From: Sharpea porci
GTDB lineage: Bacteria; Bacillota_I; Bacilli_A; Erysipelotrichales; Coprobacillaceae
Direction of reading: 5' to 3'
Assembly (NCBI RefSeq): GCF_009695655.1
Contig: NZ_VUNM01000024.1
Location: 1 to 41,440 of the forward strand
DNA length: 41,440 nt
Made by a program: the position numbers and the translations under genes. Below are positions 1 through 41,440 of the stretch, piece after piece (position 1 is the first letter of the stretch; each line of letters starts with the position of its first letter). Under the pieces are notes generated by a model. That model did not search any database. It was not told where the DNA came from and worked only from the letters and a program-made list of their open reading frames with translations.

Positions 1-121
1 CCATATAGAATGGTGTTTTTTTATGCCTTAATATTGCAGAAATCCTCTGTCACTCATAGAATCGAGGGTAAAAAAAGAGATCTGCTTAGCAGACCTCAAT
101 ATATTTAGTTATTTCGGGACA
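1..121. repeat. Left copy of ~120-bp terminal inverted repeat
   Basis: Bases 1-121 match the reverse complement of the last ~121 bases (41320-41440) with about 12 mismatches and one indel by eye (~90% identity). The copy includes the last three codons and stop of the acetyltransferase gene, a leftward terminator hairpin, a spacer, and what looks like half of a second hairpin facing the other way: ATGGTG then seven T, with the opposite CCAT cut by the window edge. It therefore looks like a convergent double-terminator module. Whether it is dispersed elsewhere in the genome cannot be seen from here. Confidence 0.85.
71..97 (-). terminator. Rho-independent terminator of the acetyltransferase operon
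   Basis: Read on the minus strand, GAGGTCTGC, loop TAA, GCAGATCTC form a 9-bp stem with one G-U wobble, followed by a run of T. It lies just after the acetyltransferase stop codon and within the left terminal repeat. Confidence 0.9.
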
Positions 122-683
122 AACCCTTTTTTAATACCCTGCCCATCACATAACCAGTATCATCTTCACCTAGAATAGAAAAATCATGTTTCTTATAGAA
201 GTTAATGGCGCCCTTGTTTGTCTTGCTGACACCAAGCATCACTCCATCAACTTCATTCTTCAAATCATCAGCCATTGTCTCAATAAGCTGACTGCCTATA
301 CCTAATCCTGTATATCCATGCAAGCAGTCAATATGAAGATGGGCTGGATAGTCTTTTTGAAAGTGGTCATAGATGGCATATTCTCGTTGCATTCTTAATT
401 GATATTCCTGGCTGATGGCTGCAATCTTGGTCATATAGGGTTGCATATGTTTGATAAACAAATGATAATTTGGGGCATAAAGAACATAACCCACAACCTT
501 TCCTTCCACTTCAGCAACATAAGCTCTTTCCTTTTCAAGATAGGGTAGGCAATACATATATAATGTAAACTGACGGTGCTGTTCTTCTCTTCTTGCCCTT
601 TCGCTTGCCGTGGCAATGCAAATTGTTTTGATAGCTTCTAGATCTTCTTGGCGATATCTTCTAATGATGACATTTGTATTCAT
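105..683 (-). CDS. GNAT-family N-acetyltransferase
   Basis: This is a 192-residue protein of the Gcn5-related N-acetyltransferase fold; the substrate is not predictable. The N-terminal strand and helix (IIRRYRQEDLEAIKTIC), a central beta strand (KVVGYVLYAPN), the acetyl-CoA loop region (GYTGLGIGSQLIETM, around residues 123-137) and the C-terminal NKGAINFYKKHDF motif are all recognisable. The long insert between strands (HLFIKHMQPYM...) resembles acetyltransferase domains seen in bacterial O-GlcNAcase-like proteins, but that link is weak. AAGGAGG precedes the ATG at a good distance. The gene is 13 bp downstream of the glucosaminidase gene and is the last gene of that operon. Its final codons (RNN-stop) lie inside the terminal inverted repeat, so the C-terminus may have been set by the repeat. 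Confidence 0.85.
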   Translation of the reverse strand: MNTNVIIRRYRQEDLEAIKTICIATASERARREEQHRQFTLYMYCLPYLEKERAYVAEVEGKVVGYVLYAPNYHLFIKHMQPYMTKIAAISQEYQLRMQREYAIYDHFQKDYPAHLHIDCLHGYTGLGIGSQLIETMADDLKNEVDGVMLGVSKTNKGAINFYKKHDFSILGEDDTGYVMGRVLKKGLSRNN

Positions 684-696
684 GATATGTACCTCC

Positions 697-2184
697 TTAA
701 TGAATTAGATAATTCTTTTTGATTGTCCCACAATAACCATTCAATCCAGTAATCACAAAGCTTGCTTGTCCCCGCTGGTGTTGATGATTATAGCTGACAA
801 CATAATCAATACCTTCTTCTAACTGATAGCTGCCATCCGTGAGTTGAATATGTGGCTGGCCAATACCATCTTCTAATGCAACATCCTGCTTATAATCTAG
901 TGAAAGAGTAGAGAGAGGTCTATTCTTTTGAAGATTTGTATTGATATTTTGCAGTATATTCCCACGAAGAGGATAGTTTGTTTGTGTGGGCATGTTTTGA
1001 AAGATGGGGATTTCTAAATGACGTTCGATTAATAATGTATTGGTTTTAAGATAGCCCTTTACGATATGTTTGACTTCATCAACAGGAGCAAGAATATTCG
1101 TCATATAGCTATGCGTACCTAAATGCTTTGAATAAAGATCAAAGCGCTGTAAATAAAGGGAATCCTGTTTATTCTGGGTATAATGGTTAGCTAAGTAAGC
1201 CACACCTCCATCAATGGCCTTTTCACGATTATCCCAATTCATCTTGACCGCATAGTCAATGCCGTCCTGATAACCTGTATTAGCACCTATATTAAAGATA
1301 TTGTAATAGGTCTTCCCATTGACTTTTACACCTTGGGCGCCTTTAGAAGGTGTTGGTGATGTTCCACCTGCTTCCTGAATTGCCCGTGATAGGATATTGG
1401 AAAGTGAGACATTATATTTCTTAGCGACATTCACAAAAATCTCGGCATAGGACTGATGCGTACTTTCATCAATGCCATTCATATTTGTATCGCTTAATAT
1501 CTCTTTGGCAACACGAAGATCCTCTTGAGGATTATAAGACAGCTTTTCAAACATCAAAGCCTGACTCGCATTCAAATGAAGACGGGGATCAAGATAATAA
1601 CGCACAGTTCCAACACTTGCCCTGCGCCAGTTATTCCCCTCAACAACATCCTGTGAACGAACAAGAGCGGCCTGATTCGTAGGAATTAAGGCTTTGATAC
1701 TATAGGCTGAGGCAGCCTGATTGAAATCAAGCTGTGTTTTTATAGGACTATAGGTCCATGAAGGTGAGAGGGCATGAAGATAGCGTAAAGGCTGACGATA
1801 ACTTTCAGGAAATATAGATAGCTTTGTTTCAAATGATTCATCAAAATGATAACGTAAGACATCACTGGCATCTACATAGCCATAGGATGTATTGCCATCC
1901 ATATCATAACGTACACCAAGATAATTCTTATTGAAAGAACGTACTTCCTTAATAACAATTAATGGCGTTCCTCGTTCTAATTTATAGCGTGCCTGATGGC
2001 CAAGAGCATCATATAAATTCACACGGCCTGCTTTAGTCAGAACAATATAATGCGCTACCGACGTTTCTTCCTTTCTTAAGAAAAGATAGGCACCTGAAGC
2101 AATGATGGCGGCAAGAAAGGCAAGAAAAAATCTCTTTCTTACCTGCTTTCTTTTCTTACTGACTCTCTTTCTTCTCTTAGCCAC
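697..2184 (-). CDS. Membrane-anchored glucosaminidase (GH73/LytG-like peptidoglycan hydrolase)
   Basis: This 495-residue cell-wall hydrolase probably cleaves N-acetylglucosaminyl bonds in peptidoglycan. It begins with a very basic segment (MAKRRKRVSKKRKQVRKR) followed by one hydrophobic helix (FFLAFLAAIIASGAYLFL), giving a cytoplasmic N-terminus and extracytoplasmic body. An SH3-like region follows (about residues 45-115). The glucosaminidase domain lies around 250-390, with a likely catalytic Glu in SRAIQEAGG, the YYNIFNIGA motif and the DGVxYLAxHY-type region. The last ~90 residues are a beta-rich tail of unknown role. The start overlaps the upstream phosphatase gene by 8 bp, so the two are probably translationally coupled. 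Exact glycosidic specificity is not visible from sequence. Confidence 0.88.
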   Translation of the reverse strand: MAKRRKRVSKKRKQVRKRFFLAFLAAIIASGAYLFLRKEETSVAHYIVLTKAGRVNLYDALGHQARYKLERGTPLIVIKEVRSFNKNYLGVRYDMDGNTSYGYVDASDVLRYHFDESFETKLSIFPESYRQPLRYLHALSPSWTYSPIKTQLDFNQAASAYSIKALIPTNQAALVRSQDVVEGNNWRRASVGTVRYYLDPRLHLNASQALMFEKLSYNPQEDLRVAKEILSDTNMNGIDESTHQSYAEIFVNVAKKYNVSLSNILSRAIQEAGGTSPTPSKGAQGVKVNGKTYYNIFNIGANTGYQDGIDYAVKMNWDNREKAIDGGVAYLANHYTQNKQDSLYLQRFDLYSKHLGTHSYMTNILAPVDEVKHIVKGYLKTNTLLIERHLEIPIFQNMPTQTNYPLRGNILQNINTNLQKNRPLSTLSLDYKQDVALEDGIGQPHIQLTDGSYQLEEGIDYVVSYNHQHQRGQASFVITGLNGYCGTIKKNYLIH

Positions 2185-3292
2185 GAAGCACCTTCACCAC
2201 CTGACTCTTCACCCAGCCCACAGCACCTTTAAAGCTTACATAGCTATACTTGCCATATTGTCCAATGACCTTGACTTCACTACCTTTTTCAAGGGCAAGA
2301 AAACGGTCCGTATAGTCATCAAGACAATAGAGCTTTGAAGAACGAGTATAAAGAAATTCATTCTTAATCATCATCTCAACACCACTCTTGACATGGCGAC
2401 ACTTAGAAAACTCCTGTCCTTCTTCAAGCATGATGACTTCATAGTCAGGAAAACAAATCTTATGATAATCGTGGCTGCCTTCATGCACATCTTCTAGAAT
2501 CATACCAACTGGTAATGGTTGATAGGATTCTGTCGCATAGCTGATATGACCTTGATGACTTTCAATAATCAAGGCATTGAGCTGGGCAATCGGTTTAACT
2601 CCAATCCCGCCATCAATACAAATAATCCTTTTCTTCCAATCAAAGAGAATATCATTGTTGATATTTCTTGGATCATAATTACTTGTAGGAATATGTCCTA
2701 CAATAACTGTTTCATTATAAGGATGACCAATATCATCAAAGTGCTGCATTTCTAAATAGCCATGCAATGTCCCTTGTTTATAGTTAGGTTTGTTTTCTAA
2801 ACCGGCATGGACAAAAAGAAAATCATTGAATTTCAAGGTTGTAGGTAAATGCATCATAAACTGGAGATGAGGATGGAGAAAGCGTTCCATTTCCTGCTGC
2901 ATGGCAAGATTGCTGCAATGCCCATCACGATAATGCCCTTTGTCATAAAGCTGGCGGACAATCCCATTGGCTGAGACACGCTGTAAATAGTGAGGGATTT
3001 CATTCGCAAGTTCCGGTATGGTCATCATGGCACATAATGCCCACTCACAATTACCCGTCAGAATATAACACTTGGGATATCGTGAGAGCTGTTCAATGAA
3101 TTTGATGGTTTCAAGAACTTCATCACCCTTTTCTATATAATCACCAATAATGACTAAATAATCAAAATCAGGATCATACTTCACCTTTCTTAAAAGTGCT
3201 TTGAGATACTGCAAGTGACCATGAATATCAGAAATCGCAATCAAGCGATAATCCCCTTTCACTTTCTTTGTGATATGACGTGGTGCCAACAT
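2177..3292 (-). CDS. Calcineurin-like serine/threonine-type metallophosphatase with C-terminal SH3-like domain
   Basis: Residues 1-~240 carry the dinuclear-metal phosphoesterase signatures in order: ISDIHGH, GDYIEKGDEV, TGNCEWA (in place of the usual GNHE), FVHAGLEN and VGHIPTSNY. This matches the bacterial PPP-like phosphatase family, which acts on phosphoproteins or dinucleotides. The last ~70 residues (NEFLYTRSSKL...VGWVKSQVV) resemble a bacterial SH3 domain, an unusual partner for a protein without a signal peptide. I start it at the ATG 3290-3292, eight bases after GGAGG; a TTG lies one codon upstream. It is first in a three-gene operon with the glucosaminidase and acetyltransferase. A TATAAT box at 3315-3320 supports its own promoter. 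The substrate is unknown. Confidence 0.85.
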   Translation of the reverse strand: MLAPRHITKKVKGDYRLIAISDIHGHLQYLKALLRKVKYDPDFDYLVIIGDYIEKGDEVLETIKFIEQLSRYPKCYILTGNCEWALCAMMTIPELANEIPHYLQRVSANGIVRQLYDKGHYRDGHCSNLAMQQEMERFLHPHLQFMMHLPTTLKFNDFLFVHAGLENKPNYKQGTLHGYLEMQHFDDIGHPYNETVIVGHIPTSNYDPRNINNDILFDWKKRIICIDGGIGVKPIAQLNALIIESHQGHISYATESYQPLPVGMILEDVHEGSHDYHKICFPDYEVIMLEEGQEFSKCRHVKSGVEMMIKNEFLYTRSSKLYCLDDYTDRFLALEKGSEVKVIGQYGKYSYVSFKGAVGWVKSQVVKVLRG

Positions 3293-3314
3293 CAAACATC
3301 CCTCCTTCTAAAGC

Positions 3315-3341
3315 ATTATAGCTTATTATCTTCAAAAGAAA
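3315..3341 (-). promoter_or_regulatory. Putative promoter of the phosphatase-glucosaminidase-acetyltransferase operon
   Basis: A perfect TATAAT (plus-strand attata, 3315-3320) lies 22 bases before the start codon. The -35 region is poor (TTTCTT-like), so this call rests on the -10 box and on the terminator just upstream. Confidence 0.5.
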
Positions 3342-3360
3342 AACCAGGTTACTCCTGGTT
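3336..3360 (-). terminator. Terminator of the FCD GntR gene
   Basis: On the minus strand AACCAGG, loop AGTAA, CCTGGTT give a perfect 7-bp stem followed by TTTCTTTT. The gntR stop codon lies in the loop. Confidence 0.85.
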
Positions 3361-4029
3361 CTTACTCGCATAATATTTTCTTACAAGCATTTGTGTCTTG
3401 GTAATATGTTCTCGAATAGAATGCTTAGCACCATCAATGTCACCATCCATGATCTCTTCATAAATCTTACGATGTTCTTCTAGTGCTGAATCAAGACGTT
3501 TGACATTGGTCAAAGAATGTCTTGTCGTTACGGAGACATAGTAATGAATATCTTTCAGTAATTGTTCAAAATATGTTGATTGTGTGGCACGGTAGATTGT
3601 TTCATGATAGAGAATGTTGAGATCATTAACTTTATCTTTATCATGTTTGTTTGTATAGAATTCCATGAGTTCAAAGACTTCCTTGATCTTTGCGAGATGG
3701 ATATCATCCATACGTTCAATAGCCATACCTATCGCAAGAGACTCAAGCTCTTTTCTTATTTCAAACATGTCATCAATATCACGTGGTGAAAAACCTTTCA
3801 CAAAGACACCCTTATTAGGAATACTTTCAACAAGTCCTTCTAATTCCAATTGTTTGAGTGCTTCACGAATAGGTGTACGAGAGATATTTAATTCTCTGAC
3901 AAGTGCTAATTCATTGAGCTTTTGGCCCTTATCATATTCTTCATTTAAGATACGATCTCTTAATAATACAAATATCTGGCTCCCCAACGAACCATTCTTA
4001 GCTGGTTCAAATAAACTATGTGATGGCAT
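3349..4029 (-). CDS. GntR-family transcriptional regulator, FadR/FCD type
   Basis: A 226-residue DNA-binding repressor. Residues ~15-80 are the winged helix (LVRELNISRTPIREALKQLELEGLVESIPNKGVFV), a textbook GntR signature. The rest is an all-helical FCD ligand domain (FEIRKELESLAIGMAIE, with later His residues such as NILYHETIY and LEEHRKIYEEI that may bind a metal and a small carboxylate). I chose the ATG at 4027-4029, nine bases after AAAGGGG, rather than a TTG 27 bases upstream that would lie in the operator. Its own promoter holds the palindrome ATTGTATACAAT, also found in front of the aconitase-family and glutamine synthetase genes, so I infer autoregulation and a small carbon/nitrogen regulon. 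The ligand is unknown; an organic acid is typical for the family. Confidence 0.92.
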   Translation of the reverse strand: MPSHSLFEPAKNGSLGSQIFVLLRDRILNEEYDKGQKLNELALVRELNISRTPIREALKQLELEGLVESIPNKGVFVKGFSPRDIDDMFEIRKELESLAIGMAIERMDDIHLAKIKEVFELMEFYTNKHDKDKVNDLNILYHETIYRATQSTYFEQLLKDIHYYVSVTTRHSLTNVKRLDSALEEHRKIYEEIMDGDIDGAKHSIREHITKTQMLVRKYYASKNQE

Positions 4030-4045
4030 AAGAATCAACCCCTTT

Positions 4046-4085
4046 ATTGTATACAATTATATTGGAAAACGAAATGAATGCAAAC
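4046..4085 (-). promoter_or_regulatory. gntR promoter with palindromic operator ATTGTATACAAT
   Basis: The minus strand reads TTTGCA, 17 bp, TATAAT (plus 4056-4061), then the operator ATTGTATACAAT (4046-4057), a perfect 12-bp palindrome overlapping the last two bases of the -10 box. The same TATAATTGTATACAAT arrangement recurs exactly at the aconitase-family promoter (24546-24561). FadR-type regulators typically bind GT...AC palindromes, so autorepression is the simple reading. Confidence 0.8.
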
Positions 4086-4171
4086 ATTTCATATCAATAT
4101 TTAAAAATTTTCTCATGCCAAATAGAACTTCTCAAAAAAGGCCAACCTAATATCAACATTCTTTAACGTGC

Positions 4172-4205
4172 AAAAGCAGGTCTCTAAAATTATAGATAAC
4201 CTGCT
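4172..4205 (-). terminator. Weak terminator-like hairpin
   Basis: AGCAGGT (4175-4181) and ACCTGCT (4199-4205) form a 7-bp stem with a long 17-base loop and a short T run on the minus strand. It would end the small membrane-protein transcript. In the 4057-4436 stretch, which has no intact gene, this hairpin, the gntR promoter and the broken microgene are all that I can see. Confidence 0.4.
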
Positions 4206-4247
4206 ATCATTACAATTATATCAAATTTCCCATTTTCTGCTTATTTT

Positions 4248-4370
4248 CTATCGAAGATGAGGTAGATAGTGATGAATAATATTCGCTATCACAATAACCA
4301 ATAAAATCAATCCAACAATGACAATGCCATTGAATCAACAGAGATAACTTCTCAATTTCCTAGAGTTCAT
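4248..4370 (-). pseudogene. Small membrane peptide gene interrupted by an in-frame TGA
   Basis: After a perfect ribosome site (AGGAGG, three bases before the ATG at 4368-4370), the frame reads MNSRKLRSYLC, then a TGA codon at 4335-4337, then FNGIVIVGLILLVIVIAN and IIHHYLPHLR before a TAG. Without the TGA this would be a 40-residue peptide: a basic head, one strongly hydrophobic helix and a His-rich tail. A TGG to TGA change (Trp to stop) at the membrane border is the easiest explanation, as nothing else here suggests TGA is read as an amino acid. It lies 66 bp downstream of another small membrane-protein gene and is probably co-transcribed. I do not recognise the family. It could also be chance, since hydrophobic AT-rich frames are common. 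Confidence 0.45.
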
Positions 4371-4436
4371 AATCCTCCTAGCTCATACACCCAATAATGC
4401 AGGAATGATAACCCATTTGAATATTATCTTTGTTTT

Positions 4437-4748
4437 CTAGTGTCTTTTATTATAAATGCATTTCACAAGTAAAGCGCCTAGAAATACAGTGAAATATGGA
4501 ATCAACAACAAGATACCATAGAGTACTGTAAATAGAGAACCTCCCATATATGGATAAAGCGTAGTGATAAGATAACCGCCTCTTATCACTCCATAGATAA
4601 CACATATAATAATAAAATAGTTTACATATTTAGGAAACTTTATACATAAAATATATGTCACTATACATGCAATGATGATCCATGGGATTTGTTTAATGAA
4701 AAGATCAAGCATATTACCGGCAATCCACGATGCAATAAATTGAGTCAT
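4437..4748 (-). CDS. Small hydrophobic membrane protein, unknown function
   Basis: The product is about 103 residues with three or four hydrophobic segments (WIIIACIVTYILCI, YFIIICVIYGVI, LFTVLYGILLLIPYFTVFLGALLV) and a basic tail (KCIYNKRH). I do not recognise the family. I start it at the second ATG (4746-4748), which is seven bases after AAGG; an ATG two codons upstream is equally possible. A promoter-like sequence lies about 100 bp upstream, and a broken microgene follows. The window gives no function; a toxin-like or transport-accessory role would be a guess. Confidence 0.55.
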   Translation of the reverse strand: MTQFIASWIAGNMLDLFIKQIPWIIIACIVTYILCIKFPKYVNYFIIICVIYGVIRGGYLITTLYPYMGGSLFTVLYGILLLIPYFTVFLGALLVKCIYNKRH

Positions 4749-4856
4749 AATCATACCTTCCCTTCTATTCAGTTATATTTGATTTTATATAAACATAAGA
4801 ACCACATCCATCCTCTTATCAATCCCCTGTTGTATAAAAGATGCCTCTTCTACTAT

Positions 4857-4885
4857 TAATATAAAAAAAGAAAAAATAGTGTCAA
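4857..4885 (-). promoter_or_regulatory. Putative promoter of the small membrane-protein genes
   Basis: Minus strand TTGACA (plus tgtcaa 4880-4885) is followed after 16-18 bp by TATATT or TATTAA. It faces the small membrane-protein gene, leaving an untranslated leader of roughly 100 bases. Confidence 0.55.
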
Positions 4886-4935
4886 TATCAGCTAAAATTT
4901 TTCTAAATTTCTTCAGTATTATGACAATACAAGGC

Positions 4936-4963
4936 AAAAAGAGGAAGGATTTCTCCGTCCTCT
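4936..4963 (-). terminator. Terminator of the group B-type hydrogenase gene
   Basis: On the minus strand AGAGGA-C-GGA, loop GAAA, TCC-T-TCCTCT then a T run: a stem of nine pairs with one internal mismatch, just after the hydrogenase stop. Confidence 0.85.
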
Positions 4964-4980
4964 TCATTGATTATTTTATG

Positions 4981-6516
4981 TTATTCATCATCGACAACAT
5001 CATTGTTGTAGTTTTCAAGATCAGTAATAAGATTCTTATATACTGAATCGATGGATTCACTAAAGGCTGCATCCTTCATATTATTTTTGAGGGCACGACT
5101 AGATTTCATTGTATCCTGCAAAGTACCTGCACCACCAATACAGCCACCTGGACAAGCCATCCCTTCCAACAAGTAACCATCATATTTACCACGTGTCGCA
5201 TCACGCATCATACGTTTACATTCAGCCAAGCCTTCTGCTTTAACGACTTTCACTTCACGTTCTGGATCAAGATGCTTTACGGCATTGACAACAGCCTGGG
5301 CAACCCCACCGCTACCGGCAAAGCCACGACCATCGCTTGAGCCTTGGACAAGCTTGAAGCCATCTGGGATTTCATCAAAATCAACATCCTTTGCTTCAAA
5401 CATGCCAGCGACTTCTTCAAATGTCAATGTGAAGTCGACATATGATTTAATGGAATTGCGCGCTGCTTCTTTCTTTTTCGCTAAGCATGGACCAATGAAA
5501 CAGATCTTCGCATTAGGTTCATTCTGTTTTAAAAGACGCGCTGTTAAGACCATTGGTGTTAAGGCCATGGAAATGTTTTCGGCATAATCAGGGAAATCCT
5601 GTTTAGCCATCTTAGACCATGCTGGGCAACATGATGTGCCCATGAATTTAAGCTTTGATGGAACTTCATCAATGAAGTCCTGGGCTTCTTCGATTGTACA
5701 TAAGTCAGCACCCATCGCTACTTCAAGAACATCCGTAAAGCCTAAAGCCTGGAAAGCTCCACGCATTTTCTCCGGTGTTAAGTTTGGCCCAAACTGACCA
5801 GCAATTGCTGGTGCAACAATCGCATAGACATTCTCTTTATTTGTGATGGCTTTGATTGTTTGATAAATCTGTCCCTTGTCGACAATAGCCGCAAATGGAC
5901 AGCTTACTAAGCACATCCCACAAGCCACACATTTACTCTGATCAATATCAGCACGACCATATTCATCTTTGCCAATGGCATTGACACCACATGCGGCAAC
6001 ACATGGACGCTCCTGCTTGATGATGGCATTGTATGGACAAGCTTTCATACAAAGTCCACATTTAATACATTTAGACTGATCAATATAAGACTTGCCATCC
6101 ACCATCGAAATAGCCCCTTTAGGACAAACTTCCTGACAGGGATGTTCAAGACATCCCTGACAACAATCTGTGACAATGACACGTTTCTCTGGACATTTGT
6201 GACAGGCAAATTTAATGATATCAATAAGTGGTGGTTCATAGTATTTTTCATCAATCATACTTTCATCCACACCATCACTAATCGATTTATATTCACTAAT
6301 AGGACGTAGTGAGAGTCCCATCGCAACACGTAAACGTTCCGAAACAATCGCTCTTTCGACAAAGATACTATCACGATAGGTTTCTATTTCCCCGGGAATA
6401 ATCTTATAGGGAAGTTCTTCGAGCTTTTCAGGTCCGCCGCCTTCATAAGCTAAACGCGCTATTTCTGTAAAAATCATATGACGAATTTTGGATTTTGGGG
6501 TTGGTACACCTTTCAT
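4981..6516 (-). CDS. hydA: [FeFe] hydrogenase, group B type
   Basis: This 511-residue iron hydrogenase interconverts protons and H2, probably with ferredoxin. The N-terminal ~110 residues are cysteine-rich (FACHKC...DCCQGCLEHPCQEVC). Two [4Fe-4S] ferredoxin motifs follow (CIKCGLCMKACPYNA and CVACGMCLVSCPFAA). The H-cluster motifs are complete: TSCCPAW, GPCLAKK (L2) and EGMACPGGCIGGAG (L3). The GPCLAKK and GGAG variants and the N-terminal pattern are those of group B hydrogenases rather than the classical group A. I prefer the ATG at 6514-6516; a GTG two codons upstream is closer to GGAGG and is the alternative. It is separated from hydE by a terminator and has its own TATAAT, so it is independently transcribed just downstream of the maturation operon it probably depends on. 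Confidence 0.93.
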   Translation of the reverse strand: MKGVPTPKSKIRHMIFTEIARLAYEGGGPEKLEELPYKIIPGEIETYRDSIFVERAIVSERLRVAMGLSLRPISEYKSISDGVDESMIDEKYYEPPLIDIIKFACHKCPEKRVIVTDCCQGCLEHPCQEVCPKGAISMVDGKSYIDQSKCIKCGLCMKACPYNAIIKQERPCVAACGVNAIGKDEYGRADIDQSKCVACGMCLVSCPFAAIVDKGQIYQTIKAITNKENVYAIVAPAIAGQFGPNLTPEKMRGAFQALGFTDVLEVAMGADLCTIEEAQDFIDEVPSKLKFMGTSCCPAWSKMAKQDFPDYAENISMALTPMVLTARLLKQNEPNAKICFIGPCLAKKKEAARNSIKSYVDFTLTFEEVAGMFEAKDVDFDEIPDGFKLVQGSSDGRGFAGSGGVAQAVVNAVKHLDPEREVKVVKAEGLAECKRMMRDATRGKYDGYLLEGMACPGGCIGGAGTLQDTMKSSRALKNNMKDAAFSESIDSVYKNLITDLENYNNDVVDDE

Positions 6517-6564
6517 ACACACATTTCCTCCTCAATTTGTAACCCTTTTCTTTTAGTTAAAGAT

Positions 6565-6600
6565 ATTATAACACAAGTCATTCGTTTAGCACGTCCTAAT
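6565..6600 (-). promoter_or_regulatory. Putative promoter of the group B-type hydrogenase gene
   Basis: A perfect TATAAT (plus attata 6565-6570) lies about 50 bases before the start. Where a -35 box should be is TTAGGACGTGCTAA (plus 6586-6599), which resembles TTAGGCGTGTTAA at the same place before the nifH-like operon. A shared activator site is possible. Confidence 0.6.
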
Positions 6601-6616
6601 CTTGTGAATATCAAAA

Positions 6617-6638
6617 AAGAAGTGATCATTCACTTCTT
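6617..6638 (-). terminator. Terminator of the nif-like/hyp/hydFE operon
   Basis: AAGAAGTGA, loop ATGA, TCACTTCTT form a perfect 9-bp stem followed by TTTTTT on the minus strand, directly after the hydE stop. It separates the long operon from the downstream hydrogenase gene. Confidence 0.92.
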
Positions 6639-7679
6639 CTAACGATAATCTCCTCGTGCTTCAACAACTTCATAGCCCGTGCGTTTAATTCTTCTTTCCA
6701 TACAGGCATGACATTCAGCCGCTTCCTCACCTGTACAGATCTTGCCATCATAAAGCATATACTTGCTTCTGACACCACGTGGTGACAAATTAGGCATAAC
6801 AACATTAGCTCCGGCAAGAAGTCCCTTTTCTCTGCCTAGAGGATCAATTGTGCCAAGTGCTGTTGTTGCTGGAAGCAGGCAATGGGGTAGCATCAAGCGA
6901 ATGATGCCTAATAAATGCAAGGTATCTTCAAGTGTTCCTCGTGGTTCATCTTTAAATGGTGTATCGGCATGAGGAATAAAGGGACCAATCCCAACCATGT
7001 GGGGATTGAAGTCTTTCATATAGATAAGATCTTCAATAATATGATCATAAGTCTGTCCCGGTGTACCTACCATAATTCCACATCCCACCTGATAACCAAT
7101 ATCCTTTAAATCTTGCAGGCATTGTTTGCGATGGGCAATCGATAATTCTTTAGGATGAAGCTGACGATAGTGCTCAGGATTGCTTGTTTCCTGGCGTAAG
7201 AGATAACGTTCTGCCCCAGCTTCAAAGTATTTGCGGTAGGAGTCCTTCTCTTTTTCGCCAATTGAAAGCGTAATGGCCATATCGGGATGAAGAGCTTTGA
7301 TGGCTTTGACAATCTCACAAATCATCTCATCACTAAACCACATATCTTCGCCACTTTGTAGGACGACTGTACGAAAGCCTAGCTGATAGCCTTTCTCTGC
7401 ACAGGCAACAATATCACCTGGGGTCAAGCGATAACGTTCAGCCTTTAAGTTATCTTTGCGTATCCCACAATAGAAACAATTATTCTTGCAGTAATTGCTG
7501 AACTCAATCAGACCTCGCAAATAAACATCTTTGCCATAAACCTCTTCACGCACGGCACAGGCATTCTTATAAAGATAATCTTCATCTTCCTTCGTCAAAG
7601 AAGTTAATAATTGTTTGTAACCATCATGATCTAAGTGTTGGGATTGTCTTAAGAGATCAATAAGTTCTTTATTATTCAT
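6639..7679 (-). CDS. hydE: [FeFe] hydrogenase H-cluster radical SAM maturase HydE
   Basis: HydE is the radical-SAM enzyme that processes the iron-CO-CN-cysteine synthon on the way to the azadithiolate-bridged diiron unit. The radical-SAM cluster motif is C64-K-N-N-C68-F-Y-C71, inside EFSNYCKNNCFYCGIRKDN. Further family features are VVLQSGED, LRQETSNPEHYRQLHP, GIMVGTPGQT, GIGPFIPH and the C-terminal ANVVMPNLSP. With 346 residues it has HydE length; HydG and ThiH are longer and HydG has an extra C-terminal cluster domain, absent here. I start at the ATG 7677-7679, eight bases after AAGGA, overlapping hydF by 8 bp; a second ATG lies two codons upstream. It is the last gene of the 11-gene operon. 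BioB or PylB are the main alternatives, less likely given hydF next door. Confidence 0.95.
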   Translation of the reverse strand: MNNKELIDLLRQSQHLDHDGYKQLLTSLTKEDEDYLYKNACAVREEVYGKDVYLRGLIEFSNYCKNNCFYCGIRKDNLKAERYRLTPGDIVACAEKGYQLGFRTVVLQSGEDMWFSDEMICEIVKAIKALHPDMAITLSIGEKEKDSYRKYFEAGAERYLLRQETSNPEHYRQLHPKELSIAHRKQCLQDLKDIGYQVGCGIMVGTPGQTYDHIIEDLIYMKDFNPHMVGIGPFIPHADTPFKDEPRGTLEDTLHLLGIIRLMLPHCLLPATTALGTIDPLGREKGLLAGANVVMPNLSPRGVRSKYMLYDGKICTGEEAAECHACMERRIKRTGYEVVEARGDYR

Positions 7680-8859
7680 TGTCATTATCCTTAATAATCT
7701 GCATTGAACGATCAAGAATTCCATTCATATAGGCAATAGCCATACCATAATTGGTGATTGGCACACCTTGTTTAACAGCTTCTTCCATGCGATGAACTAC
7801 TTCTCTTTCGTTCAACATACAGCCACCACAATGAATAATCATTTTATAGGCAGATAAGTCACTTGGGAAGCTAAAGCCTGAACTTGTTTCAATAATGAGA
7901 TCTTTTCCTGTGTAGTTTTTAAGCCAGTTCGGGATTTTCACCGTTCCTATATCCTTGCATGTACGATGATGTGTACAGCCTTCACTAATCAAGACATGGT
8001 CTCCATCCTGAAGCTGATCGATGGACTTAATGCCATGATATGTGACATGAAGAGCCCCTTTATAGCGGGCCATGAGAATGGAAAATGATGTCAATGGGAT
8101 ATCATCTGGGACAACTTTAGATACATAGGCAAAGGCTTGTGAATCTGTAATGACAAGAGCTGGCTTTTCAATTTTCTTTAATGTCTTTTCTAGCTCACTC
8201 TCCCGACAAACAACAGGAATATCACCATCATCAAGTAAATCACGAATAACTTGTTGTTGTGGGAGAATTAAGCGTCCTTTAGGTGCTGAAGCATCAATTG
8301 GAATCACCAATACGACTATTGAACCGGATGGTACTAAGTCATGAGCTAGTGCTCGTTGATCTTTTTCTGGTTTGAGTGAAGCAATTTTATCTTTGAGTTC
8401 CTTGATATGTTCTTTTGTCTTTGAAGAGACATAAATCGTATCCTTTGTTTCTTTGTCAAAATGACTGAGATCGCATTTATTATAGACAACAAGATAAGGA
8501 ATATGGAGACTCTTAATGAGCTCTAAGACCTCCTCATCAACTTCATCCATGCCTTCTTGTCGATCGATCACTAATAAAGCGATATCCGTCTTATGCAGCA
8601 TCTTCTTGGCTTTTTCTACACGTTTTTCACCAAGTTCACCCGTATCATCAAGACCAGCTGTGTCAATAAAGACAACAGGTCCTAAAGGCAAGAGCTCCAT
8701 AGCTTTCATAACAGGATCGGTTGTTGTGCCTTTCATATTGGAGACAATGGCTAAGTCCTGGTTCGTAATGGCATTAATTAGGGATGACTTCCCGGCATTA
8801 CGCTTACCAAAAAGACCAATATGAATACGTTCACTTGAAGGTGTACTATTTAAACTCAT
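7672..8859 (-). CDS. hydF: [FeFe] hydrogenase maturation GTPase/scaffold HydF
   Basis: HydF is the cytoplasmic GTPase and scaffold on which the diiron subcluster is carried before transfer to apo-HydA. Residues 10-170 are an Era/TrmE-like GTPase: GKRNAGKSS (18-26), GTTTDPV, DTAGLDD, NKCD. A dimerisation region follows, then the C-terminal cluster domain with CTHHRTC (295-301) and HCGGC (343-347), the family's [4Fe-4S] ligand pattern. At 395 residues it has normal length. GGGGGG lies seven bases before the ATG. It overlaps the upstream nifK-like 2 gene by 14 bp and hydE by 8 bp. The tight coupling to nitrogenase-like and hyp genes, rather than to hydG, is the notable point. Confidence 0.95.
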   Translation of the reverse strand: MSLNSTPSSERIHIGLFGKRNAGKSSLINAITNQDLAIVSNMKGTTTDPVMKAMELLPLGPVVFIDTAGLDDTGELGEKRVEKAKKMLHKTDIALLVIDRQEGMDEVDEEVLELIKSLHIPYLVVYNKCDLSHFDKETKDTIYVSSKTKEHIKELKDKIASLKPEKDQRALAHDLVPSGSIVVLVIPIDASAPKGRLILPQQQVIRDLLDDGDIPVVCRESELEKTLKKIEKPALVITDSQAFAYVSKVVPDDIPLTSFSILMARYKGALHVTYHGIKSIDQLQDGDHVLISEGCTHHRTCKDIGTVKIPNWLKNYTGKDLIIETSSGFSFPSDLSAYKMIIHCGGCMLNEREVVHRMEEAVKQGVPITNYGMAIAYMNGILDRSMQIIKDNDNE

Positions 8860-9955
8860 CTAAAATCCCCCCTTTTAAGATATTGGGCATGTTTTTAAGA
8901 TAAAGACGTCCACTAAAAGCCAAATGTGGTAGTGCTCTAACAGGTGTTGAAGTAAGAGCTTGATACATTGGATCACCAATAATTGTTTGTGCCTTTCTTA
9001 GTGCCTGTTCGATTTCTTCTTCATCTTTACTCGCAAGATCCCTTGTTCTTATTATACGCTTAGATTCTTCTAAAGGGGTAATCATTTTATACGATGTGTA
9101 TAGAGCATTGCCTAAAGAATGACCAATAATGGCATCACCAATAATGATATGTTCATCACTCACTTCTTTATTAAGAAGAGGATTTTGTGACTTTCCTGTT
9201 GTCATTGCTTCTTCGATAGCTTTAAAGAGTACATTCTTAAAATCACCTATCGGACTCCCTAAGACATAGGGAATATGATATGTTCTTTCAAAGTATTGAG
9301 CTAAGCGCAATCCTGATGAAGATACAACAACATTGACATGGGCTGATGCAGCTCTTTGAAGTTCTTTTAAGCTTGTATCCCTTGCCCAGATAGAGAGCAC
9401 TTCATAATCATGAAAGATGTCTTTAAGAAGAGTTGTTGTCTCACGAGGGGTATAGTCCAAAGGGGTAACACCTAGAATATTGATAGCTTTCTTTGTAGGA
9501 GCATAGTTTTCAAAAGGCAAGCGTGAAGCAAGTGCTTTAAAGGCTAAGGCAATACCATGGGTATAATCATGCATGGCATTAGTGGGAATATAGAAAGCTG
9601 GTATATCAAGAATCTCTTCAAGCTTCTTGCAGATGGCACTAAAGTCTGTCGCATTGAGATAGGGAATGGGTGAGTTAGCTAAGGCAATAAAGTTTGGATG
9701 CTGATCTAAGGCAACCTGGACAATATCATCAATAAATTTAGCATCATTGCCCATAATGGCATCGGATTCCTTTAAGCCAGATATATATATACGTGATGCA
9801 TTCTGATACCAGCGCACTTCATCATGGGTATTGTAGGTCGAATTACATCCACTTGGATCATGAATGACAATAAGCCCTCCTAACTCATAAAGGGCAGAAG
9901 CAACACCGGATATATCCCCTGTATAAACAGGCAAACGGTTATAGACACATCTCAT
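8846..9955 (-). CDS. Nitrogenase component 1-like protein, NifK-like subunit 2
   Basis: About 369 residues of the nitrogenase/BchNB/CfbD oxidoreductase superfamily. It is a clear paralogue of the product of 15772-16731: both share S-x-LYELGGL, a Gly-Cys (C37), DE-x-RW, GL-x(3)-DAI-x-G-x-D, NFIAL or its equivalent, TD-x(3)-IC, PT near residue 140 and ILGVTPLD. Only one cysteine (C37 in HDPSGC) occupies a nitrogenase-type cluster position; the place where NifK has its third cysteine reads ANSPIPYLNATD. It is probably the partner of the preceding nifD-like 2 product and may act as a scaffold (NifN-like) rather than a reductase. I start at the ATG overlapping the upstream stop (ATGA, 9952-9955); a GTG three codons upstream is the alternative. 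It directly precedes hydF with a 14-bp overlap. Confidence 0.82.
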   Translation of the reverse strand: MRCVYNRLPVYTGDISGVASALYELGGLIVIHDPSGCNSTYNTHDEVRWYQNASRIYISGLKESDAIMGNDAKFIDDIVQVALDQHPNFIALANSPIPYLNATDFSAICKKLEEILDIPAFYIPTNAMHDYTHGIALAFKALASRLPFENYAPTKKAINILGVTPLDYTPRETTTLLKDIFHDYEVLSIWARDTSLKELQRAASAHVNVVVSSSGLRLAQYFERTYHIPYVLGSPIGDFKNVLFKAIEEAMTTGKSQNPLLNKEVSDEHIIIGDAIIGHSLGNALYTSYKMITPLEESKRIIRTRDLASKDEEEIEQALRKAQTIIGDPMYQALTSTPVRALPHLAFSGRLYLKNMPNILKGGILDEFK

Positions 9956-11238
9956 AATAAACACTCACATCCTAATCCTTTTTGTGGCACAATGAGGGCA
10001 GGATCTTTTGTAGTATAATACGCTTCTTCAATGGCCTTAAGCATACTTAATAAGCCACGATAGCCAAAGAATCCTCCTCCTTCAATGATATTCACAAAAT
10101 GTTTCGTATTCTCAAAATAGGCAGCTTTAGGACCAATAGCTAAACTCTCCCCCTCACCCATTTCAAAACGCATATTCGCATGAATAGTAGGAATGAGCTC
10201 TAAGTCTGGAAACTGTTTTTGAAGAAAGAGAAAGTCTTCTTTTTCTTCAGGAAAGATGGTATCAAGATAGACACATTTCACATGAAAGCCATGTTCTAAA
10301 AGAACACGGGCAAGATTAAGTGGCCGCGGTGTTGCCACAAAGTCAATCGCAATCACTTTCTCTCCAATGACTTGCTTTAAATGGCTGAAGGCTTCTTCAC
10401 ATGCCTCTCTTCTTTTGTGATGATCAACATGTGAAATATTGAGCTCATCACAAAAACAATCAATTTCATCTTGAATCGACTCATAATCAAAACAAGGAGA
10501 GAGATAGAGATAATGGGCGTTCAATCTTTTTGATAAGGCTTGAATACCATAATCACCAGCTGGATTTGTACAAATATGCATTTTCGCATGACCTAAATTC
10601 AAGAAATCCTGATAGTTCATATCTTGAAGCTGATGTACTTTCATTTGATGATCTGTAGCTATTGCGACAAGATCACTTGTTTCATAAGTATGGGTTACTT
10701 CCAAGCCAAGTAACGCGATTGAATCATCCTGTGCTAAAGGCTGAATACTGTCATACATGACTTTACGTAGTCTTTGATCAGGGGCAAGACCTTCTTTTTG
10801 GGAGAGTGGATCCATATAGGCCTCGACAAAGACAACTGTTGGAAAAGTAGCTCTGAGTTTCTTATAGACATAATTTAAGTCAACCGAAAGAAATTTATGA
10901 AGGCAGACTGGAAAGATGATGGCGACTGGTGGTAAGTGTTGGCGTTTGTTTAAGGCATAGGTGATGGTTTCAATCATCTGATCTTCTAAATGTCCATCAA
11001 AAATATCACGTTCTTCGATCGTAATGCCAATAAAACGATCCATCGCATTCATTTCCGCAGCAGTCATCACAACCCCACGCAAACAATTATCAGCACAGAT
11101 ATAGATCTGTATGCTTTCAGGCACCTGCATACCAATATGAACAATATTCCATGTTTCATGAACAGGCGGATTAAATTCTAAACCAATGGTAAAGGGATTA
11201 GGATATTGTGCCTGAGAAATAGGCAAGGACATTTTCAT
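9952..11238 (-). CDS. Nitrogenase component 1-like protein, NifD-like subunit 2
   Basis: About 428 residues. It is paralogous to the product of 16728-17993: VPESIQIYICADNC aligns with [28 protein letters not shown] aligns with [14 protein letters not shown], and AIGPKAAYFENTKHFVNI...FFGYRG aligns with [18 protein letters not shown]...PYGYQG. It therefore has fewer cluster-type cysteines (about C48, C52, C112) than its paralogue, and the CxxC of the CITC motif is reduced to one Cys. It also has a long unique middle part and a C-terminal GLGCECLL. By analogy with NifE versus NifD it could be a scaffold. I start at the ATG 11236-11238, five bases after AGGGAGAG, rather than at an ATG six codons upstream. 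It follows hypE by 11 bp. The cofactor and substrate are unknown. Confidence 0.8.
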   Translation of the reverse strand: MKMSLPISQAQYPNPFTIGLEFNPPVHETWNIVHIGMQVPESIQIYICADNCLRGVVMTAAEMNAMDRFIGITIEERDIFDGHLEDQMIETITYALNKRQHLPPVAIIFPVCLHKFLSVDLNYVYKKLRATFPTVVFVEAYMDPLSQKEGLAPDQRLRKVMYDSIQPLAQDDSIALLGLEVTHTYETSDLVAIATDHQMKVHQLQDMNYQDFLNLGHAKMHICTNPAGDYGIQALSKRLNAHYLYLSPCFDYESIQDEIDCFCDELNISHVDHHKRREACEEAFSHLKQVIGEKVIAIDFVATPRPLNLARVLLEHGFHVKCVYLDTIFPEEKEDFLFLQKQFPDLELIPTIHANMRFEMGEGESLAIGPKAAYFENTKHFVNIIEGGGFFGYRGLLSMLKAIEEAYYTTKDPALIVPQKGLGCECLL

Positions 11239-11249
11239 ACAATCTCTCC

Positions 11250-12251
11250 CTAACATATTCTAGGCAAGAGTTCGTTGCCCGGTGGAGGCAAGAGTGTCTC
11301 ACTGCCGATTTCTGTAGTGATCGTGACATGACCCGGATGTTCATCAGTGACATAGCCAATCAGTGCAGCCTTTTCTGTATGCTTGCATTGATGGAGAATT
11401 GCCAATGTCTGATCAGCTTTGTCGCCAGGAACGACAATCACCATGCGTCCTTCACAAGCTAAATAGAGAGGATCAAGGCCAAGCATACCTGTGACACCTC
11501 TGACTTCTTTGGCAACAGGAATATTCTTGTTTTCAAGCTTGATTCCAACATTGGCTTCTCTAGCGATTTCATAAAGCACTGTGCCAACACCACCTCTTGT
11601 GGCATCACGAATGACATGGACATCTTTGACTTTTTCTGTCAAGGCATCAACGGCATTCCATAAAGGTGCGCAATCACTGCTCACATTGGCCTCAATACCA
11701 TAATCATCACGCTCTAAAAGTATGCATGTGCCATGTCTGCCAATATCACCAGTGACAATAATCGCATCACCAGCCTTCGCATAAGCGCCTGATGTCTTAA
11801 TGCCTTCCTTAATAGCCCCAACACCGGTTGTTGTAATAAAGACCTGGTCAACCTGGCCTTTTCCTGCTACCTTTGTATCTCCTGCTACAATCTTGACACC
11901 AACTTCTTTCGCACACTTTTCCATTGAAGCCACAATCTCTTCAAGTTTGTTCATATCAAAGCCCTCTTCAATCACAAAGGCACATGTCATATAGAGTGGC
12001 TTAGCGCCCATGCAGGCTAAGTCATTGACTGTACCACAGATGGAAAGCTTGCCAATATTTCCCCCATTAAAGAATGGTGGAGAAACAATAAATCCATCCG
12101 TACTCATTGCCAATGTTGTTTGTGGATTGGGCAATACGGATGCATCATCCGCTGTAAAATATTCATTATTGAGATGATGCTTAAAAACCTTATCAATAAG
12201 TTCAGCTGTCGCCTGACCTCCTGAACCATGTGCTAATGTTACTTTTTCCAT
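11250..12251 (-). CDS. hypE: Hydrogenase maturation protein HypE (carbamoyl dehydratase)
   Basis: HypE receives a carbamoyl group from HypF on its C-terminal cysteine and dehydrates it with ATP to a thiocyanate, the source of the CN ligands. The 333-residue protein shows the PurM/SelD-like fold motifs (LAHGSGGQAT, FTADDASVLP, AMSTDGFIVSPPFF, GTVNDLACMGAKPLYM, VAGDTKVAGKG, RDATRGGVGTVL) and ends in the essential PRIC tail, so it should be active. The true start is the ATG 12249-12251, nine bases after GGAGG, overlapping hypD by 13 bp; the longer frame has no such site. Its presence without HypA, HypB or any [NiFe] hydrogenase gene here suggests that the cyanide is used for an iron-only cofactor. 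Confidence 0.96.
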   Translation of the reverse strand: MEKVTLAHGSGGQATAELIDKVFKHHLNNEYFTADDASVLPNPQTTLAMSTDGFIVSPPFFNGGNIGKLSICGTVNDLACMGAKPLYMTCAFVIEEGFDMNKLEEIVASMEKCAKEVGVKIVAGDTKVAGKGQVDQVFITTTGVGAIKEGIKTSGAYAKAGDAIIVTGDIGRHGTCILLERDDYGIEANVSSDCAPLWNAVDALTEKVKDVHVIRDATRGGVGTVLYEIAREANVGIKLENKNIPVAKEVRGVTGMLGLDPLYLACEGRMVIVVPGDKADQTLAILHQCKHTEKAALIGYVTDEHPGHVTITTEIGSETLLPPPGNELLPRIC

Positions 12252-13288
12252 TCCTTTAATCCTCCATAGAGATAATATGCCGAACAAGTGCCTTCGCTAG
12301 AAACCATGCAAGCACCGATCGGATGATCCGGTGTACAGCCCTTACCAAAGACTGGACAATCATATGGCTTACATGCCCCACGTAGTACCTCACCACAACG
12401 ACAGGCTGGATTGTCCTTTCCTTTAATGACAGGTAGATCATAAACTTTACGTGCATCGTAAGCTTTGTAGGCTTCTTTAAGCTGTAAGCCGGAATGGGCA
12501 ATCTTGCCAATCCCACGCCATGAAGCATCACATGGTTCCATATAAGTTTTAATAATATCTTGAGCTTTTTTTGAGCCTTCGCTTTTGACAACACGAGGAT
12601 AGGCATTCACAAAGAACGGTTTTCCCTGCTGGACTTTTTTGACAATGATGGCAATCGCTGTAAGTAATTCACTAGCTGTAAAGCCTGCCACGACACCGCT
12701 CACACCATCCTTGTCTCTAAGCTCTTCACAGATCTTTGTGCCAATAATCGCATGAACATGACCAGGATAGAGAAAGGCATCACAGGAATCTTTCATTGCT
12801 TCATAAGCCATCGGCATCGTCTTATTGGCTGTCAATAATGAGAAATTGGTGAGATTTTTTGCTTCCTTGATAGTTAGCACATCACTTGGAGTTGTTGTTT
12901 CAAAGCCAATGGATAAGAAAACAACCTGTTCATCCTGATGCTTTTTCGCATATTCAACCCCGTCAAGAGGTGAGTAGACAACCTTGACCTTAGCGCCTCT
13001 AGCTCGAGCCTGAGCTAATGAAAGTTTTGTCCCTGGTACACGTACTAAATCACCAAATGTCGTAATCGTACAGCCCTTCTCAAGTGCCAACATCACCGCT
13101 TCATCAATAAAATCAATGGGTGTCACACAAACAGGACAGCCTGGACCAGAAATAAGATCAATGGTATCAGGAAGAATGTTGCGAATACCAAGCTTAAAGA
13201 TTTCATGTGTATGTGTCCCACATACTTCCATAATACGTATTTGAGATCCCTGATAGCTTTGAATAATCTCTAATGCTTCCTTATTCAC
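12239..13288 (-). CDS. hypD: Hydrogenase maturation protein HypD
   Basis: HypD, with HypC, holds the iron atom on which the Fe(CN)2CO group is assembled. The 349-residue protein contains the family's key motifs in order: MEVCGTHTH (C23), GPGCPVC (C51, C54), GFETTTP, YPGHVHAIIG, GVVAGFT and the C-terminal [4Fe-4S] region CRCGEVLRG...C...C...GACMVSSEGTCSAYY. All catalytic and cluster cysteines appear intact. It overlaps hypC by 8 bp and hypE by 13 bp, so the three are made together. Nothing suggests decay. Confidence 0.97.
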   Translation of the reverse strand: MNKEALEIIQSYQGSQIRIMEVCGTHTHEIFKLGIRNILPDTIDLISGPGCPVCVTPIDFIDEAVMLALEKGCTITTFGDLVRVPGTKLSLAQARARGAKVKVVYSPLDGVEYAKKHQDEQVVFLSIGFETTTPSDVLTIKEAKNLTNFSLLTANKTMPMAYEAMKDSCDAFLYPGHVHAIIGTKICEELRDKDGVSGVVAGFTASELLTAIAIIVKKVQQGKPFFVNAYPRVVKSEGSKKAQDIIKTYMEPCDASWRGIGKIAHSGLQLKEAYKAYDARKVYDLPVIKGKDNPACRCGEVLRGACKPYDCPVFGKGCTPDHPIGACMVSSEGTCSAYYLYGGLKEWKK

Positions 13289-13496
13289 CTAACAGTTCCT
13301 CCATTAAATTCTTTGATTCATTTTCGTCATCATCAGTAATCTTGGCAATCGCTGCTCCTGCATGCACCATGACATAATCACCTGGCTTTAAATCATCCAA
13401 AAGTTCGGCTGAAACAGAACGTTTTGCCCCTGTTGCATCAACAATCGCAACATCACCTTTCATCTGAATAACTTTTGCGCTAATACCTACACACAT
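13281..13496 (-). CDS. hypC: Hydrogenase maturation chaperone HypC/HybG
   Basis: This 71-residue small chaperone forms the Fe(CN)2CO-carrying complex with HypD. The N-terminal Cys2 (MCVGISAKVI) needed for iron binding is present, as is the OB-fold sequence GDYVMVHAGAAIAKI; the acidic tail (DDDENESKNLMEELLGE) is normal. In known systems HypC then docks on the [NiFe] large subunit. None is in this window, so what it delivers iron to is the open question; a nitrogenase-like protein or HydF are candidates by proximity. It lies 5 bp after hypF and overlaps hypD. Confidence 0.95.
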   Translation of the reverse strand: MCVGISAKVIQMKGDVAIVDATGAKRSVSAELLDDLKPGDYVMVHAGAAIAKITDDDENESKNLMEELLGE

Positions 13497-13501
13497 ATTG
13501 A

Positions 13502-15775
13502 TTACCTCTTTTCTTTTTCAAAAAGACGACTCGCATAGAGAGCCTGTCCCACACATAGACCACCATCATTAGGTGGAATCAAGTGATGTCTGATCACTTG
13601 GAGATTTTTTTCTTTTAAGCCTTTTTCACATAGCTCTAGTAATAATGTATTTTGGAAAACACCGCCACTTAAAGCTACTGTCTCAATTCCAGTTTCTTGA
13701 TGTACTCTACTCACACTCTCAACAATCATATGGGCAAGTTCTTGATGAAAATAATAAGCAAGATCAGCGACATTTTCATGACGCAGTCTTCTTTCCACAA
13801 TATCTTTGACAAGCTGATTAGTTGGAAGGATGTTTGATTGTGAAGATGTCCAGTTCTTTGTCTTGATGACATGCTGAGCTTTAGCAGCTTCATATTGTAA
13901 TCGTGTCGCTGCTTCACCTTCAAAAGAAGATGTGAGTGTTAAGTTCAAAATAGCACTAACCCCATCAAATAAACGACCAGCACTTGTCGATTTGATGGCA
14001 TTTAATTGTTTATCATGCATGACTTTTAAGACATGGGCATTTTGTTTGTCACAAAGGGCTAACTGGGCAATCACATCTTCGCCATCCTCAAAGAGATCAT
14101 AGATCATTGAAGCGGCAATACGCCATCCTTCCTTAGCAGACAAGTCACCACCAATCTGCAAGAAAGGCGCAATACTTGCCTCACGCTTAAACCCGTCCAA
14201 GTCACAGACAAGAATCTCTCCACCCCATATCGAACCATCTAGCCCATAACCTGTTCCATCAAAGGACACACCAATAACTTGATCATGCCAGTCATTTTCC
14301 GCCATGCAGGAAAGAATATGAGCATAATGATGTTGAATGCCCACACTTCTGATACCCATCTCTTTAGCAACCATGGTCGCATTATAGCGGGGATGAAGGT
14401 CATGACAGACAATTTGTGGCTCCACTTCTAAAAGCGAAGACATCAGCTTCAATGATTCCTTGAGTGCTTCAACACTACGAATATCCCCTAAATCACCAAT
14501 ATAGGCTGAAGGATAGAATAAGTTATCACGACCAATACAGAATGTATTCTTCAACTCCCCACCAATCCCAATCACATGTCCCTGATAGGGATGTGTTGTC
14601 ATAATCGGTAAAGGGGCATATCCCCTTGAACGCCTGATCATATAAGGCTCGCCTTGATAGAAATCCACAACACTATCATCACAACGTACACGTATTTTAC
14701 GATTATGGGAGAGAATGGCATCACATAGCCCAACAAGTTCTTTACGGGCACCTTCTTCATCACGGGTAATGGGTGCTCCTGAATCGTTAGCACTTGTCAT
14801 CACTAAGACATCGGGCATCTTTATGCCATCATCATAATCAAAAAGCAACATCTGTAATGGCGCATAAGGTAACATGATGCCAATCTTAGGATTATCCGGC
14901 GCAACACTATTGGCAATATGGCCCGCTTTTTTAGGCAGGAGAATGATGGGCTTCTGATGTCCTGTCAGTAAATCTCTCACTATTTCATTTTCCACCATGC
15001 ATTCACGTTCTACGACAGCCATATCTTTAGCCATGACCGCGAAGGGCTTGAAAGGACGATGCTTGCGCTCACGCAATCTTCTGACAGCTTCTTCATTTGT
15101 CGCATCAACCGCAAGATGATAACCACCAATACCTTTCACAGCCACAATCTTGCCATCATGTAACAATTGTCGTACACGACTGATGGCTTCATGGCCCTTG
15201 ATATCTTCATCTAGTAAATAGACTTCAGGCCCGCAATCATTGCAGCAGACTGGCTGGGCATCATAACGTCGGCTTACAGGATCATGATATTCCTTTTCAC
15301 AAGCTGGACACATTGGAAATTCTTTCATGCTGGTACGTTCTCGATCATAGGGCAAGCCTTCAAGAATCGTTAAACGAGGACCGCATGATGTACAGTTAAT
15401 GAAGGGATGAAGATAACGACGATTACTTGGATCATAGAGTTCCTTTCGGCAAGTTTCACATGTGGCAATATCGGGAGAGATGAAGATTTCTCCCTTGGTC
15501 TTTTCACTTTGGATAATTTGAAAGTCTTCGAAGATTGGGGCAATGACTTTCTGACTTGTGATTTTGAGAATTGTTGAACGCTGGGGAGGCTTTTTTTCTA
15601 GAAGTTCCTTGAAATGAGCAACCTGTTCTTCACTCCCCTGAGCATAGATTTCAACATAGGGGCCTTTATTCGATACTGTGCCTTTGATTTGACACGTTGA
15701 AGCATGTCTGGCAACAGTTGGACGAAAGCCAACACCCTGAACAATGCCAAAGACTCGTAAACATTCTGTTGTCAT
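13502..15775 (-). CDS. hypF: Carbamoyltransferase HypF
   Basis: HypF uses carbamoyl phosphate and ATP to carbamoylate HypE, the first step of cyanide-ligand synthesis. All four modules are visible in 757 residues: an acylphosphatase domain (VFGIVQGVGFRPTVARHA, 1-90), two zinc-finger pairs (CETCRKEL...CTSCGPRL and CPACEKEY...CCNDCGPEV, ~105-185), a YrdC-like nucleotide domain (KGIGGYHLAVDATNEEAV, ~200-390) and a Kae1-like carbamoyltransferase domain (QHHYAHILSCMAEN, GVSFDGTGYG, LSGGVFQN). The length is normal. It shares an ATGA overlap with the upstream nifK-like 1 gene, tying hyp and nif-like translation together. Confidence 0.97.
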   Translation of the reverse strand: MTTECLRVFGIVQGVGFRPTVARHASTCQIKGTVSNKGPYVEIYAQGSEEQVAHFKELLEKKPPQRSTILKITSQKVIAPIFEDFQIIQSEKTKGEIFISPDIATCETCRKELYDPSNRRYLHPFINCTSCGPRLTILEGLPYDRERTSMKEFPMCPACEKEYHDPVSRRYDAQPVCCNDCGPEVYLLDEDIKGHEAISRVRQLLHDGKIVAVKGIGGYHLAVDATNEEAVRRLRERKHRPFKPFAVMAKDMAVVERECMVENEIVRDLLTGHQKPIILLPKKAGHIANSVAPDNPKIGIMLPYAPLQMLLFDYDDGIKMPDVLVMTSANDSGAPITRDEEGARKELVGLCDAILSHNRKIRVRCDDSVVDFYQGEPYMIRRSRGYAPLPIMTTHPYQGHVIGIGGELKNTFCIGRDNLFYPSAYIGDLGDIRSVEALKESLKLMSSLLEVEPQIVCHDLHPRYNATMVAKEMGIRSVGIQHHYAHILSCMAENDWHDQVIGVSFDGTGYGLDGSIWGGEILVCDLDGFKREASIAPFLQIGGDLSAKEGWRIAASMIYDLFEDGEDVIAQLALCDKQNAHVLKVMHDKQLNAIKSTSAGRLFDGVSAILNLTLTSSFEGEAATRLQYEAAKAQHVIKTKNWTSSQSNILPTNQLVKDIVERRLRHENVADLAYYFHQELAHMIVESVSRVHQETGIETVALSGGVFQNTLLLELCEKGLKEKNLQVIRHHLIPPNDGGLCVGQALYASRLFEKEKR

Positions 15776-16731
15776 GAAAAATCACGCCTTCCTGATACCG
15801 CAAAATGAGTCATTTCAAGATATTGCCCGTGGTAGTCTTGAAGCATGTCCTTGAAAACAGGATCACCAATAATCAAATCATAATCATTCTTTTTTACAAG
15901 TTCAATCAAATCGTCTTCCTCAATAAGATGGACATCACCCTTTTCTCTTAAGGTTGGCTTCATCATAAAGAATGAAGCAATATCAAAAGGAATAGAGAGC
16001 TGTTGTCTTAGTGTATGACCAATAACCTGCTGGCCAATAAAAAGAATATGATGTGCATCATGAATATCAATAGACAATCCAGGAATACCAACTTCATAAT
16101 CAATATGATAACGACGCTGTAGTCGTTTGGCGACTTTCAAGGCAGCTGGTGTTGCTACATAAAGCTTTTTTAATGAACCAACAGTATCAAAATCTTCAAA
16201 CTGATTGAAGGTAGGCATAGAGAATGTTTGTGAAAAATCTAAAGGAGTAACTCCAAGAATTGCTTCTGTCTGCTTTGTCGGTTTATTATTCGCAAATTTA
16301 TCGAATAAAGCCAAGTAAGCCATCTCCATGCCTTCATCATATAAGCCTACGCCCGTTGTCGGAACATAGATGACAGGTTTATGTATTTTCTTCTCAAGAA
16401 TATGACAAATTCCCTGATAGTCGGTTGCGATGACCGCAGGTACCGGTGTTCCCACTAAGGCAATAAAGTTAGCCGAAAATTCATCACTTATATCAACAAT
16501 CTTCTCAATCAAAGCATCATCCCTGCCAAGAATCGCATCCATATCACGTAGTCCTGCCGAGAAGATGGCTGAACGTTGATCGAACCAACGTGGCTCATCA
16601 AACCCGCAGACATTACCTGTACAGCCACCAGCATCAATAATAATCGTCAGACCACCAAGCTCATAAAGCACACTGACAGCACCTGATTGGTCGGGGGCAA
16701 AGGGAGTCAAATATTTTCTAAGTCCTTTCAT
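15772..16731 (-). CDS. Nitrogenase component 1-like protein, NifK-like subunit 1
   Basis: About 319 residues of the nitrogenase component 1 / protochlorophyllide reductase superfamily, shorter than NifK (~500). The N-terminus PFAPDQSGAVSVLYELGG is a superfamily signature. The cluster-type cysteine is C37 in DAGGC, with C42 close by (TGNVCGFDEPRW). The site of the third NifK cysteine reads GTPVPAVIATD, so it has no Cys there. It is paralogous to 8846-9955. By gene order its partners are the nifD-like 1 and nifH-like products, making a three-part reductase like BchLNB or CfbCD. I start at the ATG 16729-16731, six bases after TTGGAGG and overlapping the previous stop (ATGA); the longer frame lacks a ribosome site. 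The substrate is unknown. Confidence 0.85.
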   Translation of the reverse strand: MKGLRKYLTPFAPDQSGAVSVLYELGGLTIIIDAGGCTGNVCGFDEPRWFDQRSAIFSAGLRDMDAILGRDDALIEKIVDISDEFSANFIALVGTPVPAVIATDYQGICHILEKKIHKPVIYVPTTGVGLYDEGMEMAYLALFDKFANNKPTKQTEAILGVTPLDFSQTFSMPTFNQFEDFDTVGSLKKLYVATPAALKVAKRLQRRYHIDYEVGIPGLSIDIHDAHHILFIGQQVIGHTLRQQLSIPFDIASFFMMKPTLREKGDVHLIEEDDLIELVKKNDYDLIIGDPVFKDMLQDYHGQYLEMTHFAVSGRRDFS

Positions 16732-17993
16732 AGTACGCCTCCAATCTTTGTACATAGGTCAATTACACCTTGATAGCCATAGGGCTGAAGATCTTCGTTG
16801 AAGAAGACATGCTTGGCATGAGGATGGTAGTAAGCTGCATCTTTGCCTAATGTGATATCAACAGTGATATCGGACATATCATAATAAAGCATGCTTGGCT
16901 CATTATTGCAGTAGATTCTTGTATCCGGCGAGATCTTCGCAATCTCTTTCATATAATAGGTTGCATGTGTGCCATATGTGGCATATATAGCTGAAACATG
17001 GAATCCTTGTTTCAACAAAGCATAAGCAAGTTCAAAGCTATCGGCATTAAGGGTTTCACCAATCGCAAAATGTAATGTATGAGGTAAGCTATTATAGGCT
17101 TGAAGGGCATTTTGGTAATCCGGCTGGTCATCGATTTCTTTTTGAAAGACCTTGAAGAAAGCTTGATATTGTCGGTGGATGCTTTCTAGATCATAGAAGC
17201 GTGAGAGTTCAATAGAGCCAATGCCTAAACGTTCTTCTAAATCACTTGCCGCGGCGCGTGCTTCAGGATGAAGAATGAGATTGAAATTGGCAGCAGCCAT
17301 TTCTTCAAATTCTTCATAATATTGCATTCTCGAAATTTCATTAATTTTTGTCAGACCGAGTTGTCTTAAATAGCGATAAAGCTCACTTTGATCATTTAAT
17401 GGCGCAAAGAAGCCTAGTAAATTCACATGACGTGCATAGCGCTTTTTCTTTTCTAATAAAGAATAGATGGACTCTCTGACATGAACCATTGGTGGTTTTC
17501 GACCTTCTCTTGTCAAAGCATACATATAACAAGGCTTGACTTTCACGCCAGGTACCTGTTCTTCACATTTTCGGCATACTCTTTCCATATCCGTTCCTAG
17601 AAGCGCATCAACACAGGTAATACAAATCATCACAACTTTAGGCTTGACTGCAAGACTTTCAACAACTTCCTTGACAGCCTGGGGAATATGGGCAAGATGC
17701 CGTCCTGTGACGATATCCGTTTCATCCATCAGATAATAGAAATAGCGATGTTGATAATGATCATTTGTCGTAATAGCGGACGTATTGCGCCCACAGCATC
17801 CTGGGGAAACAATCAGCATCACACTTTCAGGAACACTCAGTCCTGCACGCTTGACACCAAAGCCCTGGGCACCTGGGGAATTATAGGCTAATGTGGCTGG
17901 TGAGGAATAGATAAGATGATGATTGGTTTGGAAGATTTCTGGGATATCTTGTCTATCCGCAAGCTCACTGGCTTTAAAATATTTAGCTTTCAT
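16728..17993 (-). CDS. Nitrogenase component 1-like protein, NifD-like subunit 1
   Basis: 421 residues with nitrogenase component 1 features: [18 protein letters not shown] (C66, C67), corresponding to the first P-cluster region of NifD, and [16 protein letters not shown] (C124, C127), corresponding to the C...GDD region. Further cysteines follow at C140, C143 and C155. The NifD FeMo-cofactor surroundings are not convincingly present, so nitrogen fixation is not expected; the C-terminal [13 protein letters not shown] might hold cofactor ligands. It overlaps the nifH-like gene by 11 bp and the nifK-like gene by 4 bp. I infer an ATP-driven reductase together with those two. Its job may be to make or reduce an iron-based cofactor, given hyp and hydEF in the same operon. 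Confidence 0.85.
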
Positions 17994-18735
17994 CTTCCAA
18001 CAACTTCTTTGCCAGTTCTAGAAATTTCTGACTCACTTCAAGATTGATATCCCCTTCAATCGTTGTCATGCCCATTTCTTCATAACGATTGATATCATTA
18101 CTGCGTGGAATGTCCCCAATAATCTTTAAATCATGTTCTTTCGCAAAAGCTTCCACCTTTTCTGTTTCATTTTCGACATTACGATGATTCAACAAGATAC
18201 CCTTAACCTGCGCATAGCCTCGATCAGCAAAATTCTTGACCGCACTTTGGATATTATTAGCGGCATAAAGAGCCATCTTTTCGCCACTAGTAACAATGAT
18301 GACATCTTTCGCATAACCTTCTCTAATAGGTGCCGCAAAACCACCACAGACCACATCACCCAAGACATCATACATCACCACATCAGGTTGATATTCTTCA
18401 AACAAATCCAAGTCTTCCAACAAATTAAAAGTGGCAATAATGCCCCTTCCAGCACAACCAAGTCCTGGTGTTGGTCCTCCTGTTTCAATACATAAAATAT
18501 TGCCAAATCCCACTTTAGAGATTTCTTCAATCGATTGTGGTTCCTGATCTTCACGCAAATATTCCATAACGGGCTTTAATGGCTCGCCATGAAGCAGACT
18601 GATGGTCGAATCAGCTTTAGGATCACAGCCAATCTGAATCACTCTTTTGCCCAGTGTTGCGAATGCGGCAGACAAGTGACTTGTCATGGTTGATTTACCG
18701 ATACCACCTTTGCCATAAATAGCGATTTTCAGCAT
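17983..18735 (-). CDS. Nitrogenase iron protein-like ATPase (NifH/BchL/CfbC family)
   Basis: A 250-residue dimeric [4Fe-4S] ATPase that would donate electrons to a NifDK-like partner. It has the P-loop GKGGIGKST (8-16), CDPKADST, the two cluster cysteines C94 ([14 protein letters not shown]) and C130 ([19 protein letters not shown]), and [14 protein letters not shown]. All residues needed for ATP-coupled electron transfer are present. At 250 residues it is shorter than true NifH (~290), as in nitrogenase-like proteins. It is the first gene of the 11-gene operon, with a strong ribosome site (AAGGAAGGAG) and a TATAAT upstream. Nitrogenase iron proteins can also reduce CO2 to CO in vitro, a possible source of CO ligands here; that is speculation. 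Confidence 0.93.
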
Positions 18736-18776
18736 AGTGACAACTCCTTCCTTGATGCTTTTTTGTAAGCTTTTTC

Positions 18777-18811
18777 ATTATACCATACTCTTTTCTCATT
18801 AACACGCCTAA
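18777..18811 (-). promoter_or_regulatory. Promoter of the nifH-like/hyp/hydFE operon
   Basis: A perfect TATAAT (plus attata 18777-18782) lies 41 bases before the nifH-like start, just after the terminator of the preceding operon. The -35 region is weak; TTAGGCGTGTTAA (plus 18799-18811) is there instead and has a near match before the group B-type hydrogenase gene, suggesting activator control. Confidence 0.7.
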
Positions 18812-18825
18812 CACCTCAAAAGAAA

Positions 18826-18854
18826 AAGTCAAAGAAACATTGCTTCTTTGACTT
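18826..18854 (-). terminator. Terminator of the flavoprotein-hydrogenase operon
   Basis: AAGTCAAAGAA, loop GCAATGT, TTCTTTGACTT: a perfect 11-bp stem followed on the minus strand by TTTCTTTT. It separates hydA from the nifH-like operon. Confidence 0.92.
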
Positions 18855-18862
18855 AGAAAAAC

Positions 18863-20605
18863 TTATTTCTCACCAGGCATTTTCCAGGCATGATGATCAG
18901 TATGTAATAAGTGATGGGCTTTTTCACTATTAGGCTGGCCTAAGAATTCTTGATAAACCTCTTTGATGGATGGATTTTCATGGGAGAAACGAATGACATT
19001 CTTGGCATCCTGACGATAGAGGACATCAGCACGTTCTGGTGCTTCAAACTTACCATCATGAATAGGCTGACCGCCACCACCAACACATCCACCAGGGCAA
19101 GCCATAACTTCGACAAAGTCATATTGCACCTTTCCAGCTTTAAGCGCATCAAGCAGTCTTGAGGCATTGCCTAAGCCATTAGCGACAGCTACTTTGACAC
19201 TTATGCCTTCGATATCGAAGATTTCTTCTTTCCAGCCTTCCATGCCACGTACTTCTTTGAAGGCATCAGGATCAGGATTATGACCAGTCGCAAAATGATA
19301 GGCTGTACGTAAAGCAGCTTCCATCACACCACCTGTTGCCCCAAAGATATTACCAGCTCCAGAACCAAGTCCTAAAGGCATATCCAGGGCACGTTCCTTG
19401 ATTTCACTAGGAATGATATAGGCACGGCGAATCATCCGGTTCACTTCTCTTGTCGTTAAGACAACATCAACATCAGGATCACCACAGGCATCATTCATAA
19501 CTGGAATATCACATTCCTGCTTTTTCGCAAGACAAGGCATGATGGAAACACTATAGATATTTTCAGGATCCACCTGCAATAGCTTTGCATAATAAGACTT
19601 CGCAATTGCCCCAAACATCTGCTGCGGTGATTTGGAAGTTGAAAGCTGGTCGACAAATTCTGGATAGTGAGCCTTCACAAAGCGTACCCAGCCAGGACAA
19701 CATGAAGTAAACATTGGGAATTGATGATCAGCAGGATGTTGTAAGTGATCTAAAAATTCACTAGCTTCTTCCATAATCGTCAGATCGGCAGAAAAGTCTG
19801 TATCTAGAATAAAATCAAAGCCAATCATATGCAAGGCTTCAGCTAAGCGTTCCACCGTCGCAACCTCAGGTGATAAACCAAATTCTTCACCCCAGGCTGT
19901 ACGAATAGATGGCGCAATTTGGGCAATAACAACCTTCTTTGGATCATCAATAGCTTCATAAACACGATCTGTGTCATCACGCTCATGTAAAGCATTCACC
20001 GGACAATGGGTAATACACTGACCACATAGTGCACATTTAGAATCTTCAAGCGAATAGACATCACGCACATCTACGGTTGTTCGTGAACCCGTATTGACAA
20101 CATCCCAGATATGAGAATTCTGAATCTTGTCACAAACCTGAATACAACGCATACATTTTATACATTTTCTATAATCACGAATGAGCGGGAAGTTGGGATT
20201 ACCCTTTTGTGCAGGGATGTCTTTTTCATAAGGGCTATCCATAATGCCTAAGTCATTGGCCACTTTCTGAAGTGAACAGTTGCCCGAACGTGTACACATT
20301 GTACAGTTGGCATAATGCTGGGAGAGAATGAGCTGCACATTGACAATACGTGCTTCTCGAACTTTTTTCGAATTCGTCCAGATCACCATGCCTTCATCAA
20401 CAGTATTATTGCAGGCAGTAAAGAGGCGTTCATAGCCTTCTACCTCAACAACACAGACACGGCATGCGCCGATTTCATTAAGCCCCTTCCAATAACAAAG
20501 AGTAGGAATCTGAATTCCTGCCATCTTGGCAGCATCTAAGATTGTCGTTCTTTCTGGCACATGATAACTATGGCCATCAATCCATATTCTTACATTATTT
20601 ACCAT
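18863..20605 (-). CDS. hydA: [FeFe] hydrogenase catalytic subunit, group A (modular)
   Basis: A 580-residue hydrogenase with the modular order of clostridial enzymes. It has an N-terminal [2Fe-2S] domain (C37, C48, C51, C65), a His-ligated [4Fe-4S] cluster (H97, C101, C104, C110), two ferredoxin-type [4Fe-4S] clusters (CIKCMRCIQVC and CALCGQCITHC), and the H-cluster domain with TSCCPGW, MPCLAKK and MACPGGCVGGGGQP. All H-cluster ligands are present. It overlaps the upstream flavoprotein gene by 7 bp, so the two surely form a complex that links H2 to a nicotinamide or flavin pool. A Rex-like site in the operon promoter fits NADH/NAD control. It needs HydE/F-type maturation, encoded next door. 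Confidence 0.96.
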   Translation of the reverse strand: MVNNVRIWIDGHSYHVPERTTILDAAKMAGIQIPTLCYWKGLNEIGACRVCVVEVEGYERLFTACNNTVDEGMVIWTNSKKVREARIVNVQLILSQHYANCTMCTRSGNCSLQKVANDLGIMDSPYEKDIPAQKGNPNFPLIRDYRKCIKCMRCIQVCDKIQNSHIWDVVNTGSRTTVDVRDVYSLEDSKCALCGQCITHCPVNALHERDDTDRVYEAIDDPKKVVIAQIAPSIRTAWGEEFGLSPEVATVERLAEALHMIGFDFILDTDFSADLTIMEEASEFLDHLQHPADHQFPMFTSCCPGWVRFVKAHYPEFVDQLSTSKSPQQMFGAIAKSYYAKLLQVDPENIYSVSIMPCLAKKQECDIPVMNDACGDPDVDVVLTTREVNRMIRRAYIIPSEIKERALDMPLGLGSGAGNIFGATGGVMEAALRTAYHFATGHNPDPDAFKEVRGMEGWKEEIFDIEGISVKVAVANGLGNASRLLDALKAGKVQYDFVEVMACPGGCVGGGGQPIHDGKFEAPERADVLYRQDAKNVIRFSHENPSIKEVYQEFLGQPNSEKAHHLLHTDHHAWKMPGEK

Positions 20606-22431
20606 TTTGCTTCACGGCCTCCCTTAAAAATTCCATAGCCGAAGTGATCACAATGAAGACAGCGGCTTGATTCCTGCAATGCCTCTTCTTCACTCATGCC
20701 ACATTCCATCAGCTTAAAGTCATGAATACGCTCTGAGGCTGGACGTTCTTTCATATTGACACGACCACATGGCTGATGATCATCAAAGCGAATACGCGGA
20801 ATATCAACTGAGGAATTAATTTCATGTTCATAGCCTAAATATTCATCAATATTGGCAGCAGCCACCTTACCTGCGGCAATCGCTCTAATAACCGTTGCTG
20901 GACCAGTGACGCAGTCACCTCCGGCAAAGATACCAGCCTTGTTTTTGACTTCACTTGTATCAAAAGCCTGCAAACGACCTCTTTCAATTGGAATACCAAA
21001 ATCACCAAAGCTTTGGGAATCAATACCTTGACCGATCGCGACAATGACTTTATCGCATGGAATACGCACTTCTTCCTGATGAGCTTTAACCGGTGTTGGA
21101 CGACCCCATTTAATAGCACCAACAATTTGTGGCACGGCAATAAAGGCAGTGACATTATTGTCGGCATCTTTTTCAATGCGTCCAGGCGCATAGAGTTCCA
21201 TGATTTCACAACCATCCGCAATTGCCCCTTCGACTTCTTCTGGCAAGGCTGTCATATCAATCTGACGGCGACGATAAATAATCTGTACTGATTTTGCCCC
21301 CAAGCGAATTGATGAGCGTGCAACGTCCATTGCGACATTGCCACCACCAATGACACAAATACGTTGATTCGTGAAATCAGGCATATGTTCATCCCCAATT
21401 TCTCTCAACATTTCTACAGCACTCATAACACCATTGGCATCCTCACCTTCAATACCAATTTTACGATCATTATGGGCACCAATAGAAACATAGAGGGCAT
21501 CAAAGTTTTGATCAAGTTCAGCTAAAGATATGTCTTTGCCGATTGAAATATCCGTCTTTGTCTTAAAGCCCGTTGTTTTAAGAACATCAATTTCATGATC
21601 CAAGGCTTCACGAGGTAAACGATAGGCTGGAATGCCATAGCGCAACATCCCACCTAAACGATGCCGCTGTTCAAATACCGTGACATCATGACCCATGATG
21701 CTTAAATAGAATGCTGCTGACAAACCACTAGGTCCACCACCAATAATAGCGACTTTCTTATTTGTCGCATCATATTTCTTAAAGGTAGGAAGGTGATCTT
21801 CATGGTCACAGGCAAAACGCTTTAAGCCACGAATATTAATAGGATCATCCACCATCGTACGACGACAACGTACTTCACATGGATGTTCACAAATTAGTCC
21901 ACATACTGATGGGAATGGATTATCTTTACGAATAAGCTGGACGGCATCATTATAACGACCATCATGCACTAATGAAATATAGCCTGGGATATCAACATGG
22001 GCTGGACATTGAGCCACACATGGAACAGGCTGATTCTGGACATTCAGGCAACGTCCATGATGAATATGTTCCAAATAATCATCTCTAAAGCCACGAACAC
22101 CCTTTAAGACCATGCGGGCTGCTTCTGAACCAATGGCACAATCAGCAGTCGTATAGATGGACTGGGCTGTGGTCTCAATAAGCTTCAGTGTTGTTTCACT
22201 GGCATCACCATCTAAGACTTGGTGAATAAGTGATTCAAGCTGTCCCAAACCAACACGACATGGCGTACATTTCCCACATGACTGTGCGTGGCACATATTG
22301 AGAAATGAAGCCGCTAAATCAACAGGACAAAGACCTGGTTGCGAGGCCTGTATGCGTCGCTCAAGATCTTTGTAGAGTTCTTCGACCGTTTCTTCAGCAC
22401 GGTCTTTTGTCACAATAGAAAGTCTACTCAT
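20599..22431 (-). CDS. Fusion of NuoF-type Fe-S domain with GltD-like NAD(P)H oxidoreductase (hydrogenase partner)
   Basis: 610 residues. The N-terminal ~125 carry only the C-terminal iron-sulfur part of NuoF/HydB (SCGKCTPCRVGLGQLE, with the fourth Cys in TTADCAIGSEA); the FMN-binding part of NuoF is missing. From ~135 onward it is a GltD-like flavoprotein: two cluster motifs (CVAQCPAHVDIPGYI and CGLICEHPCEVRCRR), an FAD-binding IIGGGPSGLSAAF, RLGGMLRYGIPAYRLP, an NAD(P)-binding VIGGGNVAMDVARSS and the C-terminal GGDCVTGPATVIRAIAAGK. A last CLHCD motif may bind iron. Next to hydA with 7-bp overlap it is most simply the NAD(P)H-dehydrogenating subunit of a soluble, perhaps electron-bifurcating hydrogenase. 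NADH or NADPH preference is not visible. Confidence 0.9.
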   Translation of the reverse strand: MSRLSIVTKDRAEETVEELYKDLERRIQASQPGLCPVDLAASFLNMCHAQSCGKCTPCRVGLGQLESLIHQVLDGDASETTLKLIETTAQSIYTTADCAIGSEAARMVLKGVRGFRDDYLEHIHHGRCLNVQNQPVPCVAQCPAHVDIPGYISLVHDGRYNDAVQLIRKDNPFPSVCGLICEHPCEVRCRRTMVDDPINIRGLKRFACDHEDHLPTFKKYDATNKKVAIIGGGPSGLSAAFYLSIMGHDVTVFEQRHRLGGMLRYGIPAYRLPREALDHEIDVLKTTGFKTKTDISIGKDISLAELDQNFDALYVSIGAHNDRKIGIEGEDANGVMSAVEMLREIGDEHMPDFTNQRICVIGGGNVAMDVARSSIRLGAKSVQIIYRRRQIDMTALPEEVEGAIADGCEIMELYAPGRIEKDADNNVTAFIAVPQIVGAIKWGRPTPVKAHQEEVRIPCDKVIVAIGQGIDSQSFGDFGIPIERGRLQAFDTSEVKNKAGIFAGGDCVTGPATVIRAIAAGKVAAANIDEYLGYEHEINSSVDIPRIRFDDHQPCGRVNMKERPASERIHDFKLMECGMSEEEALQESSRCLHCDHFGYGIFKGGREAKW

Positions 22432-22468
22432 ATAATTACCCTTCCTTAATTTACTTTATGCCCATTTT

Positions 22469-22504
22469 ATCATACCTTTTTCTTACATGCGAAAGATTTC
22501 ACAA
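22469..22504 (-). promoter_or_regulatory. Promoter of the flavoprotein-hydrogenase operon with a Rex-like operator
   Basis: TATGAT (plus 22469-22474) is a likely -10. Covering the -35 region is TTGTGAAATCTTTCGCAT (plus 22487-22504), two mismatches from the symmetric Rex consensus TTGTGAAATATTTCACAA in its second half. Rex releases DNA when NADH is high, which would suit an H2-evolving NADH-linked hydrogenase. Confidence 0.55.
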
Positions 22505-22606
22505 TAAAGACAAAAATTTTCTTATTCTTTACAGAAAAAGTGATAAAGAAGAAAAACATAGGAAGTGTACACCTATTTATGTTATGATTACTGACGGTGA
22601 TGAGAA

Positions 22607-24463
22607 ATGATTATAAGTTGTTCTTCTCTTACAAAGACCTTTGATGGAAAAGATGTTTTAAAGGATATTACTTTTATGATGGATGACCATGATAAGATGG
22701 CCATCATTGGTGTCAACGGAGCTGGTAAATCAACACTATTACGTATTATTCAGAATAATGAATCTTATGATAGTGGCAGTTTAAGCATCCCCAATGATGT
22801 TAAAATAGGTTACTTATCCCAGGAACATCGTTTTGACTTAGACAAAGGTATTTATGAAACTTTAGAAGAGCCTTTTGAAAACTTAATACAAATTGAAAAA
22901 CGCATGCGTGAACTTGAAATGCAGATGGGTGATATTGATCATTTAGAGACAATCATGAATGAATATGATAAGCTGCAAGCACGCTTTAATGATGAAGGTG
23001 GCTATGCCATGGAATCCAATATTAAAGGTATTCTTAATGGCTTAGGTTTTGATGAAACGATGTGGCATAAACCTATGGGCATACTCTCAGGGGGCCAGAA
23101 GACAAGAATAGCCCTTGGACAATTGCTTTTAAGTGAACCCGACTTATTACTTCTTGATGAACCAACAAACCATCTCGATCTTGAAAGCATCGAATGGCTA
23201 GAAGGCTATCTTAAGAATTATGATAAGGCAGTGATTGTTGTATCGCATGACCGTTACTTTATTGACCAGGTTACAACAAGCATTATGGAAATTGAGAATG
23301 GCCGTTCAACAATCTATAAATGTCATTATGAAGAATATGCTCGCATTAAGAAGCATAATCGTGATGTTGAACTGAAGCATTATTTGAATAACCAGAGAGA
23401 AATCAAGCGCATGCAGGAATCCATTGATACCTTGAAAGCCTTCAATCGTGAAAAGAGTATCAAACGTGCTGAAAGTAAAGAAAAAGCACTGGCTAAGATG
23501 GAACATCTTGAACGACCAGAAGCCCTTCCTGCCAATATCCGCTTACAATTCTCACCAGAAGTTGAAAGTGGTTTTGATGTCCTGAAAGTCACTGATCTGG
23601 CAATGGCTTTTGATCATCCTTTATTTGATCATATTTCTTTTGATATCAAAAAGAATGAACGTGTTGGCTTACTTGGGCCTAATGGTATCGGCAAGACAAC
23701 CCTCTTCCATCTTATTCTCAATGACTACCATCCTACAGCTGGTAAGATTAAGATTGGAGTGAAGGTGATGATTGGTTACTATGATCAGGAACAAATGTCT
23801 CTTAATCCAGCCAATACCATCTTTGATGAAATTCATGACAGTTATCCCCAAATGAATAATACAGAGATACGTAATATCTGTGCCACATTCTTATTTAAAG
23901 GTGATGATGTCTTTAAGACCATTGATGTCTTATCAGGTGGTGAAAAAGGACGTATTGTCCTCATGAAGCTCTTACTTCACAAAGATAACTTCTTAATCTT
24001 AGATGAGCCAACAAACCACCTTGATATACAGTCCAAGGAAGTTCTAGAAGATGCCCTGCTTGATTTCCCAGGCACTATTCTCTTTATCTCCCACGACCGT
24101 TATTTCATCAACAAGATTGCGACCCGTATTCTCGACATGTCAGAACATGGCATTACGGAATATAAAGGCGATTATGCCTACTATCTCGAACATCGTGTCG
24201 ATCACAAAGAAATCATCAAAAATGATCAGTCTGCCCAAATCAAAACAGAGCTTGCGATGGATCGTAAAACGAAAAATAAAATCAAATCTCTAGAAAGAGA
24301 AATTTCCCAGCTTGAAGAAGAGATCAACCATAAGACTGAATCACTCAATAGCGAAGATGTCCTCAATGACTATCAGCGTTACAATGATCTCACAAAAGAA
24401 ATCGAAGAAGACAATCAAAAACTAGAAGACCTTATGGAAGAATGGGAAGAACTGAATTCTTAG
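22607..24463 (+). CDS. ABC-F family ribosome-associated ATPase (YdiF-like)
   Basis: A 618-residue soluble protein with two ABC ATPase domains and no membrane part. Domain 1 (1-~230): GVNGAGKST, LSGGQKTR, LLLLDEPTNHLD. Then the charged P-site tRNA interaction linker (~235-305, RIKKHNRDVELKHYLNNQ). Domain 2 (~320-520): GPNGIGKTT, LSGGEKGR, FLILDEPTNHLD. The tail (~545-618) is a coiled coil (KIKSLEREISQLEEEIN). ABC-F proteins act on the ribosomal E site, in translation-stall relief or antibiotic protection; the C-terminal coiled coil and length fit the YdiF branch, but a resistance function cannot be excluded. GGTGATG before the ATG pairs with the extended anti-SD. A terminator follows directly. 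Confidence 0.93.
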   Translation: MIISCSSLTKTFDGKDVLKDITFMMDDHDKMAIIGVNGAGKSTLLRIIQNNESYDSGSLSIPNDVKIGYLSQEHRFDLDKGIYETLEEPFENLIQIEKRMRELEMQMGDIDHLETIMNEYDKLQARFNDEGGYAMESNIKGILNGLGFDETMWHKPMGILSGGQKTRIALGQLLLSEPDLLLLDEPTNHLDLESIEWLEGYLKNYDKAVIVVSHDRYFIDQVTTSIMEIENGRSTIYKCHYEEYARIKKHNRDVELKHYLNNQREIKRMQESIDTLKAFNREKSIKRAESKEKALAKMEHLERPEALPANIRLQFSPEVESGFDVLKVTDLAMAFDHPLFDHISFDIKKNERVGLLGPNGIGKTTLFHLILNDYHPTAGKIKIGVKVMIGYYDQEQMSLNPANTIFDEIHDSYPQMNNTEIRNICATFLFKGDDVFKTIDVLSGGEKGRIVLMKLLLHKDNFLILDEPTNHLDIQSKEVLEDALLDFPGTILFISHDRYFINKIATRILDMSEHGITEYKGDYAYYLEHRVDHKEIIKNDQSAQIKTELAMDRKTKNKIKSLEREISQLEEEINHKTESLNSEDVLNDYQRYNDLTKEIEEDNQKLEDLMEEWEELNS

Positions 24464-24487
24464 ACCTGCCTCAACAGGTCTTTTTTC
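24463..24487 (+). terminator. Terminator of the ABC-F gene
   Basis: AGACCTG, loop CCTCAA, CAGGTCT, then TTTTT: a perfect 7-bp stem starting at the stop codon. Confidence 0.9.
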
Positions 24488-24545
24488 ATATTCCAAAACA
24501 AAACAATGGACATCAATACTGCTTTCGTATAAGATATGCGTATAG

Positions 24546-24561
24546 TATAATTGTATACAAT
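24546..24561 (+). promoter_or_regulatory. Promoter -10 and FCD-GntR operator of the aconitase-family gene
   Basis: TATAAT at 24546-24551 overlaps the palindrome ATTGTATACAAT at 24550-24561, the same 16-base arrangement as in the gntR promoter (4046-4061). The operator covers the start-point region, so binding should repress. No good -35 box is visible (TTTCGT at the 17-bp position). Confidence 0.75.
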
Positions 24562-24575
24562 TTGGAGGTGTCAAA

Positions 24576-26840
24576 ATGAAGCTATATGATCAAGGTGTTT
24601 TTATTGTCGATGGCAAGACAATTATAAGTGAAGATGAAGCTGTCAATTACAAGCAGCCTCTTAATAAAGAAGAAGCACGCAAAGGTACCATTGCCTACTC
24701 TATATTATCAAAGCATAATACGAGTGGTGATGATCAGAACTTAAAGATTAAGTTTGATGCGATGGCTTCACATGATATTACTTATGTTGGTATTATTCAG
24801 ACAGCTCGTGCATCAGGAATGGAAAAGTTCCCTCTTCCTTATGTTATGACATGTTGTCATAACTCACTATGTGCTGTTGGTGGCACAATTAATGATGATG
24901 ACCATCTCTTTGGCTTAAGTGCGGCAAAGAAATATGGTGGTATTTATGTACCTCCTCATATTGCCGTTATTCACCAGTATATGCGTGAGAACTTTGCCGG
25001 ATGTGGCAAGATGATTCTTGGTTCTGATTCCCATACACGTTATGGTGCATTAGGTACAATGGCGATTGGTGAAGGCGGCGGTGAGCTGGTTAAACAATTA
25101 TTGGAAGATACTTATGATGTCACATATCCAGGTGTTGTCGCCATCTATCTTGATGGTGCACCTAAGCCATGGGTTGGCCCACATGATGTTGCCCTGGCTA
25201 TTATTCGTGAAGTCTTCAAGAATGGCTATGTGAAAAACAAAGTCATGGAATTTATTGGTCCTGGTGTCTCTTCTATGACAACGGATTATCGTAATGGTGT
25301 TGATGTTATGACAACAGAGACAACATGTCTCTCTTCTATCTGGCGTACTGATGAAGATACATTGGACTTCTTGAAAAAGCATCATCGTGAAGAAGATTAT
25401 CAGGAATTAAATCCTGCTCCTGTGGCTTATTATGATGGCTGTGTTGTTGTGCATCTTGATGAAATCAAGCCAATGATTGCTTTGCCTTTCCATCCATCAA
25501 ATGCCTTTACCATTGATGAACTATATGAAAATCTAGAAGAAATTCTGGATCAGACAGAAAAAGAAGCTGCGCGTATTTCTGGTGGTCGTGCTCACTTTAC
25601 ATTAAAGGACAAGATTACAAAAGATGGCAAGCTGCAAGTCCAGCAAGGTGTGATTGCCGGATGTGCTGGTGGTAATTATACAAATGTCGTTGAAGCTGCT
25701 CATGCCTTGAAAGGTAAGAGTATTGGTAATGATGAATTCTATCTTTCTGTCTATCCATCAAGCCAGCCGGTTTATACAGACTTAGACCGTAAAGGCCTTC
25801 TCGCTGATTTGATGGACACGGGAGCGATTATTCGCAGTGCCTTCTGTGGGCCATGTTTTGGTGCCGGTGATACCCCTGCCAACAATGCCCTTTCGATTCG
25901 TCATACAACGCGTAACTTCCCAAACCGTGAAGGCAGCAAGCCTGGAGCTGGTCAGATGAGTGCGGTCGCTTTGATGGATGCAAGAAGTATTGCGGCAACA
26001 GCTGCCAATGGTGGTATTTTGACAAGTGCTGAGCACTTAGATTGCTGGGGCGATGTACCAGAATATAACTATGATGATCGTTCTTATCAAGCACGTGTCT
26101 ACAACGGCTTTAAACATGCCCATGAAGAACAGGCATTGCGCTTTGGCCCTAATATCAAAGACTGGCCTGAACAGGAAGCTTTAAGTGAAAATATTCTTCT
26201 TAAAGTTGCCAGCAAGATTGAAGATGATGTCACAACAACGGATGAACTTATTCCTAGTGGAGAAACTTCTTCTTATCGTTCTAACCCACTTGGCTTAGCA
26301 GAATTCACATTAAGCCGTCGTGATCCAGAATATGTGCCTCATGCCAAGGCTATTCGTGATCTTGAAGATTTACGTAAAAAAGGAGAAATCGCTCCTGAAC
26401 TTAAAGAAGTCTTTGATGTGATCAAGACAATTGATGATGTCAATCCATTGGATGTTGAAATTGGTTCAGTGCTCTATGCCAATAAGCCAGGAGATGGCAG
26501 TGCAAGAGAACAGGCAGCAAGCTGTCAGCGTGTTCTTGGCGGTCTTGCGAATATTACTCAAGAATATGCCACAAAGCGCTATCGCTCTAACTGCATGAAC
26601 TGGGGGATGATTCCTTTCCATCTTGATGGTTCTGCTGATGTATTAGATGTTGATGATTATATCTATGTGCCACATATCAGAACAATTCTTGATGGCGACT
26701 TAAGCCATATTAAAGCCTATGTCATCAAGAATGGTCATGCGAAACCAATCAAGCTTTATATTCAGGATATGACACATGATGAACGTGAAATTGTCAAGGC
26801 AGGATGTCTGATCAACTTCAATAAAAACAAACGTCACTAA
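24576..26840 (+). CDS. Aconitase-family hydratase (YbhJ-like)
   Basis: A 754-residue [4Fe-4S] dehydratase of the aconitase superfamily. The cluster cysteines are recognisable: [12 protein letters not shown] (in place of the GSCTNS of classical aconitase) and [13 protein letters not shown] (CxxC). [10 protein letters not shown] is the conserved active-site loop. The C-terminal ~200 residues contain the swivel domain ([17 protein letters not shown]). Length and these variants match the poorly known YbhJ-type hydratases better than AcnA or AcnB, so citrate as substrate is plausible but not certain. TTTGGAGGTG lies upstream of the ATG at good distance. It is monocistronic, with a terminator after it, and carries the FCD-GntR operator in its promoter. 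Confidence 0.85.
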
Positions 26841-26843
26841 AAA

Positions 26844-26875
26844 AGATCGAGCTCATTAAGAGTTCGATCTTTTTA
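26844..26875. terminator. Bidirectional terminator between the aconitase-family gene and vanZ-like gene
   Basis: AGATCGAGCTC, loop ATTAA, GAGTTCGATCT: 11 pairs with one wobble and A/T runs on both sides. The vanZ-like stop codon lies in the loop. Confidence 0.9.
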
Positions 26876-27281
26876 GATATCTGATCAATTGTAAAAGGGA
26901 TAAAAATAGCAATCCACCCGTTGTATCAATAAGGACATCTCTGAACTGTCCTGCCCTTCCGCTTATAAAAAGCTGATGAAATTCATCCATGCAGGCAAAA
27001 ATAAATGTCAACAAGAGTGCTTTCATGAATAGCTTTGTATGGCCATTCTTATACATGCCATAATAGAACGTTAAGGCAAGTAGGCCAAACTCTGTCATAT
27101 GGGCACATTTGCGTATCACAAAGACCATACTGTCTTTAGAAAAAGGCAATGTGACTAAGGCATTCAAGCTATAATAAATGGCATCAGACAATGATCCTGA
27201 TTGATGGCCATTCTGGCTTGAAAACCCAAATATCACTACTAACATACAGATTGATGGTAAATAATAACGTAATTTCTTCAT
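26856..27281 (-). CDS. VanZ-like family membrane protein
   Basis: A 141-residue integral membrane protein with four or five hydrophobic segments. The VanZ-family motifs are clear: VVIFGFSSQNGHQSGSLSD near the N-terminus, VIRKCAHMTEFGLLAL, and DEFHQLFISGRAGQFRDVLIDTTGG. VanZ proteins give low-level teicoplanin resistance in enterococci; most chromosomal homologues have no known role. No convincing ribosome site precedes the ATG, and a terminator lies only ~10 bp upstream, so expression may depend on read-through or the start may be misplaced. Confidence 0.88.
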   Translation of the reverse strand: MKKLRYYLPSICMLVVIFGFSSQNGHQSGSLSDAIYYSLNALVTLPFSKDSMVFVIRKCAHMTEFGLLALTFYYGMYKNGHTKLFMKALLLTFIFACMDEFHQLFISGRAGQFRDVLIDTTGGLLFLSLLQLIRYLKRSNS

Positions 27282-27291
27282 AACATTTAAA

Positions 27292-27310
27292 AAGAAGCTT
27301 AGAGCTTCTT
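27292..27310 (-). terminator. Terminator after the second GNAT gene
   Basis: AAGAAGCT, loop CTA, AGCTTCTT then TTT on the minus strand; the GNAT stop codon is within the stem-loop. Confidence 0.85.
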
Positions 27311-27763
27311 TTCCATTGCATACCCCACAATTCTTTCTCCTCTTAGTTCACTAATATCTTCACTAAGAGTCTTATATCCTAACTTCTTAAAGAAGTCTTC
27401 TGAGGAAATTGTTGAAATCGTATCAATAATATTGTTGCCATTGACTTTTGCATAATTTTCAAGATGCTTGACAAGTGCACTTGCCACACCCTGATGCAGA
27501 TAGTCCTTATCAACATATAAACGATCTAAGAAACCTGTCTGTCCAATATTCCCAAAGCCAATAATATCATCCTCATCATTAACAGCTACGATGGTATGGT
27601 TCTTTTCTAAGGATGTTTCCCAATGATAGATATTAGGCTTTTCGGGTGCCATGGCATCAAGTTCTTCAAGAGAATAATCCTGCGCACAGACGTTATGAAC
27701 TGTATCATAATATAATTTTAGAACATCATCTAAATCCATTCGATTATATAATCTGATTCTCAT
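27299..27763 (-). CDS. GNAT-family N-acetyltransferase
   Basis: About 154 residues with the Gcn5-type fold: N-terminal IRLYNRMDLDDVLKLYYDTVH, a central DDIIGFGNIGQTGFLDRLYVD strand, the acetyl-CoA loop HQGVASALVKHLEN (~100) and FFKKLGYKTL near the C-terminus. It is of the small YafP/PhnO-like type; the substrate is unknown. GGGGG is eight bases before the ATG at 27761-27763, which I prefer; an ATG two codons upstream is too close to the ribosome site. A TATAAT lies about 25 bp upstream. It precedes the vanZ-like gene but is separated from it by a terminator. Confidence 0.88.
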   Translation of the reverse strand: MRIRLYNRMDLDDVLKLYYDTVHNVCAQDYSLEELDAMAPEKPNIYHWETSLEKNHTIVAVNDEDDIIGFGNIGQTGFLDRLYVDKDYLHQGVASALVKHLENYAKVNGNNIIDTISTISSEDFFKKLGYKTLSEDISELRGERIVGYAMEKKL

Positions 27764-27813
27764 ACGCATTACCCCCTAACGTACTACTAATTATATCAAA
27801 CTCACACCTAAAA

Positions 27814-27836
27814 AAAAAGGAGACATGCTCCTTTTT
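27814..27836 (-). terminator. Terminator of the glutamine synthetase gene
   Basis: AAAAAGGAG, loop CATGT, CTCCTTTTT followed by further T on the minus strand, just after the stop codon. Confidence 0.88.
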
Positions 27837-27841
27837 CTATT

Positions 27842-29929
27842 TTAGATACCAAATAATAAATCTGTATAGTTTGGAATTGGCCAGTTGCCATCCGCAACCA
27901 TTGTTTCAAGATGATCAGTCGTTGCACGTAAAGCATTCATGGCAGGCAAGACATCATCACGCCAAGCTACTGCTTCTTCCATCTTTTCACGATTCGCAAA
28001 ACTCTGGGCTTTAAGAATGGCCTGTTCCAATGCCTGCATCTCTTCTTTCATCTTTTTAGCCCCACTCGCTAGCTGGGCAAGATCATCAACCAAGAAATCA
28101 TTCTCAATGCCATTAGCTTTTAAGCCACTTGCATCTTCACTGATCTGACCTATATAGCGTAGTACAGCAGGATAAAGCTGATTCTGAGCCATACGTTTAG
28201 CTGTCAAAGCTTCAACCTGAATCGTCTTCACATAATTATCAAGACGAATATCATAACGAGAAGCAATTTCTGTACGGGTATAGACACCCTGTTTTTCAAA
28301 TAGCTGGATATAGCGTTCTTCATTTAAACATTTCACTGCATCAACAGTATTACGGTTGTTTGGTAAGCCTCTGCGCATTGCTTCTTCTTGCCATGCTTCA
28401 GAATAACCATCACCATTGAAGATAATACGCTGATGTTCTTTAAAGAATGAACGAATGACATCCATAATATCTTCACCTGCTTCAATACGATTACACATTT
28501 CATCCATTTCCTGGGCCATCATTGTATTGAGGACAGTGTTGGCGCTTGAGATGGACTGGGCGCTGCCGACAGCACGGAATTCAAACTTGTTGCCTGTAAA
28601 AGCAAATGGTGATGTTCTATTACGGTCTGTTGTATCTTTTGAGAATGTTGGAATGACAGAAACACCTGTCTGGAATCTTTCATGGCTTTCTTCTTTCGCA
28701 TCTTCATGACGAATGATATGGTTGACAACTGCATCCAAGTCATCACCTAAGAACATCGAAACGATGGCAGGTGGTGCTTCATCAGCCCCTAAACGATGAT
28801 CATTACCGGCGCTCGCTGCTGAAAGTCTGAGAAGTTCTGCATATTCATCAACACCTTTTATCGTACATGCCAATGTTGCCAGGAATGGTAAGTTATGTAA
28901 TGGATCCTTTCCTGGATTAAAGAGATTGACACCTGTATCTGTTGTGATTGACCAGTTGTTATGTTTACCTGAGCCATTCACACCATCAAATGGTTTTTCA
29001 TGTAATAAACATCTTAAGCCATGCTTTTTCGCAATATCCTGTGCTAATTGCATAAGAAGATGGTTATTGTCAGCAGTAATATTACATGCCGCATAAACAC
29101 AAGCCACTTCATGCTGTGCAGGTGCTACTTCGTTATGCTTTGTCTTGGAAGGAATACCATACTTCCATAATTCCTGGTCTAATTCCTTCATAAAGGCGCC
29201 AACCTTACGCTTAATTGAGCCAAAATAATGATCACTCAATTCCTGTCCCTTAGGAGCCATTGCCCCAAAGAGCGTACGACCAGTCAACTTTAAGTCAATA
29301 CGTTTCTGATAATATTCATCAGGTACTAAGAAATATTCCTGTTCCGCCCCTACTGAAGCTCTAACATGCTTAACATCATCCAAGCCAAGTGCTGGCATAA
29401 GACGAAGTGCTGAACGATTCAATGCTTCTAGTGATCTTAAGAGTGGTGTTTTTTCATCAAGTGCTTCACCTGTATATGAGCAGAAGAGAGTTGGAATATA
29501 AAGTGATCCATTCTTCACAAAAGCAGGTGATGTACAATCCCATGAAGTATAACCTCTTGCTTCAAAAGTCGCACGCAAGCCACCACTTGGAAAACTTGAT
29601 GCATCAGGTTCACCCTTACGTAATGTCTTACCGCTAAATTCAAGAACCGCATGTTCACCATCAGGTTCTAAGAACGCATCATGTTTTTCAGCAGTAAGGC
29701 CAGTCATAGGTGTAAACCAGTGGGTGAAATGTGTTGCCCCGTGTTCAACAGCCCAAATTTTCATTGCGTTCGCAATGACTGTAGCAGTCTCCTTTGAGAG
29801 TGGCTCATCTTTCTCTAGTGACTCATGAAAAGCCTTATAAGTAGACTTGGGAATACGGCCCTTTAAGACCTCATCTGAGAATGTTAAAGAACCATATTGT
29901 TCAAGTAAAGAATCCATATCCATTTTCAT
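27842..29929 (-). CDS. glnN: Glutamine synthetase type III (GlnN)
   Basis: This enzyme makes glutamine from glutamate, ammonia and ATP. At 695 residues it has the length of type III synthetases (type I is ~450). Landmarks are HFTHWFTPMTGLTAEKHD, SSFPSGGLRATFEARGYTSWD, GAEQEYFLVP (metal-site Glu), KHNEVAPAQHEVA, GVNGSGKHNNWS and the C-terminal FEFRAVGSAQSISSANTVLN. I start at the ATG 29927-29929, after AAAGGAG; the longer frame lies over the promoter. The promoter carries TTTTGTATACAAAA, so it is probably controlled by the FCD GntR regulator of this window. It is monocistronic. Confidence 0.95.
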   Translation of the reverse strand: MKMDMDSLLEQYGSLTFSDEVLKGRIPKSTYKAFHESLEKDEPLSKETATVIANAMKIWAVEHGATHFTHWFTPMTGLTAEKHDAFLEPDGEHAVLEFSGKTLRKGEPDASSFPSGGLRATFEARGYTSWDCTSPAFVKNGSLYIPTLFCSYTGEALDEKTPLLRSLEALNRSALRLMPALGLDDVKHVRASVGAEQEYFLVPDEYYQKRIDLKLTGRTLFGAMAPKGQELSDHYFGSIKRKVGAFMKELDQELWKYGIPSKTKHNEVAPAQHEVACVYAACNITADNNHLLMQLAQDIAKKHGLRCLLHEKPFDGVNGSGKHNNWSITTDTGVNLFNPGKDPLHNLPFLATLACTIKGVDEYAELLRLSAASAGNDHRLGADEAPPAIVSMFLGDDLDAVVNHIIRHEDAKEESHERFQTGVSVIPTFSKDTTDRNRTSPFAFTGNKFEFRAVGSAQSISSANTVLNTMMAQEMDEMCNRIEAGEDIMDVIRSFFKEHQRIIFNGDGYSEAWQEEAMRRGLPNNRNTVDAVKCLNEERYIQLFEKQGVYTRTEIASRYDIRLDNYVKTIQVEALTAKRMAQNQLYPAVLRYIGQISEDASGLKANGIENDFLVDDLAQLASGAKKMKEEMQALEQAILKAQSFANREKMEEAVAWRDDVLPAMNALRATTDHLETMVADGNWPIPNYTDLLFGI

Positions 29930-29948
29930 TATTCTCCTTTTGTCCACT

Positions 29949-29981
29949 ATTATAATGATAAAATACATTTTGTATACAAAA
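29949..29981 (-). promoter_or_regulatory. glnN promoter with TTTTGTATACAAAA operator
   Basis: TATAAT (plus attata 29949-29954) is the -10. A perfect 14-bp palindrome TTTTGTATACAAAA (29968-29981) covers the -35 region (TTGTAT at 19 bp). Its core TTGTATACAA equals that in the gntR and aconitase-family promoters. Confidence 0.75.
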
Positions 29982-30001
29982 ATCCAGAGTTTTCATAAAT
30001 C

Positions 30002-30030
30002 AAAAAAAGAAGAGTGAATATTCACTCTTC
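30002..30030 (-). terminator. Terminator of the PTS permease gene
   Basis: A perfect 22-base palindrome (30009-30030; arms GAAGAGTGAAT and ATTCACTCTTC) followed by seven T on the minus strand. Confidence 0.9.
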
Positions 30031-30041
30031 TCATCAACATA

Positions 30042-31502
30042 CTATTCAGCAGCTGACTGCTTGTTCTGTGTACGTTCGTAAGCTAATAAGAATGGAATGT
30101 ACACAAGTGTAGAAACAGCAATAACGATTAACTGTGAAACAGCACCCATAATCTTACCACCTGTTGCTACAAACATGAAGATAACTGGTGGCATTGTCCA
30201 TGGAACTTCAAGGACAACTTTAGGACAGAATCCACTAATTGTTAAGATATAACCAATAATCAATGTGATAACTGGTGCAAAGATGAATGGAATGTCTAAG
30301 ATTGGGTTTAATACAAGTGGTAAACCGAATGTCATAGTTTCGTTGATATTGAATAAACCTGGAACTAATGAGATACCAGCGATTGTTCTGTTATCTTCAC
30401 GTCTAGAGAATAATAAGATAGCGAATACTAAGCCAAGAGTTACACCAGAACCGCCCCATTCAGCGAAGCCCTGACACATTGTTAAGTTGAATACATTAGG
30501 TGGTTCTTTACCAGCTGTATAAGCAGCAGTATTCTCGTAAAGTAATGGTCTTAAGATAGGTTCCTTGATGGCAGCTAACATGTTGTTACCATGAATACCT
30601 ACGCACCAGAATAACATGATGATGATATACATGAAGCTTAAGGCAACAATGTTACCACCGATAACCTGACCTAATGGTTTCTGAACGAGGTTATAAATCA
30701 ATGCGTTCAATTCAGCACCTGTCGCTAACTGAACAACTAAGCCAATAGCACCAACAACAATAGCAGTTAAAGCAGTAGGAATTAAGACTTCGAATGCCTT
30801 AGCAACTCCAGGTGGAACCTGTTCAGGCATCTTGATCTTTAATGCATCATTCTTACGGAATGCATTATAGATTTCCATACCAACAATAGCAACAATTAAA
30901 CCAGTGAATAAACCAGTTGCTGCAGTGTAGTTAGAAAGGATACCTGAATAACCAAAGCTATCAATTGTAATGCCCTTAGCAGCATCAGCTTTTAACTTAT
31001 CACCAGCAGGCAATGTTGCTTTTGCAGCTTTCGCAAGAGCAGCAGCTACGCCTTTAGAATTAAATAAGTCAGCTAAGCTTACTGAAACATTATTACCACC
31101 AGTTGATGTAACTGTTGTTGATAAAGAACCAGCAGTGAATGAAGTTGGAGTGACCATCATCCAAAGGATGAAGCCAAGAACAGCTGGATAAGATCCAGTT
31201 TCACCGTTAGCTTCAGCAATTTCCGATGCGATTAACATCGTTACACCAATAGTGATACATGAGATAGTTGCATACTGCATAGCAGAAAAGATAGGGTTTA
31301 GTACTTCTAAGGCCATAATAGGAGACCAAAGCTTACCTAAACCTGTGCTGGAGTTGACTAAGACATTTGTCCATAGTACACCAACAGCGCCAGTAATAGT
31401 CGCTGGCATGAAGTTTTGGAATGCGTTCTTGATGGCAGACAAATATTTGTTCTGACCGAACCAAGCACCAACGCGACCCAAAGTGTCAGCAAATGCGTCC
31501 AT
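30042..31502 (-). CDS. PTS system lactose/cellobiose-family EIIC permease
   Basis: The 486-residue membrane subunit of a sugar phosphotransferase system; it moves a beta-glucoside or oligosaccharide across the membrane. It has about ten hydrophobic segments; the family signatures include FMPATITGAVGVLW near the N-terminus, MLFWCVGIHGNNML, CQGFAEWGGSGVTLGL, GLFNINETMTFGLPLVLNP and VPWTMPPV. A ~70-residue Ala/Thr-rich loop (~125-190) is unusual but hydrophilic. No EIIA or EIIB gene is adjacent, so it must share them with another locus. TTGACA, 17 bp, TACAAT gives it a strong promoter, and a motif shared with the UTRA GntR gene lies upstream of it. GGGAGG precedes the ATG. Confidence 0.93.
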   Translation of the reverse strand: MDAFADTLGRVGAWFGQNKYLSAIKNAFQNFMPATITGAVGVLWTNVLVNSSTGLGKLWSPIMALEVLNPIFSAMQYATISCITIGVTMLIASEIAEANGETGSYPAVLGFILWMMVTPTSFTAGSLSTTVTSTGGNNVSVSLADLFNSKGVAAALAKAAKATLPAGDKLKADAAKGITIDSFGYSGILSNYTAATGLFTGLIVAIVGMEIYNAFRKNDALKIKMPEQVPPGVAKAFEVLIPTALTAIVVGAIGLVVQLATGAELNALIYNLVQKPLGQVIGGNIVALSFMYIIIMLFWCVGIHGNNMLAAIKEPILRPLLYENTAAYTAGKEPPNVFNLTMCQGFAEWGGSGVTLGLVFAILLFSRREDNRTIAGISLVPGLFNINETMTFGLPLVLNPILDIPFIFAPVITLIIGYILTISGFCPKVVLEVPWTMPPVIFMFVATGGKIMGAVSQLIVIAVSTLVYIPFLLAYERTQNKQSAAE

Positions 31503-31538
31503 AAATTTTCCTCCCTTTGAAATATTTTCGACAACATT

Positions 31539-31597
31539 ATTGTAAGGTAAGCCCTTTCAATTGTCAATGAATTTTACTTTAAAAATACCATACTTTT
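31539..31597 (-). promoter_or_regulatory. PTS EIIC promoter with UTRA-GntR candidate operator
   Basis: TTGACA (plus 31562-31567), 17 bp, TACAAT (plus 31539-31544). Fourteen bases upstream of the -35 lies AAAAATACCATACTTTT (31581-31597), identical over 17 bases to a site in the promoter of the UTRA GntR gene. The upstream position would allow activation as well as repression. The rest of the 225-bp spacer (31503-31727) is AT-rich with nothing else recognised. Confidence 0.75.
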
Positions 31598-31715
31598 CCA
31601 TCAATCAACATAGTTATTCTTAAAAATATATGGATTTTTCAAGATATTTTACGTTTCTTACAATAGAAACTTTTTTATATGTATTTTTATTAAAAAACTC
31701 AAAATATTAAAAAAA

Positions 31716-31748
31716 GAGAAAAGAAGCCTATTCTTCAATATGGCTTCT
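31716..31748 (-). terminator. Terminator of the PH-like membrane protein gene
   Basis: GAAGCC-A-TATT, loop GAAG, AATA-GGCTTC then TTTTCTCTTTTTTT on the minus strand: a ten-pair stem with one bulge, containing the stop codon of the gene. Confidence 0.75.
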
Positions 31749-32249
31749 TCTTCGACGTTCTTCTTTACGGCGTTGCTTACGCTCACGCTTTTCAATCTTA
31801 CGGTGCATATCCGTATACGCTTTAACTGTGCAATGGATACGCTTGTTTTCTCCTAATACAGCACCAGTGAATTCAGCTGCATCCATCGGGAAGAACTTAA
31901 TACATGCTTTATCATCCATATAGAGTTCAATCGCATGTGGTCTAGTGACAATATCACTCATCTTTGAAACTGGATCAGCGATGACCTCGGCATGAATCAA
32001 GTCTACTTTCTTATCTGGAATGAGTCTTCTATGCATAATGACTTCTTTATCTTTCACTGTATATTTGACAGGACGACAGCCCATAAAATAGAATGTCAAT
32101 ACAGCAGTAAAGATAACATAGAATACAAATGATGCTGTTGGTAGTTTACCATTAATAAAACTTGATAAATTAAAGACCAACATAATAATAACAGCTGCAT
32201 TAAATACCCCAACGGCATAGTTAGGTCTTACTTTAAATTCCTTCTCCAT
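31728..32249 (-). CDS. Small membrane protein with bacterial PH-like domain, unknown function
   Basis: A ~173-residue protein. Two hydrophobic helices near the N-terminus (AVGVFNAAVIIMLVFNL and ASFVFYVIFTAVLTFYFMG) are followed by a soluble part (VKYTVKDKEVIMHRRLIPDKKVDLIHAEVIADPV...HAIELYMDD) that resembles the bacterial PH/YcxB fold, and a highly basic tail (HRKIEKRERKQRRKEERRRRSH). The start is the ATG 32247-32249, seven bases after AGGAG; the upstream ATG has no site. It lies between the GntR gene and the PTS permease gene and may be a co-regulated accessory. No specific role can be assigned. Confidence 0.65.
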   Translation of the reverse strand: MEKEFKVRPNYAVGVFNAAVIIMLVFNLSSFINGKLPTASFVFYVIFTAVLTFYFMGCRPVKYTVKDKEVIMHRRLIPDKKVDLIHAEVIADPVSKMSDIVTRPHAIELYMDDKACIKFFPMDAAEFTGAVLGENKRIHCTVKAYTDMHRKIEKRERKQRRKEERRRRSHIEE

Positions 32250-32304
32250 ATCTCCACTCCTCATTTTCTTTCCAAATCATCTAGTGTATATTCTATCAAA
32301 CAGA

Positions 32305-33012
32305 TTATGAATTGACAAGAATCGTTGAAAATTCATAATGCGCATAGTGATAACGCGATAGACAATATTCCAAAATAGATCCTGTTGTCAAATAAGTTAT
32401 TCGTTCTTCCTGAATATAGGGTTCTCCCTTTTGAAGGCCAAAGAAGTCTCTTTCAGCCGCCGTTGAAGGAGCAGATGTAATATTAATATGACAGCTTTGT
32501 ATGCGCAAATGTAATTGATTTAAAATATAGTCATAAAGAGAATGTCTTAAGACGTTGATTTTAAGATTAGGGACCATACGCAAAGGTATATAGGTAATTT
32601 CTTTAACGTAAGGTTCACCATCAAGTGAGCGATTACGGATAATATGATAGATAAAATCCCCTTCTTCAATCTGCATCTTTTCGGCAAGAAAGCAATCAGC
32701 CGGTATAACTTCAAATGTCACAACCTGGCTTGTAACTTCCTTTTTGCCCTGAACACGCATGGTCAGACTTCGTTCAAACTGGGGATTGATATTTTCTTGC
32801 AGCATTGTCTCTTTGACAAATGTTCCAGCCCCACGACGACGAATAATCAACCCTTCTTTGACAAGAATATCCAAGGCTTTCTTCATTGTCTCTTTATTAC
32901 AATGATAATTTACACATAGCACATATTCATAGGGGAGTTTCGTGCCAACAGTATATTCTCCGCTTATAATCTTACCACGAATCTGGTCTGCGATATCACG
33001 ATACTTAGCCAT
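32305..33012 (-). CDS. GntR-family regulator, HutC/UTRA type
   Basis: A ~235-residue transcription factor. Residues 1-70 are the winged helix (MAKYRDIADQIRGKIISGEYTVGTKLPYE, KETMKKALDILVKEGLIIRRRGAGTFV). The C-terminal ~140 residues form a UTRA ligand domain (IEEGDFIYHIIRNRSLDGEPYVKEITYIPL...ERITYLTTGSILEYCLSRYHYAHYEF). Such regulators sense sugar phosphates. Its promoter and that of the nearby PTS permease gene share an identical 17-base motif, so I infer that it controls itself and the permease. I start at the ATG 33010-33012, eight bases after GGAGG; a GTG one codon upstream is possible. Confidence 0.92.
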   Translation of the reverse strand: MAKYRDIADQIRGKIISGEYTVGTKLPYEYVLCVNYHCNKETMKKALDILVKEGLIIRRRGAGTFVKETMLQENINPQFERSLTMRVQGKKEVTSQVVTFEVIPADCFLAEKMQIEEGDFIYHIIRNRSLDGEPYVKEITYIPLRMVPNLKINVLRHSLYDYILNQLHLRIQSCHINITSAPSTAAERDFFGLQKGEPYIQEERITYLTTGSILEYCLSRYHYAHYEFSTILVNS

Positions 33013-33032
33013 CACTCACACCTCCCTACTAC

Positions 33033-33061
33033 AAAAATACCATACTTTTAAAACGCTTTCA
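33033..33061 (-). promoter_or_regulatory. UTRA-GntR operator and cre-like site in the gntR promoter
   Basis: AAAAATACCATACTTTT (33033-33049) matches the PTS EIIC promoter site exactly. Overlapping it is TGAAAGCGTTTTAA (minus strand, plus 33048-33061), one mismatch from the CcpA cre consensus TGWAANCGNTNWCA. Together they suggest substrate control plus carbon catabolite control. Confidence 0.65.
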
Positions 33062-33069
33062 CGGTCTTT

Positions 33070-33618
33070 TTATCCTTTTGTGATATTTAATGAATCAATA
33101 AGCTGATGGTTTAAATCATAAAGACTTAATGTTTCATCATTGTATACAATGTAGGATTGTACACCTTTTTTAGGTAATGAGATAGAATTCGGATTCACTT
33201 TATAATAGTTGTTTTCTTTTTCTAATAGAGGGATATGGAAATGTCCAAAGCAATAGACATCACCTGCATTTAAATGAGGGAAGTTTGTCTCATTATAGAG
33301 ATGTCCATGCGTCAAATAGAATCGATGTCCATCAACAAACATTTCTAAATAATCCGCACGCATTGGAAATTCCAATACCATCTGATCAACTTCCGCATCA
33401 CAATTTCCTCTAACCGCAATAATATCATTCTTATGGGCATTGAGTAAGGGAATGCATTTCTTAGGTGCATAGCCTTCAGGCAAGTCATTTCTTGGCCCGT
33501 GGTAGAGAATATCGCCTAAAATGACAAGCTTATCAAAATCTCCCTGATCATACACATCCAGCACTCTCTTAAGCGCACTATAGTCACCATGAATATCAGA
33601 AATCATCATAAATTTCAT
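33070..33618 (-). CDS. YfcE-like metallophosphodiesterase
   Basis: A ~182-residue cytoplasmic phosphoesterase of the MJ0936/YfcE family, which hydrolyses phosphodiester model substrates; its natural substrate is unknown. The metal-binding motifs are complete: MMISDIHGD, ILGDILYHGPRND, VRGNCDAEVD, LTHGHLYNE and CFGHFHIP. GGAGGTGA precedes the ATG at 33616-33618, which overlaps the exonuclease III stop (TGATG), so the two are translationally coupled. An exact ATTGTATACAAT palindrome occurs near its 3' end (33139-33150). Confidence 0.92.
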   Translation of the reverse strand: MKFMMISDIHGDYSALKRVLDVYDQGDFDKLVILGDILYHGPRNDLPEGYAPKKCIPLLNAHKNDIIAVRGNCDAEVDQMVLEFPMRADYLEMFVDGHRFYLTHGHLYNETNFPHLNAGDVYCFGHFHIPLLEKENNYYKVNPNSISLPKKGVQSYIVYNDETLSLYDLNHQLIDSLNITKG

Positions 33619-34373
33619 CACAAATTCACCTCCAAACCAACAGGACAATGATCACTGCCCATGATATCTGTATAAATATACGCATCAACAAGCTGATCCT
33701 TTAAATCATCAGAAACAATAAAATAATCAATACGCCATCCAGCATTCTTCTCCCTTGCCTTAAACATATAACTCCACCAAGAATAAATACCTTCTTGATC
33801 AGGATAGAAATAACGATAAGTATCGATATAACCATGGGAAAGCAACTCTGTCATCTTAGCTCTTTCTTCATCACTAAATCCTGCATTCTTATGATTTGTC
33901 TTTGGGTTCTTTAAGTCAATTTCTTCATGAGCTACATTTAAGTCACCACATAGAATGACTGACTTCTTTTCCTTGAGATGATCAAGATAAGCTAAAAAAG
34001 CATCTTCCCATTCCATACGATAATCCAGTCTCGCTAATTCACGTTTACTATTTGGTGTATAACAAGCTACAAAATAGAAATCAGGATATTCAAGAGTTAA
34101 AACACGTCCTTCCTGATCATGTTCTTCTATGCCAATACCTTTTGTCACAGCAAGAGGTTCTATTTTTGTAAAGACAGCGACCCCGCTATAGCCCTTCTTC
34201 TTTGCGCTATTGACATACTTATGATAGCCTTCAAATTCAAGCTCAATCTGTTCTGGCTGTGCCTTTGTCTCCTGTAGGGCAAAAATATCCGCATTCAGCT
34301 TATGAAAACTCTCTTCAAAACCTTTATTTAAACATGCACGAATACCATTAACATTCCATGATATTAATTTCAT
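33618..34373 (-). CDS. xth: Exodeoxyribonuclease III / AP endonuclease
   Basis: A 251-residue ExoIII-family DNA repair enzyme that cleaves at abasic sites. The standard motifs are present: MKLISWNVNGIRA, LQETKA (metal Glu), GYSGVAVFTK, CGDLNVAH (catalytic Asp/Asn), KNAGFSDEERA, YSWWSYMFKAREKNAGWRIDYF and GSDHCPVGL (catalytic His). AAAGGAG precedes the ATG. It is followed by the phosphodiesterase with a one-base overlap; a terminator separates it from the GyrI-like gene. Confidence 0.96.
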   Translation of the reverse strand: MKLISWNVNGIRACLNKGFEESFHKLNADIFALQETKAQPEQIELEFEGYHKYVNSAKKKGYSGVAVFTKIEPLAVTKGIGIEEHDQEGRVLTLEYPDFYFVACYTPNSKRELARLDYRMEWEDAFLAYLDHLKEKKSVILCGDLNVAHEEIDLKNPKTNHKNAGFSDEERAKMTELLSHGYIDTYRYFYPDQEGIYSWWSYMFKAREKNAGWRIDYFIVSDDLKDQLVDAYIYTDIMGSDHCPVGLEVNL

Positions 34374-34423
34374 ATAATCAACTCCTTTTGTATCATCTTA
34401 CCATAAAACCTCTACAAAAACAT

Positions 34424-34449
34424 AAAAGGATGCCCCTAAACAGCATCCT
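34424..34449 (-). terminator. Terminator of the GyrI-like gene
   Basis: AGGATGC, loop TGTTTAGGG, GCATCCT followed by TTTA on the minus strand, overlapping the last codons of the gene. Confidence 0.75.
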
Positions 34450-35050
34450 CCTCAATTGCATAACGTACAATTGTTTTCAGTTTTTCTTCAACAACCTTAT
34501 TAGGATCATTGAGATAGATTTCATGATGGAATCCTGTTAATTTCATATTCTGTACAGTAATGAATTCCATAATTTGTTTGGTTGTATCAATTTCTGTATT
34601 ATAGGCACCCTTATGTAACATCTGTACGCATTCGCCTTCTTCAAACTTCTTTAAATAAATATCGATGATATAAGGATTATCTTTCTTGTTGGCAACTGAC
34701 TGTTTGATGATTTCAAATGTTGTCTGATCAAGTAATTTAGGTTGTGCCATCATGAGTGTAAACTTGATCATTTTCTTACGTGTCACATCAAACCGTGAAT
34801 TATCATATGTATCCCATAAGCCTTCCAAGGGCGATAAAAGATAAAGTAAGTCTTTTTCTTTCTTGAAATATTCTCTAATTTCCTGGCTCATGATACGTAA
34901 GGCTTCACTCTTTAATTTGAATTCTTCCACCTTAGGATTACCAATCCCATCAACCATAATAAAATTAAATTCAGGCACATTCACAATATCTATTTTCTTT
35001 GTCGAGGCGTCATACTGCTTCTTGTATTCACGTCTAATTCCTTCTTTCAC
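34436..35050 (-). CDS. GyrI-like small-molecule-binding domain protein
   Basis: A 204-residue soluble protein of the GyrI-like (SHOCT-repeat, AraC effector-like) family seen as stand-alone proteins in Firmicutes: KKQYDASTKKIDIVNVPEFNFIMVDGIGNP near the N-terminus, a central LLYLLSPLEGLWDTYDNSRFDVTRKKMIKFTLMMAQP, and a C-terminal TVQNMKLTGFHHEIYLNDP. Such proteins bind hydrophobic small molecules; some hydrolyse cyclopropane compounds. It appears to use a GTG start, with AAGGTGG seven bases upstream and no ATG nearby. It is transcribed alone. Confidence 0.8.
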   Translation of the reverse strand: MKEGIRREYKKQYDASTKKIDIVNVPEFNFIMVDGIGNPKVEEFKLKSEALRIMSQEIREYFKKEKDLLYLLSPLEGLWDTYDNSRFDVTRKKMIKFTLMMAQPKLLDQTTFEIIKQSVANKKDNPYIIDIYLKKFEEGECVQMLHKGAYNTEIDTTKQIMEFITVQNMKLTGFHHEIYLNDPNKVVEEKLKTIVRYAIEEDAV

Positions 35051-35297
35051 AATCGCACCACCTTCTCAACACTTCCATATTATAACAAAAATGCAAACTT
35101 ATTTCATTATATTTTTAGGATATAAAAGAATTATTCATATCTATTCATCTTTTTACTAAATCTAATATACACATTACATATTCAAAGATCAATAATCTTG
35201 CCACAGCAACTTAATTATTATATGCCTTTTGTATTCATCTTTCAACATATAATAGTACTTAAAAAAAGACAATCATTTCGATTATCTAGAAAGAAAA

Positions 35298-35320
35298 AAG
35301 AGAATGGATTGCTCCATTCT
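35298..35320 (-). terminator. Terminator of the galE operon
   Basis: AGAATGGA, loop GCAA, TCCATTCT then CTTTTTT on the minus strand: a perfect 8-bp stem overlapping the galE stop. The spacer 35051-35297 holds no other feature that I recognise. Confidence 0.9.
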
Positions 35321-36335
35321 ACTTTTTATAACCATTTGGATTGTTTTTCTGCCAGTTCCAGCTATCACGACACATATCTTCAAGATTACGTTTAGCTTCC
35401 CAGCCAAGAACTTCTTTAGCCTTATCTGCATTACTATAACATACAGCCAAATCACCTGCACGTCTTGGTCCAATTTCATATTTTAATTTCAAATTGTTTG
35501 CTTTTTCAAAGGCATGAACGATATCAAGAACCGAGTATGGTGTACCAGTGCCAAGGTTAATAATATCAACACCCTTACGTGTAGCAGCATATTCAACAGC
35601 CTTCACATGACCATCAGCTAAGTCCATGACATGAATATAGTCACGCTGACATGTACCATCAGGTGTATCATAGTCACCACCAAAGATTGTTAAATGATCA
35701 CGAATACCAACAGCTGTCTGTGTAACATATGGCATTAAGTTATTAGGAATACCTGTTGGATCTTCCCCAATACGTCCACTTTCATGAGCACCAATAGGGT
35801 TGAAATATCTTAACAAGACAACTGATAACTTGTCATCAGCATGAGCAGCATCTGTTAAGATTTGTTCCATCATCCACTTTGTCCAGCCATAAGGGTTTGT
35901 ACATGTGCCCTTCTTCATTGTTTCATAAAGTGGTGAATCATTTTCTGCACCATAAACTGTCGCACTTGATGAGAAGACAAAATTATGGACATCGTTAGCA
36001 CGCATTGTTTCAAGTAATGATAATGTTGTATCAATGTTGTTACGATAATATTCAATTGGCTTGACTACAGATTCACCAACAGCCTTTAATCCAGCAAAGT
36101 GAATCACACAATCAATATCATTTTCTTTAAAGATCTTGTCTAAAGTAACAGTATCCTTCACATCAGCTTCATAATGCTTAATCTTCTTACCAACTAATTC
36201 TTCAACACGTAAAATAGCTTCTTCACAAGAATTATCATAATTATCAACAATAATAACTTCATGACCAGCCTCAGTTAAAGTTAATGCTGTATGGGAGCCA
36301 ATATAACCAGCTCCACCTGCTAATAATACCTTCAT
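35319..36335 (-). CDS. galE: UDP-glucose 4-epimerase
   Basis: A 338-residue extended SDR enzyme that interconverts UDP-glucose and UDP-galactose for the Leloir pathway and for cell-surface sugars. The NAD-binding motif GGAGYIGSHT (N-terminus), the catalytic YxxxK (YGWTK, preceded by SSSATVYG), LRYFNPIGAHESGRIGED and CQRDYIHVMDLADGHV are all typical, as is the length. AGGAGG precedes the ATG. It is the last gene of a three-gene operon after the cyclophilin and a small membrane protein. Confidence 0.97.
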   Translation of the reverse strand: MKVLLAGGAGYIGSHTALTLTEAGHEVIIVDNYDNSCEEAILRVEELVGKKIKHYEADVKDTVTLDKIFKENDIDCVIHFAGLKAVGESVVKPIEYYRNNIDTTLSLLETMRANDVHNFVFSSSATVYGAENDSPLYETMKKGTCTNPYGWTKWMMEQILTDAAHADDKLSVVLLRYFNPIGAHESGRIGEDPTGIPNNLMPYVTQTAVGIRDHLTIFGGDYDTPDGTCQRDYIHVMDLADGHVKAVEYAATRKGVDIINLGTGTPYSVLDIVHAFEKANNLKLKYEIGPRRAGDLAVCYSNADKAKEVLGWEAKRNLEDMCRDSWNWQKNNPNGYKK

Positions 36336-36349
36336 CCTCTTCTTTCCTC

Positions 36350-36832
36350 CTATAAAATACGAATATCCTTAATAACCTGTGCTTCATAAGGGCAGTCTCT
36401 GAAATCTCTTCTGACATTGGCAATCTTGTCAACTTCATCCAAGCCTTCTAAGACTTTTCCAAAAGCCGCATATTCACCATCAAGATGTGGTGCATCCTGA
36501 TGCATGATAAAGAATTGTGAGCTTGCACTATCAGGAATCATAGTTCTCGCCATAGAAATCACGCCTCTTGTATGTTTGAGGTCATTCTTAACACCGTTGG
36601 ATGCAAATTCACCCTTGATACTTTTGGCTTCTTTGCCTTTGAGGTTACGATCGACACCTCCACCTTGAATCATAAAGCCAGGAATAACGCGGTGGAAAAT
36701 AAGTCCCTGATAAAAATGTTCATTACAAAGATTCACGAAGTTCTCAACTGTGATTGGGGCAATTTCAGGATAGAGTTCGCCCTTCATAATAGCGCCATCT
36801 TCCATCTCAATTTCAAAATTAATTGTTTTCAT
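36350..36832 (-). CDS. Cyclophilin-type peptidyl-prolyl cis-trans isomerase
   Basis: A 160-residue cytoplasmic prolyl isomerase (no signal peptide). Conserved parts are ITVENFVNLCNEHFYQGLIFHRVIPGFMIQGG (with the catalytic Arg of FHRV), GVISMARTMIPDSASSQFFIM and AAFGKVLEGLDEVDKI. The start overlaps the upstream small membrane protein gene by 14 bp; galE follows at 14 bp. Confidence 0.95.
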   Translation of the reverse strand: MKTINFEIEMEDGAIMKGELYPEIAPITVENFVNLCNEHFYQGLIFHRVIPGFMIQGGGVDRNLKGKEAKSIKGEFASNGVKNDLKHTRGVISMARTMIPDSASSQFFIMHQDAPHLDGEYAAFGKVLEGLDEVDKIANVRRDFRDCPYEAQVIKDIRIL

Positions 36833-37112
36833 CTTCTTCTCCTGTTTGTGTTTCTATTTTTGTTTTCTTGGCCTTTCTTTGATGCAATACAAATCTCAGC
36901 ACAAAGAAGGCAATAGCGACAATGACAAGCACTAGAAAGACTTTCATAATATCTTCCATTTGTTTGAAATTGTAAGCTAAAGCTACAGTTAAACACAGTG
37001 CAGCAATATTCAAAAATCCTGCGCGCTTATATTTTTCATTATAAATGAAATCAATTGCCAACGCATTCACAACAAATAAAGCTACCAATAATCCCATGCC
37101 AATAAAATCCAT
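36819..37112 (-). CDS. Small membrane protein, unknown function
   Basis: 97 residues with three hydrophobic helices (MGLLVALFVVNALAIDFIY, AGFLNIAALCLTVALAYNF, VFLVLVIVAIAFFVLRFVL) and a charged tail (HQRKAKKTKIETQTGEEDENN). AGGAGG lies upstream of the ATG. It overlaps the cyclophilin gene and is first in the operon with galE. I do not recognise the family. Confidence 0.75.
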   Translation of the reverse strand: MDFIGMGLLVALFVVNALAIDFIYNEKYKRAGFLNIAALCLTVALAYNFKQMEDIMKVFLVLVIVAIAFFVLRFVLHQRKAKKTKIETQTGEEDENN

Positions 37113-37216
37113 AGGCCATCCTCCTACCCCAACATCATACCACTATTAAACTTATTAATCACGCATGTATTCTCATTGGTACAATATCTTTTTTAGAAAA
37201 GTTTTTAAAAAATATT

Positions 37217-37230
37217 TGTAAACGTTTTCA
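37217..37230. promoter_or_regulatory. CcpA cre site between the small membrane protein gene and the EF-G-like gene
   Basis: TGTAAACGTTTTCA fits the cre consensus TGWAANCGNTNWCA in full. It lies in the divergent spacer, about 70 bp upstream of the EF-G-like start, next to a possible TATCAT -10 box, so catabolite control of one or both directions is likely. Confidence 0.6.
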
Positions 37231-37301
37231 TATAGGAATGGGACGTGGTATCATATTTGTATAAAAGTCATTTCATTATTTTATACAAGGAGGGATTACT
37301 A

Positions 37302-39371
37302 ATGAGAGACTATCACTCCGATGAAATAGGCAATGTCGCAATCTTGGGCCACTCAGGAAGTGGGAAGACTAGCGTCATTGAGGCTATGGCTTACCGTAGT
37401 GGTAAGGTAAGCCAGATCGGAACAATTAAACAAGGCAATACCATTTCTGATTTTGATGATGAAGAAAAGAAAAGACAATCATCAATGTCACTTTCTGTTA
37501 TTCCATTGGAATGGCAGAACTGTAAGATCAATCTCTTGGATACACCGGGTGCCTATGACTTCCAAGGTGAAGTCCAGGCTGCACTGGCTGTATCAGAAAG
37601 TGCAGTTATTGTCGTACCAGCCACAAAAGGTCTGACAACAGGCACTAAGCAGGCTATGTATAGAGCCCATGATAAAGCTAAAATCATATATATCAATAAT
37701 ATTGATTATCCAAACAATGATTATCATGAAAAACTAAAAGAACTTCAGGATGTCTATGGCCGTCAGGTAGCCCCTATCCAGGTTCCAATCATGGAAAATA
37801 ACAAGATGGTGGGCTATGTCAATGTAGCTAAGATGGAAGGTCGTCGCTTTGAAGGCACTGAAACAAAACCTTGTCCTATTCCTGAAGGTATGGATGACCT
37901 TATTCAACCAGTTAAGGACATGATTGATGAAGCCGTTGCGAATACAAGCGATGATTTATTGGATAAATATCTTGCTGAAGAGCCATTCACAAAAGAAGAA
38001 ATTTCTTTAGCTTTAAGAGAAGGTGTTATTAAGCATTCATTGATACCTGTTCTTTGTGGTACAAATACGATCGGTATCCAACAATTACTGAATTCGATTG
38101 TTGCTTTCTTCCCTGCTGCTGGTGATACAGTGAATTCTTTCATTATCACAAACAAACAGAGTGGTGAAGAAGATATTGCTGGATATGATGAAGGTCGACC
38201 AACGTCCATCCATGTTTTTAAGACGATTGCTGATCCATTTGCTGGACATATTTCCATTTTTAAAGTCTTAACTGGACATGTTACAGCAGGCATGAAGCTC
38301 GTCAATATGCGTAATGGCCGTGAAGAAGACTTTGCAAAGATCTATATCATGACAGGTAAGAAAATGGAAGAAACGGGAGTTCTGCACGCCGGTGATATTG
38401 GGGCTGTTATGAAACTTGATGACACACATACTAATGATGTCTTGAATGTTTCAGGATATCAGTATGTTGTTGAACCAATTCAATTCCCTAAGCCATATTA
38501 TGGTAAAGCACTTAAACCTGTTGGTAAGGCAAATGAAGATAAGATTTCGGCTGCTCTTAATCGTTTCTTGGAAGAAGATCCAACACTTCGCTTTGAAACC
38601 AATGCTGAAACTGCTGAACAATGTCTCTATGGTTTAGGTGATATTCATTTGAGTACGGTTGTGGATCGTTTGAAAGATAAATATAATGTTGAAGTAACAT
38701 TATCCGATATTACATTATGTTTCAGAGAAACAATTAGAAATGAAATCACACATCGTACTAAATATAAGAAACAGACAGGTGGCCATGGTCAGTATGGTGA
38801 TGTAGAAATCAAGTTCGAGCCAACTCATGACTATGATACGCCTTATGTCTTTACTGAAGAAGTCTTTGGTGGAGCTGTTCCTAAGTCATACTTCCCAGCT
38901 GTTGAAAAAGGCTTAGCGGAAGCTGTTCAACATGGTGTTCTTGCCGGCTATCCAGTTCTTGGCATTAAAGCAACACTCCTTGATGGTTCATACCATCCTG
39001 TTGATTCGAGTGAACAAGCCTTCAAGACAGCCACGCTCATGTGCTTCAAGGCCGCTTTACCAAAAGCCAATCCAATTCTTCTTGAACCTTATGTAACAAT
39101 CAATGCTGTATGTGAAGAATCGTATCTTGGTGATATCATGAGCTATTTCAACAAGCATCGTTCACGTGTCATCGGACAGGAAATTCTTGATGATGGTCTG
39201 ATGAAGATTACAGCCGAAGCACCACAGGCGGAAGTCATGAATTTTGCGATTGATCTCAAGAGCATGACCCAGGGTTCTGGCTACTTCACAGAAGCATTCC
39301 TTGATTATGAATATATGGATAAATATTTGCAGGAACGTGTTATTGAAGCTCGCAAGGATAAAGTCGAATAA
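37302..39371 (+). CDS. EF-G-like translational GTPase paralogue
   Basis: 689 residues with the domain order of elongation factor G. The GTPase part has GHSGSGKTS (P-loop), DTPGAYDF (G3), and NNID at the G4 position where EF-G has NKxD. Later regions include FRETIRNEITHRTKYKKQTGGHGQYGDVEIKFEP (domain IV) and LLEPYVTINAVCEESYLGDIMSYFNKHRSRV (domain V). This is the EF-G-like paralogue common in Firmicutes, distinct from FusA and from TetM; its role is not established. I start at the ATG 37302-37304, nine bases after AAGGAGG; the longer frame has no site. A cre site lies upstream and a bidirectional terminator follows. Confidence 0.9.
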   Translation: MRDYHSDEIGNVAILGHSGSGKTSVIEAMAYRSGKVSQIGTIKQGNTISDFDDEEKKRQSSMSLSVIPLEWQNCKINLLDTPGAYDFQGEVQAALAVSESAVIVVPATKGLTTGTKQAMYRAHDKAKIIYINNIDYPNNDYHEKLKELQDVYGRQVAPIQVPIMENNKMVGYVNVAKMEGRRFEGTETKPCPIPEGMDDLIQPVKDMIDEAVANTSDDLLDKYLAEEPFTKEEISLALREGVIKHSLIPVLCGTNTIGIQQLLNSIVAFFPAAGDTVNSFIITNKQSGEEDIAGYDEGRPTSIHVFKTIADPFAGHISIFKVLTGHVTAGMKLVNMRNGREEDFAKIYIMTGKKMEETGVLHAGDIGAVMKLDDTHTNDVLNVSGYQYVVEPIQFPKPYYGKALKPVGKANEDKISAALNRFLEEDPTLRFETNAETAEQCLYGLGDIHLSTVVDRLKDKYNVEVTLSDITLCFRETIRNEITHRTKYKKQTGGHGQYGDVEIKFEPTHDYDTPYVFTEEVFGGAVPKSYFPAVEKGLAEAVQHGVLAGYPVLGIKATLLDGSYHPVDSSEQAFKTATLMCFKAALPKANPILLEPYVTINAVCEESYLGDIMSYFNKHRSRVIGQEILDDGLMKITAEAPQAEVMNFAIDLKSMTQGSGYFTEAFLDYEYMDKYLQERVIEARKDKVE

Positions 39372-39375
39372 AATA

Positions 39376-39405
39376 AAAAGCTATCTTTAAAGGATAGCTT
39401 TTTAT
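39376..39405. terminator. Bidirectional terminator between the EF-G-like gene and rlmH
   Basis: AAAAAGCTATC...GATAGCTTTTT, with A and T runs on both sides, lies between convergent genes and contains the rlmH stop. Confidence 0.9.
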
Positions 39406-39881
39406 TTATGATAGGTTTCATTATTGTTGATCTTACAAGCACGATAAATCTGTTCAACAAGAACAAGACGGAAGAGCTGGTGGGGCATTGTCATCTTAGA
39501 GAAAGAGAGTTTCATATTAGCACGTTCTTGTATCTCATCACCATGTCCTAATGAACCACCAATGACAAAATCAATTGTACTATAGCCTGAAAGCATAATA
39601 TCATGAAGTTTTTGGGCAAAATGAAGGGAGTCTAGCTGCTTAGAAGAAACATCCAAAAGCACCATATAATCTCTTTCTTTCACATGATCCAAGATTCTTC
39701 TTCCCTCTTTAGCTTTAACCAATGCCTCTTGGGCTAGTGATGGATGTTGGGGGATACGTTCATCAGCCACTTCAATCAACTCAAAATCACAATATCCCTG
39801 TAATCTCTTGCTGTACTCTGCAATACCTTCTTTCAGATATTTCTCTTTCAACTTCCCTACAGCAATCACTCTAATCTTCAT
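39402..39881 (-). CDS. rlmH: 23S rRNA pseudouridine-1915 N3-methyltransferase RlmH
   Basis: A 159-residue SPOUT methyltransferase that methylates pseudouridine 1915 of 23S rRNA. The N-terminus MKIRVIAVGKLKEKYLKEGIAEYSKRL, the SAM-binding knot DFVIGGSLGHGDEI and the C-terminal SFSKMTMPHQLFRLVLVEQIYRACKINNNETYHK are diagnostic. It overlaps yycJ by 11 bp; this pair is widely conserved in Firmicutes. Confidence 0.98.
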   Translation of the reverse strand: MKIRVIAVGKLKEKYLKEGIAEYSKRLQGYCDFELIEVADERIPQHPSLAQEALVKAKEGRRILDHVKERDYMVLLDVSSKQLDSLHFAQKLHDIMLSGYSTIDFVIGGSLGHGDEIQERANMKLSFSKMTMPHQLFRLVLVEQIYRACKINNNETYHK

Positions 39882-40623
39882 CTAATCCTCCTACTAAGAC
39901 ATGCACCTGATCCGCACAACGTATCATTTTCTTATCAAAATCAATATGTAAATCATCAAAGACCATATAATAAGTATTTAAAGCCAATTCCGGTGTATTA
40001 GCTTCTTGTGAAAGATGGGCTAAAGTAATCTCTTTTGTATGTGGGCCAATCACTTCCGCCATTACACGAGCTGAATATTCATTATTGAGATGTCCTGTAT
40101 CACCAAGAATGCGATTCTTTAAGACAAGAGGTCTTCTTGTATTCATCAACATACCAATATCATGATTACTTTCAATAATATAATAATTCAAATCATGAAT
40201 CAGATCACGATTACGTTGACTAACATAGCCTGTATCCGTCATATAAAGTAAGCTTTCTTCTCCCTTGAAAATAAAAGCTATGGGGTTTGTCGCATCATGG
40301 GAAATGCGCAAGACAAAGACTTGAAGAGAACCAAATGTATATTCCTGATAGGGAATTAATTCATGCTGGTTATCAACATCTTCAAGATTCCCTTTAGCTG
40401 TATAGATCTTATCTTTAGGGAAAGTATGAATGTTTTTTGAATGATCATAGTGATCATGTGTTAAGAAAACATAGTCAATGTCATCTTCACTTAAGCCTAG
40501 TTCATTAAGCTTAAAATGAAGTTGTTTTTTTGTAATACCACAGTCAATAAGTATACCTGTGCCATTTTCTTCAATCAAAGTGGCATTGCCTTTAGAGCCA
40601 CTTGCAAGTACATAATATTTCAT
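39871..40623 (-). CDS. yycJ: Metallo-beta-lactamase-fold hydrolase YycJ/WalJ
   Basis: A 250-residue MBL-fold protein, probably a DNA exonuclease linked to mismatch repair or cell-wall control in Firmicutes. Motifs: LASGSKGNATLIEENG, LTHDHYDHSKN (metal ligands), RISHDA, YMTDTGYV, SNHDIGML and GDTGHLNNE...LAHLSQEANTPE. The start is the ATG 40621-40623, five bases after AGGTGA. Its promoter is TTGTCT, 16 bp, TATAAT (plus 40640-40667). The usual walRK genes are not in this window. Confidence 0.93.
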   Translation of the reverse strand: MKYYVLASGSKGNATLIEENGTGILIDCGITKKQLHFKLNELGLSEDDIDYVFLTHDHYDHSKNIHTFPKDKIYTAKGNLEDVDNQHELIPYQEYTFGSLQVFVLRISHDATNPIAFIFKGEESLLYMTDTGYVSQRNRDLIHDLNYYIIESNHDIGMLMNTRRPLVLKNRILGDTGHLNNEYSARVMAEVIGPHTKEITLAHLSQEANTPELALNTYYMVFDDLHIDFDKKMIRCADQVHVLVGGLDED

Positions 40624-40639
40624 TTTTATCACCTGTTTG

Positions 40640-40667
40640 ATTATACCATAATTAAGTTTTGAGACAA
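40640..40667 (-). promoter_or_regulatory. Promoter of yycJ-rlmH
   Basis: TTGTCT (plus agacaa 40662-40667), 16 bp, TATAAT (plus attata 40640-40645), 16 bases before the start codon. Confidence 0.7.
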
Positions 40668-40731
40668 TTGCGAAAATCCATACCATTCAAACCTCTTTGT
40701 GATAAAATAAAGGTACAAGGAGGGCTTTTCT

Positions 40732-41310
40732 ATGAGTAAAATAATCACAATTGCGAGAGAATATGGTAGTGGTGGACGTATAATAGCCCAAAAAGTTGCT
40801 GAAAAGTTAGGTCTTGTTTACTATGATAACCAAATTATTGATTTAGCTGCAAAGGAGCTTGGTTTTGATATTGATACCATTCGTAAAGCAAGCGAAGAGA
40901 GAAGTTCTGGCTTCCTTTATTCTATGGCTGGTGGCAGTTTCCAGATGCCTCTCAATGATCAGGTCTTTGCGACACAAAGCAAGGTTATCCGCCATATAGC
41001 TAACCAGGAAAGCTGTATCATTGTCAATGGATGTGCTGATTATATTCTCGAAGACTATGATCAAGTCTTAAAAGTCTTCATTCATGCACCATTTGATTCA
41101 CGTTGTAAGCGTGTTGAAGAGATGTATAAGGAAGACGAAGGTGATGTACGCAAGAAAGTCAAAACTATGGATAAGAAGCGTGCAAACTACTATAATTACT
41201 ACACTACAAATAAATGGGGTAATCTCAAGAATTTTGATTTGACAATCAACAGTGATTATGGTTTAGATGAGACAGCTAATATTATTGTTGAAATGTATAA
41301 GAAACTATAA
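40732..41310 (+). CDS. Cytidylate kinase-like family protein
   Basis: 192 residues of the cytidylate-kinase-2 family often found in gut Firmicutes. The P-loop-type N-terminus IITIAREYGSGGRIIAQKVAEKLG, then YYDNQIIDLAAKE, NGCADYILEDY, VFIHAPFDSRCKRVEEMY and YYNYYTTNKWG are recognisable. It is shorter than true CMP kinases (~220) and the substrate is not certain. AAGGAGGG precedes the ATG. It is divergent from yycJ and ends just before the right terminal repeat. Confidence 0.85.
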   Translation: MSKIITIAREYGSGGRIIAQKVAEKLGLVYYDNQIIDLAAKELGFDIDTIRKASEERSSGFLYSMAGGSFQMPLNDQVFATQSKVIRHIANQESCIIVNGCADYILEDYDQVLKVFIHAPFDSRCKRVEEMYKEDEGDVRKKVKTMDKKRANYYNYYTTNKWGNLKNFDLTINSDYGLDETANIIVEMYKKL

Positions 41311-41319
41311 TATAAGGGA

Positions 41320-41440
41320 ATGTCCCGAAATAACTAAATATTTTGAGGTCTGCTAAGCAGATCTCTTTTTCATCTTCGATTCCATGAGTGATAGAGGATT
41401 TCTGCAATATACAGGCATAAAAAAACACCATCTCATATGG
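41320..41440. repeat. Right copy of ~120-bp terminal inverted repeat
   Basis: The reverse complement of 1-121 with about 90% identity. Unlike the left copy, it lies outside a coding region, about 10 bp after the cytidylate-kinase-like gene. The end (CACCATCTCATATGG) looks like a hairpin cut before its final TG, facing a minus-strand gene beyond the window. Confidence 0.85.
41345..41370 (+). terminator. Terminator of the cytidylate-kinase-like gene
   Basis: GAGGTCTGC, loop TAA, GCAGATCTC then TTTTT, the same hairpin as at 71-97 in the other direction. Confidence 0.9.

Follow-up and report, generated by a model that had tools for sequence, protein, structure and literature searches.

Hyp and nitrogenase-like genes that may take the place of HydG in an [FeFe] hydrogenase maturation operon of Sharpea porci

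The window analysed here is the whole of a 41,440-nucleotide stretch of Sharpea porci DNA, and between positions 6639 and 18735 it carries a block of eleven minus-strand genes in the order NifH-like, D1, K1, HypF, HypC, HypD, HypE, D2, K2, HydF, HydE. An earlier note had described the block as an eleven-gene operon with [FeFe] hydrogenase genes on both sides; every open reading frame was found at its position and on the minus strand, and profile matches identify a hydrogenase on each flank. The features are as follows, in the direction of transcription.

18863-20605, minus: [FeFe] hydrogenase of group A (A6-like), a likely client (TIGR02512 481 bits, cut-off 406)
18826-18854, minus: terminator-like hairpin behind this upstream hydA, setting it apart from the operon (13-pair stem and T-rich tail)
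18777-18782, minus: promoter-like extended -10 element TGGTATAAT, TATAAT, read in the sequence before nifH
17983-18735, minus: nifH1, NifH-like Fe protein, 250 aa, with P-loop and [4Fe-4S] cysteines C94 and C130 (PF00142, Fer4_NifH, 295 bits)
16728-17993, minus: D1, NifD-like component-1 subunit, 421 aa (PF00148 116 bits)
15772-16755, minus: K1, NifK-like partner of D1, 327 aa (PF00148 50 bits)
13502-15775, minus: HypF, carbamoyltransferase, 757 aa (TIGR00143 761 bits, cut-off 466)
13281-13496, minus: HypC, 71 aa, with N-terminal Cys2 (TIGR00074 66 bits, cut-off 48)
12239-13288, minus: HypD of an operon-specific clade, 349 aa (TIGR00075 392 bits, over cut-off)
11250-12287, minus: HypE, 345 aa, with C-terminal Cys (PRIC) (TIGR02124 420 bits, over cut-off)
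9952-11256, minus: D2, second NifD-like subunit, 434 aa (PF00148 20.2 bits, below the cut-off of 28.6)
8846-9964, minus: K2, second NifK-like subunit, 372 aa (PF00148 84 bits)
7672-8859, minus: HydF, H-cluster maturation GTPase and scaffold, 395 aa (TIGR03918 563 bits, cut-off 326)
6639-7724, minus: HydE, radical SAM H-cluster maturase, 361 aa as open reading frame (TIGR03956 558 bits, cut-off 255)
6615-6640, minus: terminator-like hairpin at the operon end (11-pair stem)
4981-6522, minus: [FeFe] hydrogenase of group B, a likely client (TIGR04105 621 bits, cut-off 450)

The single promoter-like TATAAT and the single terminator that had been claimed for the operon were both seen, but the promoter is absent from the list given by the -35/-10 scan. 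Counts of such elements in the region are near expectation, i.e. 38 promoter-like against 35 in shuffled sequence and 12 terminator-like against 9.

HypF has acylphosphatase, two zf-HYPF, YrdC and Kae1-like domains, and the cysteines of the other Hyp proteins are conserved: Cys2 of HypC in 69/69 sequences, C23, C51 and C54 of HypD in 68/68 and its C311, C318, C327 and C335 in 67/67, and the C-terminal Cys of HypE in 67/67. All of HypF, C, D and E occur in each of the 64 loci whose sequence downstream of D1 exceeds 6.5 kb. In the HypD tree the operon proteins form a single clade (36 rows against 20 other HypD; SH-aLRT 100, branch 1.42), and by this comparison the operon HypD is a dedicated lineage. 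The whole-genome search for a [NiFe] large subunit that the earlier note had proposed found no PF00374 match in S. porci, and the match is missing in 32 of the 36 carriers searched, this genome and 18 of the 19 second-family carriers (see below) being among the 36. The remaining four are Clostridium muellerianum (G088), whose match spans most of the PF00374 model, along with G061, G161 and G319, where only positions 1-70 are matched; in G161 and G319 a second HypD lies ~2 kb from the PF00374 gene, on a contig other than that of the operon HypD. An ordinary [NiFe] maturation operon is rejected because of this absence of the large subunit, and across the carriers the operon Hyp set is mostly without a [NiFe] client.

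Nitrogen fixation is likewise rejected, since the Nif-like proteins score below all Nif cut-offs: nifH1 lies below those of NifH, CfbC, BchL and BchX (TIGR01287 308 bits against 394), and against the 505 bits required for nifE, D1 scores 60, K2 51, K1 34 and D2 has no score. The predicted structure of D1 (pLDDT 88.7) is best matched by DPOR, NifEN and nitrogenase chains (Z 21-23 among the best 50 listed) and that of D2 (pLDDT 91.6) by DPOR and vanadium nitrogenase chains (Z 23-24, with 20-24 among the best 50 listed), the alignments to component-1 chains spanning 328-399 residues among the matches listed. A nitrogenase component-1 fold is predicted for both; the sequence match of D2 is sub-threshold, and it is the predicted structure that settles its assignment. 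K1 and K2 match the component-1 family PF00148 (Oxidored_nitro) by sequence profile. Conserved cysteines are C94 and C130 of nifH1 and C66, C67, C124 and C127 of D1 (each in 81/81 sequences), C45 and C50 of K1 (56/56), C58 and C118 of D2 (61/61, with C54 in 98%) and C40 of K2 (49/49); D1 and K1 are fused in 21 of 80 loci. The D1-K1 pair has cysteines of the iron-sulfur type and the later part of D1 has no conserved Cys. No cysteine conserved above 90% was found past C155 in D1 (81 sequences) or past C118 in D2 (61), i.e. in the later part of component 1, where we take the FeMo-cofactor Cys of NifD-type proteins to lie (compared without structural superposition).

HydF carries the dimer and tetramer domains, and HydE keeps its radical SAM cysteines C79, C83 and C86 and the further C330, C338 and C341 in 17/17 sequences. 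By eye, the true start of HydE may lie 13 or 15 codons inside the reading frame (7685 or 7679), with which most of the overlap with hydF would be gone. The translations of the neighbouring hydrogenases show the H-cluster motifs TSCCP, MPC and MACPGGC in group A, which scores 757 bits against NF040763, just below the cut-off of 765, and TSCCP, GPC and MACPGGC in group B.

HydG is the source of the Fe(CO)2(CN) unit, which it makes from tyrosine, and to our knowledge no [FeFe] hydrogenase has been characterised that obtains its CO and CN without HydG. The claim that HydG is missing here extends to the whole S. porci genome (99.4% complete), in which no HydG over the cut-off was found, the sole match being HydE itself, and in which there is no ThiH-like match. 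The suggested survey for operon and HydE without HydG found this pattern in two families. In the family of S. porci, HydE exceeds its cut-off in 12 of 43 genomes, eight with HydG, four with the operon and none with both (Fisher p 0.002), and in a second family of 299 genomes HydE occurs in 161, of which 129 have HydG, 19 the operon, none both and 13 neither (Fisher p 1.5e-16), the tests ignoring relatedness. All 19 operon genomes of the second family have HypD, and all have HydE, against 142 of the 280 others (p 4.8e-6); 129 of those 142, which lack D1, have HydG. The earlier note had named a normal hydG, in S. porci and in the majority of carriers, as the finding that would speak against its proposal, and this was not encountered: HydG over the cut-off is found in 0/5 D1 genomes of the own family (S. 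porci included), 0/19 of the second family and 0/50 further carriers, sets that overlap because the 50 include four of the 19 and, it appears, two of the five. Genomes other than carriers can also lack HydG: 13 of the 161 HydE genomes have neither HydG nor D1, and six of these 13 carry D2 without D1 or HypD; one genome (G313) has D2 together with HydG. Phylogenetic contrasts gave three independent pairs on starred branches, too few for significance, and no random pairing moved both traits the same way.

As comparison of genomes shows, the operon stands in for HydG where HydE is kept. The proposal that HypCDEF and the Nif-like proteins replace or supplement HydG gains support, and "replace" is the better supported word, since operon and HydE occur without HydG in two families. 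We consider it very probable that a dedicated Hyp and Nif-like module replaces HydG and provides HydE and HydF with the Fe-CO/CN unit.

The same block was found in 80 loci of two phyla, a recurrence that makes its origin by chance untenable. Many of the carrier records are MAGs recovered from the rumen or the gut of ruminants, a setting in which H2 fuels methanogenesis; isolates that carry it include Sharpea azabuensis DSM 18934, Anaerobutyricum hallii DSM 3353, Megasphaera massiliensis NP3 and Clostridium muellerianum P21 (L105). Spread on plasmids is represented by one distant match only (31% identity, Treponema). Within the stretches read, HydE is found in only 17 of the 80 loci and HydF in 27, and in one locus (L140) D2-like Nif genes accompany ABC transporter genes in a genome without HydE. 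These counts, and the existence of two component-1 pairs, could be accommodated if the Hyp and Nif-like proteins built some other Fe-CN/CO cofactor (e.g. on D1-K1 or D2-K2), with HydE and HydF as mere neighbours and the H-cluster ligands from an unrecognised source. Such an arrangement is unlikely, however, because HydE accompanies D1 in every second-family carrier and in four of the five own-family carriers (the fifth genome being 82% complete), because D1 never occurs with HydG in either family sample, which an unrelated cofactor would not bring about, and because HydF and HydE close the operon in the own family wherever the contig reaches. A TM1266-like gene ("iron-only hydrogenase system regulator, putative") also recurs, in 45 of 80 loci. 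Beyond the known set and TM1266, no other partner gene family was found in more than six of the 80 loci, so that HypA and HypB are not among the recurring genes.

In the HydE tree operon-type and HydG-type proteins are interleaved, with 17 changes counted on the best tree and no fewer than three forced, and no alignment column separates the two types, although some columns differ in frequency by more than the 95th percentile of the maximum obtained on shuffling, with relatedness uncontrolled. A HydE specialised for a new route was looked for and, on these grounds, not found; the interleaving and the lack of a separating column suggest the same substrate and product for both types. The same observations, and the H-cluster motifs retained by the adjoining hydrogenases, make it quite improbable that the module yields a modified H-cluster with another ligand set instead of replacing HydG for the standard one, even though a ligand change by Nif-like proteins is conceivable and Hyp chemistry places two CN on each Fe, according to PMC9431212.

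ThiH-like matches (168-207 bits) occur in only 15 of the 50 further carriers, and the four tested are ThiH; with none in the own genome, ThiH as a substitute for HydG is rejected as a general answer. That HydG is present but missed through assembly gaps or divergence, the operon being an accessory or alternative route under some conditions, is scarcely credible: many carriers are drafts or MAGs, and five of eight acetogenic Clostridium are reported to lack a motif-perfect HydG, with imperfect candidates in most (PMC9431212), but set against this are the uniform absence from carriers, the 129 of 142 HydE genomes without D1 that do have HydG, the few ThiH-like matches, the completeness of the own genome, and the lack of HydG over the cut-off in G019 (single contig, 98% complete) and in G281 and G321, whose first contigs of 3.19 and 3.37 Mb hold D1, HydE and nearly the whole genome.

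For replacement of HydG by the Hyp and Nif-like module, a sequence of steps can be envisaged. As in [NiFe] maturation, cyanide would be made from carbamoyl phosphate by HypF and HypE and attached to an iron bound by HypC-HypD. Because the known product of HypCDEF is Fe(CN)2CO and the H-cluster contains two CN and three CO, some remodelling has to be postulated. Together with HypCD, the NifH-like protein and D1-K1 would serve as an ATP-driven low-potential reductase, either providing CO, with CO2 as its most likely source, or bringing the ligands to one CN and two CO; D2-K2 would take or reduce the iron unit and pass a HydG-like Fe(CO)2(CN) unit to HydE, after which HydE and HydF would work as usual. 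The origin of CO and the individual Nif-like steps are what we infer rather than observe.

Many gut bacteria, this one included, seem to build the Fe-CO-CN centre of their hydrogen-making enzymes without HydG. A fuller picture would be a second, HydG-independent H-cluster biosynthesis widespread in gut Bacillota and Actinomycetota, with CN from carbamoyl phosphate via a dedicated HypFCDE, CO from ATP-driven reduction of CO2 or a bound ligand by one nitrogenase-like enzyme, and transfer to HydE by a second nitrogenase-like pair, a module that has repeatedly taken over from HydG; in another variant D2-K2 is accompanied by a FecBCD-type importer, without Hyp or HydG, and part of the cofactor or its iron may be imported. 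Taken as a whole this picture is tentative, and somewhat likelier to fail in some part than to hold throughout. If true, it would mean that carbamoyl phosphate and a simple carbon source can give rise to H-cluster precursors and that nitrogenase-like enzymes have a new chemistry, and the named isolates make it testable.

The operon shares with HydE-HydG-HydF maturation a HydE and HydF over their cut-offs and the same client family nearby, and differs in that its genome lacks HydG and has Hyp and Nif-like genes in HydG's place. It resembles the HypCDEF of [NiFe] maturation in that HypF, E, C and D exceed their cut-offs and keep the key cysteines, but its HypD is a separate clade, HypA and HypB are not recurrent, and most carriers lack the large subunit. 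With DPOR, CfbCD, NifEN and methylthio-alkane reductase it has in common a NifH-like ATPase and the predicted component-1 fold, whereas its proteins fall below the cut-offs of the named families and its two component-1 pairs stand with Hyp and Hyd genes. No Nif-like system is known to us to take part in the assembly of hydrogenases, and no description of one, or of such an operon, was found in the literature searched. The nearest likeness is to HydG-less acetogenic clostridia (PMC9431212), which have HydE, HydF and HypCDEF without a clear HydG. There, HydG-less carriers of [FeFe] hydrogenase are posed as an open question, in vitro activity without HydG is cited as only ~1%, and mechanisms "not yet identified" are considered. 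A second route may explain the occurrence of [FeFe] hydrogenase, HydE and HydF without clear HydG in some acetogens and gut bacteria. The term "nitrogenase-like" is absent from that paper; the operon is seen here in Clostridium muellerianum P21, which is not one of its strains.

All eleven genes of the operon that the earlier note had described between two [FeFe] hydrogenases are present, and the region is laid out as follows.

6639-18735, minus strand: operon, in 5' to 3' order NifH-like, D1, K1, HypF, HypC, HypD, HypE, D2, K2, HydF, HydE (NifH-like is the Fe protein, D1/K1 and D2/K2 the two NifD-/NifK-like pairs)
Between the upstream group A hydA and the operon: terminator-like hairpin, separating the two
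Upstream of nifH: extended -10-like sequence
Operon end: second hairpin
Downstream of the operon: group B [FeFe] hydrogenase
20599-22431 of the window: NAD(P)-binding GltD-like flavoprotein with a NuoF-type 4Fe-4S domain, adjoining the group A hydrogenase and likely its redox partner

The genome (2.5 Mb, 77 contigs, 99.4% complete) has Sharpea azabuensis DSM 18934 as its closest named relative (93% D1 identity in the species-wide scan). It was searched for HydG and for [NiFe] large subunits, as the earlier note had proposed. The sole match to the HydG model is HydE itself, at 79.8 bits against a cut-off of 312, so that the search of this genome gave no HydG and no ThiH-like protein; no [NiFe] large subunit was found either. 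Among the 43 genomes of its own family D1 is encoded in 5, HydG above the cut-off in 8 and HydE above the cut-off in 12, the last being the 8 HydG genomes together with four that have D1. The remaining D1 genome (G020) has a completeness of 82%, and the contig breaks off within HypD. The hydG neighbourhood, read in 5 of the 8 HydG genomes (14-20 kb each), shows the gene order hydE-hydG-hydF, without any Hyp or Nif-like gene nearby. One hydG counted among the 8 (G038, C108:36593-38008, L015) is broken by six stop codons and is either a pseudogene or an assembly error.

The co-occurrence survey was carried into a second family, 299 genomes of unstated completeness around Anaerobutyricum hallii, sampled from a larger group, with thresholds of E<1e-170 for D1 and E<1e-60 for HydE (160 of the 161 HydE so found are also over the HydE cut-off). 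HydG exceeds its cut-off in 131/299 of these genomes, D1 occurs in 19/299 and HydE in 161/299; a distant Nif-like protein (E 1e-53 to 1e-64) is found in 8 others. The 161 HydE genomes divide into 129 with HydG, 19 with D1, none with both and 13 with neither, an exclusion of D1 and HydG with a Fisher p of 1.5e-16 in a test that ignores relatedness. HydE accompanies D1 in 19/19 genomes versus 142/280 of the others (p 4.8e-6, relatedness again ignored), and HypD is likewise present in 19/19. Phylogenetic contrasts, limited to 3 starred pairs, were not significant.

Of the 13 HydE genomes that lack both HydG and D1, six (G209, G225, G266, G315, G316, G370) encode a NifH2-D2-K2 set, with no HypD found in any of the six, and adjoining genes resembling a FecBCD-type ABC transporter, recognised by eye from translations; in G315 the binding protein is the only transporter component recognised. 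G313 has the same NifH2-D2-K2 and transporter arrangement together with HydG; here Pfam confirms the transporter genes, whose ATPase bears a TM1266-like domain. At L145 (7600-8664) an ABC transporter ATPase is fused to such a TM1266-like "iron-only hydrogenase system regulator" domain. HydE or HydF adjoins some of these Hyp-free loci (L128, L135, L141, L142, L143, L144, L145; 6 of the 7 genomes lack HydG), and the variant could possibly import iron or a cofactor precursor. D2 without D1 likewise avoids HydG, which among HydE genomes is present in 1/7 of those with D2 but no D1 versus 128/135 (p 1.1e-6). At L138 and L140, the latter in a genome without HydE (G151), FecBCD-like transporter genes accompany NifHDK-like sets that are more distant and belong to an uncharacterised Nif-like family. 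Seven of the 161 HydE genomes fall outside all these groups: G103, G140 (which has a distant D2), G178, G219, G233, G272 and G335. Loci L125, L127, L129, L131, L133 and L136 come from HydE genomes without HydG or a clear Nif-like module, for which an incomplete genome is one option.

A scan of one genome per species across 84,980 species returned 419 places encoding D1 relatives of whatever closeness, the best 80 of which span Bacillota and Actinomycetota (Erysipelotrichaceae, Lachnospiraceae, Oscillospiraceae, Megasphaera, Clostridium, Coriobacteria/Atopobiaceae). Among these best 80 loci NifH is present in all 80, HypF, C, D and E in all 64 with more than 6.5 kb 3' of D1. At least 22 loci have an additional NifH, of the NifH2 type, and in 21 (e.g. 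L045, L047, L048) D1 and K1 are fused into one ORF of ~800 aa. A TM1266-like gene lies in or near the operon in 45 of the 80 (L041-L120), in many cases flanked by hypE and nifH2. The window yielded no such gene, and no other recurring gene family appears in more than 6 of the 80. HydG was found in 0/80 of the stretches read and, above the cut-off, in 0/50 genomes drawn from these 80 and searched whole, 15 of which have a 168-207-bit match to the HydG model; the 4 such matches tested are ThiH.

The Hyp proteins of the operon keep invariant HypC Cys2 (69/69), HypD C23, C51 and C54 (68/68), four further HypD cysteines (67/67) and the HypE C-terminal Cys (67/67), which we take to be the catalytic and cluster residues; the HypD cysteines line up with those of the solved HypD 2z1d. 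No [NiFe] large-subunit match was found in 32/36 carriers of the operon, and in two carriers that have one a second HypD adjoins it. Operon HypD forms a single clade (36 rows, SH-aLRT 100, branch 1.42) against 20 other HypD; since its rows were picked via D1 and the 20 are part of the second-family non-operon HypD, the tree shows a dedicated lineage and not its full breadth. In a 90-row HydE tree the sequences from operon genomes are interleaved with those from HydG genomes, with 17 changes on the best tree and a minimum of 3 required by the starred branches; no alignment column separates the two. Given the separate HypD clade and the interleaving HydE, the module resembles a transferable unit feeding a common HydE.

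Predicted structures of D1 (pLDDT 88.7) and D2 (pLDDT 91.6) resemble DPOR, NifEN, nitrogenases and methylthio-alkane reductase, with Z 20-24 and an rmsd of 3.5-5.2 over 328-399 residues. Most of these matches are tied, so that none of the families stands out as the closest. DPOR has an interface Fe-S cluster. The conserved cysteines (D1 C66, C67, C124, C127, C155; K1 C45, C50; D2 C54, C58, C118; K2 C40) are confined to the N-terminal part, which suggests a cluster of this kind and no FeMo-cofactor ligand. The NifH-like protein keeps its P-loop and cluster cysteines.

The claim that the module replaces HydG is supported by the absence of HydG above the cut-off alongside the operon in its own genome, its own family, the second family and the 50 further carriers, sets that partly overlap. 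Nitrogenase Fe proteins are able to reduce CO2 to CO. On the simplest reading CN would be made by HypFE from carbamoyl phosphate, on HypCD, the NifH/D1-K1 reductase would be a source of CO or a changer of the ligand ratio, and D2-K2 would finish the unit or pass it to HydE. The data support only the replacement of HydG; the order of these steps we infer.

No description of this gene set was recognised in full-text searches of open-licence literature. According to PMC9431212, HydG escaped detection in 5 of 8 acetogenic Clostridium having HydE, HydF and HypCDEF; its authors weigh a motif-imperfect HydG and free CO/CN as explanations, and wonder about not-yet-identified mechanisms. The known HydG makes a Fe(CO)2(CN) synthon from tyrosine that is then handed to HydE (PMC11736057, PMC9431212), and Fe(CN)2CO is the product of HypCDEF (PMC9431212).

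Follow-up and report, generated by a model that had tools for sequence, protein, structure and literature searches.

Iron-only hydrogenases are among biology's most efficient hydrogen catalysts. In HydEFG maturation, the tyrosine-cleaving enzyme HydG is the usual source of the CO and CN of the H-cluster, and the usual substrate of HydE is Fe(CO)2(CN)(Cys). In the HypABCDEF system that matures [NiFe] hydrogenases, it is established that HypF and HypE convert carbamoyl phosphate to cyanide and that HypC/HypD carry an Fe(CN)x(CO) unit, the usual HypCD product being Fe(CN)2(CO). NifE is an assembly scaffold for the nitrogenase cofactor. In Coprococcus catus and other Firmicutes, nitrogenase-like genes adjoin hydrogenase maturation genes, and a single sentence suggests for them a role in active-site metallocluster assembly (Dos Santos et al. 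2012, PMC3464626); these are probably the same genes as those analyzed here, and the available excerpts of that article make no mention of HydG absence, replacement by HypCDEF or the importer variant described below. Clostridium acetogens encode HydE/HydF together with HypCDEF, several of them without detected HydG or HypAB, and the HydG gap was explained there by a divergent HydG or free CO/CN, not by HypCDEF and nitrogenase-like proteins (PMC9431212). We found no description in the open-licence literature of HypCDEF maturing an [FeFe] hydrogenase.

We analyzed a window of 41,440 nucleotides from Sharpea porci (contig NZ_VUNM01000024.1), in which a single minus-strand operon spanning 4981-22431 encodes two [FeFe] hydrogenases, HydF, HydE, a NifH-like protein, two pairs of nitrogenase-like subunits and HypCDEF. 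Judging from its genes and their distribution, this operon probably (at a rough probability of 0.8) specifies a pathway that matures [FeFe] hydrogenase without HydG, in which HypCDEF and the NifH/nitrogenase-like scaffolds would supply an iron-CN-CO unit to HydE/HydF. The hyp genes (11250-15775) lie within the operon, and profile scans of the window showed them flanked by four nitrogenase-like genes and one NifH-like gene.

As in the HydEFG system, HydE, HydF and HydA are present with intact motifs, and a TM1266-type regulator is common in relatives; the difference is that HydG is missing and other genes appear to take its place. The first [FeFe] hydrogenase (18863..20605) belongs to group A (A6-like), scores 480.8 bits against TIGR02512, above the cut-off, and retains the H-cluster motifs TSCCP, MPCLAKKQE and EVMACPGGC. 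Its gene overlaps by 7 bases that of its electron partner, a HydB-like NAD(P)-linked flavoprotein of 610 aa (20599..22431) with a NuoF-type iron-sulfur region and a pyridine nucleotide oxidoreductase region. The second is a monomeric group B1 enzyme (4981..6522; TIGR04105, 620.5 bits, above the cut-off), likewise with intact H-cluster motifs. Between them are the HydF GTPase scaffold (7672..8859; TIGR03918, 562.8 bits; C-terminal CTH...HCGGC) and the radical SAM maturase HydE (6639..7724; TIGR03956, 558.2 bits; CKNNCFYC).

The original prediction of a complete HypCDEF cassette with its key residues held, as all four proteins exceeded their NCBIfam cut-offs with intact motifs. HypF (13502..15775; TIGR00143, 760.6 bits) contains two zinc fingers and acylphosphatase, YrdC and Kae1-like domains; HypC (13281..13496; TIGR00074, 65.6 bits) begins with Met-Cys; the HypD scaffold (12239..13288; TIGR00075, 391.9 bits) keeps CGTH and GPGCPVC; and HypE (11250..12287; TIGR02124, 420.4 bits) ends in PRIC. 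Because all key residues are kept, catalytic residues included, we assume that [NiFe]-type Hyp chemistry would operate here. However, in contrast to the HypABCDEF system, there is no [NiFe] hydrogenase, HypA and HypB are unlinked, and the cassette sits inside an [FeFe] operon that also carries nitrogenase-like genes.

Of the genes examined in the window, none proved to be HypA, HypB or a [NiFe] large subunit, and no large-subunit endopeptidase was seen among those scanned. The further claim that HypA and HypB are lacking is true of the window only, since another contig carries HypA (PF01155, 118 bits) and two tandem copies of HypB (254 and 237 bits, cut-off 121). Their neighbours there are a DUF5692 membrane protein and an FAD/NAD Fe-S flavoprotein; no hydrogenase adjoins them, and they are not linked to hypCDEF. 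The claim that a [NiFe] hydrogenase is lacking stood genome-wide: hypA and hypB occur elsewhere in the genome, which is 99.36% complete, but the large-subunit family PF00374 had no match in it. PF00374 was also absent from 46 of 50 relatives, GTDB genomes carrying the nitrogenase-like subunit B1 described below. The remaining four had matches of 51-56 bits, and the hyp genes may therefore serve both enzymes there; the one match inspected was an Ech/NuoD-like large subunit with HypA alongside. A hidden [NiFe] hydrogenase was thus rejected, with no PF00374 protein in S. porci and an Ech-type one in that relative.

The NifH-like ATPase (17983..18735) scored 295 bits against PF00142 and has a P-loop (GKGGIGKS) and the cluster cysteines. 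Module A consists of subunit A1 (16728..17993; 421 aa; NifE/NifD-like; PF00148, 115.6 bits), which has NifE among its nearest solved sequences, and subunit A2 (15772..16755; 327 aa; PF00148, 49.8 bits), in which the alignment revealed the motif GGCTGNVCGFDEPRW. Module B consists of subunit B1 (9952..11256; 434 aa), a weak PF00148 match with invariant Cys 54, 58 and 118 in its alignment and 545 relatives in the genome contig database, and subunit B2 (8846..9964; 372 aa; PF00148, 84.1 bits), with an invariant SGCNSTY in its alignment. Predicted models of A1 and B1 adopt a nitrogenase fold (pLDDT 77.9 and 79.3). With PF00148 above its cut-off in A1, A2 and B2 and the PF00142 match of the ATPase, the set falls broadly within the nitrogenase superfamily. 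It shares with NifEN/NifH a NifH-like ATPase and two pairs of paralogous subunits, of which A1 and B1 resemble NifE, but differs in two respects: the ATPase stays under the nitrogenase iron-protein cut-off (TIGR01287, 307.7 bits against 394.35), and the FeMo-co ligands (equivalents of NifD Cys275/His442) are not conserved, the C-terminal halves of two alignments, one of them that of B1, containing no invariant Cys. These sequences do not imply a role in nitrogen fixation. The four nitrogenase-like genes, the NifH-like gene and the absence of HydG were not part of the original prediction.

A search of the whole S. porci genome for HydG matched only HydE itself, whose 80 bits fall short of the cut-off, 312. 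In a sample of 196 genomes of the host's order, 29 encoded HydF; HydG was present in 16 of these and HypD in 6, with no overlap. Nitrogenase-like genes above the cut-off were found in 0 of the 16 genomes with HydG compared to 12 of the 13 without it (p=2.5e-7), and one HydF-bearing genome had neither HydG nor a nitrogenase-like match. A second, independent sample came from the Coprococcus comes family. Among its 138 genomes with HydF, the modules were present in only 1 of the 108 that have HydG versus 22 of the 30 that do not (p=7e-18); the eight HydG-less genomes that carried neither module are possibly incomplete. On a HydF tree built with a quick method, supported branches forced at least 8 changes in the HydG label, and among 8 independent pairs about 6 were opposite for HydG and the modules and none ran in the same direction (median p 0.031). 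Furthermore, HydG was missing from 48 of the 50 B1-bearing GTDB genomes, drawn from 80 loci; the two exceptions are not hyp-type, and no hyp-type genome examined had HydG.

An assembly gap is unlikely, because one HydG-less, operon-bearing genome is a single contig of 3.2 Mb, and such single-contig genomes rule it out as a general cause of the missing HydG. A divergent HydG was likewise rejected: in 14 genomes the only HydG matches were of 178-206 bits, all stopping at profile positions 372-401 of 470, short of the C-terminal part, and the one compared with NCBIfam is ThiH (524 bits).

The 80 loci comprised 68 of hyp type, 8 of Fec type and 4 of neither, none being both. TM1266, the iron-only-hydrogenase regulator, was found in 62 of the 68 hyp-type loci; the order of hyp and module genes is kept across many genera, and linkage to HydE, HydF and TM1266 spans orders. 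In the Fec-type variant, module B adjoins HydF and the hyp genes are absent; a FecBCD/BtuCDF-type importer appears to stand in for HypCDEF. The Fec-type genomes of the order sample are without HypD, and HypCDEF is thus not universal to the module.

On comparative grounds, the evidence best supports the original prediction, in which the pathway makes an iron-cyanide-CO group for a target without nickel. This genome and nearly all relatives that carry the operon lack HydG, and the target best supported by the gene patterns would therefore be the H-cluster of the [FeFe] hydrogenases that the operon itself encodes. We infer the following chemical steps from which genes are present, from their intact motifs and conserved linkage, and from the observed exclusion of HydG. 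HypF and HypE would use carbamoyl phosphate to produce cyanide, and an Fe(CN)x(CO) unit would be carried by HypC/HypD. HypCD gives Fe(CN)2(CO) and HydE takes Fe(CO)2(CN)(Cys), and therefore an extra step adjusting the stoichiometry would be needed, at which we can only guess: NifH together with A1A2 and B1B2 may, by ATP-driven reduction, supply or rearrange ligands to yield an iron unit fit for HydE. HydE and HydF would then finish the H-cluster by the usual steps. The common core would be module B, with HypCDEF and module A as the iron-ligand source here and a Fec/Btu-type importer elsewhere.

The HypCDEF genes could instead build an Fe-CN-CO cofactor for the nitrogenase-like complexes themselves, with H-cluster ligands coming from elsewhere. 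Linkage of modules A and B to hyp in most loci and the location of HydF or HydE away from the module locus in some genomes, among them the Blautia loci and one genome with a distant HydF, would fit; however, this account, which we regard as unlikely, leaves unexplained why HydG is repeatedly missing where the modules occur, in independent lineages, why the TM1266 regulator is present and why the Fec variant places module B beside HydF without hyp genes. It is still less probable that HypCDEF and the HypA/HypB of the other contig serve an unrecognised nickel enzyme: although the genome does encode HypA and two copies of HypB, and HypB exceeded its cut-off in 10 of 40 hyp-type genomes, it was below the cut-off or absent in the other 30, the HypA/HypB cluster contains no hydrogenase and is unlinked to hypCDEF, and PF00374 is absent as described above.

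Two further accounts are highly improbable. Were the hydrogenases poorly matured from free CO and cyanide taken up by HydE/HydF, the hyp genes being incidental, one could point to HydF made with HydE and without HydG, which activated HydA to about 1% in vitro (PMC9431212). Yet Blautia luti and B. schinkii have the operon and lack both HydG and PF00374, and H2:viologen activities of roughly 20-640 and about 23,000 mU/mg were reported for these species, in strains other than those sequenced (PMC12773636); the high value for B. schinkii argues against poor maturation, as do hyp and module genes that are intact and kept in order in many genera. Alternatively, the modules might belong to another metal or cofactor pathway, such as tetrapyrrole or sulfur metabolism, and sit beside hydrogenase genes by chance. 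The known nitrogenase-like enzymes DPOR, CfbCD and methylthio-alkane reductase share the fold, but the specific exclusion of HydG and the linkage to HydE/HydF/TM1266 across orders speak against coincidence.

Thus, the missing HydG and the conserved set of Hyp and nitrogenase-like genes, seen in many gut bacteria and in this rumen relative of Sharpea among them, point to an unrecognised second route to [FeFe] hydrogenase. We suggest, more tentatively, that this is a second natural H-cluster route in which ATP-driven nitrogenase-like scaffolds rework an iron-cyanide-CO unit, either made by HypCDEF or imported via the FecBCD/BtuCDF-type transporter; if it is imported, an organometallic iron-CO-CN compound would be a nutrient common to gut bacteria. 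If HydG-free maturation is correct, two maturation systems held to be separate would have parts in common, and a nitrogenase-like protein family of unknown function would gain a role. It would also offer a way into the question of where the CO of Fe(CN)2(CO) comes from in anaerobes and a new toolkit for producing active hydrogenases, and much of the hydrogen metabolism of the gut and rumen, in Blautia, Roseburia, Coprococcus, Eubacterium and Sharpea, would rest on an unstudied pathway.

HypC, HypD, HypE and HypF each exceeded their family cut-off, confirming that the HypCDEF set at 11250-15775 is complete and intact, and, in line with the original prediction, a genome-wide search did not find a [NiFe] hydrogenase large subunit. 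However, the accompanying claim that HypA and HypB are missing is true of the window only: a genome-wide HypB search revealed two tandem genes on another contig (C29), where HypA is also present. In this C29 cluster (locus L111, 9869-16231), HypA and the two HypB genes are accompanied by a GntR regulator, an FAD/NAD Fe-S flavoprotein of 925 residues and a membrane protein of the DUF5692 type; no hydrogenase was found in it. A similar cluster with a single HypB occurs in a Blautia genome (L114). In the known pathway of [FeFe]-hydrogenase maturation, HydG is the enzyme that provides the H-cluster with CO and cyanide. HydG was not found in the window's genome (2.5 Mb, 99.36% complete), where the sole match was HydE, at 80 bits versus a cut-off of 312. 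The absence of HydG thus moves the question from what hypCDEF does without nickel to what replaces HydG, and we propose that HypCDEF together with NifH- and nitrogenase-like proteins would do so.

The window, which is one entire contig, carries a fourteen-gene run on the minus strand (4981-22431), encoding, from 5' to 3' of the transcript, a HydB-like flavoprotein, a group A [FeFe] hydrogenase, a NifH-like protein, the nitrogenase-like subunits A1 and A2 (module A), HypF, HypC, HypD, HypE, the nitrogenase-like subunits B1 and B2 (module B), HydF, HydE and a group B1 [FeFe] hydrogenase. Many adjacent genes overlap or sit a few bases apart, and key motifs are intact in the hydrogenases, HydE, HydF and the Hyp proteins. 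Among the loci fetched, the nearest relative is that of Sharpea azabuensis DSM 18934 (L026), whose operon proteins are 88-99% identical to those of the window. Beyond the second [FeFe] hydrogenase lies a 105-residue open reading frame (4437-4754, minus strand) of uncertain status as a gene, with no match in NCBIfam or Pfam; further on, a 495-residue protein (697-2184, minus strand) has no Pfam match, and part of it resembles the SagB glucosaminidase family at 82.9 bits, below the cut-off.

We scanned GTDB genomes with the B1 alignment, which matched 545 loci; the 80 kept come from Sharpea, Blautia, Roseburia, Coprococcus, Eubacterium ramulus, Pseudoramibacter, Saccharofermentans, Olsenella and others. 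The commonest arrangement was nifH-A1-A2-hypF-hypC-hypD-hypE-TM1266-(nifH)-B1-B2-hydF-hydE, in which TM1266 is, according to Pfam, a putative iron-only-hydrogenase-system regulator. An automatic tally gave 68 hyp-type loci (62 with TM1266), 8 Fec-type, none with both and 4 with neither. In the Fec variant (L017, L018, L019, L020, L021, L022, L066, L088, L093, L098 and L105), FecB/FecC/FecD-type transporter genes stand in the place of hypCDEF, next to module B, HydF and HydE, and the FecB-like proteins have N-terminal lipoprotein-like signal sequences. HydG was tested in the genomes of 50 of the 80 loci and was absent from 48; the two that carry it, G232 and G234, do not have a hyp-type locus. 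In 14 of the 48, HydG matches scoring 178-206 bits were read as ThiH, based on one tested case and the match end point. The [NiFe] large-subunit profile PF00374 was absent from 46 of the 50, and the one positive read of the other four is Ech-type (L109, 1015-2888), with HypA adjoining. That genome (G227) has a hyp-type operon and no HydG, and HypCDEF may serve both kinds of hydrogenase there. Blautia luti (L072) and B. schinkii (L052) have the hyp-type operon without HydG or PF00374. B. luti produces H2, with an H2:viologen activity in extracts of ~20 to 640 mU/mg, and B. schinkii is cited at ~23,000 mU/mg, in strains that may differ from those sequenced here (PMC12773636).

Among 196 genomes of the window's order, HydF was above cut-off in 29, of which 16 had HydG and 6 HypD, with no overlap. 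Nitrogenase-like (PF00148) proteins above cut-off were present in 12 of the 13 without HydG versus 0 of the 16 with it (Fisher p=2.5e-7). Seven HydF-bearing genomes of genus g27 lack both HydG and HypD; in the six loci read, FecB/FecC/FecD-type ABC transporter genes always adjoin HydF, and module B is also beside it in five (G187, G149, G142, G146 and G164), while no nitrogenase-like match was found in the sixth (G102). Two further loci (L024 and L023, from G020 and G125) have a divergent HydG beside HydF (536-601 bits versus ~900 in most others) and additional genes of no assigned identity, and may represent another pathway variant. In the family of Coprococcus comes (250 genomes sampled, 138 with HydF, 108 of these with HydG), module A or B occurred in 1 of 108 genomes with HydG versus 22 of 30 without (p=7e-18). 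The eight HydF-bearing genomes in which HydG and both modules went undetected (G256, G292, G293, G359, G367, G372, G386 and G423) may be incomplete or may use an additional route; G293 has a weaker B1-like protein (308 bits). An exact test without correction makes too much of the evidence when the genomes share ancestry. In a tree of 80 HydF proteins built by a quick maximum-likelihood method, the HydG label requires 16 changes, and well-supported branches force 8 or more of these. In 8 independent pairs differing in HydG, the modules went in the opposite direction in ~6 and in the same direction in 0 (median p 0.031, range 0.016-0.125). Thus, the exclusion between HydG and the modules is repeated, with modest significance once relatedness is corrected for.

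A1 and B1 are homologues of NifD/NifE. Among their best solved-structure sequence matches is NifE, the scaffold protein that holds the nitrogenase cofactor during completion, and their AlphaFold models (pLDDT 78-79) match nitrogenase-superfamily structures throughout. The alignments contain invariant cysteines (three in B1, one in B2, four in A1, two in A2), a pattern compatible with a bridging Fe-S cluster, and conservation of the FeMo-co ligands was not found in those of A1 and B1. We infer that the nitrogenase-like proteins act in ATP-driven reductive assembly. In Coprococcus catus, Dos Santos et al. (2012, PMC3464626) observed hydrogenase maturation genes accompanied by NifHEN-like genes, for which they suggested a part in assembling the metallocluster. 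HydE/F and HypCDEF have also been reported from acetogens, several without detected HydG or HypAB, and this was explained otherwise (PMC9431212); we found no proposal of HypCDEF as a HydG replacement in the open-licence literature.

We infer all functions in the proposed pathway as follows. HypF/HypE would make cyanide and HypC/HypD would hold the iron, as is established for [NiFe] maturation. Module A, which accompanies the hyp genes in every locus long enough to judge, might provide the CO, with CO2 as one possible origin, or act by reducing the iron unit. Module B, which the hyp and Fec variants share, might turn this unit into a form that HydE accepts. In the Fec variant, an iron-CO-CN precursor is possibly imported, with the transporter supplying the iron-ligand unit or something equivalent. 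HydE and HydF would then act as in the known pathway.
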